From: Clostridiales bacterium
GTDB lineage: Bacteria; Bacillota; Clostridia; Oscillospirales; Oscillospiraceae
Direction: 5' to 3'
Length of the DNA stretch: 56,706 bases
Assembly (NCBI GenBank): GCA_014799505.1
Contig: JAAVHV010000009.1
Span: 11,199 to 67,904 of the forward strand
In this document: positions 1 to 56,706 of the stretch, piece by piece
How positions within the stretch are numbered: position 1 is the first letter of the stretch
Layout: every line of letters begins with the position of its first letter
Notes under the pieces: model-generated
The model's input: the letters and a program-made list of their open reading frames with translations, nothing else
Databases searched by the model: none
What the model was told of the DNA's origin: nothing
Program-made: the position numbers and the translations under genes

Positions 1-540
1 GACCAATTGGCGCTGGATCTGGTGGGACAGCGGCTGGTGACCGATCAGCTCACCCTCACTGTGGGGTACGATATCGACAACCTGCGGGATCCCGGCCGCA
101 GGAAGCAATACAAGGGCGCGGTGACCACCGACCGCTACGGACGGCAGATCCCCAAGCACGCCCATGGCACCGCCAATCTGGACGAGTACACCGCCTCCAC
201 CAAGCGCATCACTGCGGCGATTTTAGAGCTGTTTGACCGCATCGTAGACAGAAGCCTGCTGATCCGCCGGATGTATCTCACCGCCAATCGGGTGATGGAG
301 GAAGGCTCGGTCTCCCCTTCACCCGTCATGGAGCAGCTGGACTTGTTCACCGATTTTGCGGCTGTCCAGGCAGAGAAGAAGGTCAAAGAGGCAGAACTGG
401 CCCGGGAGCGGAAGCTCCAGGAGGCCATGCTGGGCATCAAGAGCAAATTCGGCAAGAACGCTATCCTGAAGGGCACCAATCTGATGGACGGTGCCACAGC
501 TGCCGACCGAAACGGCAGAATAGGGGGGCATAAAGCGTAA
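1..540 (+). CDS. Y-family DNA polymerase (UmuC/DinB-like), C-terminal part
   Basis: The reading frame is open from the first base, so the gene begins upstream of the window and only about 179 C-terminal residues are seen. These resemble the little-finger domain and tail of UmuC-like translesion polymerases of Firmicutes: a beta-strand segment LTLTVGYD near the start, then a helical region with paired basic residues and a charged C-terminal tail. The palm with the catalytic carboxylates lies outside the window. The assignment rests on the C-terminal pattern and on the YolD-like gene that overlaps the stop codon by one base; UmuC-YolD pairs are common on conjugative elements and plasmids of this group. 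Role by family: lesion bypass after DNA damage. The stop codon is at 538-540. Confidence 0.75.
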   Translation, partial: DQLALDLVGQRLVTDQLTLTVGYDIDNLRDPGRRKQYKGAVTTDRYGRQIPKHAHGTANLDEYTASTKRITAAILELFDRIVDRSLLIRRMYLTANRVMEEGSVSPSPVMEQLDLFTDFAAVQAEKKVKEAELARERKLQEAMLGIKSKFGKNAILKGTNLMDGATAADRNGRIGGHKA

Positions 541-968
541 TGGGAGCCTATGACGACATCATCCATCTGACCCATCCCACATCGCCCAGGCATCCCCGTA
601 TGCCTATGATCGACCGGGCGGCGCAGTTTACCCCGTTTCAGGCCCTGACGGGCTACGGGGACGCCATCCAGGAGACAGCCCGGATCACCGGAGAAAAGGT
701 GGAACTCACTGAGGATGAAAAGGCGGTGCTGGATGAAAAGCTGCGGCTTTTGACAGACACCGGCAATGAAGCGGCATTCACCTACTTCCAGCCGGACAGC
801 AAAAAGAGCGGCGGGTCTTATGTTACCGCCTTGGGCACGATAAAGAAGCTGGATCCATTGGAGGGGCGGCTGGTTCTCTCTGATGGGATCGCCATCTCGA
901 TTGACGATATTTTGGAGATCGAGGACGGAGTATCTGTGGATCACCCATTCGGAGAGGAGATATCATGA
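540..968 (+). CDS. YolD-like protein
   Basis: A 142-residue protein whose start overlaps the stop of the UmuC-like gene (TAATG), showing translational coupling. It has the usual YolD-like opening: a short acidic start, then a segment with DRAAQFTPFQALTGYGDAI, a charged helix and a C-terminal beta-rich part (GRLVLSDGIAISIDDILEIE). YolD-like proteins are typically encoded next to umuC-type genes and have been proposed to act with them like UmuD; the biochemical role is not settled. It ends with an ATGA overlap into the next gene. Confidence comes mainly from the family motif plus the neighbour. Confidence 0.75.
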   Translation: MGAYDDIIHLTHPTSPRHPRMPMIDRAAQFTPFQALTGYGDAIQETARITGEKVELTEDEKAVLDEKLRLLTDTGNEAAFTYFQPDSKKSGGSYVTALGTIKKLDPLEGRLVLSDGIAISIDDILEIEDGVSVDHPFGEEIS

Positions 969-1198
969 GCCAAGCGGAACGCAGAACAATTATGGAGCGT
1001 ATATATGAATCCCTGAAGAAGTGGGGCTATCGGCCTATGGATCAGCTCATCGGCTACATCCTGACGGGCGACCCCACATATATCACCAACCACAGCAACA
1101 CAAGACAGCTGGCAGCGGATGTTGACCGATACGACCTACTGCAAGATATGCTTCTGGCGTATTTATTAGTAGACGAAACAGTCGAGCGTTCTGCATGA
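965..1198 (+). CDS. IreB-like (UPF0297/DUF965) small regulatory protein
   Basis: A 77-residue protein overlapping the YolD-like gene by four bases (ATGA). Its core, IYESLKKWGYRPMDQLIGYI followed by LTGDPTYITNHSNTRQL, matches IreB family proteins, in which the pattern L.E.GY.P..Q..GYL.SGDP.YI..H..AR is conserved. Chromosomal IreB is a phosphorylated negative regulator of cephalosporin resistance in enterococci and is a substrate of the Ser/Thr kinase IreK. The chromosomal protein normally sits with the Holliday-junction resolvase gene ruvX; here it is the third gene of a mobile-element umuC-yolD operon and lacks the N-terminal phospho-acceptor stretch of the family. Its role on the element is unknown. 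Confidence 0.7.
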   Translation: MSQAERRTIMERIYESLKKWGYRPMDQLIGYILTGDPTYITNHSNTRQLAADVDRYDLLQDMLLAYLLVDETVERSA

Positions 1199-1404
1199 GC
1201 TGATACCTTTATGCAGATGCCAATAGCCGCTTCGTGGTTTTGACGACAGGTCAAGAGCCTTGCTGGACTTGAATTCCCTGCTGTATGGTCCCTCAGTTTG
1301 CAGTTATGTATACTACATATTGTGCAAAACGAGGAAAGTAGCGCTACAACTTGAACCTCAGCAATCAGAGTGGTATACTGTTGGCAGACAGGAGAGTGAA
1401 GAAC

Positions 1405-1584
1405 ATGGTATTCGTCTGTGAGCATTGCCATTTTGAATTAGAAGCTGCGGCTAAACCCAGCCAGTGTCCAGATTGCGGGAAACTGAACCATATCCGCACA
1501 GCAACCCTAAGCGAAGGCAAGGAGTTCCAATCTCGGAAGCTGGAGGATGTCTGGCAGAATTCCACACCTGCTCTGGCTGGCTGA
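1405..1584 (+). CDS. small zinc-ribbon protein
   Basis: A 59-residue protein. The ATG at 1405 is chosen because a GGAGAG ribosome-binding site lies eight bases upstream; an in-frame start at 1351 has none. It contains two CxxC knuckles (CEHC and CPDC, about residues 5-22), giving a rubredoxin-like or zinc-ribbon fold, followed by a polar tail. Such tiny zinc ribbons are common on mobile elements of Clostridia and have no assigned function. The 206 bases before it (1199-1404) hold nothing recognisable; the gene is followed by a hairpin terminator at 1701. Confidence 0.55.
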   Translation: MVFVCEHCHFELEAAAKPSQCPDCGKLNHIRTATLSEGKEFQSRKLEDVWQNSTPALAG

Positions 1585-1700
1585 AAGTGAACTCTATACC
1601 TGTGAATATGAGCACAGGGTACGCAGTACGGAATTTTGCTTTCGAAAACCGTTGCGGCGCAATACTTTCCGAAAAAGCATTTTTGCAACATTGAGCCATA

Positions 1701-1737
1701 AACCCCTTGAAAACACTGGGTTTCAAGGGGTTTCCTT
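1701..1737 (+). terminator. rho-independent terminator
   Basis: The arms AACCCCTTGAAA and TTTCAAGGGGTT enclose a short loop and are followed by a T-rich stretch. It lies 116 bases after the zinc-ribbon gene and probably ends the umuC-side transcription unit. Confidence 0.75.
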
Positions 1738-1776
1738 TTGCTGTGGGAGCTGATTATGAAGTCAAAAAATAAGAAA

Positions 1777-1878
1777 TGGTGCCCATGGTGCCGGGATTTG
1801 TGGTGCCCAGCCAGATTTTACAGATGAATATAAATGCGGATTCTGAGCGCCGTGGTGCCCAAATGGTGCCCGGCACCA
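1777..1878. repeat. TGGTGCC repeat cluster with left candidate attachment core
   Basis: Five copies of TGGTGCC(C) start at 1777, 1786, 1801, 1853 and 1864. The last two form TGGTGCCCAAATGGTGCC (1853-1870), which recurs exactly at 13535-13552. A further inverted half (GGCACCAC, 1871-1878) pairs with GTGGTGCC at 1852-1859. Lying about 160 bases beyond the 3' end of the integrase gene, the cluster is well placed to be an att core with integrase-binding sites. This is inference; no empty site is available. The stretch 1585-2032 otherwise holds a terminator (1701) and a palindrome (1972). Confidence 0.5.
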
Positions 1879-1971
1879 CAAATGAACCTATGGAAATGAG
1901 CGGGAACTTGTGAACGCTGGTTTGCTGAATAAGCTCTGCAAAGGGGCTGCGCAGCACTGCGGTGCTGCGGC

Positions 1972-2022
1972 ACCTCGCGTCCATAAACTTCTACCTGCGG
2001 TAGAAGTTTATGGACGCGAGGT
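1972..2022. repeat. perfect 24-bp inverted repeat after the integrase gene
   Basis: The arms 1972-1995 and 1999-2022 are exact reverse complements separated by only three bases (TGC). The structure sits ten bases beyond the integrase stop codon. A loose T-rich stretch (GTTTTGGGTCTTT) follows on the plus strand; no T-tract follows on the integrase strand, so it is not a classical terminator for int. It could block transcription entering int from the left, or be a recombinase or structure site. Confidence 0.7.
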
Positions 2023-2032
2023 TTTGGGTCTT

Positions 2033-3259
2033 TCATCCCACATCCAACACAGCCTGATGGTATGTATCTAACACCACCAGCTTGCGCTCCAAGCGTACGT
2101 CCACGTACTGAGCAGTAACAGCTTCCAGATTGGTGGACAGATTGAGCTGGATGCCGATCCCTTTCAAACTGTGGCCCAGGATTTGCCCCACCGTGTAGAA
2201 GTCCCCGGTGAGCTGGTGCATATTGGTCGCTGCGCTGTGACGGGTATCGTGGAACCTCATATGTGGCATACCCAGGTGGCGAAGCAGCTGCCCGAACTCG
2301 GTGGATATATGCTGTGTCCGGTCTGGGATGCCGTTGGGTTTGGCGATCACCAGGTCATTGTCATAGTATATCTGTCCGGCTGCTGCCATCAGACGCTTCT
2401 GCTCCTCCTGCTGTGCGCGGTGCCGCTCAAAATAAGGGCGGGTGCTTTCCGTGATAGGCAGGACGCGCTCACTGGACTTCACAGGAGCCATCTCTGCAAC
2501 CTCAGTAGTCCCAGGCGGGAGTCGGAAGGGCAGCTGTTCAACTACTGCAAAACTGCCATGGATCAGGTCAACATTCCGCCAGCGGAGGCCAAGAATTTCC
2601 CCTGCTCTCAGCCCGTATAAGCCACCCAGGACGACGACAAGCTCCCACCAAGTCCCCATGACATTGGCAAGCAGGCTCCGCATCTGCTCCACGGTGTAGG
2701 GGTCTGGGGTCTTGCCCTGTTTCCCGAACTTGGTGATCGTGTCCCTGGCGGGGTTGCTGTCGATGTAGTGATATTTCCGGGCGTGCTCCAAGGCAACGCC
2801 CATGATCCGGTGGGCATATTTTACCGAAGATTGGGATAGACCCTTTTCGGAAAGCTGGCGGTACATATCATCCAGCATGGACGGAGACAGCTGGCCCAGG
2901 AATACGTCACCGATGCAGGGGAAGATGTGGTTCTTCATGTGGCTCTGATAGCTGGCCCTGGTGCTGGGCCTGAGATTTGCTGAACCATGACGATCCAGCC
3001 AGTCCGTCATGTACTCTTGGACAGTCTGTTTGCGCTGGGCCGCTCTCGGCGGGGAGTAGGAAGGGCTTGCCAGCTTCAGCTTCATTTCCGCCTCATGCTG
3101 CTGGGCCTCACGCTTTGAGGGGAATCCCTTGCGGGAGTAGGTCTTAGGCTGGCCATCGGACTTGTACTTGATGTTTACATCGTACACAGTCCCTGCCCTT
3201 CCGGTCAGTTCACCGGAGGAGTTGCGCTTGTTCTTCACAGTTCGTTCTTGAATTGCCAT
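2033..3259 (-). CDS. tyrosine recombinase / phage-type integrase
   Basis: A 408-residue integrase of the lambda/Tn916-like class. The N-terminal region (about 20-70) is an arm-binding AP2-like segment with basic and aromatic residues. Residues about 78-165 form the core-binding SAM-like domain, and about 185-395 the catalytic domain. Catalytic residues visible are Arg218 (GLYGLRAGEILGLRW), His337 and Arg340 (FHDTRHS), His363 (ILGHS) and Tyr385 (TAQYVDVR). Full length and all catalytic residues suggest it is active. The start has an AGGAGG site (GAGGAGGTCGAATC before ATG). It lies downstream of the excisionase-like gene and points towards the TGGTGCC repeat cluster, the usual geometry for an element end. 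Confidence 0.93.
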   Translation of the reverse strand: MAIQERTVKNKRNSSGELTGRAGTVYDVNIKYKSDGQPKTYSRKGFPSKREAQQHEAEMKLKLASPSYSPPRAAQRKQTVQEYMTDWLDRHGSANLRPSTRASYQSHMKNHIFPCIGDVFLGQLSPSMLDDMYRQLSEKGLSQSSVKYAHRIMGVALEHARKYHYIDSNPARDTITKFGKQGKTPDPYTVEQMRSLLANVMGTWWELVVVLGGLYGLRAGEILGLRWRNVDLIHGSFAVVEQLPFRLPPGTTEVAEMAPVKSSERVLPITESTRPYFERHRAQQEEQKRLMAAAGQIYYDNDLVIAKPNGIPDRTQHISTEFGQLLRHLGMPHMRFHDTRHSAATNMHQLTGDFYTVGQILGHSLKGIGIQLNLSTNLEAVTAQYVDVRLERKLVVLDTYHQAVLDVG

Positions 3260-3284
3260 GATTCGACCTCCTCAATAATTTCGG

Positions 3285-3329
3285 GTGAGCACCCTATATA
3301 TCTTGCAAGCAGATATATAGGGTGCTCAC
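3285..3329. promoter_or_regulatory. 18-bp inverted repeat between excisionase-like gene and integrase
   Basis: The arms GTGAGCACCCTATATATC (3285-3302) and its exact complement (3312-3329) flank a nine-base loop. The hairpin lies between the xis-like gene and the ribosome-binding site of int on the minus strand. It could attenuate read-through into int or be a regulator or recombinase site; a T-tract typical of a terminator is absent. Confidence 0.6.
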
Positions 3330-3360
3330 TGGTTGACATTGGAGCGGGGGTGCGTTAAAA

Positions 3361-3561
3361 TTACCTTGCCGCGACTTTCTCGCGCTGGTAATAATCCAGC
3401 AGGGCCTTTATGGTGGTAAGCCTGCGGTTACCGTTCGGCAGATACTCAATCTTCCCCTCGTCCATCAGACGGCGGATCAGATTGACGCCGAGGCCGCTTA
3501 CTTTGCTGGCCTGCTCCGGTGTTAAGAACAGCGGACGGATTGCTTCGGTTGATTTCCTCAT
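3361..3561 (-). CDS. excisionase-like helix-turn-helix protein
   Basis: A 66-residue protein with an excisionase/MerR-like winged helix-turn-helix: LTPEQASKVSGLGVNLIRRL is the helix-turn-helix and GKIEYLPNGNRRLTTIKALL forms the wing and last helix. The start at 3561 is chosen because AAGGAG lies nine bases upstream. A longer in-frame reading runs back into the neighbouring helicase gene and is not credible. Placed directly ahead of int on the same strand, it is the likely recombination directionality factor. Confidence 0.75.
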   Translation of the reverse strand: MRKSTEAIRPLFLTPEQASKVSGLGVNLIRRLMDEGKIEYLPNGNRRLTTIKALLDYYQREKVAAR

Positions 3562-3637
3562 GTACAACAGCTCCTTCATGATAATGATATGTGTTCCAAT
3601 TTGCTGGAACGGCTGAAAGCCTTGCGGCTCAATGAAT

Positions 3638-5242
3638 TCATGCCCACTGTTCCAAAGTTCCACAGCTGGGGGTTCCCTTCTTAAGCGCGATTCCCATATG
3701 GCCTTGGCGGTTTTCGGTTCCAATCCGGACGCGCTTGGCATATACACCCGGAACCCCCGAAAGCAAATCATAGAGCACCTGCTTTGAGACTGCTTCCAGA
3801 CCATTCCGCTTGCAGTAGGTGACGTAGGCGTCATACAGATCCGTATTAAAGACACGGGCCGCAGGATCGAGGTCGCAGCATTCAGCCAAGAACCCACCAA
3901 GGACGTTTCCACGCAGTGTGAAAGAGCCCAGGAACTTCTTGGAATCCTCTGGCTGGGTGAACTCAAAGTTGCGTTTTATCAGCCACTGCACTGCCTGGAG
4001 CGCCAGCGTTAGAATGGAATCCCGCTCGCGCCACAGCTCGTCAGCAAGTCGCTTATCCTGCTTCTCTGGCGGGATGCTGTTATTAAATAGCAGCACGCGG
4101 ATACGATTGACGAATGCAGCGGTTGCATCCGTTTCCGTTGTGAGCGGCAGGGTGTTTCCTGAGAACAGCAGCTTGCAGCGAGGGGTAAAGTAGAATGGGT
4201 CACGTCCCTTAAACTCGCCAGCAATGCGATCATTTCCGGTGATGGACTTGAAGATTGATATATCCCTCAACGCACGGCCCGCAAGCTCACCAGCGACGTT
4301 GAGCTTCTTACCAGCTAACTCTGCTCGAAAGAAACGATCTGCCAGTTGATGCAGGGGAATGTTGGAAACCAGTTCCTTGTCGAATAAGCGAGCAGCGAAC
4401 GAGGAAACGACACTCTTACCGCTGTTGGGCTGACCCTTGAAGAACAGGGCGCATTTCCCAGCGTTCGTGTCTGTGCAGATATACCCGATAATTTCCAGTA
4501 GGAGCTCTCGTTTCGCGGCAGTTCCATCCAGAGAGGTCTTGCAGAACTGCTCAAACGCAGGGCAGGAAATTTCCGAGGGGTTCTCCAAGTATGAGGCATG
4601 AACCTGATAGGTGAAACGGTAACTGGCGTCATGCTCCATCAATTCAGATGTTTCCAAATTGAACACCCCGTTTTGCAAGTTCACTAATTTGGGGTTGCTG
4701 TTGTAGCTATCCAGATTACACCGAATAGAAGTCTCCCACGATAGCCGTTCCGCAATTTCACGGATATTGCGAGAGAGAAGGCTGCGCGTGGTTTTAGGTG
4801 GAAGCATATTTGCCAGATACGCTTCGAGATTGGTGACGGGCTTGTAGTACCCGCCATCCTCTTGATAGGCAAATGCCCTCCCATCTTCGGTCAGGAGCAA
4901 TTTACCCTCCGCAACGATCCGCTCCACTAAGTCAGACAGGAAACGTGCTTGGACACTGGGCGTTTTCTCTGGAGCCGGAGATTGCGCAACCGGAGCAGAA
5001 GACTCGGATACAGTTGCCGAATCAGAATAAGGCGAAGATTCTGTATCTTCATCCTCATTCAATTCCGAGAGCAGATCATAAAGCTTGACAGCTTTTGACA
5101 GCTTGACCATTAAAGGCGATTCATACTCCAAGAAGACCTCGCTTTCATCAGAATACCCACTATCGTAGGGGCCAAATGGAGTGTTAACCATACATTCGAT
5201 CAACCCTTTCTGTGATAATTTATGGACTTTCGCTGCACGCAT
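3638..5242 (-). CDS. D5/P4-type phage-plasmid helicase (primase C-terminal type)
   Basis: A 534-residue SF3-family protein. Residues about 185-300 match the D5_N region (LVNLQNGVFNLETSELM), followed by a Walker A loop GQPNSGKS (270-277), a Walker B/motif region around residues 310-330 (KKLNVAGELAGR) and the SF3 motif C (CKLLFSGNTLP). Residues about 60-100 are an acidic, Ser/Pro-rich linker. The N-terminal AEP or TOPRIM primase domain of full-length P4-like proteins is not evident, so this is helicase-only unless a primase is encoded elsewhere. Family role: element replication initiation and unwinding. It lies upstream of the xis-like gene on the same strand. The ATG at 5242 has only a weak upstream site; an ATG at residue 18 is an alternative start. 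Confidence 0.85.
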   Translation of the reverse strand: MRAAKVHKLSQKGLIECMVNTPFGPYDSGYSDESEVFLEYESPLMVKLSKAVKLYDLLSELNEDEDTESSPYSDSATVSESSAPVAQSPAPEKTPSVQARFLSDLVERIVAEGKLLLTEDGRAFAYQEDGGYYKPVTNLEAYLANMLPPKTTRSLLSRNIREIAERLSWETSIRCNLDSYNSNPKLVNLQNGVFNLETSELMEHDASYRFTYQVHASYLENPSEISCPAFEQFCKTSLDGTAAKRELLLEIIGYICTDTNAGKCALFFKGQPNSGKSVVSSFAARLFDKELVSNIPLHQLADRFFRAELAGKKLNVAGELAGRALRDISIFKSITGNDRIAGEFKGRDPFYFTPRCKLLFSGNTLPLTTETDATAAFVNRIRVLLFNNSIPPEKQDKRLADELWRERDSILTLALQAVQWLIKRNFEFTQPEDSKKFLGSFTLRGNVLGGFLAECCDLDPAARVFNTDLYDAYVTYCKRNGLEAVSKQVLYDLLSGVPGVYAKRVRIGTENRQGHMGIALKKGTPSCGTLEQWA

Positions 5243-5342
5243 TGTACTAAATTCCCCGCCGATTGACTACATCCTGGGGGGCAGCGTGTTTTTAGGCAAA
5301 TTTTCCATAATCTCAAAAGGGTAGACTTGGAAGGACTATGCT

Positions 5343-6338
5343 ATGGATGCCGAACTTAGCAGCAAAGAACAGTTAGCACTTGATGCTATTGCTGATTGTA
5401 TGAAAAAGAGACTATATGGGAATGTGAAGTATAAAGACCCAGCCGCAGCAAAAGGAAGGGCTTGTGAAATACCCCACATATCGGAGCAAGTCCACCAGTT
5501 TTGGAATAAGTGTACTCCTGCATTCGAGCAAGCAGTGTCCAAACTTTTCAGTAGCCCTGATATCAAATTACGCGAAAATTATAAGCCAGAATATGGCCCC
5601 GAGACAGAGGTGCCATATTCTGAGGAATCTTTATCCGAAGAAAGGTATGAGTATGATGAAGGTCGTGGTTGGGTAACTCCTCTACGCGCATTTGAAAGAG
5701 CGTACGATGAATTCATATACTCATCTGGCATTGATAATCGCAACCAGTTGAAAGTGTTGAATAGAATATTTTCCCAACTCTGCTCCAAAGTAGATGATTA
5801 TAAGGAACGCAACAAGAAGAAATATCGACTAAGAGGAACGATTTTAGGGAAAGCTGAGTTTGGGAATCTTGAGTATTTGCTTGACTTGCAGGAAGACGCC
5901 ATTCGCCAGCTTTTACCCTATTTACTAACTGCCTATACGCTTACTTCCTGTAGCAGTCGGTTCTTTTACAAGGATCAAACGTTAATTCGCCTAATTTGTG
6001 CCACTAAGGTCAAAGACTCTGAACGCATTGACCCTATAGAAGCTTCTAAGGTAGGTGAAAGGATTAAGCCACTCAGCAAGGTGTTTAGCCTTAACGGAGC
6101 CATAAGTGCATCAACGTCTCGACCAGTTCCCGAAACGACACCATTAGAAGAAGTAATCTCCAACGATGAGAAACCCTATGTCAAGAATATTGCTGTGCTA
6201 ACCAGCATCTATAAGATCTGGGGGAAAGTTATTTCAGACTATGGATATTTGGCAGAAATAGATGGGTTTCCATCAGATATTGACTGGGATGCCTGCCAGA
6301 AACTCTATTCCTCTTATACTACGACATCCAGAAATTAA
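5343..6338 (+). CDS. hypothetical protein, lower GC than its surroundings
   Basis: A 331-residue protein with a good start (GGAAGG seven bases before ATG). I do not recognise a family. The sequence is soluble, charged and mostly helical, with an acidic stretch around residues 85-105 (PETEVPYSEESLSEERYEYD) and no signal peptide, membrane segment or nuclease/ATPase motif. Base composition is clearly lower in G+C than all neighbouring genes, which suggests separate acquisition. It is divergent from the D5 helicase gene and convergent with the helix-turn-helix gene at 6361. Its position in the accessory slot between replication and cargo genes would fit a defence or maintenance gene, but nothing in the sequence proves it. 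Confidence 0.75.
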   Translation: MDAELSSKEQLALDAIADCMKKRLYGNVKYKDPAAAKGRACEIPHISEQVHQFWNKCTPAFEQAVSKLFSSPDIKLRENYKPEYGPETEVPYSEESLSEERYEYDEGRGWVTPLRAFERAYDEFIYSSGIDNRNQLKVLNRIFSQLCSKVDDYKERNKKKYRLRGTILGKAEFGNLEYLLDLQEDAIRQLLPYLLTAYTLTSCSSRFFYKDQTLIRLICATKVKDSERIDPIEASKVGERIKPLSKVFSLNGAISASTSRPVPETTPLEEVISNDEKPYVKNIAVLTSIYKIWGKVISDYGYLAEIDGFPSDIDWDACQKLYSSYTTTSRN

Positions 6339-6339
6339 G

Positions 6340-6380
6340 TTGACTGGCGAAGGGGATGAGTCACCCCCTTTGCCAGTCAA
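6340..6380. terminator. bidirectional hairpin terminator
   Basis: The arms TTGACTGGCGAAGGGG and CCCCTTTGCCAGTCAA pair with a single G-T. The hairpin begins just after the stop of the orphan gene and overlaps the stop of the convergent helix-turn-helix gene, so it can serve both. Confidence 0.7.
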
Positions 6381-6591
6381 TTTGGCTTATAAGGAATTCT
6401 TCAATCGCTGCATTCGAAATCCGCCAGCTGTGTCCTACGCGAACCCCATGCAGCTCCCCCGAGTTCAGCAGCCGGTATATGGTATTCCTCCCCACTCCCA
6501 AAATGTCCATGGCCTCAGCTGGGGTAAATACGATGGGAAGCTGTTCCTCCTTGCGCTGCTCCAGATTTTCAATGAATGCTTCGTTTCTCAT
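6361..6591 (-). CDS. helix-turn-helix (excisionase family) DNA-binding protein
   Basis: A 76-residue protein with the excisionase-type fold: FTPAEAMDILGVGRNTIYRL, then LHGVRVGHSWRISNAAIEEF as wing and C-terminal helix. GGAGGG lies eight bases before the ATG at 6591. It is the second such gene in the element; unlike the one at 3361 it is not next to a tyrosine integrase but is divergent from the amidoligase operon. It may therefore be a transcriptional regulator of that operon, or the excisionase of a second, decayed element. Confidence 0.75.
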   Translation of the reverse strand: MRNEAFIENLEQRKEEQLPIVFTPAEAMDILGVGRNTIYRLLNSGELHGVRVGHSWRISNAAIEEFLISQIDWQRG

Positions 6592-6666
6592 GATAAAATC
6601 CCTCCTATGGATTATTTAACACCTTGTTGGTCCTTCCTGTACTTTTCAAACATATATCATTTCAAT

Positions 6667-6719
6667 AGAACACCGGAAACTGCCGATGGTTTTAACCTGG
6701 ACACAGTTTCCGGTGTTCT
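6667..6719. promoter_or_regulatory. 16-bp inverted repeat upstream of the amidoligase operon
   Basis: The arms AGAACACCGGAAACTG (6667-6682) and CAGTTTCCGGTGTTCT (6704-6719) are exact complements with a 21-base loop. It ends 31 bases before the first start codon of the operon. It may be a leader hairpin, attenuator or operator. No T-tract directly follows. Confidence 0.6.
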
Positions 6720-6750
6720 GTCATTCTGAAGAAAGTGAGGAGGAACTATC

Positions 6751-6837
6751 ATGCTGAAAACGCTGCTGCTGGTCATCCGTGGAATTATTCTGGAGCTTGT
6801 CGATCTGCTGCTCCAGGAGGTTTGCAGCCTGGGGTGA
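6751..6837 (+). CDS. 28-residue hydrophobic micro-ORF heading the amidoligase operon
   Basis: An ATG with a strong GAGGAGG site (seven bases upstream) opens a 28-codon frame starting MLKTLLLVIRGIILELVDLL and ending in LLQEVCSLG. The peptide is leucine-rich and amphipathic, with one Cys near the C-terminus. Its stop overlaps the start of the next micro-ORF (TGATGA), so translation looks coupled. The ribosome-binding site and coupling argue that it is translated. It may be a leader or coupling peptide, a small membrane peptide, or a substrate of the downstream enzymes; nothing decides between these. Confidence 0.5.
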   Translation: MLKTLLLVIRGIILELVDLLLQEVCSLG

Positions 6838-6950
6838 TGATGGACGGGAGAAAGGCCATTCAGGACAAGGCCCTGAGTGTCCTTGTTGCTGCTGTGGCCG
6901 CGCTGCTCTGTGCGGTCATTGACCATTTGACGAAGGAGGAACATCCATGA
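6837..6950 (+). CDS. 37-residue single-helix micro-ORF
   Basis: It starts MMDGRKAIQDKALSVLVAAV and continues through a hydrophobic run (VAALLCAVI) to a charged tail DHLTKEEHP. It overlaps the preceding micro-ORF (stop inside TGATGA) and the amidoligase gene (ATGA at 6947), so it sits in an unbroken chain of coupled starts. One transmembrane-like or amphipathic helix is predicted. An AAGGAGGAAC site for the amidoligase lies within its 3' end. Function unknown. Confidence 0.55.
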   Translation: MMDGRKAIQDKALSVLVAAVAALLCAVIDHLTKEEHP

Positions 6951-8065
6951 CCGAAGAAACCTTTACCTGCTCCTGCTGCGGGCATACCTACCCCATGCAC
7001 GAGCGCACCATCTTTGAGGACGAGGAAATCTGCCCCCACTGTCTGGATACGGAAACCCGCGTGTGCCGGGTCTGCGGGGAGCGTATCTGGCGGGACGATA
7101 ACGCCGGGGACGAGGATACTGCCCTGTGTGAGCGCTGCTATGAGCGGCACTATACCAGTTGTGCCCGCTGTGGTGCGCTGCTCCCGCTGGACAGCGCCTA
7201 CTATCTCAGCGACGATGCCGCGGATGACGATGACCCACTGTGCCATGACTGCTATCTGCTGCGGAGCGCGGACAGGGAAATCCATAATTACTACTATAAG
7301 CCTGACCCCATCTTCTATGGGGATGGGGGGCGCTACTTTGGTGTAGAGCTGGAAATTGATGGGGCCGGGGAGCGGAATGACCGGGCCTGCCGGCTGCTGA
7401 ACATTGCCAACAGGAGCGGCCATGAGCACATCTACATCAAGCACGACGGCTCCTTGGAGAACGGCATGGAGATTGTCACCCATCCCATGACCCTGGCTTA
7501 TCACATGGCTGAAATGCCCTGGGGTGACGTGGTGGCCGAGGCCCTGCGCATGGGTTACACCAGCCACAAAGCCTGTACCTGCGGCCTCCATGTCCACGTC
7601 AACCGGGACGCTTTTGGAGAGACTGATGACGTGCAGGAAGAAGTGATCGCCCGCATCCTGTTCTTCGTGGAAAGCCACTGGAACGAGCTGCTGCGGTTCA
7701 GCCGACGCTCCCGCTCACAGATGGAACAGTGGGCGGCGCGGTATGGCCGGAAGGATGATCCAAAGGCCGTACTGGATAACGCCAAGAAGGAGCATTACCA
7801 GCGCTACAAGTGTGTGAACCTCACCAATTACAGCACCATTGAGTTCCGGATGTTCCGGGGAACGCTGAAACTGAACACCCTCCTTGCCACATTGCAGATG
7901 GTTGACCGCATCTGTGATGTGGCACTTTATTTGACTGACGGGGAAATGCAAGACTTGACTTGGACGGAGTTCGCGGCGGGCTGTACGGCTCCGGAGCTGG
8001 TGCAGTACCTCAAAGAACGGCGGCTCTATGTCAGTGATCCTGTGACTGCTGCCGAGGAGGTGTGA
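6947..8065 (+). CDS. amidoligase-family enzyme with N-terminal zinc ribbons
   Basis: A 372-residue protein. The first about 105 residues hold six CxxC-type knuckles (around residues 8, 29, 40, 61, 72 and 99), i.e. three zinc-ribbon units. From about 130 the amidoligase (glutamine-synthetase-like COOH-NH2 ligase) domain follows, with YFGVELEID, KHDGSLENGMEIVTHPMT (164-182), the CGLHVHVNRDAFG signature (212-224) and TIEFRMFRGTL (297-307). These conserved acidic, His and Arg residues are the family's ATP/metal site. Family knowledge: these enzymes form amide or isopeptide bonds on peptides or small molecules and often neighbour glutamine amidotransferases. The gene overlaps the micro-ORF before it and is followed directly by a class II amidotransferase, which could supply ammonia. 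Confidence 0.85.
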   Translation: MTEETFTCSCCGHTYPMHERTIFEDEEICPHCLDTETRVCRVCGERIWRDDNAGDEDTALCERCYERHYTSCARCGALLPLDSAYYLSDDAADDDDPLCHDCYLLRSADREIHNYYYKPDPIFYGDGGRYFGVELEIDGAGERNDRACRLLNIANRSGHEHIYIKHDGSLENGMEIVTHPMTLAYHMAEMPWGDVVAEALRMGYTSHKACTCGLHVHVNRDAFGETDDVQEEVIARILFFVESHWNELLRFSRRSRSQMEQWAARYGRKDDPKAVLDNAKKEHYQRYKCVNLTNYSTIEFRMFRGTLKLNTLLATLQMVDRICDVALYLTDGEMQDLTWTEFAAGCTAPELVQYLKERRLYVSDPVTAAEEV

Positions 8066-8067
8066 CC

Positions 8068-9030
8068 ATGTGCGCCATCTTCGGAGTGCTGGACTTTCGG
8101 AGGAAACTCACCCCGGCCCAGCGGCGGGCAGTCTTTCGGGAGTTGGCCAATGCCGCACAGATTCGGGGCACTGATGCCAGCGGTGTGGCCTATGTGCGGG
8201 ACGGGGCCATACAGATCCAGAAAGCCCCCAGGCCCGCCAGCAAAATGCGCTGGCGGATTCCCCCGGAGGCCCGGCATCTCATGGGCCACACCCGTATGAC
8301 CACCCAGGGGGCTGCCTCCAAAAATTACAATAACCACCCATTCCCCGGCAGGGCTGGCAGTCAACCCTTTGCCCTGGCCCATAACGGTGTGCTGTACAAC
8401 GATATGGAGCTTCGGCGTACCCAGCGTCTGCCTGCCGCCAAAATTGAGACGGACAGCTATGTGGCGGTGCAGCTGATTGAGAAATGCGGCAGACTATCTG
8501 CCGACAGTCTGTGTCAAATGGCTGAGGCCCTGGACGGCACTTTCACCATCACAGTGCTGGACGCAAATGATACGCTGTACTTGGTGAAGGGCAATAACCC
8601 GTTGGCGATCCGGCTGTTCCCTGGCCTGGGCTGCTATCTCTATGCGTCCACAGGTGAGATTTTGGACATGGCCCTGGATGCTTTGGGATTGTCTAAGCTG
8701 GCTCAGACCAATATCCCCATCACCCAAGGCGATATTATGGAAATTGATGCCAAAGGTCAGCGAACTGTTACCCGGTTCGACGATGCCCGCCTGAGGACAC
8801 CGAGATATTTCTGTGACTGGGGTTGGCCGCGTCCGACTGTGCCCGGTGAGCCGGACGATTATATGGAAACGGTGCTGGAATACGGCCAGCGTCGCGGTGT
8901 GCCAGAATGGGAGCTTCGGCTGTTGCTGGATGCCGGGTATGACGCCCTCGACCTGGAGGAGATGATTCATGACGAGCAATTCCGGGAGAACTGCGTCCGT
9001 GAGGTCATGGCGGATTTGGGGGTGCGCTGA
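8068..9030 (+). CDS. class II glutamine amidotransferase
   Basis: A 320-residue Ntn-type amidotransferase. The ATG at 8068 (GAGGAGG seven bases upstream) is preferred to an in-frame GTG at 8062 because it places Cys directly after Met, giving the N-terminal nucleophile (MCAIFGVLDF). Motifs seen are RGTDASGVAY, MGHTRMTTQG, NNHPF, LAHNGVLYN and TDSYVAVQLI, which match the glutaminase domain of the PurF/GlmS/AsnB group without an attached synthase domain. After about residue 250 comes a C-terminal extension of unknown function. It nearly overlaps the amidoligase gene (stop 8065), so the two are probably co-translated and act together, glutamine-derived ammonia feeding the ligase (inference). Confidence 0.87.
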   Translation: MCAIFGVLDFRRKLTPAQRRAVFRELANAAQIRGTDASGVAYVRDGAIQIQKAPRPASKMRWRIPPEARHLMGHTRMTTQGAASKNYNNHPFPGRAGSQPFALAHNGVLYNDMELRRTQRLPAAKIETDSYVAVQLIEKCGRLSADSLCQMAEALDGTFTITVLDANDTLYLVKGNNPLAIRLFPGLGCYLYASTGEILDMALDALGLSKLAQTNIPITQGDIMEIDAKGQRTVTRFDDARLRTPRYFCDWGWPRPTVPGEPDDYMETVLEYGQRRGVPEWELRLLLDAGYDALDLEEMIHDEQFRENCVREVMADLGVR

Positions 9031-9034
9031 GGTG

Positions 9035-9135
9035 TGCCAATAGGGTATACCCCAGCGGCACAGTCAGAAAATGTGCCAATAGGGTCGGTTTCGGGGTTTT
9101 GGCATATGCCAGTTTCTGAACCGATCCTATTGGCA
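9035..9135. repeat. TGCCAATAGGG repeats: candidate resolution site or operator
   Basis: TGCCAATAGGGT occurs at 9035-9046 and 9074-9085, and an inverted copy (TCCTATTGGCA) at 9125-9135. Between the last two lies the palindrome TGGCATATGCCA. The inverted pair extends into GTCGGTTTC/GAACCGA, forming a hairpin. The block lies immediately in front of the serine recombinase gene, the usual place of res sites with two or three recombinase-binding subsites. Confidence 0.6.
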
Positions 9136-9150
9136 GTGAGGGTGATTATT

Positions 9151-9702
9151 TTGAAGATTGGATATGTCCGGGTCAGCACCCAGGAGCAGAATACCATCCG
9201 GCAGGAGATATTGATGAAGGACCTGGGTGTAGACGATGTATATATTGACCGTATGAGCGGCAAGAGCGCCGACAGGCCGGAGCTGAAGAAGCTGATGGAG
9301 TATGTGCGCCGGGGCGATACAGTGATTGTGGAATCCATCAGTCGCTTTGCCCGGAATACCCGTGACCTGTTGGAACTGGTGGAGCGGCTGACAGCCAAGG
9401 GGGTGGAGTTCGTATCCAGGAAAGAGGCCATCGACACCACAACCCCCAGCGGGAAGTTTATGTTGACTATCTTCGGGGCCGTAGCCGAGCTGGAGCGGGA
9501 GTACATCCTGCAACGCCAGCAGGAGGGGATTGCCATTGCCAAGGCCCAAGGGGTTTACAAGGGTCGCAAGCCCATTGAGCGCCCGGAGCTTTCTCAGGTA
9601 GTGGCGCAGTGGCGGGAAGGGAAGATTACGGCAGTGGAGGCTATGCGGCGGCTGAACATGAAGCCGAGCACATTCTACCGGAAGGTCAAGGCATTACCCT
9701 AA
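9151..9702 (+). CDS. serine recombinase (resolvase/invertase family)
   Basis: A 183-residue resolvase. The TTG at 9151 is preferred since it gives the family's N-terminus (MKIGYVRVSTQEQNT) with a purine-rich GTGAGGGTG upstream; a longer frame from 9034 runs through the repeat block. The catalytic Ser is in YVRVST, with Arg in DRMSGKSADRPEL and SISRFARNTRDLL, the dimerisation helix around residues 100-135, and a C-terminal helix-turn-helix (ITAVEAMRRLNMKPSTFYRK). The length fits small Tn3-type resolvases. It follows the amidotransferase gene with the putative res site between. Confidence 0.92.
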   Translation: MKIGYVRVSTQEQNTIRQEILMKDLGVDDVYIDRMSGKSADRPELKKLMEYVRRGDTVIVESISRFARNTRDLLELVERLTAKGVEFVSRKEAIDTTTPSGKFMLTIFGAVAELEREYILQRQQEGIAIAKAQGVYKGRKPIERPELSQVVAQWREGKITAVEAMRRLNMKPSTFYRKVKALP

Positions 9703-9741
9703 AGGGCGAGGGGTCGCAACTCATGTGCGACCCCTCGCCCT
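9703..9741. terminator. bidirectional terminator between resolvase and XRE gene
   Basis: The arms AGGGCGAGGGGTCGCA (9703-9718) and TGCGACCCCTCGCCCT (9726-9741) are perfect complements; the hairpin starts immediately after the resolvase stop and touches the stop of the convergent regulator. Confidence 0.8.
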
Positions 9742-10091
9742 CATTCAGATTTATTCTGCACTTCCCGCAAGGCCCGTTTGGCTGCCGCCAATACCTCTAC
9801 GAGGGCTTTCATTTCTGTGCTGGAACAGTCGGCCAGCAGTTCATTGATGTCCTTTACTCGCACATGGGTGGACTTGCTCAGATTGTCGCAGAGCAGATCA
9901 TCAATGGAAACATCAAGCACATTGGCAATGCGGATCAGTGTGGGGAGGCTCGGCTTGGTGTTGCCGCGCTCAATGTGGCTGTAATGGGCCGGCGTCAAAT
10001 CAGCGTATTCAGAGACACTTTCCTGTGTAAGGCCGCGTTCCAGACGGTATTTCCTGATCCTGCTTCCAATGGCGCGGTAATCAATCTCCAT
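9741..10091 (-). CDS. XRE-family transcriptional regulator
   Basis: A 116-residue protein. The N-terminal helix-turn-helix spans about residues 6-65 (RIRKYRLERGLTQESVSEYA, then LTPAHYSHIERGNTKPSLPT). The C-terminal part (75-116) is helical and ends with a basic segment. Such proteins are compact repressors of element functions. It is divergent from the membrane protein at 10252, and a 19-bp palindrome between the two genes (10154-10172) is a good operator candidate for it. Confidence 0.88.
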   Translation of the reverse strand: MEIDYRAIGSRIRKYRLERGLTQESVSEYADLTPAHYSHIERGNTKPSLPTLIRIANVLDVSIDDLLCDNLSKSTHVRVKDINELLADCSSTEMKALVEVLAAAKRALREVQNKSE

Positions 10092-10118
10092 AACTTATCC
10101 CTCACAGCGTTTTCTATA

Positions 10119-10172
10119 TTGTAAAGTCAAAACGCCTGTGCTATAATACGATTTAAAGTCATTTAGACTTTA
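10119..10172 (+). promoter_or_regulatory. promoter with palindromic operator
   Basis: TTGTAA (10119-10124) and TATAAT (10142-10147), 17 bases apart, form a promoter towards the membrane-protein gene. Just downstream is TAAAGTCATTTAGACTTTA (10154-10172), a perfect 7-bp-arm palindrome; a further AAAGTC half-site lies at 10123-10128 overlapping the -35. The divergent XRE protein is the likely ligand. Confidence 0.6.
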
Positions 10173-10251
10173 TAAGATAAGTCTGGCGAAATTTTCCCAT
10201 ACAAATTGTGACCTGTGCAATTCAGATTCAGAAAATGAGGAGGACATGAAA

Positions 10252-12084
10252 ATGGGAGCATTCCTTGTATTGGCTGCTGCCGCATTCTTGATTTACGCAA
10301 TGGTCATTGAGCCAAGACGCATTGGCTCAATCATTGAAACCCGCGTGTTCGCAGGAGATCTGTTGTCTGGCCAATTCAGCTATCAAGAAATTGCCGAACT
10401 GCTACAGGCAGCGACATGGATCAGGGACAAGAAGGAAGTCAAGCTGAGCGATCCTGGTGAAGATGACCACTCCGGCCTGATCGAAGTGGTCTGCAAAGGC
10501 GTTACATATCAGGTGCGCATTGCCTCCTATGGGGAGAACTCGTCAAAACTGACAGTTTCAGGGGTCTTCAAATCTGAATCCTGGGATATGGAAAGGGTTC
10601 GCCGCTTACAGGAAGCGAACCGGATTCGGTGCCGCATCATGGAACGGGCGAACCCCGGTTTCACGGAGCAGCCCCAGAAATACTATGGTGCAATCAAGAC
10701 ACTGTGTCTTCTCCAGTATTGCGCAATCGCACTGATCGCGGCGTTCCTTTGCTATATAGCGGTGCCCCAGATTCTGACCTGGATCTTGGGGGCCGGCTCG
10801 GTTCAGGGAATCCACGTTTTGGGTATGATGGTCGTGGTGATCCTGTTTATCTATTCCGGCGTTGCGCTGTCTCCCTATATCATACACACCAGGTCTGAAA
10901 AGCTCCTGGACGGTGTTCCGGTACCACAGTATTGGAGCAATGACGATCTTATGGAGCTGCTGCGGGATAAGTTGCGTATCAGGACAATGCAAAGTCTCTA
11001 TTTTGATGAAACCGGAAGCGTAGCGATCAAGGGGAAACACGCTGCTTATGTGGTCAGGGTTTCCGCCGAGTGTCCCAGGCTGTCTATTGAAATTCAGGAC
11101 AGCAGTGAGGCGGCAGCGTATCAGGAGGCCGATTATATCCAGTGCTCTATCGCAAAGCTGTTCAATTCTACTCACCCGGAGAATCCGGAAGCGATGTATC
11201 AAACGCTGGCTATGATTCGCAGAAGCAGCCTGATGGCGGGAATTTCGGTAGTGGCATTTATTGCGCTTCTTGCCGCGCCGTTCCTGCTTAACCACTTTGG
11301 CTCCAGGGGAATCGCAAATTCCTATTTGACGCAGTATAGCGAAACGGTGACAGTCGGTGAGGCATTTGAGGCGTTCTTCGGCGATCCCAAATGGGAGAGT
11401 TATAAAGCCGGAGCTCAAGAATATGTGGATTTCACCGGGAAATGTACTTACATGGGTGAAAATGCTACAATGAGGATCACATTTGCCGTCTTTGATGATA
11501 CGTTTAATGTCAGTAACATTGCTGTCAACGGAATTGATATGTCGGCACTGCTCTGGCCCGGATTCTTAGAGGCAATTTATTCAGGGGCAGAAGATGCACC
11601 CTCTGCTGCGGATACCCCGAACCAGGGTGAACACACCTCAGACGTTCCCAGGCCGACACAACCTCCCGCAGGCGGGGGAGAGCAGTTTCCTCCCACGCTG
11701 CCGCCTGTTGATCCAAATGACCCCAACGCTGATATTCTTTCAGACCATTTGGGTCTATATATCAACGAAAATGGATGCTACCTTAGCATATGGGCAGCAT
11801 CAGGGAATGGTTACTATTATGGAGCAATTTACGGCAATCGCGCCGATGCGGAAAATTACGTGAATCCGCTGCTGGAATTTTCAATGGGCGGCAGAAGTTT
11901 TGAGGGAACCTTCATCTTTGTGGACTCGGAAGAGAATACACTTTTCCTTGCCCGCGATAGTTCAATTTCTGACTATAACACGTTATTCTTGTACGGAGAC
12001 CCGCATTATGACGGCGTTGATATCACTCCGTACTTCGATACCACTTTCTACATGGTAGAGCAGTACATTGATGTGATGTATTGA
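10252..12084 (+). CDS. large multi-pass membrane protein of unknown function
   Basis: A 610-residue protein. The second ATG (10252) is chosen because GAGGAGG is eight bases away, against two for the ATG at 10246. Hydrophobic helices are at about 3-19, 150-172, 186-207 and 325-345. Soluble regions of similar size between helices (about 25-140 and 215-320) share sub-patterns such as RVRRLQEANRIRCRI versus YQEADYIQCSIAKLF, suggesting an internal duplication. After the last helix come an extracellular-type region with aromatic residues, a proline-rich linker (PRPTQPPAGGGEQFPPTLPP) and a Tyr/Gly-rich C-terminal domain. I recognise no family. It stands alone behind its own promoter and operator and has its own terminator, as expected of an element accessory or signalling gene. 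Confidence 0.75.
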   Translation: MGAFLVLAAAAFLIYAMVIEPRRIGSIIETRVFAGDLLSGQFSYQEIAELLQAATWIRDKKEVKLSDPGEDDHSGLIEVVCKGVTYQVRIASYGENSSKLTVSGVFKSESWDMERVRRLQEANRIRCRIMERANPGFTEQPQKYYGAIKTLCLLQYCAIALIAAFLCYIAVPQILTWILGAGSVQGIHVLGMMVVVILFIYSGVALSPYIIHTRSEKLLDGVPVPQYWSNDDLMELLRDKLRIRTMQSLYFDETGSVAIKGKHAAYVVRVSAECPRLSIEIQDSSEAAAYQEADYIQCSIAKLFNSTHPENPEAMYQTLAMIRRSSLMAGISVVAFIALLAAPFLLNHFGSRGIANSYLTQYSETVTVGEAFEAFFGDPKWESYKAGAQEYVDFTGKCTYMGENATMRITFAVFDDTFNVSNIAVNGIDMSALLWPGFLEAIYSGAEDAPSAADTPNQGEHTSDVPRPTQPPAGGGEQFPPTLPPVDPNDPNADILSDHLGLYINENGCYLSIWAASGNGYYYGAIYGNRADAENYVNPLLEFSMGGRSFEGTFIFVDSEENTLFLARDSSISDYNTLFLYGDPHYDGVDITPYFDTTFYMVEQYIDVMY

Positions 12085-12136
12085 TCGAGCGGTATAGCCC
12101 GCAAATTAGGCTCTGTCCTTCGAGCAGGATAGCACG

Positions 12137-12186
12137 GAAGCGCCCTGTGGCCCATCACCAGGCCACAGGGCGCTTCTTCTTTTCTA
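12137..12186 (+). terminator. rho-independent terminator
   Basis: The arms GAAGCGCCCTGTGGCC and GGCCACAGGGCGCTTC (perfect) with an eight-base loop are followed by TTCTTTTCT, 53 bases after the membrane-protein stop. Confidence 0.9.
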
Positions 12187-12263
12187 CTTGACGAGAGAAT
12201 AAACCAGGGCTATACTGACTAATATAGAATCAGATTCCGAATTAGCCATGAGAGGTGAGACGT

Positions 12264-13523
12264 ATGAATTACATCCCCCGAGCCCTTGAACGATATGTGG
12301 AGCACTCCGCCAAGACCTTTAAATGCGTCCTGCTCACCGGTGCGCGGCAGACTGGGAAATCCACCATGCTGAAACGGCTCTTTCCCTCCTACAAGTATGT
12401 GCCCCTGGATGACCCATTCGTGGAGGATCAGGCAAGAGAGAACCCCGATATGTTCCTGATGCTCAACCCGCCCCCGGTGTTCCTGGACGAGGTTCAGCGT
12501 ACCCCCGGCCTGTTCCGCTACCTCAAGATGAAATGCGACGAGAGCAACGAGCGGGGGCGGTTCCTACTGTCCGGCTCCCAGCCGCTGGAACTGATGGAGA
12601 ACGCGTCGGAATCCCTGTCCGGGCGAGTATGCGTCGTGGAGCTGTCCGGGCTGTCCCTGCGGGAAATTTCCGGGGACACATTCAGCGAACCATTTGTGCC
12701 CACCATGGAGTACATCGCCCAACGGAATCAGACGGCCAAGGCCCTCGACAATATCTGGGAGATCATCCACCGTGGTGGCTATCCCGAGCTGCAAAACCCG
12801 GATGTGGAGTGGTCGGCCTTCTTCTCCAGCTACGTGAAGACCTATCTCGAGCGGGACGTGCGAAAGTTGTCAGCGGTGCAGGATCTGGACGATTTCCGCC
12901 GCTTCATGGTGGCGGTGGCGGCACGCACCGGGCAAATGCTGAACTACTCCAACATTGCCGACGAGATCAGCAAGGACGCCAACACTGTGAAGCGGTGGCT
13001 GTCGCTGCTGGAGGCCACCGGCATCGTATATCTGCTGGAGCCCTACACGCCCTCGGTGCTGAAACGGGCTATCAAGACGCCTAAGGTCTACTTCCGGGAT
13101 ACCGGGCTGGCCTCCTACCTGACCCGCTGGCTCACGCCGGACACCCTGGCCAACGGCGCTATGAGCGGGGCTATGTTTGAGACGTTCGTGATCTCGGAAA
13201 TCCTGAAATCCTACTCCAACCGGGGGATCGACTACCGCTACTGCGTGTCCTATTATCGCGGGAAGGATAAGAAGAAAGCCCGGGTTGACGGTGCGGAGGT
13301 CAATGTTGAGAGCGAGGTGGACTTGATTATTGAGGAAAACGGCATCCTCCATCCCATTGAGATCAAGAAAAGCGCCAAGGTTACAGCAGACCAGACCGCG
13401 GCGTTCACTGTATTGGATCAGGTGCCTGATAAGAAGCGCGGGGACGGGGCCCTGATCTGTCTATGCCCACAGCCCGGAAAGCTGCGGGAGAACGTGTTCC
13501 AAATCCCTGTATGGTTCATCTGA
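12264..13523 (+). CDS. DUF4143-type AAA ATPase
   Basis: A 419-residue ATPase. The ATG at 12264 has GAGGTGAG upstream and gives the usual N-terminus (MNYIPRALERYVEH). The Walker A loop GARQTGKS lies around residues 30-37, Walker B PVFLDEVQRTP around 73-83, and the sensor LLSGSQPLEL around 105-115. The C-terminal DUF4143 half holds the winged helix (SNIADEISKDANTVKRWLSL) and a PD-(D/E)xK-like core (ESEVDLIIEENGILHPIEIK). This family is widespread in Clostridia and often multiplies by transfer; the role is unknown, possibly DNA-related because of the nuclease-like fold. It is the last gene before the right repeat at 13535. Confidence 0.9.
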   Translation: MNYIPRALERYVEHSAKTFKCVLLTGARQTGKSTMLKRLFPSYKYVPLDDPFVEDQARENPDMFLMLNPPPVFLDEVQRTPGLFRYLKMKCDESNERGRFLLSGSQPLELMENASESLSGRVCVVELSGLSLREISGDTFSEPFVPTMEYIAQRNQTAKALDNIWEIIHRGGYPELQNPDVEWSAFFSSYVKTYLERDVRKLSAVQDLDDFRRFMVAVAARTGQMLNYSNIADEISKDANTVKRWLSLLEATGIVYLLEPYTPSVLKRAIKTPKVYFRDTGLASYLTRWLTPDTLANGAMSGAMFETFVISEILKSYSNRGIDYRYCVSYYRGKDKKKARVDGAEVNVESEVDLIIEENGILHPIEIKKSAKVTADQTAAFTVLDQVPDKKRGDGALICLCPQPGKLRENVFQIPVWFI

Positions 13524-13534
13524 TTTAGGGATCA

Positions 13535-13552
13535 TGGTGCCCAAATGGTGCC
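13535..13552. repeat. right copy of the 18-bp direct repeat (candidate att core)
   Basis: TGGTGCCCAAATGGTGCC, identical to 1853-1870 and in the same orientation, 11.7 kb away. It lies twelve bases after the DUF4143 gene and with the left copy encloses int, the xis-like gene, the helicase, the amidoligase operon, the resolvase and the ATPase. Confidence 0.5.
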
Positions 13553-13583
13553 TGCGGCCATCTGACGCAGCATAACGACTAAA

Positions 13584-13630
13584 ATCCCCAGGTGTGAGGA
13601 AATGTAAGTTTCTCCACCCTGGGGATTATA
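13584..13630. terminator. long imperfect hairpin
   Basis: AATCCCCAG and CTGGGGATT pair perfectly at the base, continued by GTG..GGAAA against TTTCTCCAC with small bulges. It lies between the ATPase gene and the tRNA remnant and could terminate transcription leaving the element. Confidence 0.55.
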
Positions 13631-13690
13631 TTCGATCAAGAAAAGTGACGCTATATTATGATGTGGGTAAATTTCGCATTCATTTTTACC

Positions 13691-13748
13691 CTCGAAATCA
13701 GGTGTACCAGCAATGGTACCGTGGGTTCGAATCCCACCCGCTGCGCCA
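13691..13748 (+). pseudogene. tRNA-Ser (CGA) 3' fragment, probable integration scar
   Basis: From the anticodon loop CTCGAAA (anticodon CGA) the sequence runs through a 3' anticodon-stem half (TCAGG), a long class II variable arm (GTACC-loop-GGTAC), a perfect T-arm (GTGGG-TTCGAAT-CCCAC), a 3' acceptor strand CCGCTGC and GCCA. Upstream of the loop nothing pairs with TCAGG or the acceptor strand, so the 5' half of the gene is missing. Integrases often cut in the anticodon or T loop and leave exactly such a 3' half at the far end of an inserted element. The rebuilt tRNA gene would lie left of the window. Confidence 0.7.
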
Positions 13749-13750
13749 AT

Positions 13751-13970
13751 GAAGTCGGCAAATTTCGGCAAGAAATTTGCCGACTTCCCCTTTTGCTGAG
13801 ATGTTTTTCTGTGGCATCCAAAGTGTTCGCCCTTTCCAGCGAAGTCGACAAATTTCGACAAGAAATTTGTCGACTTCCCCTTTTTGCGAACTTATGGTTC
13901 GGCGCATCTTTTTCGTCAACGCATAACATCGACAAAAATCGACAGGTTTCGATAAAAACCTGTCGATTTT
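13751..13970. repeat. three related hairpins after the tRNA fragment
   Basis: Hairpin 1 (13751-13787) and hairpin 2 (13841-13877) have perfect 16-bp arms, are exactly 90 bases apart and are each followed by CCCCTTTT. Their arms differ by one base pair changed on both sides (GGC/GCC against GAC/GTC). Hairpin 3 (13935-13970) has 15-bp arms built from the same TCGACA motif and T-runs on both sides; it also suits termination of the minus-strand gene ending at 14032. Together they fill most of the gene-free stretch 13524-14031. Confidence 0.75.
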
Positions 13971-14031
13971 ATTTTTATTGGCCCAATCCCATCAAGAAGC
14001 TCTCATCACATAAATGCACCTGGATTTTCTA

Positions 14032-15018
14032 TCAGTCTCCGGGGAAAAGAATACCTGCTTTTTTGCGGGAAGATTCCAGCGTCGCCACGACATCCAGCGT
14101 GACGTCCAACCGCTTATAGATGGCGGCATAATCGTCCGTCAGCACCAGCTTTGTCAGGTTCTGCACCTCATAAGACCAGCGATCCGGGTTAGGCTGGTCG
14201 TTGAAAGTCTCATCGCTGGTCTTTGTCACGACCCGTACCTCCGCAATGCCATTGCTCCCGTCTTTGATATAGATGTAGCCTTTCTCTCCCTCGATCTGGA
14301 AAGAGTTGACGCCCCATGTGTCTTTGGCCCCAGTGGACTGGCTGACAAAGCCATCATAGCACATCATCAAAATGCCGGAGGTATCGGCCATGCCAGGGTA
14401 GATGTTGGGGTAATATACAGCATCCTTTGGTTTGCCAAACAGGGCAATGTTCAGATAGACATTGTAGAAGTTCAGATCCATCAGGCAGCCGGCGCCGCAC
14501 TCCGGGTTAAAAACATTCGGCACCTCACCCTTCAGCAGTTGATCGTAACGGGCGGAATACTGGCTATAGTTCCCCAGCACCAGCTTGACCTTTCCGATTT
14601 TCGGCAGTTCCCGCTTCAGGACATCAAAATTCGGCAGGAACGCGGTGGGAACCGCCTCCACCAGAAACAGGTGCTTTTCCTTCGCAAGAGCAACCAGCTC
14701 CCGCGCCTGCTCCGCTTTGGTGCAGAAAGGCTTTTCGCAGATAACGTTTTTTCCTGCCAGCAGCGCTTTCTTGATTTGCCCATAGTGGAGCAGATTGGGC
14801 GTTGCAATATAGACGAAATTGACCTCATCATTCGCCAGAAAAGCGTCCATATCCGTATAGACCTTCTCTGCGCCATACTCCGCTGCCAAAGCCTTGCCTT
14901 TATCCTCAGTGCGGGAATATACGGCGGCCAGCCGAATACCATCCGTTGCTTTCACATTGTCCAAAATAGAGTGGACGATTGCACCGGAACCTATGGTTCC
15001 AAGTCTGATTTCTTCCAT
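14032..15018 (-). CDS. Gfo/Idh/MocA-family oxidoreductase
   Basis: A 328-residue NAD(P)-dependent sugar dehydrogenase-like protein. The N-terminal Rossmann fold has LGTIGSGAIVHSIL (glycine motif) and the family motif CEKPF around residues 95-100 (EKP lysine), followed by the alpha/beta substrate domain with GCLMDLNFYNVYL. Length is typical. It is encoded 33 bases after the NagA gene on the same strand, so it probably acts on an amino sugar or related carbohydrate, but the substrate cannot be read from sequence. An AGGAGGC site precedes the ATG at 15018. Confidence 0.85.
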   Translation of the reverse strand: MEEIRLGTIGSGAIVHSILDNVKATDGIRLAAVYSRTEDKGKALAAEYGAEKVYTDMDAFLANDEVNFVYIATPNLLHYGQIKKALLAGKNVICEKPFCTKAEQARELVALAKEKHLFLVEAVPTAFLPNFDVLKRELPKIGKVKLVLGNYSQYSARYDQLLKGEVPNVFNPECGAGCLMDLNFYNVYLNIALFGKPKDAVYYPNIYPGMADTSGILMMCYDGFVSQSTGAKDTWGVNSFQIEGEKGYIYIKDGSNGIAEVRVVTKTSDETFNDQPNPDRWSYEVQNLTKLVLTDDYAAIYKRLDVTLDVVATLESSRKKAGILFPGD

Positions 15019-15051
15019 GTGGATGCCTCCTTTTTACCGACTGTGCTTATG

Positions 15052-16179
15052 TTACATGGGAAGAATTTTTCCGCCAACGATGATCGTCTTCGGATGAAGC
15101 TCTTTATCCAAAATCAGGATATCAGCTTCCGCGCCGGTTTCTATGCTGCCGATCCTGCCCTCCTCGCCAATGGCCCGGGCAGGATTGATCGTAGCGGCTT
15201 TCAGCGCGGCTTCCAGCGGTACGCCAAATTTCACCGTGCGGCGGACGCACTCGGCAAGATTTGTCGTAGAAGCGGCAATCGACCCATTTGCAAGATACGC
15301 GCAGCCGTTCCGTACAAAGACCGCCTGCTTGCCAAGTTCATACTCACCGTCCGGCAGGCCGCAGGCTTTCATCGCGTCGCTGATGATGCAGACCCTGTCT
15401 CCAAACATGGCGAACGTCGCTTTTACCACCGCGGGATGGACGTGAATACCATCACAAATCAACTCGACGTACCGGGTATGTTCCGCCGCCGCTCCGATCA
15501 CACCGGGAGCGCGGTGCGTAAAAGCGGGCATCGCGTTATAAAGGTGGGTAACGTGCGACGCGCCATTTTTGAAAGCGGCCACCGCCGTATCGTAATCAGC
15601 CTGGGTATGGGCAATACTCACAACGCAGTCCTTGCTCGCTTTTTGGATAAACTCCATTGCGCCGTCAAGCTCCGGTGCCACATCGATCAATTTCACATGA
15701 TAACCGGATTTCTCGTTGACGCGGCTGAAAAAATCGTAATCCGGATTGACGATGAACTTCTCATTTTGCGCACCGCGTTTCGCCTTTGAAACGAATGGGC
15801 CTTCCATGTTGATCCCACAAATCTTAGCGCTATATTCAGCCGGATCGGCCATGCGGGTTTTTACCGCTTCAGCGACCTCACTGAGGACATCCTCCCCAAG
15901 CGTCATCGTCGTGGCGCAAAAGCTGGTTACCCCTTGCTTTGCGAGGTGAGCGGCCATAATATCAAGGGCCCCTACCGTCCCGTCACAGCAATCGCTCCCG
16001 TCCGCACCATGGATGTGAAGGTCGATATATCCCGGCACAACGTACATACCTTCAGCATCTATCGCGTCCGCCTCCGGCGCGAAGCTGGACACATCGGATA
16101 TCTTGCCGTGGTTAATGCTGACATTGGTTTTGCCAAAGCTGCCATCCTTGAAAAATGCAGTGCCGTTTTTAATTTGCAT
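15052..16179 (-). CDS. nagA: N-acetylglucosamine-6-phosphate deacetylase
   Basis: A 375-residue amidohydrolase that deacetylates GlcNAc-6-phosphate to GlcN-6-phosphate in amino-sugar catabolism. The start at 16179 is chosen since AAGGAG lies nine bases upstream; ATGs at 16185 and 16203 are too close to or outside the site. Motifs: metal-binding YIDLHIHGADG (HxH), EGPFVSKAKRGAQ with the metal-ligand Glu, IAHTQADYD and HLYNAM (His ligands), ICDGIHVHP, and ISDAMKACG with the catalytic Asp. The full-length and metal residues are intact. No nagB is in the window; the downstream Gfo/Idh/MocA gene is its only operon partner here. Confidence 0.93.
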   Translation of the reverse strand: MQIKNGTAFFKDGSFGKTNVSINHGKISDVSSFAPEADAIDAEGMYVVPGYIDLHIHGADGSDCCDGTVGALDIMAAHLAKQGVTSFCATTMTLGEDVLSEVAEAVKTRMADPAEYSAKICGINMEGPFVSKAKRGAQNEKFIVNPDYDFFSRVNEKSGYHVKLIDVAPELDGAMEFIQKASKDCVVSIAHTQADYDTAVAAFKNGASHVTHLYNAMPAFTHRAPGVIGAAAEHTRYVELICDGIHVHPAVVKATFAMFGDRVCIISDAMKACGLPDGEYELGKQAVFVRNGCAYLANGSIAASTTNLAECVRRTVKFGVPLEAALKAATINPARAIGEEGRIGSIETGAEADILILDKELHPKTIIVGGKILPM

Positions 16180-16397
16180 ATTCATGCACTCCTTTACTTC
16201 CACGTTTTCACTGCATATAGGGAGCCGTTAAAAATCAGCATAGACTAACCTTTCAACGTTTTAACATCTACCATATCTAAAATCAAGCGTAGACAACGGG
16301 GATAACCATTACCCTGGATCAAACTCATTTGATGTGGATTTCTGCTTAAAATATGCTGCACTACAGCCCCATGATTTGAGACCAAACCGGCTTTGAG

Positions 16398-16757
16398 GTG
16401 CGGGTATGTCAGCTGTTCCTCATGCTGGCGGACTGGGACAGTCCGGGGATGGAGGCACGGATCACGCTGGTGATTTTGGCCATTAACCTGGCAGGCTCTC
16501 TCTGGCTTCCCGGCTGATCCGCATCCACCAAAGCGCTCCGCCTGAGATCTTATAAGAAGTCGGAGTTTGGATGCATCCCGTTCAGTGCCCCCTGGCTGGA
16601 TTTATACCAGGGATTATCCTATCAGTATTTTAGTGCTGTACCCAGTATGGCATACCCTGTCCGTCAACTGGCTCCGTTGGCATGGATGACCCCTCAATAC
16701 CGGCGGAAGGACTTCTCTTTATACCAGGTCAGCCGTTTCTTTTGTGCAAAACTATGA
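16398..16757 (+). pseudogene. possible gene remnant with an internal stop
   Basis: The frame from GTG 16398 to the stop at 16755-16757 is open except for one TGA (16515-16517). It reads as a hydrophobic segment (LVILAINLAGSLWLPG) then a polar segment (YQGLSYQYFSAVPSMAYPVR). Codon use is less GC-rich than neighbouring genes and there is no ribosome-binding site. I do not recognise a family; it may be a decayed gene or chance. The rest of the 16180-16918 gap holds the nagA upstream region and the tct control region. Confidence 0.25.
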
Positions 16758-16774
16758 TTACAAAATAAAGTATC

Positions 16775-16837
16775 AGACAGATTTTGTCTATGCTTACCAT
16801 AACCATACAACTTATTCATTTTTTCTTTGTAAGTTGT
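16775..16837 (+). promoter_or_regulatory. inverted repeats upstream of the tct-sulfatase operon
   Basis: AGACA-N5-TGTCT (16775-16789) and ACAACTTA (16807-16814) with TAAGTTGT (16830-16837) are inverted repeats in an AT-rich region 82-145 bases before tctC. A weak promoter (TTGCGC, 17 bases, TATGTT) follows around 16837-16866. These are candidates for binding by the GntR/LacI-type regulator encoded in the operon. Confidence 0.35.
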
Positions 16838-16918
16838 TGCGCCAAATTTTTTCATATGCTATGTTTGAATCAGCCGGGAGATATCCCTCCCCCAACAGTT
16901 TTGAAAAGGAGAATGAAC

Positions 16919-17884
16919 ATGAAAAAGAGAGTGCTGAGCCTCAGTCTTGCCCTCGTCCTTCTCACCGCCACCCTGGCCGGGTGCGGCGGCAAGAAGAACG
17001 CCACTTGGAAGGTCACCTGCCCCTGGGCCCCCTCCGGCGTGGCCGCCATGGTGAGCCAGCAGGCCGCTACCAAGTCCACCAGCTATTCCGACACCATCAC
17101 CCTGGTGGCCGAGGCCCAAAAGGGCGACGCCGCCACCGTGAACACCTGGGTGGCGGACACCAAGGCCAATGACACCGAGCTGGTGTTCGTGGGCGAGGGC
17201 CTGCTGTCCATCACCTCCATCCTGGATCCCGCCAAGCTCCAGTTCGGCTACGAGGACTTCGTGTTCGTGGAGAACCTGTACTCCTCCATCTTCGTGCTGT
17301 CCGCCGATGCCAGCCTGGGCATCAACTCCATCGCCGACCTGGAAGCCTATGCCCAGAGCGCCGGTGAGATCAGCGTGGCCGTCAACGGCGCGACGGGCTC
17401 CGAAGCCTTCCTGGCCGCCTCTCTCTTCGGCGCCATGGGCGCGGGCAGCCAGCTGAAGCTGACCCCCTACCAGTCCGCCGCCGAGGCCGCCCAGGCCGTG
17501 GCCCGTGGCGAGACCCAGTTCGCCGTCTCCCACCAGTCCCAGATTCTGGAGACCTGGCAGCAGGGCGGCGTCACCGTGGTGTGCGCCTTTGACGAGAAGG
17601 CCATCGAGAACGGCCCCTTCGCCGGCGTTGAGGGCGTGGGCTCCAAGGGCTACCCCTACTTCCGCAACCGCTGCTTCGTCATGGCCCGCGCCGGCACCGA
17701 TGAGAAGAAGGTCGCCGAACTGAAGGAGCTGTACGGCAAGATCCTGGCCGACAAGGAAGTGGCCGACTGGCTGCATGACACCATGCTGCTGGAGGTTGAC
17801 ACCATGTCCGTGGCCGACGTGGAGGCCCACATCGACAACGTGAAGGACATCGTAAATCAGTACAAGGACATCGTGGCCGGCTGA
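16919..17884 (+). CDS. tripartite tricarboxylate transporter substrate-binding lipoprotein (TctC-type)
   Basis: A 321-residue secreted binding protein. The ATG at 16919 has AAGGAG seven bases upstream. The N-terminus (MKKRVLSLSLALVLL, then the lipobox LAGC) is a lipoprotein signal with Cys about residue 22. The mature part follows the Bug/TctC fold: WKVTCPWAPSGVA is the usual first strand region, and GINSIADLEAYAQ and EISVAVNGATGSEAFLA form the second ligand loops. Family members bind carboxylates such as tricarboxylates, other organic acids or sugar acids. It is followed by an attenuating hairpin and then TctB and TctA. The sulfatase downstream suggests a sulfated or acidic ligand (inference). 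Confidence 0.85.
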   Translation: MKKRVLSLSLALVLLTATLAGCGGKKNATWKVTCPWAPSGVAAMVSQQAATKSTSYSDTITLVAEAQKGDAATVNTWVADTKANDTELVFVGEGLLSITSILDPAKLQFGYEDFVFVENLYSSIFVLSADASLGINSIADLEAYAQSAGEISVAVNGATGSEAFLAASLFGAMGAGSQLKLTPYQSAAEAAQAVARGETQFAVSHQSQILETWQQGGVTVVCAFDEKAIENGPFAGVEGVGSKGYPYFRNRCFVMARAGTDEKKVAELKELYGKILADKEVADWLHDTMLLEVDTMSVADVEAHIDNVKDIVNQYKDIVAG

Positions 17885-17897
17885 GCCGCATAGAAAC

Positions 17898-17942
17898 AAC
17901 GGGGAATGGGACTGGGACAACGCCCGCCCATTCCCCGTTTTA
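17898..17942 (+). terminator. intercistronic hairpin behind tctC
   Basis: The arms AACGGGGAATGGG and CCCATTCCCCGTT flank a 16-base loop, with TTTAT following. It probably terminates part of the transcripts so that the binding protein is made in excess over the membrane subunits. Confidence 0.7.
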
Positions 17943-17995
17943 TCCCTTCAAAAACCACAAATATTATTTTGAGAGAAAGTGGAAGGAGGAGAACC

Positions 17996-18511
17996 ATGAA
18001 AGATCAGCTTGACCGCCTCGACGCTCGTCTGGACGCCATTGGCAAACGTCTGGGAGAAAAAGAGCTGCGCTTCCCGGTGGATCTTGTGACGGGAATTCTC
18101 TTTGCCCTGTTTGCCCTGGTAATCCTGTGGGTCATGCCGGATCAGGTGGTGGTCTCGGAGAAGGACGTGGTCAACGGCCGGGCCTTCCCCACCCTGCTGA
18201 TGGCGGTGATGCTGCTGTGCTGCGTCATGCTCATCGGCAAAGAGCTGTATAAGCTGGCCACCAAGCAGCCCCTCACCTGGAAGACCATCAACCTGCTGGT
18301 GGAGATAAAGGCCCTCATCATCCTGGCCATCCTGGCGGGCACCTATTTCCTGAGCAAGCTCACCGGGCTGTTTGTGGTGGGCGGCGTGTTCTGCTGCCTG
18401 GGCTTTTTGATCTACTTCCGGTGCCGGAAGCCGTCCTATTACATCATCACCGTGGCCCTGGCCGTGGGCATCTGGGCGGCTTTCCGGTTCGTCCTGGGCG
18501 TAGATTTCTAA
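17996..18511 (+). CDS. TctB-family small membrane subunit
   Basis: A 171-residue protein with a charged, coiled-coil-like N-terminus (MKDQLDRLDARLDAIGKRLG) and four predicted membrane helices: LVTGILFALFALVILWVM, FPTLLMAVMLLCCVMLIG, LIILAILAGTYFL with GLFVVGGVFCCLGFLIYF, and IITVALAVGIWAAF. This is the layout of the small TctB subunit of tripartite tricarboxylate transporters; sequence conservation in the family is weak and the call depends on its place between TctC and TctA. AAGGAGGAG precedes the ATG. Confidence 0.82.
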   Translation: MKDQLDRLDARLDAIGKRLGEKELRFPVDLVTGILFALFALVILWVMPDQVVVSEKDVVNGRAFPTLLMAVMLLCCVMLIGKELYKLATKQPLTWKTINLLVEIKALIILAILAGTYFLSKLTGLFVVGGVFCCLGFLIYFRCRKPSYYIITVALAVGIWAAFRFVLGVDF

Positions 18512-18530
18512 GAGAGAGGGGGAACCAATC

Positions 18531-20033
18531 ATGTTACAGCATATCCTGCCGGCCTCCGGGCTGCTGTTCACGCTGGAAAATATCCTGTGGATCAACATCG
18601 GCGTGTTCATCGGCTCGGTGTTTGCCGCCATACCCGGTCTGAGCGTCATCCTGTGCGTCATTTTGTTCCTGCCCGTCACCTACTCCATGACCGCCATCCC
18701 CGGCATGATGTTCCTCCTGGGCATCTACTGCGCCGGCGGCTACGGCGGCAGCGTGTCCGCCATCCTCATCAACACCCCCGGCACCCCCCACGCCGCCGCC
18801 ACCATGCTGGACGGCCACCCCCTGTCCGAGCAGGGCCGCACCAAGGCTGCGCTGAAGATCGCCCTGTACGCCTCCACCTTCGGCGGAATCTTCTCCGCGC
18901 TGACGCTGCTGTTCCTGGGCCCCCAGGTGGCAAAAGTCGCCGCCCAGCTGGGCACGGCGGAGTACTTCATGGTGTGCGTCTTTGGCCTGACTATCATCGC
19001 CGGCGTGTCCGGCAAGAGCATGATCAAGGGCCTCATCTCCGCCTGCCTGGGCCTGCTCATCTCCTGCATTGGCGCCGATCCTATGACCAGCTATGACCGC
19101 TTCACCTTTGGCGTCACCCGGCTGTATCTGGGGCTGGATCTGGCCGTCTGCCTCATCGGCCTGTTCGCCCTGGTGGAGATCATGGCCAAGGCGGAGAAAA
19201 AGCCGGGCCGCCTGGATCTGAACGCCGAAAAAATCAAGGACGACGGTGTCATCACCAAGGATGAGTACAAGCGGATGATCCGTCCCACCATCGTCTCCTC
19301 CATCATCGGCGTCATGGTGGGCATCATCCCGGGCACCGGCGCGTCGGAGGCGTCCTGGTTCAGCTACAACACCGCCAAGAATATGTCCAAGCGCAAGGAG
19401 GAGTTCGGCCACGGCTCCGTGGAGGGCATCGCCGCCGCCGAGTCGGCCAACAACGCCGTCACCGGCGCCACCCTCATCCCCCTGCTCACCCTGGGCATCC
19501 CCGGGGACGGCACCGTGGCCATCATGCTCTCCGCGCTGATGATCAACGGCCTGAACCCCGGCCTGAGCCTGTTCACCACACAGGGGGACATCATGTACGC
19601 CATCATGCTGGGCCTCATCCTGGTCAACCTGTTCATGCTGCTCCAGGGGAAATTCCTCACCTCCCTGTTCGCCAAGGTGGTGTCCATTCCCCAGGAGATT
19701 TTGACCCCCATTATCGTGATCTTCTGCTTTGCCGGGGCTTACTCGGTGAACGAGAACTACTTCGACGTGGGCGTGGCCCTGATTTTCGGCATCCTGGCCT
19801 GGGTCCTGCGCAAGCTGGAACTGCCCCCGGTGCCCATCCTGCTGGGCCTGGTGCTGGGCAGCATGACGGAGACCAACTTCCGCCGCGCCCTGCTCATCTC
19901 CAATGGAAGCCCCAAAATCTTCTTCAGCAGCGTGTACTGCATCATTTTCCTGATTCTTATCGCCGCGGCCGTGGGCACCATCGTGAGAGGCAAGGTGCTG
20001 GAGCGCAAAGCCGCCGCCAAAAAGGAGGACTGA
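18531..20033 (+). CDS. TctA-family large permease subunit
   Basis: A 500-residue integral membrane protein with about twelve helices. Conserved TctA features are seen in both halves: IPGLSVILCV and GGYGGSVSAILINTPGTPHA in the first, and a second half-copy VGIIPGTGASEASWFSYNTA with ESANNAVTGATLIPLLTLGIP. These Pro-Gly-rich re-entrant motifs are the family signature. The transporter is a sodium- or proton-coupled secondary system dependent on the TctC binding protein. It lies 19 bases after tctB and four bases before the sulfatase, so transport and desulfation are co-expressed. Confidence 0.92.
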   Translation: MLQHILPASGLLFTLENILWINIGVFIGSVFAAIPGLSVILCVILFLPVTYSMTAIPGMMFLLGIYCAGGYGGSVSAILINTPGTPHAAATMLDGHPLSEQGRTKAALKIALYASTFGGIFSALTLLFLGPQVAKVAAQLGTAEYFMVCVFGLTIIAGVSGKSMIKGLISACLGLLISCIGADPMTSYDRFTFGVTRLYLGLDLAVCLIGLFALVEIMAKAEKKPGRLDLNAEKIKDDGVITKDEYKRMIRPTIVSSIIGVMVGIIPGTGASEASWFSYNTAKNMSKRKEEFGHGSVEGIAAAESANNAVTGATLIPLLTLGIPGDGTVAIMLSALMINGLNPGLSLFTTQGDIMYAIMLGLILVNLFMLLQGKFLTSLFAKVVSIPQEILTPIIVIFCFAGAYSVNENYFDVGVALIFGILAWVLRKLELPPVPILLGLVLGSMTETNFRRALLISNGSPKIFFSSVYCIIFLILIAAAVGTIVRGKVLERKAAAKKED

Positions 20034-20037
20034 GCCC

Positions 20038-21390
20038 GTGGCCTATAACATTATTTTCTACTTCACCGACCAGCAGCGCTGGGACACCTGCGGCTGCTTT
20101 GGCCAGCCCCTGGACATCACCCCCAACCTGGATCGTCTGGCTGGGGAGGGCGTGAAGTTTGACAACGCCTTCTCCCCCCAGCCCGTGTGCGGCCCCTGCC
20201 GGGCCCTGTTCCAGACGGGACGCTACCCCACCGAGACGGGCTGCTTTCGCAACAACATCATGCTCCCCGCCAATGTCAAAACGCTGGGCAGCTATATCGA
20301 AGAGGCGGGCTATGAGACCGCCTACATCGGCAAGTGGCACCTGGCCAGCGATGGCGAGCTGGAGAAGCCCCCCACCATCGACCACACCGTCACCGCCATC
20401 CCCCCGGAGCTGCGGGGCGGGTACACCGGTTATTGGCGGGCCGCCGACGTCCTGGAGTTCACCTCCCATGGCTACGACGGCTTTGTCTTTGACGAAAACA
20501 ACAACCGCATCGACTTCAAGGGCTACCGGGCGGACTGTATCAATGACATGGCGCTGGAGTTCTTCGACACCTACGACAGGAAAAAACCCTTCTTCATGAC
20601 CATCTCCCAGATCGAACCCCACCACCAGAACGACCGGAAGCACTACGAGGGGCCGGACGGCTCCAAGGAGCGGTTCAAAAACTTTATCCTTCCGGAGGAT
20701 TTGAAGATCCTGGGCGGCAACGCCGCGGAGGAGTACCCCGACTACCTGGGCCAGTGCGCCAGCCTGGACGAGAACCTGGGCCGTCTGGTGGACCGGCTGA
20801 AGAAGGAGGGGCTGTATGAGAGCACGGTCATCATCTTCGCCTCTGACCACGGCTCCCATTTCCTGACCCGCAACCGGGACGACCACCTCAACGGCTATGA
20901 TGATTACAAGCGCTCCTGCCACGACGGCTGCCTCCATGTGCCCCTGGTCATCGCGGGCGGCCCCTTTAAGGGCGGCATCGCGGTGGAGGAGCTTGTGAGT
21001 ACCGAGAGCCTGCCCAAAACCATCCTGGCCCTGGCCGGGGTAGACGTGGGCGACGCCATGATCGGAGAAAACCTCCTTGACGTGGTGGAGAAAAAGGACG
21101 ATAATAGACCCAACCAGGTATTCGCGCAAATTTCGGAGAGCCGGGTGGGCCGGTGCATCCGCACGCCGGACTGGCTCTATTCCGTCTACGCCCCCGGCGT
21201 CAACGGCGGCGAGGCGGCGGCCTCTGACACCTACGCCGACGACTTCCTCTACGACCTGAGCAAGGATCCCTGGCAGCTGGACAACCGGGTGGGCGACCCC
21301 GCCTATGCCCAGGTGAAAGCGGATCTGCGCGTCCGTCTGCTGGACTGGATTGAGCGGGCGGAGGGGACCCGGCCCGTCATCACAGATTAA
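20038..21390 (+). CDS. Cys-type sulfatase
   Basis: A 450-residue alkaline-phosphatase-superfamily sulfatase that removes sulfate esters. It starts at GTG 20038 with AAAGGAGG nine bases upstream. The metal site begins with YFTDQQRWDTCGC; the formylglycine motif is C51-G-P-C-R55 followed by ALFQTGRYPTETG, so Cys51 must be oxidised to formylglycine. Further active-site motifs are IGKWHLA and FASDHGSHF. No signal peptide is seen, so it acts in the cytoplasm on imported substrate. The maturase two genes downstream completes the system. The substrate is unknown; the transporter in the same operon suggests a small sulfated acid or sugar. Confidence 0.93.
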   Translation: MAYNIIFYFTDQQRWDTCGCFGQPLDITPNLDRLAGEGVKFDNAFSPQPVCGPCRALFQTGRYPTETGCFRNNIMLPANVKTLGSYIEEAGYETAYIGKWHLASDGELEKPPTIDHTVTAIPPELRGGYTGYWRAADVLEFTSHGYDGFVFDENNNRIDFKGYRADCINDMALEFFDTYDRKKPFFMTISQIEPHHQNDRKHYEGPDGSKERFKNFILPEDLKILGGNAAEEYPDYLGQCASLDENLGRLVDRLKKEGLYESTVIIFASDHGSHFLTRNRDDHLNGYDDYKRSCHDGCLHVPLVIAGGPFKGGIAVEELVSTESLPKTILALAGVDVGDAMIGENLLDVVEKKDDNRPNQVFAQISESRVGRCIRTPDWLYSVYAPGVNGGEAAASDTYADDFLYDLSKDPWQLDNRVGDPAYAQVKADLRVRLLDWIERAEGTRPVITD

Positions 21391-21396
21391 AAAACT

Positions 21397-21426
21397 GCGC
21401 AAGGGCGGCCATGGCCGCCCTTGCGT
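21397..21426. terminator. palindromic hairpin behind the sulfatase gene
   Basis: CGCAAGGGCGGCC, AT, GGCCGCCCTTGCG forms a perfect hairpin. There is no strong T-tract, so read-through into the regulator gene 29 bases later is likely. Confidence 0.65.
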
Positions 21427-21454
21427 CTATGTGCAGAGACAGAGGTGAGAGCCT

Positions 21455-22591
21455 ATGAACGGCAGGGATCGAAAATGGGAAATGGTGTACTCATGGGTGC
21501 GGGCCTATATTGAGGAGAACAAGTTCTCCGGCAACACTCGAATCCCCTCGGAAAACGCCCTGAGCCGCCGGCTGTCGGTGAGCCGGGAGACGGTTCGCGC
21601 CGCCCTGGACTGCCTGACCCAGGAGGGGCTGCTGCGCAAGGTCAAGGGCAGCGGCACCTACATCAACAAGGAGCAGGCCCTGTCCTGGGAGCCCGGCGGC
21701 AGCGGAGGACGGATCAAGATCGGCCTCATCCTCCAGGGGCAGGACGGTGACGCCAACTCCAGCCTCATGGACGGCATCCGCAGCATCCTGCCCCCGGACC
21801 AGGTGGATCTGCGCACCTTTCTGACGGATAACAAGTTCGCCAACGAGCGCCGCTGCCTCCAGTCCGTGGTCAACCAGGGGTTTCAGGGATTCATCGTGGA
21901 CGGAGTGAAGGCGAGCCTCCTCAACCCCAACCTGGACTGCTACCAGAAAATTTATCAAAAACACATCCCGGTGATCTTCTACAACAACTACTACAAGAAC
22001 CTGAAGTATCCCCGGGTGGTGGTCAACGACCTCCAGTGCGCACGGGAGCTCATCGGCCCGCTGATCCAGGCGGGCCACCGGCACATCGCGGGCATCTTCC
22101 TGTACGACAACTATCAGAGCATCGAGAAGTTCCAGGGCATGGTAGAGGCCCTACGGCAGAACGGGGTTGAGTATCAGGATGACTACATCAAGTGGTGTAT
22201 CTCCAACGAAGCCCACGACGACCGGTTCACCCGATCCATCGACCGGTTTTTGAAGGGTTTGCCCCGCTGTACCGCCATCGTGTGCTGCAATTATATGATC
22301 TATCGCCTGGTGCGGCAGGTGCTGGACAAGCAGGGGCGGCGGGTGCCGGGGGACTGCTCCCTGGTGTGCTTCGACTACTCCGGCCAGGACTGGGAGGCGG
22401 AGGGTATCACCTGCTCCATCCATCAGGGCCGGGAGATCGGACGGGAGGTAGCCTCCCGTCTCATGAAAATGATCCGCAACCGGGACTGTGAGGATAAGAA
22501 CTATTCCTATGTGCTGGCCCCGAAAATCTATGTGGGCCGATCCATCGAACCTGTCCACCCTGCGGAAAGGAGGAAGCCATGCCCCCATTGA
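21455..22591 (+). CDS. GntR/LacI-hybrid transcriptional regulator (AraR-like)
   Basis: A 378-residue regulator. Residues about 8-72 are a GntR winged helix (IPSENALSRRLSVSRETVRA and LRKVKGSGTYINK). From about 88 it is a LacI-type periplasmic-binding fold (KIGLILQGQDG, VNDLQCARELIGPLIQAGHR, TAIVCCNYMIYRLVRQVL, GDCSLVCFDYSGQDW). This domain order is that of the AraR-type regulators, which release DNA on binding a sugar. Its location between sulfatase and maturase genes makes it the probable regulator of this operon, sensing the desulfated or imported ligand. It overlaps the maturase gene by 13 bases. Confidence 0.88.
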   Translation: MNGRDRKWEMVYSWVRAYIEENKFSGNTRIPSENALSRRLSVSRETVRAALDCLTQEGLLRKVKGSGTYINKEQALSWEPGGSGGRIKIGLILQGQDGDANSSLMDGIRSILPPDQVDLRTFLTDNKFANERRCLQSVVNQGFQGFIVDGVKASLLNPNLDCYQKIYQKHIPVIFYNNYYKNLKYPRVVVNDLQCARELIGPLIQAGHRHIAGIFLYDNYQSIEKFQGMVEALRQNGVEYQDDYIKWCISNEAHDDRFTRSIDRFLKGLPRCTAIVCCNYMIYRLVRQVLDKQGRRVPGDCSLVCFDYSGQDWEAEGITCSIHQGREIGREVASRLMKMIRNRDCEDKNYSYVLAPKIYVGRSIEPVHPAERRKPCPH

Positions 22592-23691
22592 GTCTTTTGC
22601 TGAAGCCGGCCTCCAGCGCCTGCAATCTGCGCTGTGCCTATTGCTTTTACGCCGACGAGGCCCAGAAGCGCCAGGTGGCCAATTACGGCATGATGCCGGA
22701 GGAGGTGGCCCAGGCGGTGGTGGACAAGGCCCTGGCCGCCGCGGAGGGGTCGATCTCCTTCCTGTTCCAGGGGGGCGAGCCCACCCTGGCGGGGCTGGAC
22801 TTCTACCGCCGGTTCACCGCCCTGGTGGAGGAGCACGCGCCCAGAGGACTTTCCGTGCACTACGCCATTCAGACCAACGGCACGCTGCTGGACGAGGCGT
22901 GGTGCCGGTTCTTTGCCGAAAAGCGCTTTCTGGTGGGGCTGTCCCTGGATGGAAACCGAACCTGCCACGACCGTTTCCGAAAAAACAGCGCGGGCCGTGG
23001 CACCTACGACCAGGTGGTAAAGGCGTCTAAGCTGCTGGATCGGGCCGGCGTGGAGTACAATGTGCTTGCCGTGGTAACCAACCATCTGGCCCGGCATATT
23101 CAGAGCGTTTTCTCCTCCCTGTGCAAAAGCGGCTTTCGCTTCCAGCAGTACATCCCCTGCCTGGATCCCCTGGAGGAGACACGGGGCGGGAATCCCTATT
23201 CCCTTACTCCGGCCCAGTACGGGGACTTCCTCAAGACCCTGTTTGACCTGTGGTACCGGGAGCTGGAGCGGGGAGAATATTATTCCATCCGCTATTTTGA
23301 CAACCTGGTTTGGATGCTGTCGGGGCGGCCGCCGGAGCAGTGCTCCATGCGGGGCAGCTGTTCCAACCAGTATCTCATCGAGGCGGACGGAAGCGTCTAC
23401 CCCTGCGACTTTTACGGGCTGGATGACTATAAAATGGGAAATATACTGATCGACTCCTGGGCACGGCTGGATCAGGCCCGGGAGAAACTGGGCTTCGTGG
23501 AACAGTCCCAACCCATCCCGGAGGAGTGCCGCGCCTGCCGCTGGTATGCCCTGTGCCGGAACGGCTGCCGCCGGGATCGGCTGTGGATGGACGGCGAGCT
23601 GGGGAAAAACTATTACTGCCAGTCCTACGCCGCCTTTTTCGACTACGCCCTGCCCCGTCTGCGCCGGGTGCGGGATATGCTCCGATCATGA
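22579..23691 (+). CDS. anaerobic sulfatase maturase (radical SAM)
   Basis: A 370-residue radical SAM enzyme that converts the sulfatase active-site Cys or Ser to formylglycine without oxygen. The CX3CX2C cluster is Cys15, Cys19, Cys22 (CNLRCAYCFY). FLFQGGEPTLAGL is the GGEP motif. The C-terminal SPASM/auxiliary-cluster region has CSMRGSCSNQYLIEADGS, then VYPCDFYGLDD, whose Asp corresponds to the catalytic base of the family, and CRACRWYALCRNGC with further cluster ligands. The length is right for the family. It starts inside the end of the regulator gene (AGGAGG upstream, ATG 22579). Partner: the sulfatase at 20038. Confidence 0.93.
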   Translation: MPPLSLLLKPASSACNLRCAYCFYADEAQKRQVANYGMMPEEVAQAVVDKALAAAEGSISFLFQGGEPTLAGLDFYRRFTALVEEHAPRGLSVHYAIQTNGTLLDEAWCRFFAEKRFLVGLSLDGNRTCHDRFRKNSAGRGTYDQVVKASKLLDRAGVEYNVLAVVTNHLARHIQSVFSSLCKSGFRFQQYIPCLDPLEETRGGNPYSLTPAQYGDFLKTLFDLWYRELERGEYYSIRYFDNLVWMLSGRPPEQCSMRGSCSNQYLIEADGSVYPCDFYGLDDYKMGNILIDSWARLDQAREKLGFVEQSQPIPEECRACRWYALCRNGCRRDRLWMDGELGKNYYCQSYAAFFDYALPRLRRVRDMLRS

Positions 23692-23777
23692 GCGAGGAGG
23701 GCTTGCAGGCGCCGAACCCTCCGCCCTCCCGCCGCATAAGATATCATATGGAACGTTGATCACAAGGAGCATTTCAT

Positions 23778-24311
23778 ATGAACAAACCATCATCGTGCGG
23801 CCATTCCAAACTCCATCTTCTCTCCGTCCTGCGGGGAAGGGCGCAGGCGGCCGCTAATATCACCGGCAGCGAAAGCTATCCGGAGATATCGGGCACCGTA
23901 CGGTTTTACCAGACCTGCGAGGGCGTGATCGTCCTGGCTGAACTCAGCGGCCTCCCTCATGACGGCCTCCCCTGCCATGACCGGATCTTTGGATTTCATA
24001 TCCACAAGGGGGGCGACTGCGGCGGCAGCATGGATGATCCGTTTGCGGATGCCATGTCCCACTACAACCCGGACGGCTGCGACCATCCATACCATGCCGG
24101 GGATCTGCCGCCGCTGTTGGGAAACGGCGGATCCGCGCTCTGCCTGTTTTTGACCAATCGGTTTTCCGTCGATGAGGTAATTGGCAGGACGGTCATCATC
24201 CACGACCGCCCCGACGACTTTACGACGCAGCCATCGGGCAATTCCGGCACAAAAATCGCCTGCGGCGTGATTCAAAGGACGGCGGGCGCATTCCCGCGCA
24301 GCCATCAATGA
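23778..24311 (+). CDS. Cu/Zn-type superoxide dismutase-like protein
   Basis: A 177-residue protein of the SodC family (superoxide to hydrogen peroxide and oxygen). All metal ligands can be placed: His74 and His76 (FHIH), His95 (HYNP), His103, His106 and Asp109 (DHPYHAGDLP), and His142 (IIHDRPDD). The disulfide pair corresponds to Cys81 and Cys162 (ACGVI). The zinc loop is shorter than usual between His103 and His106. Unusually, there is no signal peptide or lipobox; the N-terminus is MNKPSSCGHSKLH, so a cytoplasmic location is expected. AAGGAG precedes the ATG. It is monocistronic, followed by a terminator. Confidence 0.88.
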   Translation: MNKPSSCGHSKLHLLSVLRGRAQAAANITGSESYPEISGTVRFYQTCEGVIVLAELSGLPHDGLPCHDRIFGFHIHKGGDCGGSMDDPFADAMSHYNPDGCDHPYHAGDLPPLLGNGGSALCLFLTNRFSVDEVIGRTVIIHDRPDDFTTQPSGNSGTKIACGVIQRTAGAFPRSHQ

Positions 24312-24326
24312 CGCGGCTCATAAATC

Positions 24327-24368
24327 ATCCGGGCAAAAGGTGCGCTCACCTTTTGCCCGGATTGCTTT
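24327..24368. terminator. bidirectional terminator between sodC-like gene and fructokinase
   Basis: ATCCGGGCAAAAGGTG and CACCTTTTGCCCGGAT form a perfect 16-bp hairpin, with TGCTTTT on the plus side. It lies between converging genes. Confidence 0.85.
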
Positions 24369-24403
24369 TGCCGCTTTTTAAAAGTTATGTTTAAGCCCGT
24401 ATT

Positions 24404-25366
24404 TTACAACAGCGCTTCTACCTCCGTCAGCTCCGGCATGGAGCGAATGGCCCCCTTCCGGGTGGTGACGAGGTACGCCGCCGTGTTGGCGAAACGGAGC
24501 ATCTCGGTGAGATCCCCCTCCGTCAGCCCGTCCAGGCCGTGATCCAGCACAAAATTCAGCACGCTGGCACAGAAGGTATCCCCCGCCCCGGTGGTCTCGA
24601 TGGTGCCGCCCAGCTTGCAGGCGGGCACGAACACCCGCTTGTCCTCGTAATAGGAATAACTGCCGTCCGCCCCGGCGGTGACGTTAAACAGCTTGATATT
24701 GGGGTATTTGTCCCGCAGGATGGCCGCGCCCTTGTCAAAATCCGTCTCCCCGGTCATGAATTCCAGCTCATTGTCCGCGATTTTCAGCACATCACACCGG
24801 GCCAGCCCGTACTCGATCTGCGCCTTGGCGTCCTCCAGGCTTCCCCACAGCGGGGGGCGCAGATTGGGATCAAAGGAGATCACGGCCCCGCTCTGCCTGG
24901 CGTGGTCGATGGCCTTGCAGGTGGCCTTCCGCACCCCCTCGTGGGTCATGGACAGGGTGCCGAAATGGAAAATCCGGCTGTCCGCGATCACGTCCAGCGG
25001 CAACTCATCCTCCCGGAGCATCATGTCCGCGCCGGGATTGCGGTAGAAGGAGAAATCCCGGTCGCCGTTGGCAAAGGTTTTCACAAAGGCCAGGGTGGTG
25101 CGCACATCTTTGTCGAACACCAGATGATCCATGCAGATGCCCGCCTCCACCGCCACACCGTGAAGCAGATGGCCGAACATATCGTCCCCCACTTTGCCGA
25201 CAAAGGCGCAGGAACGCCCCAGCTTTTTCAGCATGGCCAGCACATTGCAGGGGGCGCCGCCGGGGTTGGCCTCAAAAAGCGTGTTCCCCTGGCCGCTGAG
25301 GCCGTTTTCCGTGAAATCGATGAGCAGCTCGCCCAGGGCGGTCACGTCAAATTTCTTTTCGCTCAT
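24404..25366 (-). CDS. scrK: fructokinase (PfkB family)
   Basis: A 320-residue ribokinase-family sugar kinase. Motifs: ALGELLIDFTENG at the N-terminus, the substrate motif NPGGAPCNVLAMLKKLG (PfkB signature 1) and ETTGAGDTFCASVLNFVL (signature 2, with the catalytic Asp in GAGD). It is encoded 49 bases after the sucrose-6-phosphate hydrolase gene on the same strand, so it phosphorylates fructose released from sucrose or fructans. An AGGAGG site precedes the ATG. Confidence 0.92.
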   Translation of the reverse strand: MSEKKFDVTALGELLIDFTENGLSGQGNTLFEANPGGAPCNVLAMLKKLGRSCAFVGKVGDDMFGHLLHGVAVEAGICMDHLVFDKDVRTTLAFVKTFANGDRDFSFYRNPGADMMLREDELPLDVIADSRIFHFGTLSMTHEGVRKATCKAIDHARQSGAVISFDPNLRPPLWGSLEDAKAQIEYGLARCDVLKIADNELEFMTGETDFDKGAAILRDKYPNIKLFNVTAGADGSYSYYEDKRVFVPACKLGGTIETTGAGDTFCASVLNFVLDHGLDGLTEGDLTEMLRFANTAAYLVTTRKGAIRSMPELTEVEALL

Positions 25367-25415
25367 GGTTCAGTCCTCCTTGTCTCCGTCGACGCATCTT
25401 TTGTGTCAATGTAAC

Positions 25416-26894
25416 TCAAAAAATCAGATCGTACTTCTCCACATCAATCAGCACCTGTCCCTCCGCCTCGAAGGTAATGGCATCCGCCTCCTGGGGGGTG
25501 TAGATCACCGCGCTGGCCGCCGCCTCGCCATCATTGACGAACACCTCCACACTGAACCGATCCAGGATCACCCGAAGCTTGATCTCCCCGTTGTTTGGGG
25601 TCACCAGGAAGCTGCGGGTGTGAACGATATCATGGGGCAGGCCGCTGCGGGTACGATCCATTTTAAGGGTGCTCTCCCCGGGCTTATAGCGGATGATGGT
25701 GTCATGCTGGCCGTCCTTGGCCACGTGGAGCCGGAACCAGCGGTAGGAGCCCTGGCCCATGGGCCGCAGGATGACGGTCATGTCCACCGTCCGCCCCTGA
25801 ACGCCGGGGAGATTGGTTTCCCCACACACTGAGATATGATGGTGGATCACAGGCCGGCTGCGGTACTGCTCCAGCTCCCGGACAGGAACCTGGTACAGCC
25901 GCCCGTTCCGCACAGACAGCTCCCGGGGCAGGGTCATCTGCCCGAACCAGCGGCAGTGGAAGGGTTTGGCTCCCACGGTACTCCAGTTCTGCATCCAGGC
26001 GATCATGATCCGCCGCCCGTCGGGGGCCTCCAGGGTCTGGGGTGCGTAGAAATCCAGGCCGTAGTCGATGGCCTGTACCCGCTCCCGGACAAAGCCCTTT
26101 ACCCGGTCATAGCTGCCCATGAGGCACAGGGTGCCGTTGCCCGCGTGGAACTCCAGCCCGATGGGCATCATGTCCTGGGGACTGGTGAGGATGATCTGCT
26201 TGCCGTCCAGGGCAAAGAAGTCCGGGCACTCCCACATACGGCCGTACTGGTTATGGCAGCGATCCAAGGTGCGCACGAACTCCCAGTTGAGGCCGTCAGC
26301 GCTCTTGTACAGCAAAATCGCGCCGCTGCCGTCCTCGGTACGGTTGCCGATGACGGCGTAATAGGTATCTCCCTCACGCCACACCTTGGGATCCCGGAAG
26401 TCGATGGTGCTGCCCCCCTCGGGCAGATCCTTCCCGGACAGCACCGGGTTCAGGGCGTGTTTCTCATAATCCACCCCGTCTCCGATGGCCACGCACTGGG
26501 TCTGGATATCCTGAATAAAGCCCTCCGCGTTGTGGTGCCGCTGCACCCCGGTATACATCAGCAGCTGCCGGCCGTCAGGCAGCCCCACCGCGCCGCCGGA
26601 GAAACATCCGGAGGCGTCATACCCCTGGTCGGGCGCCATGGCCGCGGGGAGCCGTTCCCAGTGGAGGAAATCCTTCGTTTTGAGATGTCCCCAGTGCATG
26701 GGTCCCCAATCGGTAGAATAGGGGTGGTACTGGTAGAACAGGTGGCACTCCCCCCGGTACATGGAGAAGCCGTTGGGGTCGTTCATCCAGCCGATGGTGG
26801 GGGTGGCGTGGAAGGCGGGACGTTCGCTGTCTGGAATACGGGGGCCATACTGGGCTTCAAAGTCCCGGGCCTTTTGCAGGGCTTCGCTGGTCAT
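25416..26894 (-). CDS. scrB: sucrose-6-phosphate hydrolase / invertase (GH32)
   Basis: A 492-residue beta-fructofuranosidase. The nucleophile Asp is in WMNDPNGF (about residue 37), the transition-state Asp in FRDPKVW and the acid/base Glu in WECPDFFALDG. After the five-bladed propeller the C-terminal beta-sandwich holds ILDRFSVEVFVNDGE. No signal peptide, so it is intracellular and acts on imported sucrose or sucrose-6-phosphate. No sucrose PTS gene is in the window, so the transport route is open. It leads the scrB-scrK operon behind a promoter with a LacI-like operator (26934-26962). Confidence 0.93.
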   Translation of the reverse strand: MTSEALQKARDFEAQYGPRIPDSERPAFHATPTIGWMNDPNGFSMYRGECHLFYQYHPYSTDWGPMHWGHLKTKDFLHWERLPAAMAPDQGYDASGCFSGGAVGLPDGRQLLMYTGVQRHHNAEGFIQDIQTQCVAIGDGVDYEKHALNPVLSGKDLPEGGSTIDFRDPKVWREGDTYYAVIGNRTEDGSGAILLYKSADGLNWEFVRTLDRCHNQYGRMWECPDFFALDGKQIILTSPQDMMPIGLEFHAGNGTLCLMGSYDRVKGFVRERVQAIDYGLDFYAPQTLEAPDGRRIMIAWMQNWSTVGAKPFHCRWFGQMTLPRELSVRNGRLYQVPVRELEQYRSRPVIHHHISVCGETNLPGVQGRTVDMTVILRPMGQGSYRWFRLHVAKDGQHDTIIRYKPGESTLKMDRTRSGLPHDIVHTRSFLVTPNNGEIKLRVILDRFSVEVFVNDGEAAASAVIYTPQEADAITFEAEGQVLIDVEKYDLIF

Positions 26895-26933
26895 GACGTG
26901 ACAACCTCCTTGGCTGTTGCGGTTATAGTTGAT

Positions 26934-26962
26934 ATCATAACGCGTTTTCGCGCCGATAGCAA
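26934..26962 (-). promoter_or_regulatory. scrB promoter with LacI-type operator
   Basis: On the minus strand TTGCTA (26957-26962) and TATGAT (26934-26939) are 17 bases apart. The spacer contains AAAACGCGTTA, close to the LacI-family core AAACGCGTTT. A ScrR-type repressor is not encoded here; the LacI protein at 53826 is one candidate but is far away. Confidence 0.5.
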
Positions 26963-27048
26963 TGCTGGTTTTTTTAAAAAGGGGCGACAGGTCGCCGCCT
27001 TTCCATCATTATACGGAATAAGCATGATGAGCAATTCAAAACAGGCAC

Positions 27049-27077
27049 TTTACATTTCGCGGAGATGCTAGTACAAT
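27049..27077 (+). promoter_or_regulatory. promoter for the decarboxylase-cupin / DUF3737 operon
   Basis: TTTACA (27049-27054) and TACAAT (27072-27077) with a 17-base spacer lie about 50 bases before the ATG at 27130. Confidence 0.6.
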
Positions 27078-27129
27078 AGATTTACAGAGCTGAAGAAGTA
27101 TACAGCCAAGGACAGAAAGGGTGGTCGCT

Positions 27130-27882
27130 ATGGCAGTCAAACAGACAGCGGGCAGAGAGACCCTGGGAGAATTTGCCCCGAAATTTGCCCAGCTCAACGA
27201 CGACGTACTTTTTGGCGAGGTGTGGAGCAGGGAGGAACAGCTGTCCCTGCGGGACCGCTCCCTGGTCACGGTGACGGCGCTGATGGCCCAGGGGCTGACG
27301 GATTCCTCCTTCCAGCACCATCTGATGGCGGCGAAGCAAAACGGCATCACAAAGTCGGAGATCGCGGAGATCCTGACCCACGCGGCCTTTTACGCGGGCT
27401 GGCCCAAGGCTTGGGCGGCCTTCCGCATGGCCAAGGAAATCTGGACGGAGGACGGGACCGATGAAAAATCCGCCCACGCCAACGCCATGATCTTCCCCAT
27501 CGGACAGCCCAACGACGGCTTTGCCCAGTATTTCATCGGCCGGAGCTACCTGGCGCCCCTCTCCACCCAGCAGGTGGGCGTCTTTAATGTGACATTCGAG
27601 CCGGGATGCCGCAACAACTGGCACATCCACCACGCGGACAAGGGCGGCGGACAGATCCTGGTCTGCGTCGCCGGGCAGGGCTGGTATCAGGAGTGGGGCC
27701 AGGAGGCCCAGGCGCTGCGCCCGGGGGACGTGGTCAACATCCCCGCCGGCGTCAAGCACTGGCACGGCGCGGCGGCAGACAGCTGGTTCTCCCACCTGGC
27801 CATCGAGGTGCCGGGCGAGAACGGCCGCGCCGAGTGGCTGGAGGCTGTGGATGACGCGCAGTACGGAAAATTGGGCAAATAG
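27130..27882 (+). CDS. carboxymuconolactone decarboxylase-cupin fusion protein
   Basis: A 250-residue two-domain protein. Residues about 8-110 form an AhpD-like/carboxymuconolactone decarboxylase domain (LSLRDRSLVTVTALMAQGLT, then ITKSEIAEILTHAAFYAGWP). Residues about 125-245 form a cupin with FEPGCRNNWHIHHADKGGGQ and PGDVVNIPAGVKHWHG, retaining the metal His residues. The catalytic Cys pair of peroxidase-type AhpD proteins is absent. Such fusions are common in gut anaerobes and have no proven substrate. The ATG at 27130 follows GAAAGGG; a GTG nine bases earlier is less likely. It is 12 bases before the DUF3737 gene. Confidence 0.85.
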   Translation: MAVKQTAGRETLGEFAPKFAQLNDDVLFGEVWSREEQLSLRDRSLVTVTALMAQGLTDSSFQHHLMAAKQNGITKSEIAEILTHAAFYAGWPKAWAAFRMAKEIWTEDGTDEKSAHANAMIFPIGQPNDGFAQYFIGRSYLAPLSTQQVGVFNVTFEPGCRNNWHIHHADKGGGQILVCVAGQGWYQEWGQEAQALRPGDVVNIPAGVKHWHGAAADSWFSHLAIEVPGENGRAEWLEAVDDAQYGKLGK

Positions 27883-27894
27883 AGAGGTTTTACC

Positions 27895-28752
27895 ATGGAA
27901 ATCATTGAAAATCAACGCTTTGACCAGGAACGGGCGCTGTACGGCAGCAGGGATCTGACGGTGCGGGGCTGCGCGTTTGACGGCCCCGCGGACGGTGAAA
28001 GCGCCTTCAAAGAATGCAGCAACATCGCGGCGGAGGACTGTTTCTTTAACCTGCGCTATCCCCTCTGGCACGTCCACGGGCTGGCCATCCGCCGCTCGGA
28101 GATGACCGAGCTGTGCCGGGCCGCCCTGTGGTATTCGGATCACATCTCCATCACCGACAGCAAGCTCCACGGCATCAAGGCCCTGCGGGAATGCGCTGAC
28201 ATCTCCATCACCGGCACCGACATCCGCTCCCCGGAGTTCGGCTGGTCGTCAAAGAACGTGGAGCTGCGGGACTGCGACGCGGAGAGCGAATACTTTTTCA
28301 TGCGGGCGGAGAACCTCTCCTTTTCCGATGTCCGCTTTAAGGGGAAGTATTCCTTCCAATACATCAAAAACGCCCGCTTTGACCACTGCACATTTGACAC
28401 CAAGGACGCCTTCTGGCACGCTGAGAACGTCACCGTCACGGACAGCGTCGTGAAAGGCGAATACCTGGCCTGGTACTCCCAGGGGCTGACCCTGGTCCGC
28501 TGCAAAATCATCGGTACTCAGCCGCTGTGCTACTGCAAGGATCTGAAGCTCATCGACTGCGAAATGGAGGGCACCGACCTCTCCTTTGAGAAATCGGAGG
28601 TGGAGGCCACCGTCACCACCCCCATCGTCAGTGTGAAAAACCCCCGCTCCGGCGCCATCACCGCGCCCGCCGTGGGCGACATCATCATGGACGACCCGGA
28701 GGCCCAGGGAAAGATCGTGATCTGTGAACCAGCCAAGAGCGGCTGTACTTAA
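27895..28752 (+). CDS. DUF3737 family beta-helix protein
   Basis: A 285-residue protein made of repeated short strands (for example SDHISITDSKLHGIKAL, ADISITGTDIRSPEFGWSSK, AENLSFSDVRFKGKYSFQYI) giving a right-handed parallel beta-helix like pectate-lyase folds. It lacks a signal peptide. DUF3737 proteins occur widely in gut Firmicutes, often near cupins or oxidoreductases; function unknown. GAGAGG precedes the ATG. It is co-transcribed with the decarboxylase-cupin gene. Confidence 0.85.
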   Translation: MEIIENQRFDQERALYGSRDLTVRGCAFDGPADGESAFKECSNIAAEDCFFNLRYPLWHVHGLAIRRSEMTELCRAALWYSDHISITDSKLHGIKALRECADISITGTDIRSPEFGWSSKNVELRDCDAESEYFFMRAENLSFSDVRFKGKYSFQYIKNARFDHCTFDTKDAFWHAENVTVTDSVVKGEYLAWYSQGLTLVRCKIIGTQPLCYCKDLKLIDCEMEGTDLSFEKSEVEATVTTPIVSVKNPRSGAITAPAVGDIIMDDPEAQGKIVICEPAKSGCT

Positions 28753-28798
28753 AAAGCGAAGGCCGAAAAATCCAACCCCCGCCGTTCAAAAATAGAGC

Positions 28799-28839
28799 TT
28801 GACAAACCAAGCATCCGTACTATAATAAGAGTACGGATG
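28799..28839 (+). promoter_or_regulatory. promoter with palindromic operator before the DNA-repair-like pair
   Basis: TTGACA (28799-28804) and TATAAT (28821-28826) are 16 bases apart. The -10 lies inside a palindrome: CATCCGTACT (28812-28821), eight bases, AGTACGGATG (28830-28839), with the arms extending by further near-matches. A repressor bound there would occlude the -10. It does not match the Gram-positive LexA box (GAAC-N4-GTTC). Confidence 0.75.
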
Positions 28840-28922
28840 TTTGATTTTGTGTGGCTCACCCCTCTGTTTCTCATCGACGCGGGGGCCGTGTCCGCCCACT
28901 GACCGGAAAGGGGGAGAATTCT

Positions 28923-30191
28923 GTGGATGTCATGGACAAGCTGACGATCCTGGCCGATGCCGCCAAGTATGACGCCGCCTGCACCTCCAGCGGGGTCACT
29001 CGGGGCGCCAAGCCGGGGACTATCGGCACCGCTGCCAGTTCCGGCTGCTGCCACACCTTTTCCGCCGACGGGCGGTGCGTGTCCCTGCTGAAGGTGCTCT
29101 ACACCAACCACTGCTGCTACGACTGCGCCTACTGCGTCAACCGACGCTCCAATGACGTGCGCCGGACGGCCTTCACCCCCCGGGAGCTGGCGGAGCTGAC
29201 CATCCAGTTTTACCGGCGCAATTATATCGAGGGGCTGTTTCTGTCCTCGGCGGTGCTGAAAAGCCCCGATTACACCACAGAGCGGATCATCGAAACCCTG
29301 CGTCTGCTGCGCACCGAATACCATTTCAACGGCTATATCCACGCCAAGGCCATTCCTGGGGCGGATCCCGGCCTCACCTACGAGCTGGGCCTGCTGGCGG
29401 ACCGGCTGAGCGTCAACATCGAGCTGCCCTCGGAGGGCTCCCTCCGGCTGCTGGCCCCCGACAAGAGCAAAACCGCCATTTTCAAACCTATGGCACAGAT
29501 CCGGGACGGGGCGGCACAGTCCAAGGCGGAGCTGAAGCTCTACCGCCACGCCCCCCGGTTCGCCCCGGCGGGGCAGTCCACCCAGATGATCGTAGGGGCC
29601 ACCCCGGAGAGCGACCGGCACATTTTGTCCCTGACGGAGGGGCTTTACCAGAAATACCACTTGAAGCGGGTATTCTACTCCGCCTATATGCCGGTGTCCG
29701 ACCACAAAAACCTGCCCGCGCCCGTTGGCTTCAAGCCGCCCCTTCTGCGGGAGCACCGGCTCTATCAGGCCGACTGGCTGCTGCGGTTCTATGGCTTCAC
29801 CGCCGGGGAGATCCTGGACGACGACCACCCCAACTTTGACGAGGCCCTGGACCCCAAGAGCGACTGGGCCCTCCGCCACCCGGAGTTTTTCCCGGTGGAG
29901 GTGAACCGGGCGGACTACGAAGCCATCCTGCGGGTGCCCGGCATCGGGGTCCGGGGCGCCCAAAAGATCATTGCCGCCCGGCGGTACGGCCCCCTCTCCT
30001 TCGAGGGGCTGAAGCGGCTGGGCATCGTGATGAAGCGGGCCCAGTATTTCATCACCTGCTCGGGCCGGATGCTGCCCGGGCTGCGGTTCGGCCCCGACAG
30101 CGTCTACCGCCGCCTCACGGGGCTGGAGCGGATGGAACTGGGCGGAGAAAGCTGGCAGCAGCTGTCCCTGTTCGGCCAGGAGGTGGGCTGA
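28923..30191 (+). CDS. radical SAM putative DNA modification/repair protein (TIGR03916)
   Basis: A 422-residue radical SAM protein. GTG 28923 is chosen: GGGGGAG is six bases upstream and the N-terminus then matches the family (MDVMDKLTILADAAKYD). The cluster Cys residues are in HCCYDCAYCVNR (CX3CX2C). The C-terminal part has a helix-hairpin-helix (ILRVPGIGVRGAQKIIAARR), a non-specific DNA-binding element, which supports a nucleic-acid substrate. It is invariably paired with the TIGR03915 protein, here two bases downstream. Reaction unknown. The palindromic operator upstream suggests inducible expression. Confidence 0.92.
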   Translation: MDVMDKLTILADAAKYDAACTSSGVTRGAKPGTIGTAASSGCCHTFSADGRCVSLLKVLYTNHCCYDCAYCVNRRSNDVRRTAFTPRELAELTIQFYRRNYIEGLFLSSAVLKSPDYTTERIIETLRLLRTEYHFNGYIHAKAIPGADPGLTYELGLLADRLSVNIELPSEGSLRLLAPDKSKTAIFKPMAQIRDGAAQSKAELKLYRHAPRFAPAGQSTQMIVGATPESDRHILSLTEGLYQKYHLKRVFYSAYMPVSDHKNLPAPVGFKPPLLREHRLYQADWLLRFYGFTAGEILDDDHPNFDEALDPKSDWALRHPEFFPVEVNRADYEAILRVPGIGVRGAQKIIAARRYGPLSFEGLKRLGIVMKRAQYFITCSGRMLPGLRFGPDSVYRRLTGLERMELGGESWQQLSLFGQEVG

Positions 30192-30192
30192 G

Positions 30193-30990
30193 ATGACGGC
30201 CTACCGGTATGACGGCACCTTCGCCGGCTTTTTGACCTGCGTGTGGGACGCTTTGGAGCACAAAAGGTCGCCTGCGGAGTTCCTGCGTTTCGACGATGAG
30301 GCCAGCCTCTGGGAGGCGCTTGAGATGGCCACAGACGAGGGGTGCGCCAAACGGCTCTATGCCGCGCTGGCCCGCCGGGTCTCCCCCGCCTTTCAAACGC
30401 TCATCGCCCGGGGGTTTTTGACCTGCCTGCCCCAGAAGGAGTTGGCCCTGCTGGAGCTGATCCGCCGGGGGCTTCGGGAGGGAGACCGGGTGCGGCAGGA
30501 CCTCAGCGACCCGGTGGTGGCCAGGGTCAACCTGGCGCTGACCAAAATGTGGACGGAGTGGGATCATTTGAAGGGCTTCGTCCGCTTTTCCGACCTGGAC
30601 GGCATCCTGGCCGGGGAGATCGAGCCCAAAAACCGGGTGCTGCCCCTGCTGGCGCCCCACTTTGCTGCGCGGTACTCCGGGGAGCGGCTGGCCCTCTATG
30701 ACCGCACCCACCGCGAGATCTTCCTCTCCGACCGGGGGCGGTGGAAGATCCTCCCCGCCGAGGACTTCCGCATGGGCCCCGCCGGCACAGAGGAGCGGGC
30801 GTTCCGGGCCATGTGGCGGAACTACTTTCAGACCATCGCCATTGAGGGACGGATCAACCCCAAATGCCAGTCTACCCATATGCCGAAACGGTATCGGCAC
30901 GTGATGACCGAGTTTCTCTCCGACGAGGAGATGGAGACGGGCCTGCCGGGTCAGACTGCCAAGGCGCTGGGAGAGCGCCCCACAGCCTGA
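30193..30990 (+). CDS. TIGR03915 (DUF4130) putative DNA metabolism protein
   Basis: A 265-residue protein beginning YRYDGTFAGFLTCVWDAL, the family's N-terminus. Later motifs are DHLKGFVRFSDLDG, VLPLLAPHFAARY and MWRNYFQTIAIEGRINPKCQ followed by THMPKRYR, the typical C-terminal signature. It is the fixed partner of the radical SAM protein encoded two bases upstream (TIGR03915/TIGR03916), both of unknown reaction and annotated as DNA repair or modification. The C-terminal residues (about 240-265) are variable. Confidence 0.92.
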   Translation: MTAYRYDGTFAGFLTCVWDALEHKRSPAEFLRFDDEASLWEALEMATDEGCAKRLYAALARRVSPAFQTLIARGFLTCLPQKELALLELIRRGLREGDRVRQDLSDPVVARVNLALTKMWTEWDHLKGFVRFSDLDGILAGEIEPKNRVLPLLAPHFAARYSGERLALYDRTHREIFLSDRGRWKILPAEDFRMGPAGTEERAFRAMWRNYFQTIAIEGRINPKCQSTHMPKRYRHVMTEFLSDEEMETGLPGQTAKALGERPTA

Positions 30991-31028
30991 ACACCGGATT
31001 GCGGGCGTGAAAATCTACTGGAAACGGA

Positions 31029-31073
31029 ACAAATCCACGGGTCATGACAATTTGACATGGTCCGTGGATTTGT
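31029..31073. terminator. hairpin after the DNA-repair-like pair
   Basis: ACAAATCCACGG (31029-31040) and CCGTGGATTTGT (31062-31073) are perfect complements; an inner pair CATG/CATG adds stability. No strong T-run follows. Confidence 0.55.
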
Positions 31074-31093
31074 CGGCAATGCGGTTTCCCGCT

Positions 31094-31121
31094 TGACGGA
31101 CGGGGCGCGGCGAGGTATGCT
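31094..31121 (+). promoter_or_regulatory. promoter of the Gfo/Idh - YehLMPQ-like operon
   Basis: TTGACG (31094-31099) and TATGCT (31116-31121), spacer 16, lie about 60 bases before the ATG at 31184. No other promoter-like sequence is apparent in the 12-16 base gaps of the following genes, so this may drive all six. Confidence 0.5.
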
Positions 31122-31183
31122 ATACCCATGCGAGAAAACGCGGGGCCCAGTGGGCCCATAGGATACAAAGGAGAGGAACGCGT

Positions 31184-32458
31184 ATGTCACAGCCTGTCAC
31201 ATTCGCCATCTGCGGCTGCGGGGCCCGGGGACTGGAGGCCTATGCCCCCTATCAGGAGCGGCACCCGGACGAAATGAAAGTTGTCGCCGGAGCGGACATC
31301 CGGCCCGAGCGCCTCGCCATGCTGCGGGAGCGGTACGGTGTGCCGCCCGAGCGGTGCTTCGCCTCCGACGCGGAGCTGCTGGCCCAGCCAAAGCTGGCCG
31401 ACGTGATGATCGTGGCCACCCAGGACCGGCAGCACGTCGCCAACGCCCTGGCCGCCCTGAACAAGGGATATCACGTGCTTCTGGAAAAGCCCATCTCTCC
31501 CAATCTGGAGGAGTGCCGCGCCCTTCAGGCGAAGGCCCACGAGACGGGGAAAATAGTGGTGGTGTGCCACGTGCTGCGGTACACCAGGTTCTACTCTGTC
31601 CTGGAAGAGCTCCTGCGCCAAGGGGAGATCGGCAAGCTGGAGACCATCGACGCCATCGAGCACGTGGCCTACTGGCACCAGGCCCACAGCTTTGTCCGGG
31701 GCAATTGGCGAAACGACCTTGAGACCAGCCCCATGATCCTGCAAAAGAGCTGCCACGACATGGACATTTTGCGCTGGCTGGCGGGGGAGTCCTGCCTGAA
31801 GGTGCAGAGTTTCGGCGCGCTGGACTATTTTACGGCGGAAAACGCCCCCGATGGGGCGGCTCTGCGCTGCCTGGATGGCTGCAAATGCAAGGAGGCCTGT
31901 CCCTATGATGCCGAGAAAATTTACATCACCGACCCCCGCACCGGCGTACACGGCGGCGGAAAGGGGTGGCCCTGCGGCGTGCTGGTCAGCGACCCCACGG
32001 AGGAGAAGCTCCGGGAAGCCCTGCGCACGGGGCCTTACGGGCGCTGTGTGTTCCACTGTGACAACAACGTGGTGGATCATCAGACGGTGAATCTGGAGTT
32101 TGCCAACCACATCCACGCCACCTTTACCATGACCGCCTTCACCCAGTCCTGCCACCGCACCATCAAGGTGACGGGCACTTTGGGCGAGATCGAGGGGGAT
32201 ATGACGGAAAATACCCTCCATCTCCGCCGGTTCGGCTGGCCGGAGCGGCTCATCGACCTGCGGGAGGAGGGCGGCCAGTACTCCGGACACGGCGGCGGAG
32301 ACTTCGGCCTGATGTCCAGCTTCTGCAAGCTCATCGCGGACGGCGGCTCCCAGGGGCTCACCGATGTGGACGCCTCTGTGGAGAGCCACGTCATGGCGCT
32401 GGCTGCCGAGGCCTCCCGTCTGGCGGGGGGCAAAACCATCACACTGGCTGATTTTTAA
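31184..32458 (+). CDS. Gfo/Idh/MocA oxidoreductase with internal Cys cluster
   Basis: A 424-residue protein. The Rossmann glycine motif is FAICGCGARGLEAYA, the family motif LLEKPISPNLEE, and the catalytic-domain segment KSCHDMDILRWLAG holds the conserved His/Asp pair. An insertion around residues 225-245 carries CLDGCKCKEACPY, a Cys-rich motif that recurs in a clade of larger Gfo/Idh proteins and may bind metal. It is the first gene of the operon (AAAGGAG before ATG) and is 13 bases before the SWIM gene. Substrate unknown; its placement with a MoxR-type module is unexpected. Confidence 0.88.
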   Translation: MSQPVTFAICGCGARGLEAYAPYQERHPDEMKVVAGADIRPERLAMLRERYGVPPERCFASDAELLAQPKLADVMIVATQDRQHVANALAALNKGYHVLLEKPISPNLEECRALQAKAHETGKIVVVCHVLRYTRFYSVLEELLRQGEIGKLETIDAIEHVAYWHQAHSFVRGNWRNDLETSPMILQKSCHDMDILRWLAGESCLKVQSFGALDYFTAENAPDGAALRCLDGCKCKEACPYDAEKIYITDPRTGVHGGGKGWPCGVLVSDPTEEKLREALRTGPYGRCVFHCDNNVVDHQTVNLEFANHIHATFTMTAFTQSCHRTIKVTGTLGEIEGDMTENTLHLRRFGWPERLIDLREEGGQYSGHGGGDFGLMSSFCKLIADGGSQGLTDVDASVESHVMALAAEASRLAGGKTITLADF

Positions 32459-32471
32459 GGAGGTCTTTGAC

Positions 32472-34007
32472 GTGGAATTGACGGAACAAGCCATTCTTCT
32501 CCAGGCGCCCAACCCCGCGGCGGCGGAAAACGGCAGGAAGCTGTCCAAAAAGGGCAGCTTCTCCGCCCACCGCAGGACAGAGGACGGCACCCTCTACTGG
32601 TGCGAGTGCGCGGGCAGCGGCAAGAACCCATACCGCGTGTCCATCGACTACACCAACGCCGACGCGCCCACCTGCCGGTGCTCCTGCCCCAGCAGGCAGT
32701 TCCCCTGCAAGCACGCCCTGGGGCTGATGTTTGAGATTTTGGGGAACGCCCCCTTTGAGGTGGCGGAGATACCCCAGGACATCGCCGACAAGCGGGCCAA
32801 GCAGGCCGCCCGGACGGCGAAGAAGGAGGCGGCGGCTGAGGAGGGCGGAGGCCCCGCCAAGCCCAAAAAGCCCAACACTGCCGCCCAGAAGAAAAAGCTG
32901 GCGAAACAGTTAGAGGGCCTGGACATGGCGGAGAAGATGGTGGACGAGCTGCTCACCTCCGGCCTTGGCACCCTGGCGGGCAGCTCCGCCCAGACCTTCG
33001 ACAAGCTGGCCAAGGATCTGGGGAGCTGCTACCTCACCGGACCCCAGACGGCGTTTACCCGCATCGCCCTGACGGTTCGCACCGTGCAGAAGGATCCCGC
33101 CCAGGCGGACGCGGCATACGCCGAGGCGCTGCGGCTTCTGGTGGCGCTGCGGTCGACCATCAAGAAGGGCCGCGTATTTTTGGAGGGCAAGCTGGAGGCG
33201 GGCGACTATTCCGCCGAGGATTCCGCCCTGTTCGAGGCGCTGGGCGGCGTGTGGAAGCTGGAGGACCTGAAGGCCATCGGCTCGGTCAAGGAGAACGCAA
33301 AACTGGTACAGCTCTCCTTCGACGTATCCTTTGACGAGGCAAAAAAGGAGTATGTGGAGCGGGGCTGGTGGCTGGACATTGACAGCGGGGACATCTGGCA
33401 GACGCTGAACCTGCGCCCGGTGAAGGCGCTGAAATACGTGAAGGGGGACGACAGCCGGTTTGGAGTGCTGGAGGTCCCCGCCCTGTACATCTACCCCGGC
33501 GAGGGGGATCGCCGGGTGCGCTGGGACAGCGCGTCCACCCGGCCCCTGACGGCAGAGGAGCAGGCCGCCCTCCCCACCCTGGCCCAGCCCGATCTGGCGG
33601 CCGCCGTGAAGCTGGTGAAGGGGAAGATCAAGAACACCCTGGCCCCGAAATTCCTGGCCGTACTGGCGCCTATCGGGCAGGTCAGCACAGTGGGGGAAAC
33701 GGGGATTGGATCCGGCAGCGCAAGCACGGGGACCGTCATTGCCGCCTGCGGCGTCAACGACCGGCCCGGCAGCGCAAGCGCTGCCTATGTCCTGGAGGAC
33801 GCCCAAGGGGGCCGCATCCTCCTCCGAAACCGCCCCGAGGACGGCGCGGATCACGCCTGCACCGGGCGGCTGGGGATGCTGCCCCGCGCCATCCCGGCGG
33901 GCAGCGCCCTGTTCGGCCTGATGTTTTACGACGGACGGGACAAGGCCCTGTGCCTCCACCCCTACAGCGTGGTGACGCCGGACGAGATCATCCGGCTGCA
34001 ATATTGA
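32472..34007 (+). CDS. SWIM zinc-finger protein (YehQ-like)
   Basis: A 511-residue protein. GTG 32472 has AAGGAGGT seven bases upstream. The SWIM motif CxCx6CxH is in CRCSCPSRQFPCKHALG (about residues 65-80). A Lys/Ala-rich linker (110-150) follows, then a long mixed region (LDMAEKMVDELLTSGLGTLA) and a C-terminal domain with repeated strands. SWIM zinc fingers mediate protein or DNA contacts. It opens the five-gene set SWIM, HEAT, MoxR, DUF5682, VWA, the same components as Escherichia coli yehQ, yehL, yehM and yehP. Role unknown; it may recognise the target of the MoxR machine. Confidence 0.85.
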   Translation: MELTEQAILLQAPNPAAAENGRKLSKKGSFSAHRRTEDGTLYWCECAGSGKNPYRVSIDYTNADAPTCRCSCPSRQFPCKHALGLMFEILGNAPFEVAEIPQDIADKRAKQAARTAKKEAAAEEGGGPAKPKKPNTAAQKKKLAKQLEGLDMAEKMVDELLTSGLGTLAGSSAQTFDKLAKDLGSCYLTGPQTAFTRIALTVRTVQKDPAQADAAYAEALRLLVALRSTIKKGRVFLEGKLEAGDYSAEDSALFEALGGVWKLEDLKAIGSVKENAKLVQLSFDVSFDEAKKEYVERGWWLDIDSGDIWQTLNLRPVKALKYVKGDDSRFGVLEVPALYIYPGEGDRRVRWDSASTRPLTAEEQAALPTLAQPDLAAAVKLVKGKIKNTLAPKFLAVLAPIGQVSTVGETGIGSGSASTGTVIAACGVNDRPGSASAAYVLEDAQGGRILLRNRPEDGADHACTGRLGMLPRAIPAGSALFGLMFYDGRDKALCLHPYSVVTPDEIIRLQY

Positions 34008-34019
34008 GGAGGTGCTCGC

Positions 34020-35933
34020 ATGAATTTACAGCCTCTTTATGACGTGAAGGAGCGGTTGGAATATGCCGCCATCGCGGGCGTGTCCCTGCTGGGGGAGGAC
34101 TTCCGCCTCCAGCGGGCGGCGGAGGGCCTGAAGCCCCTGGCCGCGGCCAGCCCGGTGCTTGGAAAGATCGACGCGGGGCTCACAAAGCTGCTGGCCGCGC
34201 CCCCGGAGCAGCGCTCCGGCCTGCTGCTGGACGTGCTGGCACTGGTGGACGCGGTGGCGTACACCCAGGCCGGGGCCGGGTTTGAGGGGGACTTGGAGCC
34301 CCTGAGCGTCGGCGGCGGGGTATACCGCCAGATTTCTTACGGGCAGATCAGCCCCCTGCTCACCGCGCTGACCACCACCGGCGGCGGGCGGATGGAGATC
34401 GTCAAATCCGCCTGGGAGAACCACCCCGAGTTTTTTGAGGACTACCGGGTGCTGCCCGCGGTCATCGTTGGGCTGGGGGACGGCTACGGCGAGATGGGGG
34501 AGCTGTGCGCCACCCTGCTGAAAGAGCTGGGGCCGTCTGTGATCCCCGCGCTGAAGCAGGGCTTTGACCCCGCCGGCAACAAGGAGATGGCCCGCCGGGT
34601 GGAGGTCATCGCCGCGCTGGACGGCAAAGCCGCCACTCCCTGGCTGCGGGAAATTCTGCCCGAGGCGAAAAAGGATGTGCGCTCCGCCGTCATCACCGCC
34701 CTGGGCGGGGACAGGGAAAATACCAGTCTCCTGCTTGATTTGGCGAAATCCGAGCGGGGCAAGAACCGGGAGACGGCACTGGAGGCCCTGGCCAAGCAGG
34801 ACGGAGACGAGGTCAGCGCGTTCTGGGAAAGGGAGCTGGGCAAAAACAGTCAGGTCGTCGCCTTCCTGCGCCCCACCCGGGCGGACTGGGCCTCCGACCT
34901 GGTGGCCCGGGGACTATGGGACCGGGTGGAAGCCGCGGTGGAGCAGGGCGGCCAGATCGGCAAGGAGACCCATGCGGATGTCTCGGCCTGGCTGGCCTCC
35001 GCCGAGGGCAAGTCCTCCCCCTCCATGCTGGATTTCTGGCGCTGGGCGGACGCCGAAACGGAGGCCATCGGCAAGCTGCAAAACCACACCGGCCAGCCCC
35101 TGCGGCTGGGGGCGCAGCTCGCCGAGCTGCTGCTGGACAGCCTGTGTACCGCCGGGCCGGGGCCGCTGTGCGAGCTGTGCCTGGAGCTGTGGGGGAAGCA
35201 CAAGGACGAGGCCCGCTGGCTGCCCCACGCAGTCGTGGCGTCGCTGCTGACCCGCTCGGCCAGCGAGGTGTACGACCAGTTCTCCCCCTATGTGCCCGCC
35301 GTCAAACCCCTTCTGGGCGGCGCCCAGAAGCAGGCGCTCCACAACGCCGTCCTCGAAGGGCTGGGGCGGCTGGCGTGGAAGGAGGACACCGGGGCATATC
35401 TCATCAACGGCGTCTGGCCCACCGCCCAGCCGCTGGACAAACGGTGGATCAAGCGGCTCACCCATGCCGTGTGGAAGACCACGGGAAAGAATGGGAGCGG
35501 CTCAGCCTATGCCTACTGGGAGCCCATTGAGGAGTACGATTTGACCTTGATCCGGCTGTCCGACCCATCGGACGAGGAGACACGGGCGCTGCTCGTCCCC
35601 TACCTCCGGGAGCGGATGGCGGAGAACGGGCAGCCATACAGCTACAGCCATTATCTGTTCCGATTCGGCGGCAGCCCCAGGGGTGTGCTGGGAAAGGCGA
35701 TGGCAAGGAACTCCAAGAGCAACCGCCTTGGCGTATTATGGCGGCTGATGAATGACGCGGCCCAAGTCCTGCCGCCGGAGGAGACGGCGATGCTTTTGGA
35801 GGAAGTGTTGTCCTCCGGCGGCATCAACAAGGAGGCCCTGCCTACGGCCCAGAAGGCCATCCCCTGGACCATTGAGCAGCTCCGGGCGGGCAAACCCTTC
35901 CCGGACTGGGACGACTGGCTGAATCTAAGGTAA
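34020..35933 (+). CDS. HEAT-repeat-like protein of the MoxR/VWA module
   Basis: A 637-residue, almost wholly helical protein with HEAT/ARM-like repeats (for example EMARRVEVIAALDGKAATPW, DVRSAVITALGGDRENTSLL, NRETALEALAKQDGDEV). No enzymatic motif. Large alpha-solenoid proteins accompany SWIM, MoxR, DUF5682 and VWA genes in this conserved set (often annotated DUF5691), and probably act as the scaffold. It lies 12 bases after the SWIM gene and 15 before the MoxR gene, each with its own AGGAGG-type site. Family name uncertain. Confidence 0.75.
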   Translation: MNLQPLYDVKERLEYAAIAGVSLLGEDFRLQRAAEGLKPLAAASPVLGKIDAGLTKLLAAPPEQRSGLLLDVLALVDAVAYTQAGAGFEGDLEPLSVGGGVYRQISYGQISPLLTALTTTGGGRMEIVKSAWENHPEFFEDYRVLPAVIVGLGDGYGEMGELCATLLKELGPSVIPALKQGFDPAGNKEMARRVEVIAALDGKAATPWLREILPEAKKDVRSAVITALGGDRENTSLLLDLAKSERGKNRETALEALAKQDGDEVSAFWERELGKNSQVVAFLRPTRADWASDLVARGLWDRVEAAVEQGGQIGKETHADVSAWLASAEGKSSPSMLDFWRWADAETEAIGKLQNHTGQPLRLGAQLAELLLDSLCTAGPGPLCELCLELWGKHKDEARWLPHAVVASLLTRSASEVYDQFSPYVPAVKPLLGGAQKQALHNAVLEGLGRLAWKEDTGAYLINGVWPTAQPLDKRWIKRLTHAVWKTTGKNGSGSAYAYWEPIEEYDLTLIRLSDPSDEETRALLVPYLRERMAENGQPYSYSHYLFRFGGSPRGVLGKAMARNSKSNRLGVLWRLMNDAAQVLPPEETAMLLEEVLSSGGINKEALPTAQKAIPWTIEQLRAGKPFPDWDDWLNLR

Positions 35934-35948
35934 ACGGAGGAATGTGAC

Positions 35949-37040
35949 ATGGCAGACAAAAACGTACAGCGCCTCCCGGCGGAGGAGCTTTATCAAACTG
36001 AGCTGGACGCCCTCATCTCGGCGGAGACCGACATCATCCCCACCGGGTGGCGGATGTCCCCCCGGTCGGTGCTGACCTACCTCACCGGAAACGTGAAGGT
36101 GAAGGGCGTGGACATCACCCCCAAGTACATGGGCAATCGCCGTCTGGTGGAGATCGCCATCGCTACCCTGGTCACCGATCGCGCCCTGCTGCTCATCGGC
36201 GAGCCGGGCACGGCGAAATCCTGGCTCAGCGAGCACCTGACCGCCGCCGTCAACGGCGACTCCACCAAGGTGGTGCAGGGCACGGCGGGCACCACCGAGG
36301 AGCATATCCGCTACTCCTGGAACTACGCCATGCTCATCGCCAAGGGCCCCTGCCCCGAGGCCATGGTGAAAAGCCCGGTGTACCGGGCCATGGAGACCGG
36401 CTCCATCGCCCGGGTGGAGGAGATCTCCCGCTGTGCCAGCGAGGTGCAGGACGCGCTCATCTCCATCCTGTCGGAGAAGCGGCTGAGCGTCCCCGAGCTG
36501 GGCCTGGAGGTGCCCGCCGCCAAGGGCTTCTCTGTCATCGCCACCGCCAACACCCGGGACAAGGGCGTCAACGATATGTCGGCGGCGCTGAAGCGGCGAT
36601 TCAACATCGTGGTGCTGCCCACCCCGTCGGATATGGAGACGGAACTGGACATCGTGCGCACCCGTGTGGCCCAGCTGTCCAACGGCCTTGACCTGAACGC
36701 CCGCCAGCCTGACGAGGACACGGTGGAAAAGGTGGTCACCATCTTCCGGGAGCTGCGGGGCGGCGCCACCCTGGACGGCAAGCAGAAGCTGAAAACCACC
36801 TCCGGCGTGCTGTCCACCGCCGAGGCCATTTCCCTGCTGGCCAACTCCATGGCGCTGGCCGGGAGCTTTGGGGATGGCCGGGTATCCGACGGGGATCTGG
36901 CCGCCGCCCTCCAGGGGGCCGTGGTGAAGGACGAGGAGAACGACAAGGTCACCTGGAAAGAGTATCTGGAGAACGTGATGAAAAAGCGGGGGCACGAGTG
37001 GCTGCCGCTCTACCGCGCCTGCCGGGAGCTGAACGGGTGA
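35949..37040 (+). CDS. MoxR-family AAA+ ATPase (YehL-like)
   Basis: A 363-residue AAA+ protein. Walker A GEPGTAKS is at about residues 83-90; Walker B reads SIARVEEISRC, with Glu in place of the usual Asp before the catalytic Glu; sensor 1 is VIATANTRDKG and the arginine-finger region is ALKRRFNIVVLP. The length matches E. coli YehL, one of the recognised MoxR subfamilies. MoxR ATPases act with VWA-domain proteins as chaperone-like assembly or metal-insertion machines. The partner VWA gene is two genes downstream. The stop overlaps the next start by one base. Confidence 0.92.
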   Translation: MADKNVQRLPAEELYQTELDALISAETDIIPTGWRMSPRSVLTYLTGNVKVKGVDITPKYMGNRRLVEIAIATLVTDRALLLIGEPGTAKSWLSEHLTAAVNGDSTKVVQGTAGTTEEHIRYSWNYAMLIAKGPCPEAMVKSPVYRAMETGSIARVEEISRCASEVQDALISILSEKRLSVPELGLEVPAAKGFSVIATANTRDKGVNDMSAALKRRFNIVVLPTPSDMETELDIVRTRVAQLSNGLDLNARQPDEDTVEKVVTIFRELRGGATLDGKQKLKTTSGVLSTAEAISLLANSMALAGSFGDGRVSDGDLAAALQGAVVKDEENDKVTWKEYLENVMKKRGHEWLPLYRACRELNG

Positions 37041-39349
37041 TGGGAGGCCCAATCTTATTCGGTGTGCGCCACCTGTCCCCAGCGGCGGCGTATCATCTGC
37101 GTCGGGCGCTGGACGCGGCCCAGCCGGAGCTGGTGCTGGTGGAGGGCCCCAGCGACCTGAACGACCAGATGAAGTGGCTGTGCCACCCGGACACCCAATT
37201 TCCCGCCGCCATCATGGCCTACACCAAGGAAGCGCCGGTACGGACGATTTTGTGGCCCTTTTCCGTCTATTCCCCGGAGGCCCAGGCCATTTTGTGGGCC
37301 AACGAGCACAAGGTGGAGTGCCGGTTCATGGATTTGCCGTCGTCGGTATTTCTTGGAATCAAACCCTGGTTTGCCCCGGTCACTGAGGAGAACGAAACCG
37401 GGGAGGATGACGGTCCCGGCGGTTCAGCCGCGAAAAGCTCTGAAGAGCCCCCCACAACTGAGAGCGTCTACCGCCGTCTGGAGACCCTCACCGGCGAAGA
37501 TCACGACACCTTCTGGGAACGCACCTTTGAGCAGATCGAGGGCGGGCCGGATTTCCAGGAGGCCAACAACACCTTCGGGCGGCAGCTCCGCGCGGCGACT
37601 GTGGACGATCAGCGCCGCATGGCTGAAACCATCGTACGCGAAGCGCACATGAAACGGGTCATTCAGCAGGCTGTTGACAGCGGCATTCCGGCGGAAAAGA
37701 TTTTCTGCGTCTGCGGCTCCTTCCACGTGGCGGGGCTGGAGGAAAACCAGCCCATGACCGACGAGGAGGAAGCGGCCCTACCCCGGGCCGACTGCTGCGC
37801 CACGCTGATGCCCTATTCCTATTACCGCCTGTCCTCCCGCTCGGGCTACGGCGCGGGAAACAAGGCCCCGGCCTATTTCGAGCTGTTGTGGGACGCCCTC
37901 AACAGGGGCGGCGTGGGAGAGGCGGCGTACCTCTACTTGACCCGTCTTGCCGCCGCCCATCGCAAGGCGGGCAACCTCACCTCCTCCGCCGAGGTCATTG
38001 AGGCGGTGCGGCTGGCGGACACGCTGGCCGCCATGCGGGGGAGCAAATACCCCACCCTGTCCGACCTGCGGGATGCGTCGGTGACCACCATGGGCCACGG
38101 CAGCTTTTCCGAGCTGGCCCTGGCCGCGGCGGACACGGAGATCGGCAAGAAAATCGGCTTCCTCCCGGAGGGGGTGGCCCGCACGTCGGTGCAGGAGGAC
38201 TTTTACCGGCAGCTCAAGGAGCTGCGGCTGGAGAAATTTCGCACCGCTGAATTGCAGCGCCTTGACCTGGATCTGCGGGAAAAGCTGAATGTGAAGTCGG
38301 AACAGGCCGCGCTGGGCGACCTGCGGCGCTCCTTCTTCCTCCACCGCCTGCGGGTGCTGGGGGTGCACTTCGCCAACCTCCTCCCTTCCCGGCAGGACGG
38401 GGCCAACTGGGGCGAGTACTGGGAGCTGCGCTGGACGCCGGAGGCGGAGATCGAGATCGTGGAATCCGCCCTCATGGGTGAGACCATTGAAGGCGCCGCC
38501 GCCTTTGCCCTGAAGGAGCGGGCGGACAACAGCGGCTCCATCGCGGAAGCCGCCGCCATTTTTCAGGACGCGTTTTTGTGCGGAATGCCCGCCGCCGCTT
38601 CCCACGCCCTGTCCGTCTTGCAGGGGCTGAGCGTGGACTCCGCTGCCATTTCGGAGGTGGCGGAGACAGCTTCCCGGCTCAGCCTGGTGGTGCGGTACGG
38701 CGACCTGCGGCGGTTCGATCCCGCACCCGTTATTCCGCTCATCAAGCAGCTCTATCTGCGCTCATGCCTGACACTGGCGGACGCCTGCGTGTGCGATGCC
38801 AAGGCCGCCCCCGAGGTGACCCGCGCCATGGATCAGCTCAACGCCCTCCAGCTGGGCCACGACTTTCTGGAGGAAAGCCGCTGGCTGGATCTGCTGGCGG
38901 ACATCTCCGACCGGGACGATTTAAACACCCGGTGCTCCGGCTTCGCCATGGCGATCCTGCTGGAGCGGGGAAAGGCGGACGAGGCCCTTCTCTCTCGCGA
39001 GGTGGCCCGGCGGCTGTCCCCCGGCGTGCCCGCCGATCTGGGCGCGGGGTGGTTCGAGGGGCTGGCGGGCAAAAACCGCTATGCCCTCATCGCCCGCCTG
39101 AGCCTGTGGCGGCAGCTGGACGACTACCTCAGCGGTCTGGACGACGAGACCTTCCGCCGGGCACTGGTGTTCCTGCGGCGGGCGTTCGCCGACTTCTCCC
39201 CCAGCGAAAAGAACGACATCGCGGAAAACCTGGGCGAGATCTGGGGTGTCAACCCCCAGCAGGCGGCGGAAGTGCTGATGAACGACATCACCGAAACGGA
39301 ACAGGCGGTGCTGGACAGCCTGGACGAGTTCGACTTTGACGACATTTAG
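37040..39349 (+). CDS. DUF5682 family protein (YehM-like)
   Basis: A 769-residue protein. The start at 37040 overlaps the MoxR stop (TGATG) and gives the family N-terminus MGGPILFGVRHLSPAAAYHL. The first about 250 residues resemble TraB/ChaN/EreA-type folds: the GxRH motif, ELVLVEGPSDL, and IFCVCGSFHVAGLEE with a conserved His. The remaining 500 residues are mostly helical with short repeats. The size is close to E. coli YehM (about 759 residues). If the TraB-like part is catalytic it would be the hydrolase of the system; this is inference. Confidence 0.85.
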   Translation: MGGPILFGVRHLSPAAAYHLRRALDAAQPELVLVEGPSDLNDQMKWLCHPDTQFPAAIMAYTKEAPVRTILWPFSVYSPEAQAILWANEHKVECRFMDLPSSVFLGIKPWFAPVTEENETGEDDGPGGSAAKSSEEPPTTESVYRRLETLTGEDHDTFWERTFEQIEGGPDFQEANNTFGRQLRAATVDDQRRMAETIVREAHMKRVIQQAVDSGIPAEKIFCVCGSFHVAGLEENQPMTDEEEAALPRADCCATLMPYSYYRLSSRSGYGAGNKAPAYFELLWDALNRGGVGEAAYLYLTRLAAAHRKAGNLTSSAEVIEAVRLADTLAAMRGSKYPTLSDLRDASVTTMGHGSFSELALAAADTEIGKKIGFLPEGVARTSVQEDFYRQLKELRLEKFRTAELQRLDLDLREKLNVKSEQAALGDLRRSFFLHRLRVLGVHFANLLPSRQDGANWGEYWELRWTPEAEIEIVESALMGETIEGAAAFALKERADNSGSIAEAAAIFQDAFLCGMPAAASHALSVLQGLSVDSAAISEVAETASRLSLVVRYGDLRRFDPAPVIPLIKQLYLRSCLTLADACVCDAKAAPEVTRAMDQLNALQLGHDFLEESRWLDLLADISDRDDLNTRCSGFAMAILLERGKADEALLSREVARRLSPGVPADLGAGWFEGLAGKNRYALIARLSLWRQLDDYLSGLDDETFRRALVFLRRAFADFSPSEKNDIAENLGEIWGVNPQQAAEVLMNDITETEQAVLDSLDEFDFDDI

Positions 39350-39365
39350 GGGGAGGGAAAATGCT

Positions 39366-40532
39366 GTGGCACAGACCGAACAATTATCCCGCTGGCGGCT
39401 GATTCTCGGCTCGGAGACGGAGCAGTCCTTCACCGGCATGGGCGGCGGCGCGCTGTCCCAGGACGAGCTGCTGATGGACGGCGCCCTGTCCGCCATCTAC
39501 GGCGGGCCGGGGGAGGGCTTCGGCAGCGGAGGCGGCCCCACCGGAGGGCGTGGCCCCTCCTCCCCCGTCATCTCCAAGTGGCTGGGCGACCTGCGCTCCC
39601 TGTTCGACCCGGAGATCGTGGCGGTGGTGCAGAATGACGCCATCGAGCGCAAGGGGCTGAAGCAGCTCCTGCTGGAGCCTGAGCTGTTGGAGGGGCTGGA
39701 GCCCGATCTGAACCTGGCCTCCACCCTGCTGATGCTGAAGGATCAGATCCCCAAGAAATCCAAAGAGTCGGCCCGGAAGTTCATCCGCAAAATCGTGGAA
39801 GAGATCAACAAGATGCTGGAGAACGACGTGCGCCGGGCGGTGACGGCGGCGCTGAACCGCCGCGCCCACTCCCCCCTGCCCTCGGCATCCGCCATCGACT
39901 TTCCCTACACCATCCGGCGGAACCTACAAAATTATAATCCTGAGTTGAAAGCGGTCATCCCTGAACGGGTGTATTTCTTCGACCGCTCCAGCAAGATCAA
40001 CCGCTGGCACATCATCCTGGACATTGATCAGAGCGGGTCTATGGGGCAGTCCATCATCTATTCCTCGGTGCTGTCCTGCGTGCTGGCCTCCATGTCGGCG
40101 GTGAAAACCAGCGTGGTGGCCTTTGACACCCAGATCATGGATCTGACCCCCCTGTGCGCCGACCCGGTGGATCTGCTGTTCGGCTTCCAGATGGGGGGCG
40201 GCACCGACATCGCCAAATCCATCGCCTACTGCCAGGAGCTGGTGGAGTCCCCGGCCAAGACGCTGTTCTTCCTCATCTCCGACCTGTACGAGGGGGGCAA
40301 CCGCGCCGCCCTGCTGCGCCGGGTGGAGGAGCTGAAAGCCTCCGGGGTGACGGTGGTGGTGCTGCTGGCCATCGCCGACGGCGGCAAGCCGTTCTATGAC
40401 CCCGAGACCGCCCGGCGGATCGCCAACCTGGGAATCCCCTGCTTTGCCTGCGCCCCGGAGCGCCTGCCCGAGCTGTTGGAGCGGACGCTGAAGGGGCAGA
40501 GCCTGGAGGGACTGGCCAGCCAAAAGGGGTAG
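39366..40532 (+). CDS. VWA-domain protein (YehP-like)
   Basis: A 388-residue protein. GTG 39366 is used, with GGGGGAGGG eight bases upstream; the ATG at 39361 is in another frame. The N-terminal half has a Gly-rich segment (YGGPGEGFGSGGGPTGGRG) and helices; the C-terminal half is a von Willebrand A domain with an intact metal-ion-dependent adhesion site: DIDQSGSMG (DxSxS), QMGGGTDIA (Thr) and LISDLYEGG (Asp). Such VWA proteins bind substrates presented to the MoxR ATPase. It is the last gene of the operon; a strong terminator follows at 40584. The length is near that of E. coli YehP. Confidence 0.9.
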   Translation: MAQTEQLSRWRLILGSETEQSFTGMGGGALSQDELLMDGALSAIYGGPGEGFGSGGGPTGGRGPSSPVISKWLGDLRSLFDPEIVAVVQNDAIERKGLKQLLLEPELLEGLEPDLNLASTLLMLKDQIPKKSKESARKFIRKIVEEINKMLENDVRRAVTAALNRRAHSPLPSASAIDFPYTIRRNLQNYNPELKAVIPERVYFFDRSSKINRWHIILDIDQSGSMGQSIIYSSVLSCVLASMSAVKTSVVAFDTQIMDLTPLCADPVDLLFGFQMGGGTDIAKSIAYCQELVESPAKTLFFLISDLYEGGNRAALLRRVEELKASGVTVVVLLAIADGGKPFYDPETARRIANLGIPCFACAPERLPELLERTLKGQSLEGLASQKG

Positions 40533-40583
40533 CGTATTAGTTCCGCCGCTCGGCACTTCCCAGCCCCCATCCCACATAACCCG

Positions 40584-40622
40584 ACCGCCCCGGGAGGAAA
40601 TTCCCTCCCGGGGCGGTTTTTA
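40584..40622 (+). terminator. rho-independent terminator of the MoxR/VWA operon
   Basis: ACCGCCCCGGGAGG and CCTCCCGGGGCGGT with a short AT loop, followed by TTTTATT. Confidence 0.93.
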
Positions 40623-40706
40623 TTGCGCCGAACCATCAATGACACAGTCTGCCGCCGTATAAGTCAGGTTTACTCTCGCGGGCGCGGGACCGGGGGAACG
40701 CTCCGG

Positions 40707-40931
40707 CTACCACTCCCGCTTGATCTCGCTTTCCTCCACCTGGTACCGATACAGGAACTCCCGGAGGTCGGCGTCCCCCCGTATCAGCATCAGCTCCTCA
40801 AACCTCCCGCTGGTCAGATCCTTGAACCCCGCCGTCTGTTCCCCGGTGCAGATACTGGAACGGATGACGGGGATTTTTCCTGTCTTATCATAGGCCGCAA
40901 CCGACGGACTTTTTCGTCTGAAAAACATCAT
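40707..40931 (-). CDS. small conserved hypothetical protein
   Basis: A 74-residue protein (MMFFRRKSPSVAAYDKTGKI, then IRSSICTGEQTAGFKDLTSG). Its pattern resembles short proteins common in Clostridia that carry the ICTGEQ.AGFKD motif and are often mis-annotated. No membrane segment; basic N-terminus. An AAGGGATC site precedes two adjacent ATGs (40931, 40928). It lies between two plus-strand operons on the opposite strand. Function unknown. Confidence 0.6.
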   Translation of the reverse strand: MMFFRRKSPSVAAYDKTGKIPVIRSSICTGEQTAGFKDLTSGRFEELMLIRGDADLREFLYRYQVEESEIKREW

Positions 40932-41063
40932 GATCCCTTCCTTTCTGCCGTAATCAGAAAAACTTGTCCTGTTCTATCAAATTATATCATATCTGTCCCC
41001 ACAGGGGAAGATATCCTCCCCGCCGTCCGGCACATGGCGCGCGCGGTCCATTTGCAACAGGGA

Positions 41064-41092
41064 TTGCTTTTTTCATCGCTTTCAAGTATAAT
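41064..41092 (+). promoter_or_regulatory. promoter of the DUF4317-fucosidase operon
   Basis: TTGCTT (41064-41069), 17-base spacer and TATAAT (41087-41092), about 75 bases before the ATG at 41167. Confidence 0.65.
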
Positions 41093-41166
41093 CAGAACAG
41101 TTGTTTTAATCATGCGATCCCGTCTCTCAAAACCGCGGGAAATCTATTTGCGAATGTGAGGTTGCC

Positions 41167-42300
41167 ATGAACCAAAAAGAGATCAGCGAGCTGCGCCGCC
41201 GCTTCCGCCTGAACAAGAACGCCATCAGCCGCATCTATGGCTGCTATGTCAGCTGTCGGAAAGAGATCATTTCCTCCCTGGACGAGTCCCTGGGGATGAT
41301 GCCCCAGGAGGAGGCCGAGCAATACCTGGGTTTCTTGAAAAAAGCGCTCTCCGGCGCTCTGGGGAGAAATCTGCTGGACGTCGAATTTTCCACCCAACAG
41401 GTGGCGGACAGTGAGGAACACCGGCTGCTCATGGCCCTGCGGAGCTCCGGGCTGAAGGACAGCGAGGTACGGCGGCAGTTCTATCAAAGGGTCATCGACT
41501 CCCTGGACATGGGGGACAGCAATTACCTGATTCTGCTGGCCCACGATACTTATGACGTCCCCTTCCGGGGCAAGGATGACGAGCTCCAGGCGGACGCCTC
41601 CGACCAGGTGTTTTCCTACATCGTCTGCTGTGTGTGCCCGGTGAAGGACGGCAAGCTGGAGCTGCGCTACTGTCCCGACGAAAACGGGTTCCACAACTCC
41701 CTCCCCAGCCAGCTTGTGGCCCCGCCGGAGCTGGGCTTCCTGTTCCCCGCTTTTGATGACCGGGCGGCCAATATCTACAACGCCCTGGCCTACACCCGCA
41801 AGCCGGACGAGCTGCATCAGGAGTTCCTGGACGCCGTCTTTCACACCGAGCCGCTCATGTCCGCCAGTGAGCAGCGGGAGGCGTTCCAATCCGCTCTCAC
41901 CGAGGCGCTGGCGGGAAATTGCGGCCTGGAGGTGGTTCAGGCCGTCCACGAACAGCTGACCCAGCAGATCGAGCAGCACAGAGAGAGCCGGGACCCGGGG
42001 CCGCTGACCCTCACCGCCAACGATGTGGCCGACATCCTCCAGGACTGCGGGACGGAGGAGGCTCAAGTGACCGCCTTTTGTGAAAAGTGCGCGGAGCGGT
42101 TCGGCGAGGGGGCGGCGCTCAGCCCCGCCAACCTCATTGACAGCAAGCGCTTTGAGGTCAAAACCCAGGACGCCGCCATTACCCTCGACCCGGAGCACAG
42201 CCACCTGGTGGAGCTGCGGATCATCGACGGCAAAAAGTATCTCCTCATTCCGGCCAGCAAAGACATGACGGTCAACGGAATGCCGGTGGATTGGACATAA
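41167..42300 (+). CDS. DUF4317 family protein
   Basis: A 377-residue soluble protein with the family's N-terminus (EISELRRRFRLNKNAISRIY, then GCYVSCRKEIIS), a central region (LILLAHDTYDVPFRGKDD, VFSYIVCCVCPVKDGKL) and a regular C-terminal part. DUF4317 is found mainly in Clostridia; no function is known. The weak AGG site lies before the ATG. It leads an operon with fucosidase, aminopeptidase and transglutaminase-like genes (gaps 14, 18 and 1 bases). Confidence 0.88.
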   Translation: MNQKEISELRRRFRLNKNAISRIYGCYVSCRKEIISSLDESLGMMPQEEAEQYLGFLKKALSGALGRNLLDVEFSTQQVADSEEHRLLMALRSSGLKDSEVRRQFYQRVIDSLDMGDSNYLILLAHDTYDVPFRGKDDELQADASDQVFSYIVCCVCPVKDGKLELRYCPDENGFHNSLPSQLVAPPELGFLFPAFDDRAANIYNALAYTRKPDELHQEFLDAVFHTEPLMSASEQREAFQSALTEALAGNCGLEVVQAVHEQLTQQIEQHRESRDPGPLTLTANDVADILQDCGTEEAQVTAFCEKCAERFGEGAALSPANLIDSKRFEVKTQDAAITLDPEHSHLVELRIIDGKKYLLIPASKDMTVNGMPVDWT

Positions 42301-42314
42301 AAGGAGGGTTTTCT

Positions 42315-43637
42315 ATGCCCTATGTGTTTTCCCGGGAGGAATATGAGCGCCGGATGGCCTGGTATACCCAGGCCCGGTTCGGGCTGTTCCTCCACTGGGG
42401 GCTGTACGCCATTCCCGCCCGTGGGGAGTGGGTGCGCAGCGTGGAGCGCATCCCCAACGAGGAGTATGACCCGCTGCTTCGGCAGTTTGACCCCCGGCAC
42501 TGCGATATGCGCGCCTGGATGGCGGCTGCCAAGGGGGCCGGGATGAAATACGCCGTGCTGACCGCCAAGCATCACGACGGCTTTTGCCTCTTCGACAGCG
42601 CATATACCGAGTTCAAGTCCACCAACTCCCCCGCCGGGCGGGACTTTGTGCGGGAGTTTCTGGACGCCGCCCGGGAGACCGGACTGCGGGCGGGGCTGTA
42701 TTTCTCCCTCATCGACTGGCGGCACCCGGATTTTCCCCATTACGGGGACCGCAACCACCCCATGCGGGACGACCCGGCCTATGGCAACGAGGGCCGGAAC
42801 TTTGACCGCTACCTGGAGTATATGCACGCCCAGGTGCGGGAGCTGTGCAGCAACTACGGCAGGCTGGATCTGCTGTGGTTCGACTTCTCCTACGACAACC
42901 TCCGGGGGGAGGCGTGGCGGGCCACCGAGCTGATGGAGATGGTGCGTACCCTCCAGCCCGACGTCATCATCGACAACCGGCTGGAGGTCAGCGGAGAGGG
43001 CTTCGGCTCCCTGGCGGCGTGCAAGCCCACCCCCTACCACGGGGACTTCGTCAGCCCGGAGCAGATCGTCCCGCCCCACGGCCTGCTGGACGCAGAAGGA
43101 CAGCCCCTGGTGTGGGAGAGCTGCGTCACCATGAACAACCACTGGGGCTACTGCGCCACAGACCGCTATTATAAGCCCGCCCCCATGCTCATCAAGAAGC
43201 TGGTGGAGTGCGTGTCCAAGGGGGGCAACCTGCTGCTCAACGTGGGCCCGGACGCTGCGGGGCGCTTCCCCGGCCAGGCGCTGGACATCCTCCAAGAGAT
43301 CGGCCGGTGGATGGAGCGCAACGGGGACAGCATCTACGGCTGCGGCCCCTCCGGGCTTGACAAGCCGGATTACGGCAGGATCACCCGCCGGGGGGACACC
43401 CTGTACTATCACATCTTTGAGAACACCGTGGGGCCGCTGCCCCTCTTTGGGGTGGACAAAGACCAGATCGTCTCCATCCGCCGCCTGGCGGACGGCAGCG
43501 AGGCGCCCCTGTCCACCAGCTGGGTGCACAGCGACTACCCAGAGCTGGCCTTCGCCGACCTGGGGCCCGACCCGGTCCTGCCCGACCCGGTGGACACGGT
43601 GCTGGAGGTGCGCCTGCGTACCTCTTCCGACATATAA
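42315..43637 (+). CDS. alpha-L-fucosidase (GH29)
   Basis: A 440-residue glycoside hydrolase that releases alpha-linked L-fucose. Family motifs: MAWYTQARFGLFLHWGLYAI near the N-terminus, YAVLTAKHHDGFCLFDS, AGLYFSLIDW, and the nucleophile Asp in RLDLLWFDFSYD; WESCVTMNNHWGY and NLLLNVGPDAAG complete the barrel. No signal peptide is seen, so the enzyme is intracellular and acts on small imported fucosides. The ATG at 42315 has AAAGGAGGG eight bases upstream. Operon partners are peptidases, suggesting use of glycopeptide material. Confidence 0.93.
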   Translation: MPYVFSREEYERRMAWYTQARFGLFLHWGLYAIPARGEWVRSVERIPNEEYDPLLRQFDPRHCDMRAWMAAAKGAGMKYAVLTAKHHDGFCLFDSAYTEFKSTNSPAGRDFVREFLDAARETGLRAGLYFSLIDWRHPDFPHYGDRNHPMRDDPAYGNEGRNFDRYLEYMHAQVRELCSNYGRLDLLWFDFSYDNLRGEAWRATELMEMVRTLQPDVIIDNRLEVSGEGFGSLAACKPTPYHGDFVSPEQIVPPHGLLDAEGQPLVWESCVTMNNHWGYCATDRYYKPAPMLIKKLVECVSKGGNLLLNVGPDAAGRFPGQALDILQEIGRWMERNGDSIYGCGPSGLDKPDYGRITRRGDTLYYHIFENTVGPLPLFGVDKDQIVSIRRLADGSEAPLSTSWVHSDYPELAFADLGPDPVLPDPVDTVLEVRLRTSSDI

Positions 43638-43655
43638 AATTAGGAGGGATTTGTC

Positions 43656-45017
43656 ATGATTCAGCTGTGGAACAACGAACCCGTCCAGTGGCGGGTGGAG
43701 TTGGAGACGCAGAAGGGAGAGCCCCTGTCCCTGCGCACGGGAGTACAGGGACGTGTCCTGATCGTGAACCTGGGCGAAGAGCCCAAGGCGGAGACCGTCC
43801 GCCGCGCCGCCGCCAAGGCGGTCAAGACCGTTCAGAGCCTGGGCGGGCAGTCCGCCCTGTTCGATGCCGCCCCGGCGGCAGAGGCCCTGGGGACGGCGGG
43901 GGTGTCCGCCCTGGCCCAGGGAGTGGATCTGGCCTGCTACCGGCAGGAGAGCTGGAAGCACGCCCCGGACAAGCCCTTTGACGCGTACCTCACCGGCACG
44001 GATGGGCTGGACACCGCCGCCATCCTGACGGAGACTGGGGCGGTGACCCGGGCGGTGTGCTTTGCCCGAGATCTGGTGAACTGCCCCGCCAACCTCCTCA
44101 CCCCGGAGCGGATGGCCCAGCGCATGACCGAGGCGGCAAAACCGCTGGGGATCGAGACCCAAGTGCTGGGCGAGGAGGACACCCGCGCCCTGAATATGGG
44201 GGCGTTCCACGCCGTGGGGGACAGCGCGGGCCACCCGCCCCGGCTCATCGTGCTGCGTTACCGGGGCGGAGCAACCGACGCCGCCCCCATCGCCCTGGTG
44301 GGCAAAGGGGTGTGCTGCGACACCGGCGGCTACTGCCTCAAAACCGCCGGCGGGCTGAAGGGGATGCGGGGCGACATGGCCGGAGGGGCCGCCGTGTGCG
44401 GCGCGCTGCTGGCCCTGGCGGAGAACCAGGTGCCCGTCAATGCCGTGGCGGTGATCCCGGCGGTGGAAAACCGCATCTCCCCGGACAGCTTCCTTCCCGG
44501 GGACGTGGTGACCTCCATGTCCGGCAAGACCATCCAGGTGAACAATACCGACGCGGAGGGCCGACTCATTTTGGCCGACGCGGTGACCTACGCCATTGAG
44601 AAGGAGGGGGCGAACCGGGTGGTGGACATCGCCACCCTCACCGGGGCGTGTGTGGCCGCGCTGGGCTTCACCACGGCGGGGCTGGTGACCAACGACGAGG
44701 GCCTGTTCCTGGACGTAATGAACGCCGCCGCCCGGGCCGGGGAGCAGTATTGGCGCTTCCCCGATTTCCCGGAGTACAAAAAGATGATCGAAAGCCCGGT
44801 GGCCGACCTGTGCAATCAGTCCAACGACGGCTGCGGGGCCATCACAGCGGGGCTGTTCATCGGCGCGTTCGCGGAGGGGCGCCCCTGGGTTCACCTGGAC
44901 ATCGCGGGCACCGCCTGGGTGGACCGTCCCCGGTGGGAGTACCAGGTTCCCGGAGCCACCGGCGCGGGGGTGACCACCCTCTACGAGCTGTGCCGGGGCC
45001 TGGCCCAGGCGCGCTGA
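43656..45017 (+). CDS. leucyl aminopeptidase (M17)
   Basis: A 453-residue cytosolic aminopeptidase. Metal and catalytic residues are in place: VGKGVCCDTGGYCLKTAGG (Lys and Asp ligands, catalytic Lys), GMRGDMAGGAAVCGAL (Asp) and the signature NTDAEGRLILADAV (Asp, Glu, catalytic Arg). The usual GKG-TFDSGG-SLKP reads GKG-CCDTGG-CLKT here, with Cys residues near the metal site. The N-terminal domain (1-150) is divergent, as in many M17 proteins. AGGAGGG precedes the ATG. It is one base ahead of the transglutaminase-like gene. Confidence 0.92.
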   Translation: MIQLWNNEPVQWRVELETQKGEPLSLRTGVQGRVLIVNLGEEPKAETVRRAAAKAVKTVQSLGGQSALFDAAPAAEALGTAGVSALAQGVDLACYRQESWKHAPDKPFDAYLTGTDGLDTAAILTETGAVTRAVCFARDLVNCPANLLTPERMAQRMTEAAKPLGIETQVLGEEDTRALNMGAFHAVGDSAGHPPRLIVLRYRGGATDAAPIALVGKGVCCDTGGYCLKTAGGLKGMRGDMAGGAAVCGALLALAENQVPVNAVAVIPAVENRISPDSFLPGDVVTSMSGKTIQVNNTDAEGRLILADAVTYAIEKEGANRVVDIATLTGACVAALGFTTAGLVTNDEGLFLDVMNAAARAGEQYWRFPDFPEYKKMIESPVADLCNQSNDGCGAITAGLFIGAFAEGRPWVHLDIAGTAWVDRPRWEYQVPGATGAGVTTLYELCRGLAQAR

Positions 45018-45018
45018 C

Positions 45019-47442
45019 ATGGCGGAGCGATGGAGCGGGGCGCTGGCCGCCCTGTCCGGCCCCCGCCGCCGGGCCATGGAGTTTTTGGCGCGCCATCTGC
45101 CGGACAGCGACCTGGACTGCTACCCCTTTGAGCTGTTTTTGCAATTTGCCGACCACGCCCTGTTCCTCCGGGAAACCGACCCCTTGTGCGGGGCGCTGGA
45201 CTGGGAGCTGTTCGCCCACTATGTCCTGTTCCCCCGGGTGAACGACGAGGATCTGTCCTTCCACCGGGTTCTGTTTTACGAGGAGCTGTGGCCCCGGGTG
45301 GGGGCACTGCCCACCGTGGAGGAGCGGGTGCTGGAGGTCAACCGCTGGTGCCACGAGCACGCCTCCTACCAGGCCCAGGACGAGCGCACCGCCTCCCCGC
45401 TGACGGTATTCCGCTGCGGCAGCGGACGCTGCGGGGAGGAGTCCGCCTTTCTGGTGTCCGCCCTGCGCAGCGTGGGCATCGCCGCCAGACAGGTGTACGC
45501 CCCCCGCTGGTCCCACTGCGACGACAACCACGCCTGGGTAGAGGCCCTGTGCGATGGCCAGTGGCGGTTTCTGGGGGCCTGCGAGCCCGAGCCGGTGCTG
45601 GACCGGGGTTGGTTCAACACCCCCGCCTCCCGGGCCATGCTGGTCCACAGCCGCCTGTTTGGGGAAGGGGGCTCGCCTCTCCACGGACAGCCCATCGGCA
45701 GGGAGGGGGCCGTGGTCTGGTACAACCAGACCGCCCGGTATGCCCCGGTACGGGAGTACCGCTTCCGGGCGCTGGCGGACGGCCTGCCCGCACCGGGCGC
45801 GCGGTTCCAGCTTCAGGTGCTCAACGGGGCCGGATACCACACCATCGCCACCCTCACCGCCGATGAGCGGGGGGAGGCCCGCGCTGAGCTGGGCCTGGGT
45901 GATCTCCACGTGCTGGCCGCTCTGGACGGCCTGCGGGCCGAAGGGGACTGCGCGGGCGGGGCGTTGACGCTGGCCCTTCAAGCGCCAACCAAGGGGGACT
46001 CCGGCCGGGAGGACTTCGATTTTCACGCCCCCGCCCCGGTAGAGATCCGCCCCACCGAACTGACCCCGGCCCAAAAGAGGGCACGGGCGGATGTTCTGGC
46101 CCATGGGAACGCCCTGCGGGAGCGGCGGATGGCGGAGTATTATGACCATGGCCGGGCCGCCGGCCTCCCCGGCTGCGACGACCTGCTCCGGGCCGCCCGG
46201 GGCAATTTTGAAGAGATTTTCACCTTCCTCAGCGGCAAAAACCGCCCCGTCCGGGAGCGGCTGGTTCGGACGCTGGTGGACAAGGATCTGCGGGACGTGT
46301 CGGCGGAGGTGCTGGAGGATCATCTGGCCCACCTTCCGCCCCGGCCCGAAGAGATGCCGGAGGATATCTACTGGCGCTATGTGGCCTGTCCCCGGATTGG
46401 GCTGGAAAAGCTCAACCTCTGGCGGGGGGCGCTGACAGGCTGGCTGTCTGACTGGGCAGGCGGCCCCGCCCAGCTGCGCCACTTCCTGCGGGAGCTGCTG
46501 CCAGACGCCGGAGAAAACCGCTATGGCCAATTATACTGGCCCCCGGCGGCAGTGTTGGAGGCTGGGGCTTGCGACGAAAAAAGCCGTGATCTGCTGCTGG
46601 TGGCCGCCCTGCGGACGCTGGGGGTTCCCGCCCGGCTGCGGAAACTGGACGGTGCGCCGGAGTTCTGGCGGGACGGCGCCTTCCATCCCGTCTGCCTCGA
46701 AGAAACGGGGACGCTGTGCCTGACCTGGGCGGGGGAGGCTCCGCCTCTGTACCAGCAGAACTGGTCGCTGTCCCGGCGGACAGAGGAGGGCTGGGCGGTG
46801 CTGTCCCTGCCCGACAGCGGCTGGGAGCAGGGCAGGCGGACGCTGTCCCTGCCCGCCGGACACTACCGACTGATCACGTCGGCCCGTCTGCCCAACGGAA
46901 ACCAGCTGGCCTCCTGTCGGGATCTGCCGATCAAGGCCGGAGCACAGGCCAATGTGGAGCTGCGGCTACGCTCCTGCCCCCTGGCCGAGCTGCTGGGCCG
47001 CACGGCCATGCCCGCCGCCCCGGCCCTGCGGTTGGACGGCTCCCCCGTCCCCGACCTGTTCCGCCTGGATGGCCGTCCCTCCCTGCTGCTCTGGCTGGAG
47101 GAGGGAGGCGAGCCCACCGAGCATCTGCTGGGCGAGCTGGCCGATCTGCGCGATGCGCTGGCGGCGCTGCCGCTGAACGTGGCGTTCCTCCTCCGGGACG
47201 GGGCCGGCGTCGGTCACCCCACCCTGAGCGGACTGCTGGAGCGGTGGCCGGAGATCCAGGTTTTGGTGGACGACTGGGCCTACGACCTGGAGGATACCGC
47301 CCGCCGGCTCACCTGTGACCCGGACACCCCGCCCCTGGCGGTGGTATGCGACGGGACAGGGACTGCGGTCTACGGCGTCAGCGGCTACCGGGTGGGCTCC
47401 GCCGGCCTGCTGGCCCAAATCGCCGCCCATCTGTGCCAATAA
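45019..47442 (+). CDS. large transglutaminase-like protein
   Basis: An 807-residue protein. The papain-like transglutaminase core lies around residues 95-210: catalytic Cys in GSGRCGEESAFLVSAL, His in CDDNHAWVEAL and the third residue in FLGACEPEPVLDRGWF. After it come Ig-like/beta-sandwich segments (about 240-330), a helical region (about 345-480), a second domain with a transglutaminase-like half lacking the Cys (PAAVLEAGACDEKSRDLLLV), another beta-sandwich and a C-terminal thioredoxin-like segment (around 685-800). No signal peptide. The start is one base after the aminopeptidase stop, so the two are coupled; a peptide-processing role is likely (inference). Confidence 0.85.
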   Translation: MAERWSGALAALSGPRRRAMEFLARHLPDSDLDCYPFELFLQFADHALFLRETDPLCGALDWELFAHYVLFPRVNDEDLSFHRVLFYEELWPRVGALPTVEERVLEVNRWCHEHASYQAQDERTASPLTVFRCGSGRCGEESAFLVSALRSVGIAARQVYAPRWSHCDDNHAWVEALCDGQWRFLGACEPEPVLDRGWFNTPASRAMLVHSRLFGEGGSPLHGQPIGREGAVVWYNQTARYAPVREYRFRALADGLPAPGARFQLQVLNGAGYHTIATLTADERGEARAELGLGDLHVLAALDGLRAEGDCAGGALTLALQAPTKGDSGREDFDFHAPAPVEIRPTELTPAQKRARADVLAHGNALRERRMAEYYDHGRAAGLPGCDDLLRAARGNFEEIFTFLSGKNRPVRERLVRTLVDKDLRDVSAEVLEDHLAHLPPRPEEMPEDIYWRYVACPRIGLEKLNLWRGALTGWLSDWAGGPAQLRHFLRELLPDAGENRYGQLYWPPAAVLEAGACDEKSRDLLLVAALRTLGVPARLRKLDGAPEFWRDGAFHPVCLEETGTLCLTWAGEAPPLYQQNWSLSRRTEEGWAVLSLPDSGWEQGRRTLSLPAGHYRLITSARLPNGNQLASCRDLPIKAGAQANVELRLRSCPLAELLGRTAMPAAPALRLDGSPVPDLFRLDGRPSLLLWLEEGGEPTEHLLGELADLRDALAALPLNVAFLLRDGAGVGHPTLSGLLERWPEIQVLVDDWAYDLEDTARRLTCDPDTPPLAVVCDGTGTAVYGVSGYRVGSAGLLAQIAAHLCQ

Positions 47443-47448
47443 TTTGAA

Positions 47449-47495
47449 CAGGCTCCCTCTTTCGAGCGTTTTCTCGAAATGGGGAGCCTGCTTTG
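47449..47495 (+). terminator. terminator of the fucosidase operon
   Basis: CAGGCTCCC and GGGAGCCTG enclose an inner TTTCGAG/CTCGAAA pair; CTTTG follows. Confidence 0.7.
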
Positions 47496-47543
47496 TACGC
47501 AAACAGTCTGTAGTTTTTTACGCGGGAAAGCGGCGCGGTGGTA

Positions 47544-48005
47544 TCAGGCCAGGTATTTGGCCCGGATAAAGGCGGCGATGCCGCTCAAGCCCCGGGCCAG
47601 CACCTCGGTCTCCTCCGCCGTCAGCGTCTCCACAGTGGCCGCCACCAGCTCCCGGTGGAAGTCGGTGTGGCGGCGGTCGGCCTCCCGGCCCTTCCCCGTG
47701 GGGCACAGGCGGACAGAGCGCTTGTCGCTGCTGTCCCGAACCCGCTCCAGATAGCCCTTGGCCTCCAGCTGGTTCACCGCCGCGGTGAGCGTCCCCGCCG
47801 TCACCCCCTGGGCGGCGGCGATGGCGGAGGAGCGGTTGTCCCGCCCCTGATCCACCGCCCGGCACACCTCTTCGATCAGGTGCATTTCCCGCACGGACAG
47901 GTCGGCGCAGCACTCGGTGACATAGAGTTCCTCCGTTTTCAGGATGTCGTTGAACACCTCCACCAGGAAATCGTTCAGCTCCTTGGCGCAGCGATCGTGT
48001 TCCAT
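47544..48005 (-). CDS. MarR-family regulator, probably FabT-like
   Basis: A 153-residue winged-helix protein: ADLSVREMHLIEEVCRAV (helix 1-2), SSAIAAAQGVTAGTLTAAVN (recognition helix region), QLEAKGYLERVRDSSDKRSV (wing) and a C-terminal dimerisation helix. It follows the DegV gene by nine bases on the same strand. Because DegV proteins bind fatty acids and the promoter carries TTTGA-N-TCAAA boxes like those of FabT, it is probably a fatty-acid-responsive autoregulator; this is inference from context. Confidence 0.85.
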   Translation of the reverse strand: MEHDRCAKELNDFLVEVFNDILKTEELYVTECCADLSVREMHLIEEVCRAVDQGRDNRSSAIAAAQGVTAGTLTAAVNQLEAKGYLERVRDSSDKRSVRLCPTGKGREADRRHTDFHRELVAATVETLTAEETEVLARGLSGIAAFIRAKYLA

Positions 48006-48014
48006 GGCTTCCCC

Positions 48015-48860
48015 CTATTCCGCCGCGATGTAGGCCACACCCACGGCCCCCGGGCCCACATGGGTGCCCACCACCGCGCCGATGGATCCCATCAGCGGGG
48101 ACTTGCCCTGGGGCAGCGCGTCCTTCAGCGCCTCCATGCACACCGACACCCGCTCCGGGGAGTTGGAATGGCCGTAAGCCACCAGACGATCGGGATCCGC
48201 CGGGGTGTTTTTGATGTGCTGGGCGATCCAGTCCAGGCCGGAGGCGATGGAGCGGGCCTTGCCCAGGGCCTCCACCGTGCCCCGGCTGTCCACCCCCACG
48301 ATGGGCTTGATGCCCAGCAGCCCGCCCACGGCGGCGGTGGCGGCGGAGATCCGCCCGCCCTTCTTTAAGTAGGTCAGCGTATCCACCACCGCCAGCAGGC
48401 GGGTCCGCTGGGCCAGCTTCTCCACCCCGGCGGCGATTTGGGCGGCGAACAGACCCTGATCCCGCATCCGGACCGCTTCCTCCACCAGCAGGGCCAGGGC
48501 AAAGGTGACGGTGCGGGAATCCACAATATGGATCTCCCCGCCCTCCACCATCTCCCGGGCGATGCAGGCGGACTGACAGGTGCCGCTGAGCTCTGTAGAC
48601 ACAAAAATTCCCACGATCTCATCCCCCTGGGCGGCGTACTTCTGGAACAACCCCAGAAAATCGTCCGGGGTGAGCTGGGAGGTGGTGGGCAGCTCCTGGC
48701 TGGAGGCCAGGCGGGCAAAGAACTCCTCCCGGGTGATGTCCACGCCGTCCAGGAAGCTCTCCCCTCCAAACATGACCCTCAGGGGAATGACGTCGATGTT
48801 CAGCTCCGCCGCCCGCTGGGCGGACATATCGCTGGTGCCGTCGGTGATGATGCGTACCAT
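48015..48860 (-). CDS. DegV family fatty-acid-binding protein
   Basis: A 281-residue DegV/FakB-type protein. The start at 48860 has GAGGAG nine bases upstream and gives the usual MVRIITDGTSDMS. The ligand-binding Thr/Ser motifs TTSQLTPDDF and VSTELSGTCQSA, the KKGGRISAA motif and the C-terminal AYGHSNSPERV are present. Family members bind a single fatty acid and, where known, present it to the fatty acid kinase FakA for phosphorylation. It is first in an operon with the MarR regulator. Confidence 0.93.
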   Translation of the reverse strand: MVRIITDGTSDMSAQRAAELNIDVIPLRVMFGGESFLDGVDITREEFFARLASSQELPTTSQLTPDDFLGLFQKYAAQGDEIVGIFVSTELSGTCQSACIAREMVEGGEIHIVDSRTVTFALALLVEEAVRMRDQGLFAAQIAAGVEKLAQRTRLLAVVDTLTYLKKGGRISAATAAVGGLLGIKPIVGVDSRGTVEALGKARSIASGLDWIAQHIKNTPADPDRLVAYGHSNSPERVSVCMEALKDALPQGKSPLMGSIGAVVGTHVGPGAVGVAYIAAE

Positions 48861-48883
48861 ATCAAACAACTCCTCGCAGATAT

Positions 48884-48959
48884 TTTGATAACCAAATATT
48901 TTGAGATTCAAATGATTCGACTTTCAAAGTATCATACACGGACAGCGCCCGCTTGTCAA
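48884..48959 (-). promoter_or_regulatory. degV-marR promoter with FabT-like boxes
   Basis: On the minus strand TTGACA (48954-48959) and TATGAT (48931-48936) are 17 bases apart. Downstream in the leader lie TTTGATAACCAAA (48884-48896) and TTTGAGATTCAAA (48900-48912), near-palindromes close to the FabT consensus TTTGATTATCAAA, plus an ACTTTCAAAGT half-palindrome near 48920-48930. The boxes overlap the start region of transcription and the 5' leader, so a bound MarR protein would act as a roadblock. Confidence 0.6.
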
Positions 48960-48982
48960 TTTCCATTCCTCCAAAAAAAGGG

Positions 48983-49025
48983 ATGAAAACGCCGCCGGAC
49001 CGTGACAGTTTCACGATCCGGCGGC
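48983..49025 (-). terminator. terminator after the glycosyltransferase gene
   Basis: GCCGCCGGACCGTGA and TCACGATCCGGCGGC pair with one mismatch; on the minus strand GTTTTCAT and then a T-run follow. It ends the spore-surface operon. Confidence 0.7.
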
Positions 49026-49061
49026 CGTTTGGCACGCGGCCCATCATCATGGGCCGAGCCG

Positions 49062-50141
49062 TTACCGCCCCGCCGCGAGGCTTTTGAAATAGGCCCGGTT
49101 GTGCAGGACCGGGGCCGCGTCCGGCTTGAAGGCGGCGGCCAGCTCGTTCATCCGCTCCGCCCGCTCCAGATCGCCCAGGCGGCTGTAACAGACGCACAGC
49201 TGAATGCAGGGCAAATAGCCGTAGCAGTCGGGGGAGATAAACCCGCCCCGGCGGTCGTCCCGGGGGCAGGTCAGGGCCAGCGAGTACCAATAGGCGGCCA
49301 GGGACATCTGCTCCCGCTGGAAAAACCAGCGCCCCAGCTCACAGCACACCTCGGCCCTGGGCCGGTCATAGGCAAAGCTGCGCAGCAGCGATTGCAGCGC
49401 CCGCTCCGGCTGCTCCATGTGCTCATAGCAGTAGGCACAGTGGCAGCAGGCGTCGATGCTGTTCTCCACCCAGCCCTGGCCCTCGTTCAGAAAATCCTCA
49501 AGAACCTGGACGGCCTGGGCGTAGCGCTGGTGGTAATACAGCTCCCGCCCGTAATAAAACTGCTGCCGGGGCTCCAGCTTTATCCCCTGCTCCAGCTGCT
49601 TTTCGTAGATCAGCAGGTTCCTGTCCGGGTCGGAGGGGCGCAGCTTGCGGTGGGTGACGGCGAACTGGCTGTAGAGCACCCGGCCCACCGGGGCGATGGC
49701 CTCGTGCACCGCGCCCTCCCAGCGCATCCCGGTGTGGTTTTTGATGAGCCGCTCCCGGAAATAGGAAAATGTCACGTTCCCGTTTTCATCGAACCCCGTG
49801 TCGTATTTGGCCATGACCACGCAGACGTCGGGCTCCAGCGTCTCCTTCAACACCCGGAGCGCGGCCCGGTCCGCCTCTAAGATCACGTCGTCCGCGTCCA
49901 GCCACATACAGTAGTCCTTCTCCGCCAGGGAAAAGGCGTAGTTCCGGGCCGCCGCGAAGTCGTTGATCCAGGTGAAGTCGTATACCCGGTCGGTGAACCG
50001 CCCCGCAATCTCCCGGGTGTGGTCGGTGGAGCCGGTGTCAATAATGATGATCTCATCCACCAGATCCTCCACACTCTCCAGGCAGCGGCTCAGCACGTCC
50101 TCCTCATTTTTTACGATCATGCACAGGCTGACCGTAATCAT
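49062..50141 (-). CDS. family 2 glycosyltransferase with TPR-like C-terminus
   Basis: A 359-residue protein. The start at 50141 is used (AAGGAGG seven bases away). The GT-A domain spans residues about 1-220: ITVSLCMIVKNEEDVLSRCL, DEIIIIDTGSTDHTREIA and the metal-binding DxD-type motif MWLDADDVI. The C-terminal half is helical with tetratricopeptide-like repeats (YAQAVQVLEDFLNEGQGW, PERALQSLLRSFAYDRPRAE). It is encoded after two collagen-like genes on the same strand; enzymes of this type glycosylate the Thr-rich collagen repeats of BclA-like proteins, which is the likely role. Confidence 0.88.
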   Translation of the reverse strand: MITVSLCMIVKNEEDVLSRCLESVEDLVDEIIIIDTGSTDHTREIAGRFTDRVYDFTWINDFAAARNYAFSLAEKDYCMWLDADDVILEADRAALRVLKETLEPDVCVVMAKYDTGFDENGNVTFSYFRERLIKNHTGMRWEGAVHEAIAPVGRVLYSQFAVTHRKLRPSDPDRNLLIYEKQLEQGIKLEPRQQFYYGRELYYHQRYAQAVQVLEDFLNEGQGWVENSIDACCHCAYCYEHMEQPERALQSLLRSFAYDRPRAEVCCELGRWFFQREQMSLAAYWYSLALTCPRDDRRGGFISPDCYGYLPCIQLCVCYSRLGDLERAERMNELAAAFKPDAAPVLHNRAYFKSLAAGR

Positions 50142-50162
50142 AGGCATCCTCCTTTTAAGTTT

Positions 50163-50191
50163 GGCTTCCCCGCCGGTTGGGCGGGGAAGCC
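50163..50191 (-). promoter_or_regulatory. hairpin between collagen-like and glycosyltransferase genes
   Basis: GGCTTCCCCGCC and GGCGGGGAAGCC form a perfect 12-bp hairpin with a five-base loop and no T-tract. It may stabilise the upstream mRNA or limit transcription of the glycosyltransferase gene. Confidence 0.55.
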
Positions 50192-50215
50192 ATTGCACTG
50201 TCAGGGGCGTTCCGG

Positions 50216-51331
50216 TCAGCTCAGCCGGATAATCATGAGGGACGCGCCCGCGCCGCCGCTGATCAGCGCCGCCACTCCGGCCAGCACAAGGGGATAGAGC
50301 TGGAGGGAGACGGTGGAATTGGCGGCCAGGTTGACCTCGATCTCATTCTCATAGTTGGAGATGGACAGCGCCGGCGCGATGGTGGACGCGGTGTTGTTCA
50401 CCCCGTTGATGACCAGGCGGCTGCCCATCAGCAGGGTGGCCGTGGTGTTCACATGGTAGGAGATGCGGTAGCGCCCGGCGGTGGCCACGGTAAACACGGT
50501 GCTGCTCGCGTTGGGGGTGATGTCCGCCGAGAACACCTGGGCGTTGGGCAGCGGGATGGGGATGCCGCCCAGAGACACGGACAGGCTGGCGCCAGCCGTG
50601 TTGGCGGCAAAGCCCGCCGTTGCCGTGGGGTTGGGGCCGTTAGGGCCGGTGGCCCCGGTAGCTCCGGTGGGGCCGACGGCACCCGTGGCCCCCACAGCAC
50701 CAGCCGCGCCGGTTGGGCCGATAGCGCCGGTGGAGCCAGTCGCGCCAGTGGCACCGGTAACGCCGGTGGCCCCTGTGGGGCCCGTCGCGCCGGTGGCGCC
50801 GGTGGATCCGGCGATCCCAGTGGGGCCGGTGACGCCGTTCGCACCGGTCACACCCATAGCCCCGGCAGCGCCGGGCAGGCCGTCCGCGCCGGTAGGCCCG
50901 ATGGGGCCGGCAGCGCCGTCAAGGCCAGTCGCGCCGTCCGCGCCGGTGGGGCCAACAGGGCCGTCTGCACCTGTGGGGCCGGTCACGCCGGTGGCCGGGC
51001 CGGTGGGGCCGGTGGGGCCAGTCGCGCCGGTGGGACCGGTGAACACCGGCGCGTCCAGCGCCGCGTTCAGTTTCGCGCCCAGCAGAAGCTGCTGCTGGGT
51101 GATCTCGTCCAGCGTCCGCTGAACACTTCTGTTGACGTCCAAAACGTCCTCAATGTCCGCGCCGCCGCTGAGCCCGGGCAGGGTGCCCAGAACAAATTGC
51201 AGCTTTTCGCCCTCGGCGTTCAGGATGTGGCTCAGGCTCAGCTCCTCGGCGGCAATGGAGGCAATGATCTCATTGACGCTCCCGTCCCGGGTCAGAGGAG
51301 GGTCGATCTGGGGAAAATTGGGCTGCGACAT
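50216..51331 (-). CDS. collagen-like BclA-type surface protein 1
   Basis: A 371-residue protein in three parts. Residues 1-92 form a helical domain ([20 protein letters not shown], then [20 protein letters not shown]). Residues about 97-232 are uninterrupted Gly-X-Y repeats rich in GPTGATGPT, with many Thr residues available for O-glycosylation. Residues about 235-371 form a beta-rich C-terminal domain like the TNF/C1q-like head of Bacillus BclA ([20 protein letters not shown], ending [14 protein letters not shown]). No Sec signal. By analogy it is a spore-surface (exosporium) filament protein. It is 14 bases after its paralogue and precedes the glycosyltransferase gene. The repeat DNA is highly reiterated and may vary in copy number. 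Confidence 0.88.
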
Positions 51332-51345
51332 ACCAGTGCACCTCC

Positions 51346-52458
51346 TCAGCTCAGGCGGGTAATCATCAGAGAAGCACCCGCGGAGCCCGGAAGCAGCGTC
51401 GCGGCGGACACGATCCCGAACATACGCAGGGATACGGTGGTGCCGGCGGCCAGATCCAGCATGATCTCATTGGAGAAGTGGCTGAGGGACACCAGCGGCG
51501 CGATGGTGGATGCCGTATTCGCGGTGCCGTTGATGACCAGGGCGGTGCTGGCGGCCAGGGCGGCGGTGGTGTTGATCTCATAGGACAGGCGGTAGCGCCC
51601 GGCGGTGTTCACCGTAAAGACGGTGTTGGCGGCGTTAACCGTGATGTCGGCGGGGAGCACCTGGGCGTCAGGCAGGGGAACCAACACCCCGCCCAGCACC
51701 ACGGACAGCACCGTGCCGCTGGTATTGGCCGCAAAGCTGGAGGTGGCCGTCACATTGACGCCGGTGGGGCCAGTAGCGCCCGTGGCGCCAGTCGCGCCGG
51801 TAGCGCCAGTGGCGCCGGTGGCGCCAGTCGGGCCAGTGGCACCGATGGGGCCGGTTGCGCCGGCAGCACCAGTGGTGCCGATGGCTCCGGCAGCGCCGGT
51901 GGGGCCGGTGGCACCTGTCGCGCCGGTGGCGCCGGTGGGCCCGGTAGCGCCGTTCGCGCCGGTGGGCCCGGTGGCGCCGGTCACGCCGGTGGCACCCGTC
52001 GCACCGTCAGCACCAGTGGGGCCGGTCACGCCGGTAGCGCCCGTCGCGCCGGTAGCGCCCGTGGCACCGGTGGGGCCGGTAGCGCCAGTCGGGCCGGTGG
52101 CACCGGTGGGGCCGCCCGCAGGGCCGGTGGGGCCAGTGGGACCGGTGGGGCCGGTGGCGCCCTGCATCTGGGACGCCTCCAAAGCGCCCTGCATCTTCGC
52201 CCTCAGCAAGAGCTGATTCTGGACAGTGGTCTCCAGCAGGCCGCGCACACTCTCGTTGGCCGCCAGCACGTCGCTGACCGTGGCGGGAGGGCCGCTGAGG
52301 CCGGGCAGAGTGCCCAGGATATATTGAAGCTTCTCGCCCTCGGCGTTTAAAATATGGCTGAGACCCAACTCCTCCATGGCGATAGAGGACAGGATCTGAT
52401 TCACTGCGTCTTCCCGGTCGATGGGAGGATCGACAACGGGGAAGCTGGGCATAGACAT
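51346..52458 (-). CDS. collagen-like BclA-type surface protein 2
   Basis: A 370-residue paralogue of the next gene with the same three parts: N-terminal domain ([40 protein letters not shown]), a collagen stretch of about 140 residues made almost only of GPTGATGAT units, and a BclA-like head ([20 protein letters not shown], ending [11 protein letters not shown]). The start at 52458 has AAAGGAG seven bases upstream; the longer frame to 52749 runs into the divergent gene and is rejected. The two collagen proteins probably form mixed or parallel filaments. First gene of the surface operon. Confidence 0.88.
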
Positions 52459-52666
52459 GGCAAAACTCCTTTCCAAACGGCGCCAGACCGGTCTGCCGCG
52501 CTGCTTGGCCGGACGCTCCGGCCCCGGCAGGCGCCTGATATATGGTATGCACCCACGGTTCGGCGGGTTCCTTATTTCGACATTCCCCAACAGGGCGACG
52601 GGCGCATAAAATAAAACGGCGGCGCGGGCGGCCGCGCCGTACGTCCGCCGATTGGAGTCAAACATT

Positions 52667-53431
52667 ATGTCTATGCCTTCATTCCCCCCCTGCGGGGCGG
52701 ATATGACAAAAGATGAGGCACTCACCATGATTATCGCCTCCATTGCCATGGAGGAGCTGGCTCTCAGTTACATCGTCAACGCCGAGGGTGAAAAGCTGCA
52801 ATACGTTCTGGGCACTCTCCCCGGAAGCCACAAGCCCTGTGCCAGCACGCAGGAGATCCTGGCGGTCAACAAGAGCGCGGCAGCGCTGTTGGACACCGTG
52901 ATGCAGAGCCAGATGCTGCTGAAAGGGAAGCTGGAAAAGGCGTTGGAGGCCAGCGGCTGCAAACCCGCGCCGGAGCCGCCCTGCAACGATCCATCGTGCT
53001 GCCGGAAAAGCGCCATCCATCTGGTCAGCCGGTGCGAAGGATTCTCCTGGGATGACGGTTATCTCCTGTCCTGGCGGTGCCGGGGTCAGCAGGGCTGCGG
53101 CATTCGGCAAAACGAAGAAAACCCCGCGCTGGTGGAGTTGGATCCCGGGAAAGCCTATGGGCTGAATTACACCATAAACGTCCGAGGCCCTTACCGCGGG
53201 GACAGCGCGGGAGCCATCTGCGTCAAGCTTACGCCCTGTGATGCCTTTCCGGATGTTCTGCCCCGCTATTTTTCTGTGAGAGGTCTGAGGTGCGAGCCTT
53301 TAACACTGCATTACTCCACTGTGCTCTTTCCCCAGGCGTGCCCATCTCCCTGCGCCGACCTCTCCCTGCTCCTGGATTACGGAGGCAGTCTGTTTGTAGA
53401 ACAGGCGTCACTCAATATTTTTGAGATCTAG
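52667..53431 (+). CDS. spore-surface-type protein with the shared N-terminal domain but no collagen repeat
   Basis: A 254-residue protein transcribed divergently from the collagen genes. The ATG at 52667 has TTGGAG nine bases upstream. Residues 1-103 are clearly homologous to the N-terminal domain of both collagen-like proteins ([20 protein letters not shown], then [32 protein letters not shown]). The C-terminal 150 residues are Cys-rich ([35 protein letters not shown]) and form a beta-rich domain of unknown family. The shared domain probably directs all three proteins to the same surface layer, and the Cys-rich part suggests disulfide cross-linking. Confidence 0.8.
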
Positions 53432-53456
53432 AGAAATTGGCGCGTTCAGCAGGCAA

Positions 53457-53694
53457 AAGGAACATCCCTCTTTCCGGTGGGACGTTCCTTCTGCTGATGT
53501 CTTGTGGTCAAAAGCCTCACAGCGCATCACCCCTTTCTGGTCTGCGCCTCCTGTTCAGCGGCTTCATTGACTCAATGTGGCAAAAAATCAAAAAGCAGAA
53601 AAGCCAAAAACAAAACTTGTCGAATTAAAAAGTGTCAAAAAATATGATAAATAATGCAAAAACCGCAGCCCTTTAAAATTAAAGGGTTGCGGTT
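53457..53694 (+). terminator. two hairpins in the gap after the Cys-rich surface protein
   Basis: The first (53457-53490, AAGGAACATCCC/GGGACGTTCCTT, one mismatch) lies 26 bases after the stop. The second (53661-53694, AACCGCAGCCCTTTAA/TTAAAGGGTTGCGGTT) is near-perfect and lacks a strong T-run. The rest of the gap 53432-53825 is AT-rich and holds nothing else recognisable; a short repeat GATGGGACGTTC near 53757 echoes the first hairpin. Confidence 0.55.
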
Positions 53695-53825
53695 CGTCGC
53701 AGCGGCCAAAAATATAGTCCAGCGACACATCAAAATAATCAGCGTCCCGCCGATGGATGGGACGTTCATTTTTCGCATGATGGTACCATCATGCCCTGCT
53801 TTCCATATTTTTCTGTGCCGCCATT

Positions 53826-54836
53826 TTAGCGCACAGTTGATTCCCGAACCATCAGATTTGATGTGGTCACATAGGTCTGCACCTGGGTATTCGGATGGCG
53901 GATCATGTCCAGCAGAAACTTTCCCGCCTGACTACCCATCCCCCGCACATCAATATCCACCACCGTCAGCGGCGGCTCCATGATCTGGGAAAAAGGATGG
54001 TCGTCAAAGGTCATGACCGCGATTTGTTTGGGAATTTCAAATCCGTGCTCCCGAATGGCGGAAACACACCCCAAAGCAATATAGTTATTGGCGCACACGA
54101 CGGCATCAGGCAGCGGCTCACGGCTCAACAGCTTGTCCGCCATCCTCAGCCCATCCGCCGGGGTGGAATCCCCCAGCCAGATATATTGGTCATCCAAACA
54201 CAGTCCTGCGTTCTCCAGTCCTTGACGGATTCCTTCCAGTCGGTGGACAGAGTTACGGTCATGATCCTGCCCGCCCAGAAAAGCAATCCTCTGATAGCCC
54301 TCCCGGGCCAGGTGGTCAGCGGCAATGATGCCGGAGGAGATGTTGTTGATGTCGATCCAGCACACCTGGCTATCGAACGTCGGCTTGCCCAGCACAATAT
54401 GGGGGAAGTGGGTGCGCACCAGCAGCGCGGCCAGCTGGTGGGTCATGATGGACACATGAATGGCCAGTGCGTCCGCGCTGCGTCGGGAGATGAATTCCTC
54501 GGCCATCTCGCAGGCGGTGGAGGGCTGGGCGCCGCACAGGGTCAGCCGGTAGCTCCGCCCTCGCAAAGCCTCCTCCATGCCGGCAATGATCTCGAACATA
54601 TGGGGGTTGGAGAATGTAATGTTGGGCCCCAGGTCAGTGAGGACAATGACTGTTCGGGTGGCCCCTTTCGCAAAGCTCTGGGCGCTGGCGCTGGGATAGT
54701 AGTTCAGCTCCCGAATCACCTGCCGCACCCGTTCCTGTGTTTCCTCAGAAATGCTGTAATGGCCGTTGATAACCTTCGATACAGTAGAGATGGAAACCCC
54801 CGCGGCCTTGGCTACATCTTTGATCGTCACACCCAT
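53826..54836 (-). CDS. LacI-family transcriptional regulator
   Basis: A 336-residue repressor. The helix-turn-helix is MGVTIKDVAKAAGVSISTVS with the hinge SYPSASAQSFAKG-like region (NYYPSASAQSFAKGATRT). The ligand-binding core has VIVLTDLGPN, FPHIVLGKPTFDS, GYQRIAFLGGQDHDRNSV and CANNYIALGCVSAI. It is encoded 41 bases after the GH13 gene on the same strand, so it is the likely repressor of the alpha-glucan operon, responding to a maltodextrin or other oligosaccharide. A TTTCGCC...AGGAGC-type site precedes the ATG. Confidence 0.92.
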   Translation of the reverse strand: MGVTIKDVAKAAGVSISTVSKVINGHYSISEETQERVRQVIRELNYYPSASAQSFAKGATRTVIVLTDLGPNITFSNPHMFEIIAGMEEALRGRSYRLTLCGAQPSTACEMAEEFISRRSADALAIHVSIMTHQLAALLVRTHFPHIVLGKPTFDSQVCWIDINNISSGIIAADHLAREGYQRIAFLGGQDHDRNSVHRLEGIRQGLENAGLCLDDQYIWLGDSTPADGLRMADKLLSREPLPDAVVCANNYIALGCVSAIREHGFEIPKQIAVMTFDDHPFSQIMEPPLTVVDIDVRGMGSQAGKFLLDMIRHPNTQVQTYVTTSNLMVRESTVR

Positions 54837-54877
54837 GGCACGAGCTCCTTTCGCCAGATGGTTCCATGATAGAACAA

Positions 54878-56602
54878 TCAGCCGTGTTCGTCAACCAATA
54901 CGGCAAAACCAAAGCCTGCCAATCGTCCATTTTCCAAACCCTCGGCCCAATATTTACCGTCAGACAGTGGTGGCAGTTCTGCCGGTTCCGGCGAGCAGTT
55001 GAGGCAGACAGCGACCTTTTCCCTGCCGAAGCTCCGGGCGAAAATCAGCAGTCCCGAATCATGTCCCGCATGGAGGACACGGAAATCTCCTCTGCGAAGC
55101 GGGGCTAACTCATGACGCATGGCAATGGCCCTCTGGAAGAACGTACACAGGGCGGTGTCGCCCCCCTGCCAGGGCATGGGGGCGCGGTACTCCTCCTCCA
55201 GTACGCCCTGCACCCCCAACTCGTCCCCATAAAAGATGGTGGGCATCCCCACAAAGGACATCAAAAACAGAATTGCCAGCCGGTAAGGCCGCGCATCCCC
55301 GCCGCACAGGGACAGGAAGCGGCTCACATCATGGCTGTCCAGCAGATTGAGCTGGGCGGGGAGCAGCTGCGCCCGGTAGCGCGTGAGCATATTGGTGAGC
55401 CGCCCGGAGAATTCGGCGGCGTCCATGGACCGCTCCCCGAAAAAGCGGCGGCAGTGCTTGCGGAAATCGTAGTTCATGGTGGAGTCGAACATATCCCCGC
55501 CCAGCCAGTGGCCGGCGCTCTCCCACACCTCGCCGATGAGCAGGGCGTCCGGGTTTTCCGCTTTTACGGCCTTGCGGAAGGCTCTCCAGAACCCGTCGTC
55601 CACCTCGCTGGCCACGTCCAGCCGCCAGCCGTCGATGCCGAACTCCCGCACCCAGTGGGCACCTACCCCGGCGAAGTAGTCCCGGACTTTTGGATTGGCG
55701 GTGTCCAGCTTGGGCATCATCCGCTCGTAACCGAAGCAGGCGTAGGTGGGATAGGTTTCCGGGTCGTCGGGGCGCACCACGGGAAACTCCAGATGATAAA
55801 ACCAGTCCTTGTATACAGACTGTTCCTGGTTGCGCACCACGTCGTCAAAGGCGAAGAAGTACCAGCCGCAGTGATTGAACACCCCGTCGATGATGACCCG
55901 GATGCCCCGCTTATGAAATTCGTCTACCATGGCCCGGAACGCCTCGTCCCCCCCGAAACAGGGGTCTACATGGTAATAGTCCAGCAGATCGTACTTGTGG
56001 TACTCCCCCGCCGCGAAGATGGGGTTGAGATAGACACAGTTGACCCCCAGCTGTTGGAGGTATCCGGCGTTCTCCGCCACGCCCCACAAGGTGCCGCCCA
56101 GCCTGCTTTTGACAGGTACGCCGTTGTAAAGCTGCTGGGAGGGGGATAGGGAGATTTCCTCCCGGGCGGAGGCAAAGCTGTCCGGGAAGATGTTGTACAC
56201 CACCGCGTCGTGAACCCAATCCGGCACATGGGCGATATCCGCCCGGTGGTTGAAGGGGAGCTTGAAATATTCCGAGCGGTCATCCACCAGATGGTCGGTG
56301 AACACATCGCCATAGTAGAGGACGGTCTCCCGCCCATCATTCAGCTCAAAGTAGTAGTACAGCCGCTGGTAAGGGCTGTCCAGGATGACCTGATAATAGT
56401 CGTGGTACTGGTCGCTGAGGGCCAGTTCCATGGGGACTGAAGTGAAGATAATGGGCGTCACACGGCAGGCTGTGTCCCCGTAGTAAAGGGTGCAGCGTTT
56501 CAGATCACCCCTGGCACAGCGCAGGCGGAACACGATATGGTTTTCATCCAGGCCGTGGGCGTATTCCGACATGGGTATGTGCAAAACGGCATCCAATCTC
56601 AT
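54878..56602 (-). CDS. GH13 alpha-glycosidase (neopullulanase/maltogenic amylase-like)
   Basis: A 574-residue enzyme. The start at 56602 has AGGAGG nine bases away. An N-terminal Ig-like (CBM34-type) domain (about 1-120) precedes the barrel. Conserved GH13 regions: GVFNH (region I, in RVIIDGVFNHCGW), the nucleophile Asp in GWRLDVASEV (II), acid/base Glu in LIGEVWES (III) and NLLDSHDVSRF (IV, transition-state Asp). No signal peptide: intracellular breakdown of imported maltodextrins, pullulan fragments or cyclodextrins. It overlaps the ABC permease gene (ATGA) and precedes the LacI gene. Confidence 0.93.
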   Translation of the reverse strand: MRLDAVLHIPMSEYAHGLDENHIVFRLRCARGDLKRCTLYYGDTACRVTPIIFTSVPMELALSDQYHDYYQVILDSPYQRLYYYFELNDGRETVLYYGDVFTDHLVDDRSEYFKLPFNHRADIAHVPDWVHDAVVYNIFPDSFASAREEISLSPSQQLYNGVPVKSRLGGTLWGVAENAGYLQQLGVNCVYLNPIFAAGEYHKYDLLDYYHVDPCFGGDEAFRAMVDEFHKRGIRVIIDGVFNHCGWYFFAFDDVVRNQEQSVYKDWFYHLEFPVVRPDDPETYPTYACFGYERMMPKLDTANPKVRDYFAGVGAHWVREFGIDGWRLDVASEVDDGFWRAFRKAVKAENPDALLIGEVWESAGHWLGGDMFDSTMNYDFRKHCRRFFGERSMDAAEFSGRLTNMLTRYRAQLLPAQLNLLDSHDVSRFLSLCGGDARPYRLAILFLMSFVGMPTIFYGDELGVQGVLEEEYRAPMPWQGGDTALCTFFQRAIAMRHELAPLRRGDFRVLHAGHDSGLLIFARSFGREKVAVCLNCSPEPAELPPLSDGKYWAEGLENGRLAGFGFAVLVDEHG

Positions 56603-56706
56603 CCCTTCACACCTCCTGCCGTCAGCCCGGAGGTCATGTGCTTCTGGCACAGGAAGAAAATCACCAGCACCGGCAGGGACACCGTGATGGACGCGGCGGC
56701 AAACAC
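56599..56706 (-). CDS. ABC sugar transporter permease (MalG-type), C-terminal end
   Basis: Reading on the minus strand from the window edge, 35 residues are seen before the stop: VFAAASITVSLPVLVIFFLC, then QKHMTSGLTAGGVKG. This is the last membrane helix and the conserved C-terminus of MalG-type permeases (ending TAG.VKG). The stop codon is inside the ATGA overlap with the GH13 start. The rest of the gene, and presumably the MalF and binding-protein genes, lie to the right of the window. It ties the GH13 enzyme to oligosaccharide import. Confidence 0.85.
   Translation of the reverse strand: MFAAASITVSLPVLVIFFLCQKHMTSGLTAGGVKG

Follow-up and report, generated by a model that had tools for sequence, protein, structure and literature searches.

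A predicted amidoligase–glutaminase pair and two conserved micro-ORFs on an integrative element of Oscillospiraceae

Phage PSA-HP1, phiEco32 and their relatives carry a 'peptidoglycan modification cassette' that contains an amidoligase and a glutamine amidotransferase together with a second amidoligase, an ATP-grasp enzyme and a gamma-glutamyl cyclotransferase, as far as the accessible parts of the report describe it (PMC5498523). Modification of peptides or surfaces by such phage relatives has already been proposed (accessible parts of PMC5498523 and PMC10580990), and the idea of exclusion through peptidoglycan amidation is repeated in the accessible parts of PMC10580990 and PMC11318856. In the excerpts of the literature that we found, no substrate is reported for pairs of an amidoligase and a class II glutaminase. 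Here we describe an operon of two micro-ORFs (m1 and m2), an amidoligase (AL) and a class II glutamine amidotransferase (GAT) in the window, that is, the whole analysed stretch of 56,706 nucleotides from an Oscillospiraceae contig (Table 1). As in the PSA-HP1-type cassette in its available description, an amidoligase and a glutamine amidotransferase lie together on a mobile genome, and the AL–GAT pair is best read as a glutamine-dependent amidoligase like those that phages were previously predicted to carry. A search of ten element proteins plus the integrase and an ATPase gave no Pfam match to a second amidoligase, an ATP-grasp enzyme or a gamma-glutamyl cyclotransferase.

Table 1. Features of the operon and its surroundings (window coordinates)
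Feature	Position	Strand	Remarks
Tyrosine integrase	2033-3259	-	PF00589
P4-type primase	3638-5242	-	TIGR01613, 163.8 bits (cut-off 108.7)
Excisionase-like HTH_17 protein, divergent from m1	6361-6591	-	PF12728, TIGR01764
Hairpin between divergent HTH_17 gene and m1	6668-6717	+	Stem AGAACACCGGAAACTG / CAGTTTCCGGTGTTCT plus loop within about 6665-6720
m1 micro-ORF	6751-6837	+	28 aa, predicted amphipathic helix
m2 micro-ORF	6837-6950	+	37 aa; TM-like Ala-rich helix, CxxID at end
AL	6947-8065	+	372 aa; LIM-like zinc modules and GS-fold amidoligase (predicted)
GAT	8068-9030	+	320 aa; class II glutamine amidotransferase (predicted)
CCAATAGGGT sites and inverted repeat, upstream of recombinase gene	9035-9135	.	
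RES serine recombinase, resolvase/invertase type	9154-9702	+	PF00239

The operon lies on an integrative element, about 12 kb long, that carries an integrase, an excisionase-like protein and a P4-type primase; the mobile location given in the initial annotation is supported. No tRNA was called by ARAGORN in positions 1-16000. In the nearest relative element (L088), similarity ends inside the first CCAATAGGGT copy. A relative of the recombinase lies downstream of AL in 47 of the 63 loci that have at least 3 kb there, and we regard RES as a neighbour rather than a proven member of the enzyme system. The region first annotated as the operon, which runs to the end of RES, also includes this gene.

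The four chained frames were present as originally described, with the junctions TGATGA and ATGA. An AGGAGG motif lies 7 nt upstream of m1, AL and GAT; for m2 the distance is 13 nt from a GTG at 6834, the start position common to most close relatives, or 16 nt from the ATG. A good ribosome-binding site had been claimed for every frame, which holds for m1, AL and GAT but is overgenerous for m2, since its AGGAGG lies so far away. A sigma-70 promoter was sought upstream of m1 and not found.

AL comprises three LIM-like zinc modules (about residues 8-102), for which LIM-type matches were obtained, and a GS-fold amidoligase domain (about residues 125-361) that passes the curated cut-off of Amidoligase_2 (PF12224; 39 bits versus 22). 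A single-chain prediction gave the GS/YbdK fold. The conserved acidic, His and Arg residues expected for Amidoligase_2, which we take to be catalytic, are present, and AL is predicted to form amides. The catalytic-type residues are invariant in the 64 relatives, out of 77 usable loci, that entered the structure-based alignment; for GAT, 62 of 72 usable loci did so, and there too these residues are invariant. The amidoligase and class II glutaminase of the initial annotation are thus supported as intact enzymes. In the 80 AL–GAT loci that were chosen as most like the window, AL is interrupted or short in three (L091, L122, L148) and the GAT frame is short in three others (L113, L141, L151). While a single-sequence search of viral contigs with AL returned no relative, the alignment search did; in all, 530 relatives were confirmed in genome contigs and at least 527 in viral contigs (the latter by alignment search).

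Class II glutaminases require a Cys that is exposed after removal of Met. GAT begins with the dipeptide MC, invariant in a 63-row alignment, and since the codon after ATG 8068 encodes the required Cys, this ATG is likely the start. The same alignment shows C2, R76, N106, G107 and D129 to be invariant, and GAT thus carries the Cys after Met, Arg, Asn-Gly and Asp of class II glutamine amidotransferases along with their profile (PF13522, 52.5 bits versus a cut-off of 27) and their fold (PurF/GlmS type by single-chain prediction; Foldseek 1ao0, E 4e-14). It also has an extra C-terminal helical domain at about residues 264-316.

Wherever the sequence continues for 300 nt or more beyond AL, GAT comes next (77 of 77 loci; within 60 nt in 75), most commonly with a 1-nt overlap, and the AL and GAT distances are correlated (Mantel r 0.78, 0 of 2000 permutations, 61 loci). 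The proposed association of the two enzymes is therefore near-obligate among these loci. Among 86 loci from viruses, phages and plasmids, 67 have a GAT-like frame of class II no more than 2.5 kb behind AL on the same strand, one has it upstream and none has it on the other strand. By motif, 17 of the 86 have no GAT-like frame, and distant relatives therefore do not always carry GAT; two of these 17 end within 50 nt after AL, and in four, known C. difficile-type or similar, AL stands alone. A natural AL–GAT fusion was sought in the 86 loci with a profile of the window-type GAT, and none was found.

Homologues of m1 and m2 were found at the same 21 distinct loci, and m2 adjoins m1 in 14 of 14 m1 loci; the two travel as a pair. 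The comparison of synonymous with nonsynonymous change that had been suggested at the outset confirmed constraint at the protein level, with pN/pS values of 0.40 for m1 and 0.23 for m2 in six non-overlapping locus pairs that come from the AL search and are thus free of the bias towards conserved protein sequence inherent in m1/m2 profile searches. Over all pairs, which carry that bias, the values were 0.57 and 0.46, versus 0.83-2.2 in other frames. M1, L2, L6 and R10 of m1 are invariant (18 rows), and its acidic residues are few and none is invariant; m1 is predicted to resemble an amphipathic helix and m2 a single TM helix. As judged from the homologues at 21 loci and the purifying selection in both frames, which exceed chance, both micro-ORFs are real. 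Neither matched PHROGs, Pfam, NCBIfam or PADLOC, and at E 0.001 the m2 profile matched 2 of 295 genomes of the order, one being the window's own. The pair is a small protein family missed by annotation, with a clear genetic signature.

The start of m2 poses a puzzle. Four loci (L037, L045, L047, L074) have an open m2 frame with no ATG, GTG or TTG upstream of the conserved ID; in L072 and L091 such codons of the m2 frame occur only within the TM helix, and in L155 the sole candidate is a GTG 1 nt after the ribosome-binding site. In loci without a plausible start, m2 nevertheless stays under selection, with 5 nonsynonymous versus 18 synonymous differences (three pairs). Six of these seven loci, and also L039, have a three-codon ORF (ATG-NNN-AAY-TGA) whose end falls on a (C/T)TG of the m2 frame, which suggests that m2 may be translated there by termination-reinitiation at CUG/UUG, or by a frameshift.

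Upstream of m1 lies a hairpin with a 16-bp stem, in which 97.5% of cells are paired. Two-sided changes occurred in 12 of the 16 pairs (10 distinct rows), and none of 500 shuffles scored as high. Rfam holds no family for it; the sole overlap, with a microRNA model, is at chance level and does not reach that model's cut-off. The hairpin might serve as an insulator, as a site for a protein or as an attenuator resembling a terminator. Classical leader-peptide attenuation was rejected because the hairpin precedes m1 and no comparable hairpin was noted between m2 and AL. Its model matched 5 of 250 genomes of the family, including G073, and also hits its own sites on the opposite strand. AL loci that lack m1/m2 gave weak matches (E 0.04-0.8), which were left uncounted, since any strong terminator-like hairpin scores alike. 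We tentatively consider that m1–m2 may be a new integrative-element module with its own covarying leader hairpin and, across an entire branch of the family, an m2 translated from a non-standard start; on balance this is doubtful.

The initial annotation had proposed the micropeptides as possible AL substrates, membrane tethers or coupling leaders. That m1 and m2 adjoin AL in overlapping, protein-conserved frames, and that AL comes next in 10 of 16 m2 loci, would fit a substrate that AL–GAT amidates or cross-links into a modified product. Yet m1/m2 are present in just 15 of the 80 closest AL–GAT loci and absent from 65, no profile match occurs among the 86 loci from viruses, phages and plasmids, 6 of 16 m2 loci lack an adjacent AL, and m1 offers few acidic residues. 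A RiPP-like precursor conserved with its modifying enzyme is thus not what the distribution shows, and we hold the substrate reading to be very improbable. Absence from intact AL–GAT loci had been set beforehand as the ground for giving up the link between peptides and enzymes, and since most such loci lack m1 and m2, the link fails. Leaders that merely couple translation, with no peptide function, would account for the overlapping starts and stops and for the badly spaced ribosome-binding site of m2; the amino-acid constraint, the conserved residue pattern and the occurrence of the micro-ORFs upstream of unrelated genes speak against them and make this improbable as well. In the six m2 loci without an adjacent AL, m1–m2 or m2 alone is followed by a zinc-ribbon-only protein, DUF6809, DUF932 or a divergent HTH gene. 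Judged by this distribution, m1–m2 is an independent two-micropeptide module, separable from the enzymes. The original interpretation thus stands for the enzymes, their pairing, mobility and the constraint on the micro-ORFs, but not for the link between them.

We conclude, with about even confidence, that the element combines two separable cargo modules, a glutamine-dependent AL–GAT amidoligase and an independent m1–m2. Beyond the observed frames, pairing, conservation, fold and module independence, the enzyme families suggest a chemistry in which GAT would hydrolyse glutamine and pass ammonia to AL, which, with ATP in its GS-like site, would activate a carboxylate and convert it to an amide. 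The LIM-like zinc modules would choose the target, while m1–m2, made at the operon head, would act independently as membrane-type micropeptides. From context, we infer that the amide may be put on a host macromolecule (an envelope precursor or a protein) to the benefit of the element, for example by excluding rivals.

What that target might be divides two accounts. Superinfection exclusion through amidation of the peptidoglycan stem peptide, as proposed for podoviruses, draws on the presence of AL and GAT within the PSA-HP1-type cassette (PMC5498523) and on the same idea in PMC10580990 and PMC11318856, again as far as their accessible parts go. The published form is, in those parts, itself a proposal, the other cassette enzymes were unmatched among the scanned element proteins, and LIM-like modules are no less suited to a partner that is a protein or a nucleic acid; we consider exclusion rather unlikely. 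The pair may instead act in the cytoplasm and modify a protein or nucleic acid that the LIM-like part selects, in an anti-host or anti-defence role within the element's early operon. The LIM-type matches agree with this, as do the neighbours DUF3846 (40 of 80 loci) and DUF932/YqaJ (a few), and in L061 the LIM-like part occurs alone at the same gene position, beside DUF932 and a YqaJ recombinase. Such a stand-alone LIM protein is clear at just one m1–m2 locus, however, neither AL nor GAT matched PADLOC models at E 0.01, and our searches turned up no comparable protein with a known anti-defence role; we consider a cytoplasmic target doubtful.

Compared with YbdK-type carboxylate-amine ligases and glutamine synthetases, AL shares 10-16% identity over the alignment and differs in its LIM-like N-terminus and separate glutaminase partner. 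MurT is of the Mur-ligase type and GatD belongs to another glutaminase class, whereas the window pair joins a GS fold to a class II glutaminase. According to the accessible parts of the reports, MurT–GatD of Gram-positive bacteria is also a two-protein system for glutamine-dependent amidation (PMC3267633, PMC5871853). Amidoligase and class II glutaminase pairs are widespread across phages and integrative elements, and those of gut Oscillospiraceae offer a compact two-gene version open to direct test, with Flavonifractor, Butyricicoccus and Oscillibacter records among the cultured carriers. The distant phage GATs belong to other subfamilies than the window GAT, 49 of the 86 loci from viruses, phages and plasmids have the LIM-like part, and UFV-P2 differs from the window in having an HNH gene between AL and the GATase and an ATP-grasp gene nearby. 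In the PF12224 and class II GATase pairs of mycobacteriophage Marvin (gp105/gp106), podovirus ctgrD200, the M. abscessus plasmid pGD21-2 and UFV-P2/LUZ24-type phages, AL comes first and the class II GATase follows, as in the window.

The four plus-strand frames of the operon, those of the micropeptides m1 and m2, the amidoligase (AL) and the class II glutamine amidotransferase (GAT), are chained as the initial annotation had described; the good ribosome-binding sites that it assigned to all of them are found for m1, AL and GAT, where AGGAGG lies 7 nt ahead, and not for m2, where AGGAGG lies 13–16 nt ahead. The window's genome (1.86-Mb assembly, 65% complete) holds one AL copy. In genome contigs from a one-per-species set, 530 AL relatives were confirmed, and the best 80 were retained. 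Among these 80, GAT follows AL in all 77 loci that have 300 nt or more downstream, bearing out the proposed adjacency of amidoligase and GAT-II; the gap is at most 60 nt in 75 of the 77, and a 1-nt overlap is the commonest spacing (35 loci). In the same 80, the AL frame is short or interrupted at L091, L122 and L148 and the GAT frame short at L113, L141 and L151. AL and GAT distances are correlated (r 0.78, 61 loci, 0/2000 permutations). In a second sample of 86 loci (80 from viral contigs, 6 from phages or plasmids), a motif test located a GAT-like frame of class II no more than 2.5 kb downstream of AL in 67; there was 1 such frame upstream and none on the opposite strand. Of 8 such frames compared with Pfam, 5 were supported, 3 of them above the cut-off.

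Features of the operon and its element, in window coordinates
Feature	Coordinates	Strand	Remark
m1	6751-6837	+	first of four chained frames
m2	6837-6950	+	second of four chained frames
AL	6947-8065	+	third of four chained frames
GAT	8068-9030	+	fourth of four chained frames
Serine recombinase	9154-9702		inside the coordinate range of the initial annotation
AAA_14/DUF4143 ATPase	12255-13523		right end of element; matches PADLOC candidate defence model PDC-S01
Hairpin, 16-bp stem			between divergent HTH_17 gene and m1

The micro-ORFs, whose conservation upstream of the amidoligase had been put forward as a check, are missing from most AL loci: m1/m2 lie within 1.2 kb upstream in 15 of the best 80 of 530 AL loci (14 of the 75 whose upstream sequence reaches at least 400 nt), and a first family survey had them at 6 of 21 full-length AL loci. 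Profile searches of 400 family genomes matched m2 in 22 (E 0.01) and m1 in 14. At E 1e-5 or better, m2 is found at 16 loci in 14 genomes, and each of the 14 strong m1 matches adjoins one of these; AL lies downstream at 10 of the 16, once with DUF3846 between, and not at the other 6. At L061, the place of AL is taken by a stand-alone LIM-like protein (8422-8736, minus strand), with DUF932 and YqaJ after it; the element there carries related integrase, primase and excisionase-like genes. The micropeptide pair had no match in Pfam, NCBIfam, PHROGs or PADLOC.

Both micropeptides gave low ratios in the synonymous versus non-synonymous comparison that had been proposed, with pN/pS of 0.40 for m1 and 0.23 for m2 in six non-overlapping pairs picked via AL, 0.37 and 0.36 in pooled close pairs, and 0.57 and 0.46 over all pairs (remaining frames, 0.83–2.2). 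Residues M1, L2, L6 and R10 of m1 are kept across 18 rows. Inspection of 17 loci for an ATG, GTG or TTG start of m2 found a GTG overlapping the m1 stop (GTGA) in the window's close relatives and an ATGA overlap in L061. In another set the m2 frame runs on past the m1 stop without a plausible start: L037, L045, L047 and L074 have none ahead of the conserved ID, the sole one in L072 and L091 falls inside the TM helix, and that of L155 is a GTG following the ribosome-binding site by a single nucleotide. L039 has a TTG. Three pairs from this set showed 5 nonsynonymous and 18 synonymous changes (ratio 0.095; 0.27 with L045/L047 included). A short ORF, ATG-NNN-AAY-TGA ending on CTG/TTG, occurs in L037, L038, L039, L072, L074, L091 and L155. 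Reinitiation, an ATA/ATC start or frameshifting may account for m2 where no plausible start exists.

In the leader hairpin, 97.5% of the alignment cells in the stem are paired (10 distinct rows), and two-sided changes at 12 of 16 pairs exceed 500/500 shuffles and every slid control. A model from these rows matches m1 loci outside the training set, at 49.8 bits (L037, L094), 40.5 bits (L072, L090, L091) and 34.6 bits (L074, L120); further untrained m1 loci, and regions upstream of AL in loci without m1/m2, match weakly. No Rfam family scored above cut-off.

The nearest relative of the element, L088 (AL 96% identical), is similar from window position 1695 to about 13663-13748, where a tRNA-like 3' end lies; since L088 bears a tRNA-like end on its left side, the length of the element comes to about 12 kb. 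No transfer genes were noticed on it. A tyrosine integrase relative occurs within the flanks examined in 12 of the best 80 of 530 AL loci. L088 lacks the recombinase and HTH genes (window 9043-10233) and diverges inside GTGCCAATA, a sequence repeated ahead of the recombinase gene; a different segment (L088 8090-8416) stands in place of window 9035-10233. This swap, with its break inside GTGCCAATA, hints at recombinase-linked cargo exchange. An inverted repeat, CCAATAGGGTnGGTTTC, is present at window 9074-9135 and in 30 other AL loci, some 35–140 nt ahead of the recombinase gene, or 700–850 nt with DUF3846 between.

Elsewhere in the window, collagen-like repeat proteins are encoded at 51346-52749 and 50216-51331 (minus strand), the former with a BclA C-terminal domain, which is unusual outside spore formers with an exosporium. 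A HEAT-repeat protein, an AAA-type ATPase frame, DUF5682 and a VWA_CoxE protein (32364-40532; Pfam for three) may form a conflict-type system. Tricarboxylate transporter, sulfatase and radical SAM/SPASM genes are grouped at 16784-23691, the latter two looking like an ordinary sulfatase with its own maturase.

A 2009 study by Iyer and co-workers reportedly predicted amidoligase–GAT pairs of this kind. Four papers describe the kind in phages (PMC5498523, PMC3890496, PMC10580990, PMC11318856), and two others cite the 2009 study (PMC7824862, PMC4431377). In the available portions of the amidoligase literature (phage, integrative-element, superinfection), no experimental substrate was noticed. The enzyme pair of the window belongs to this already predicted kind.
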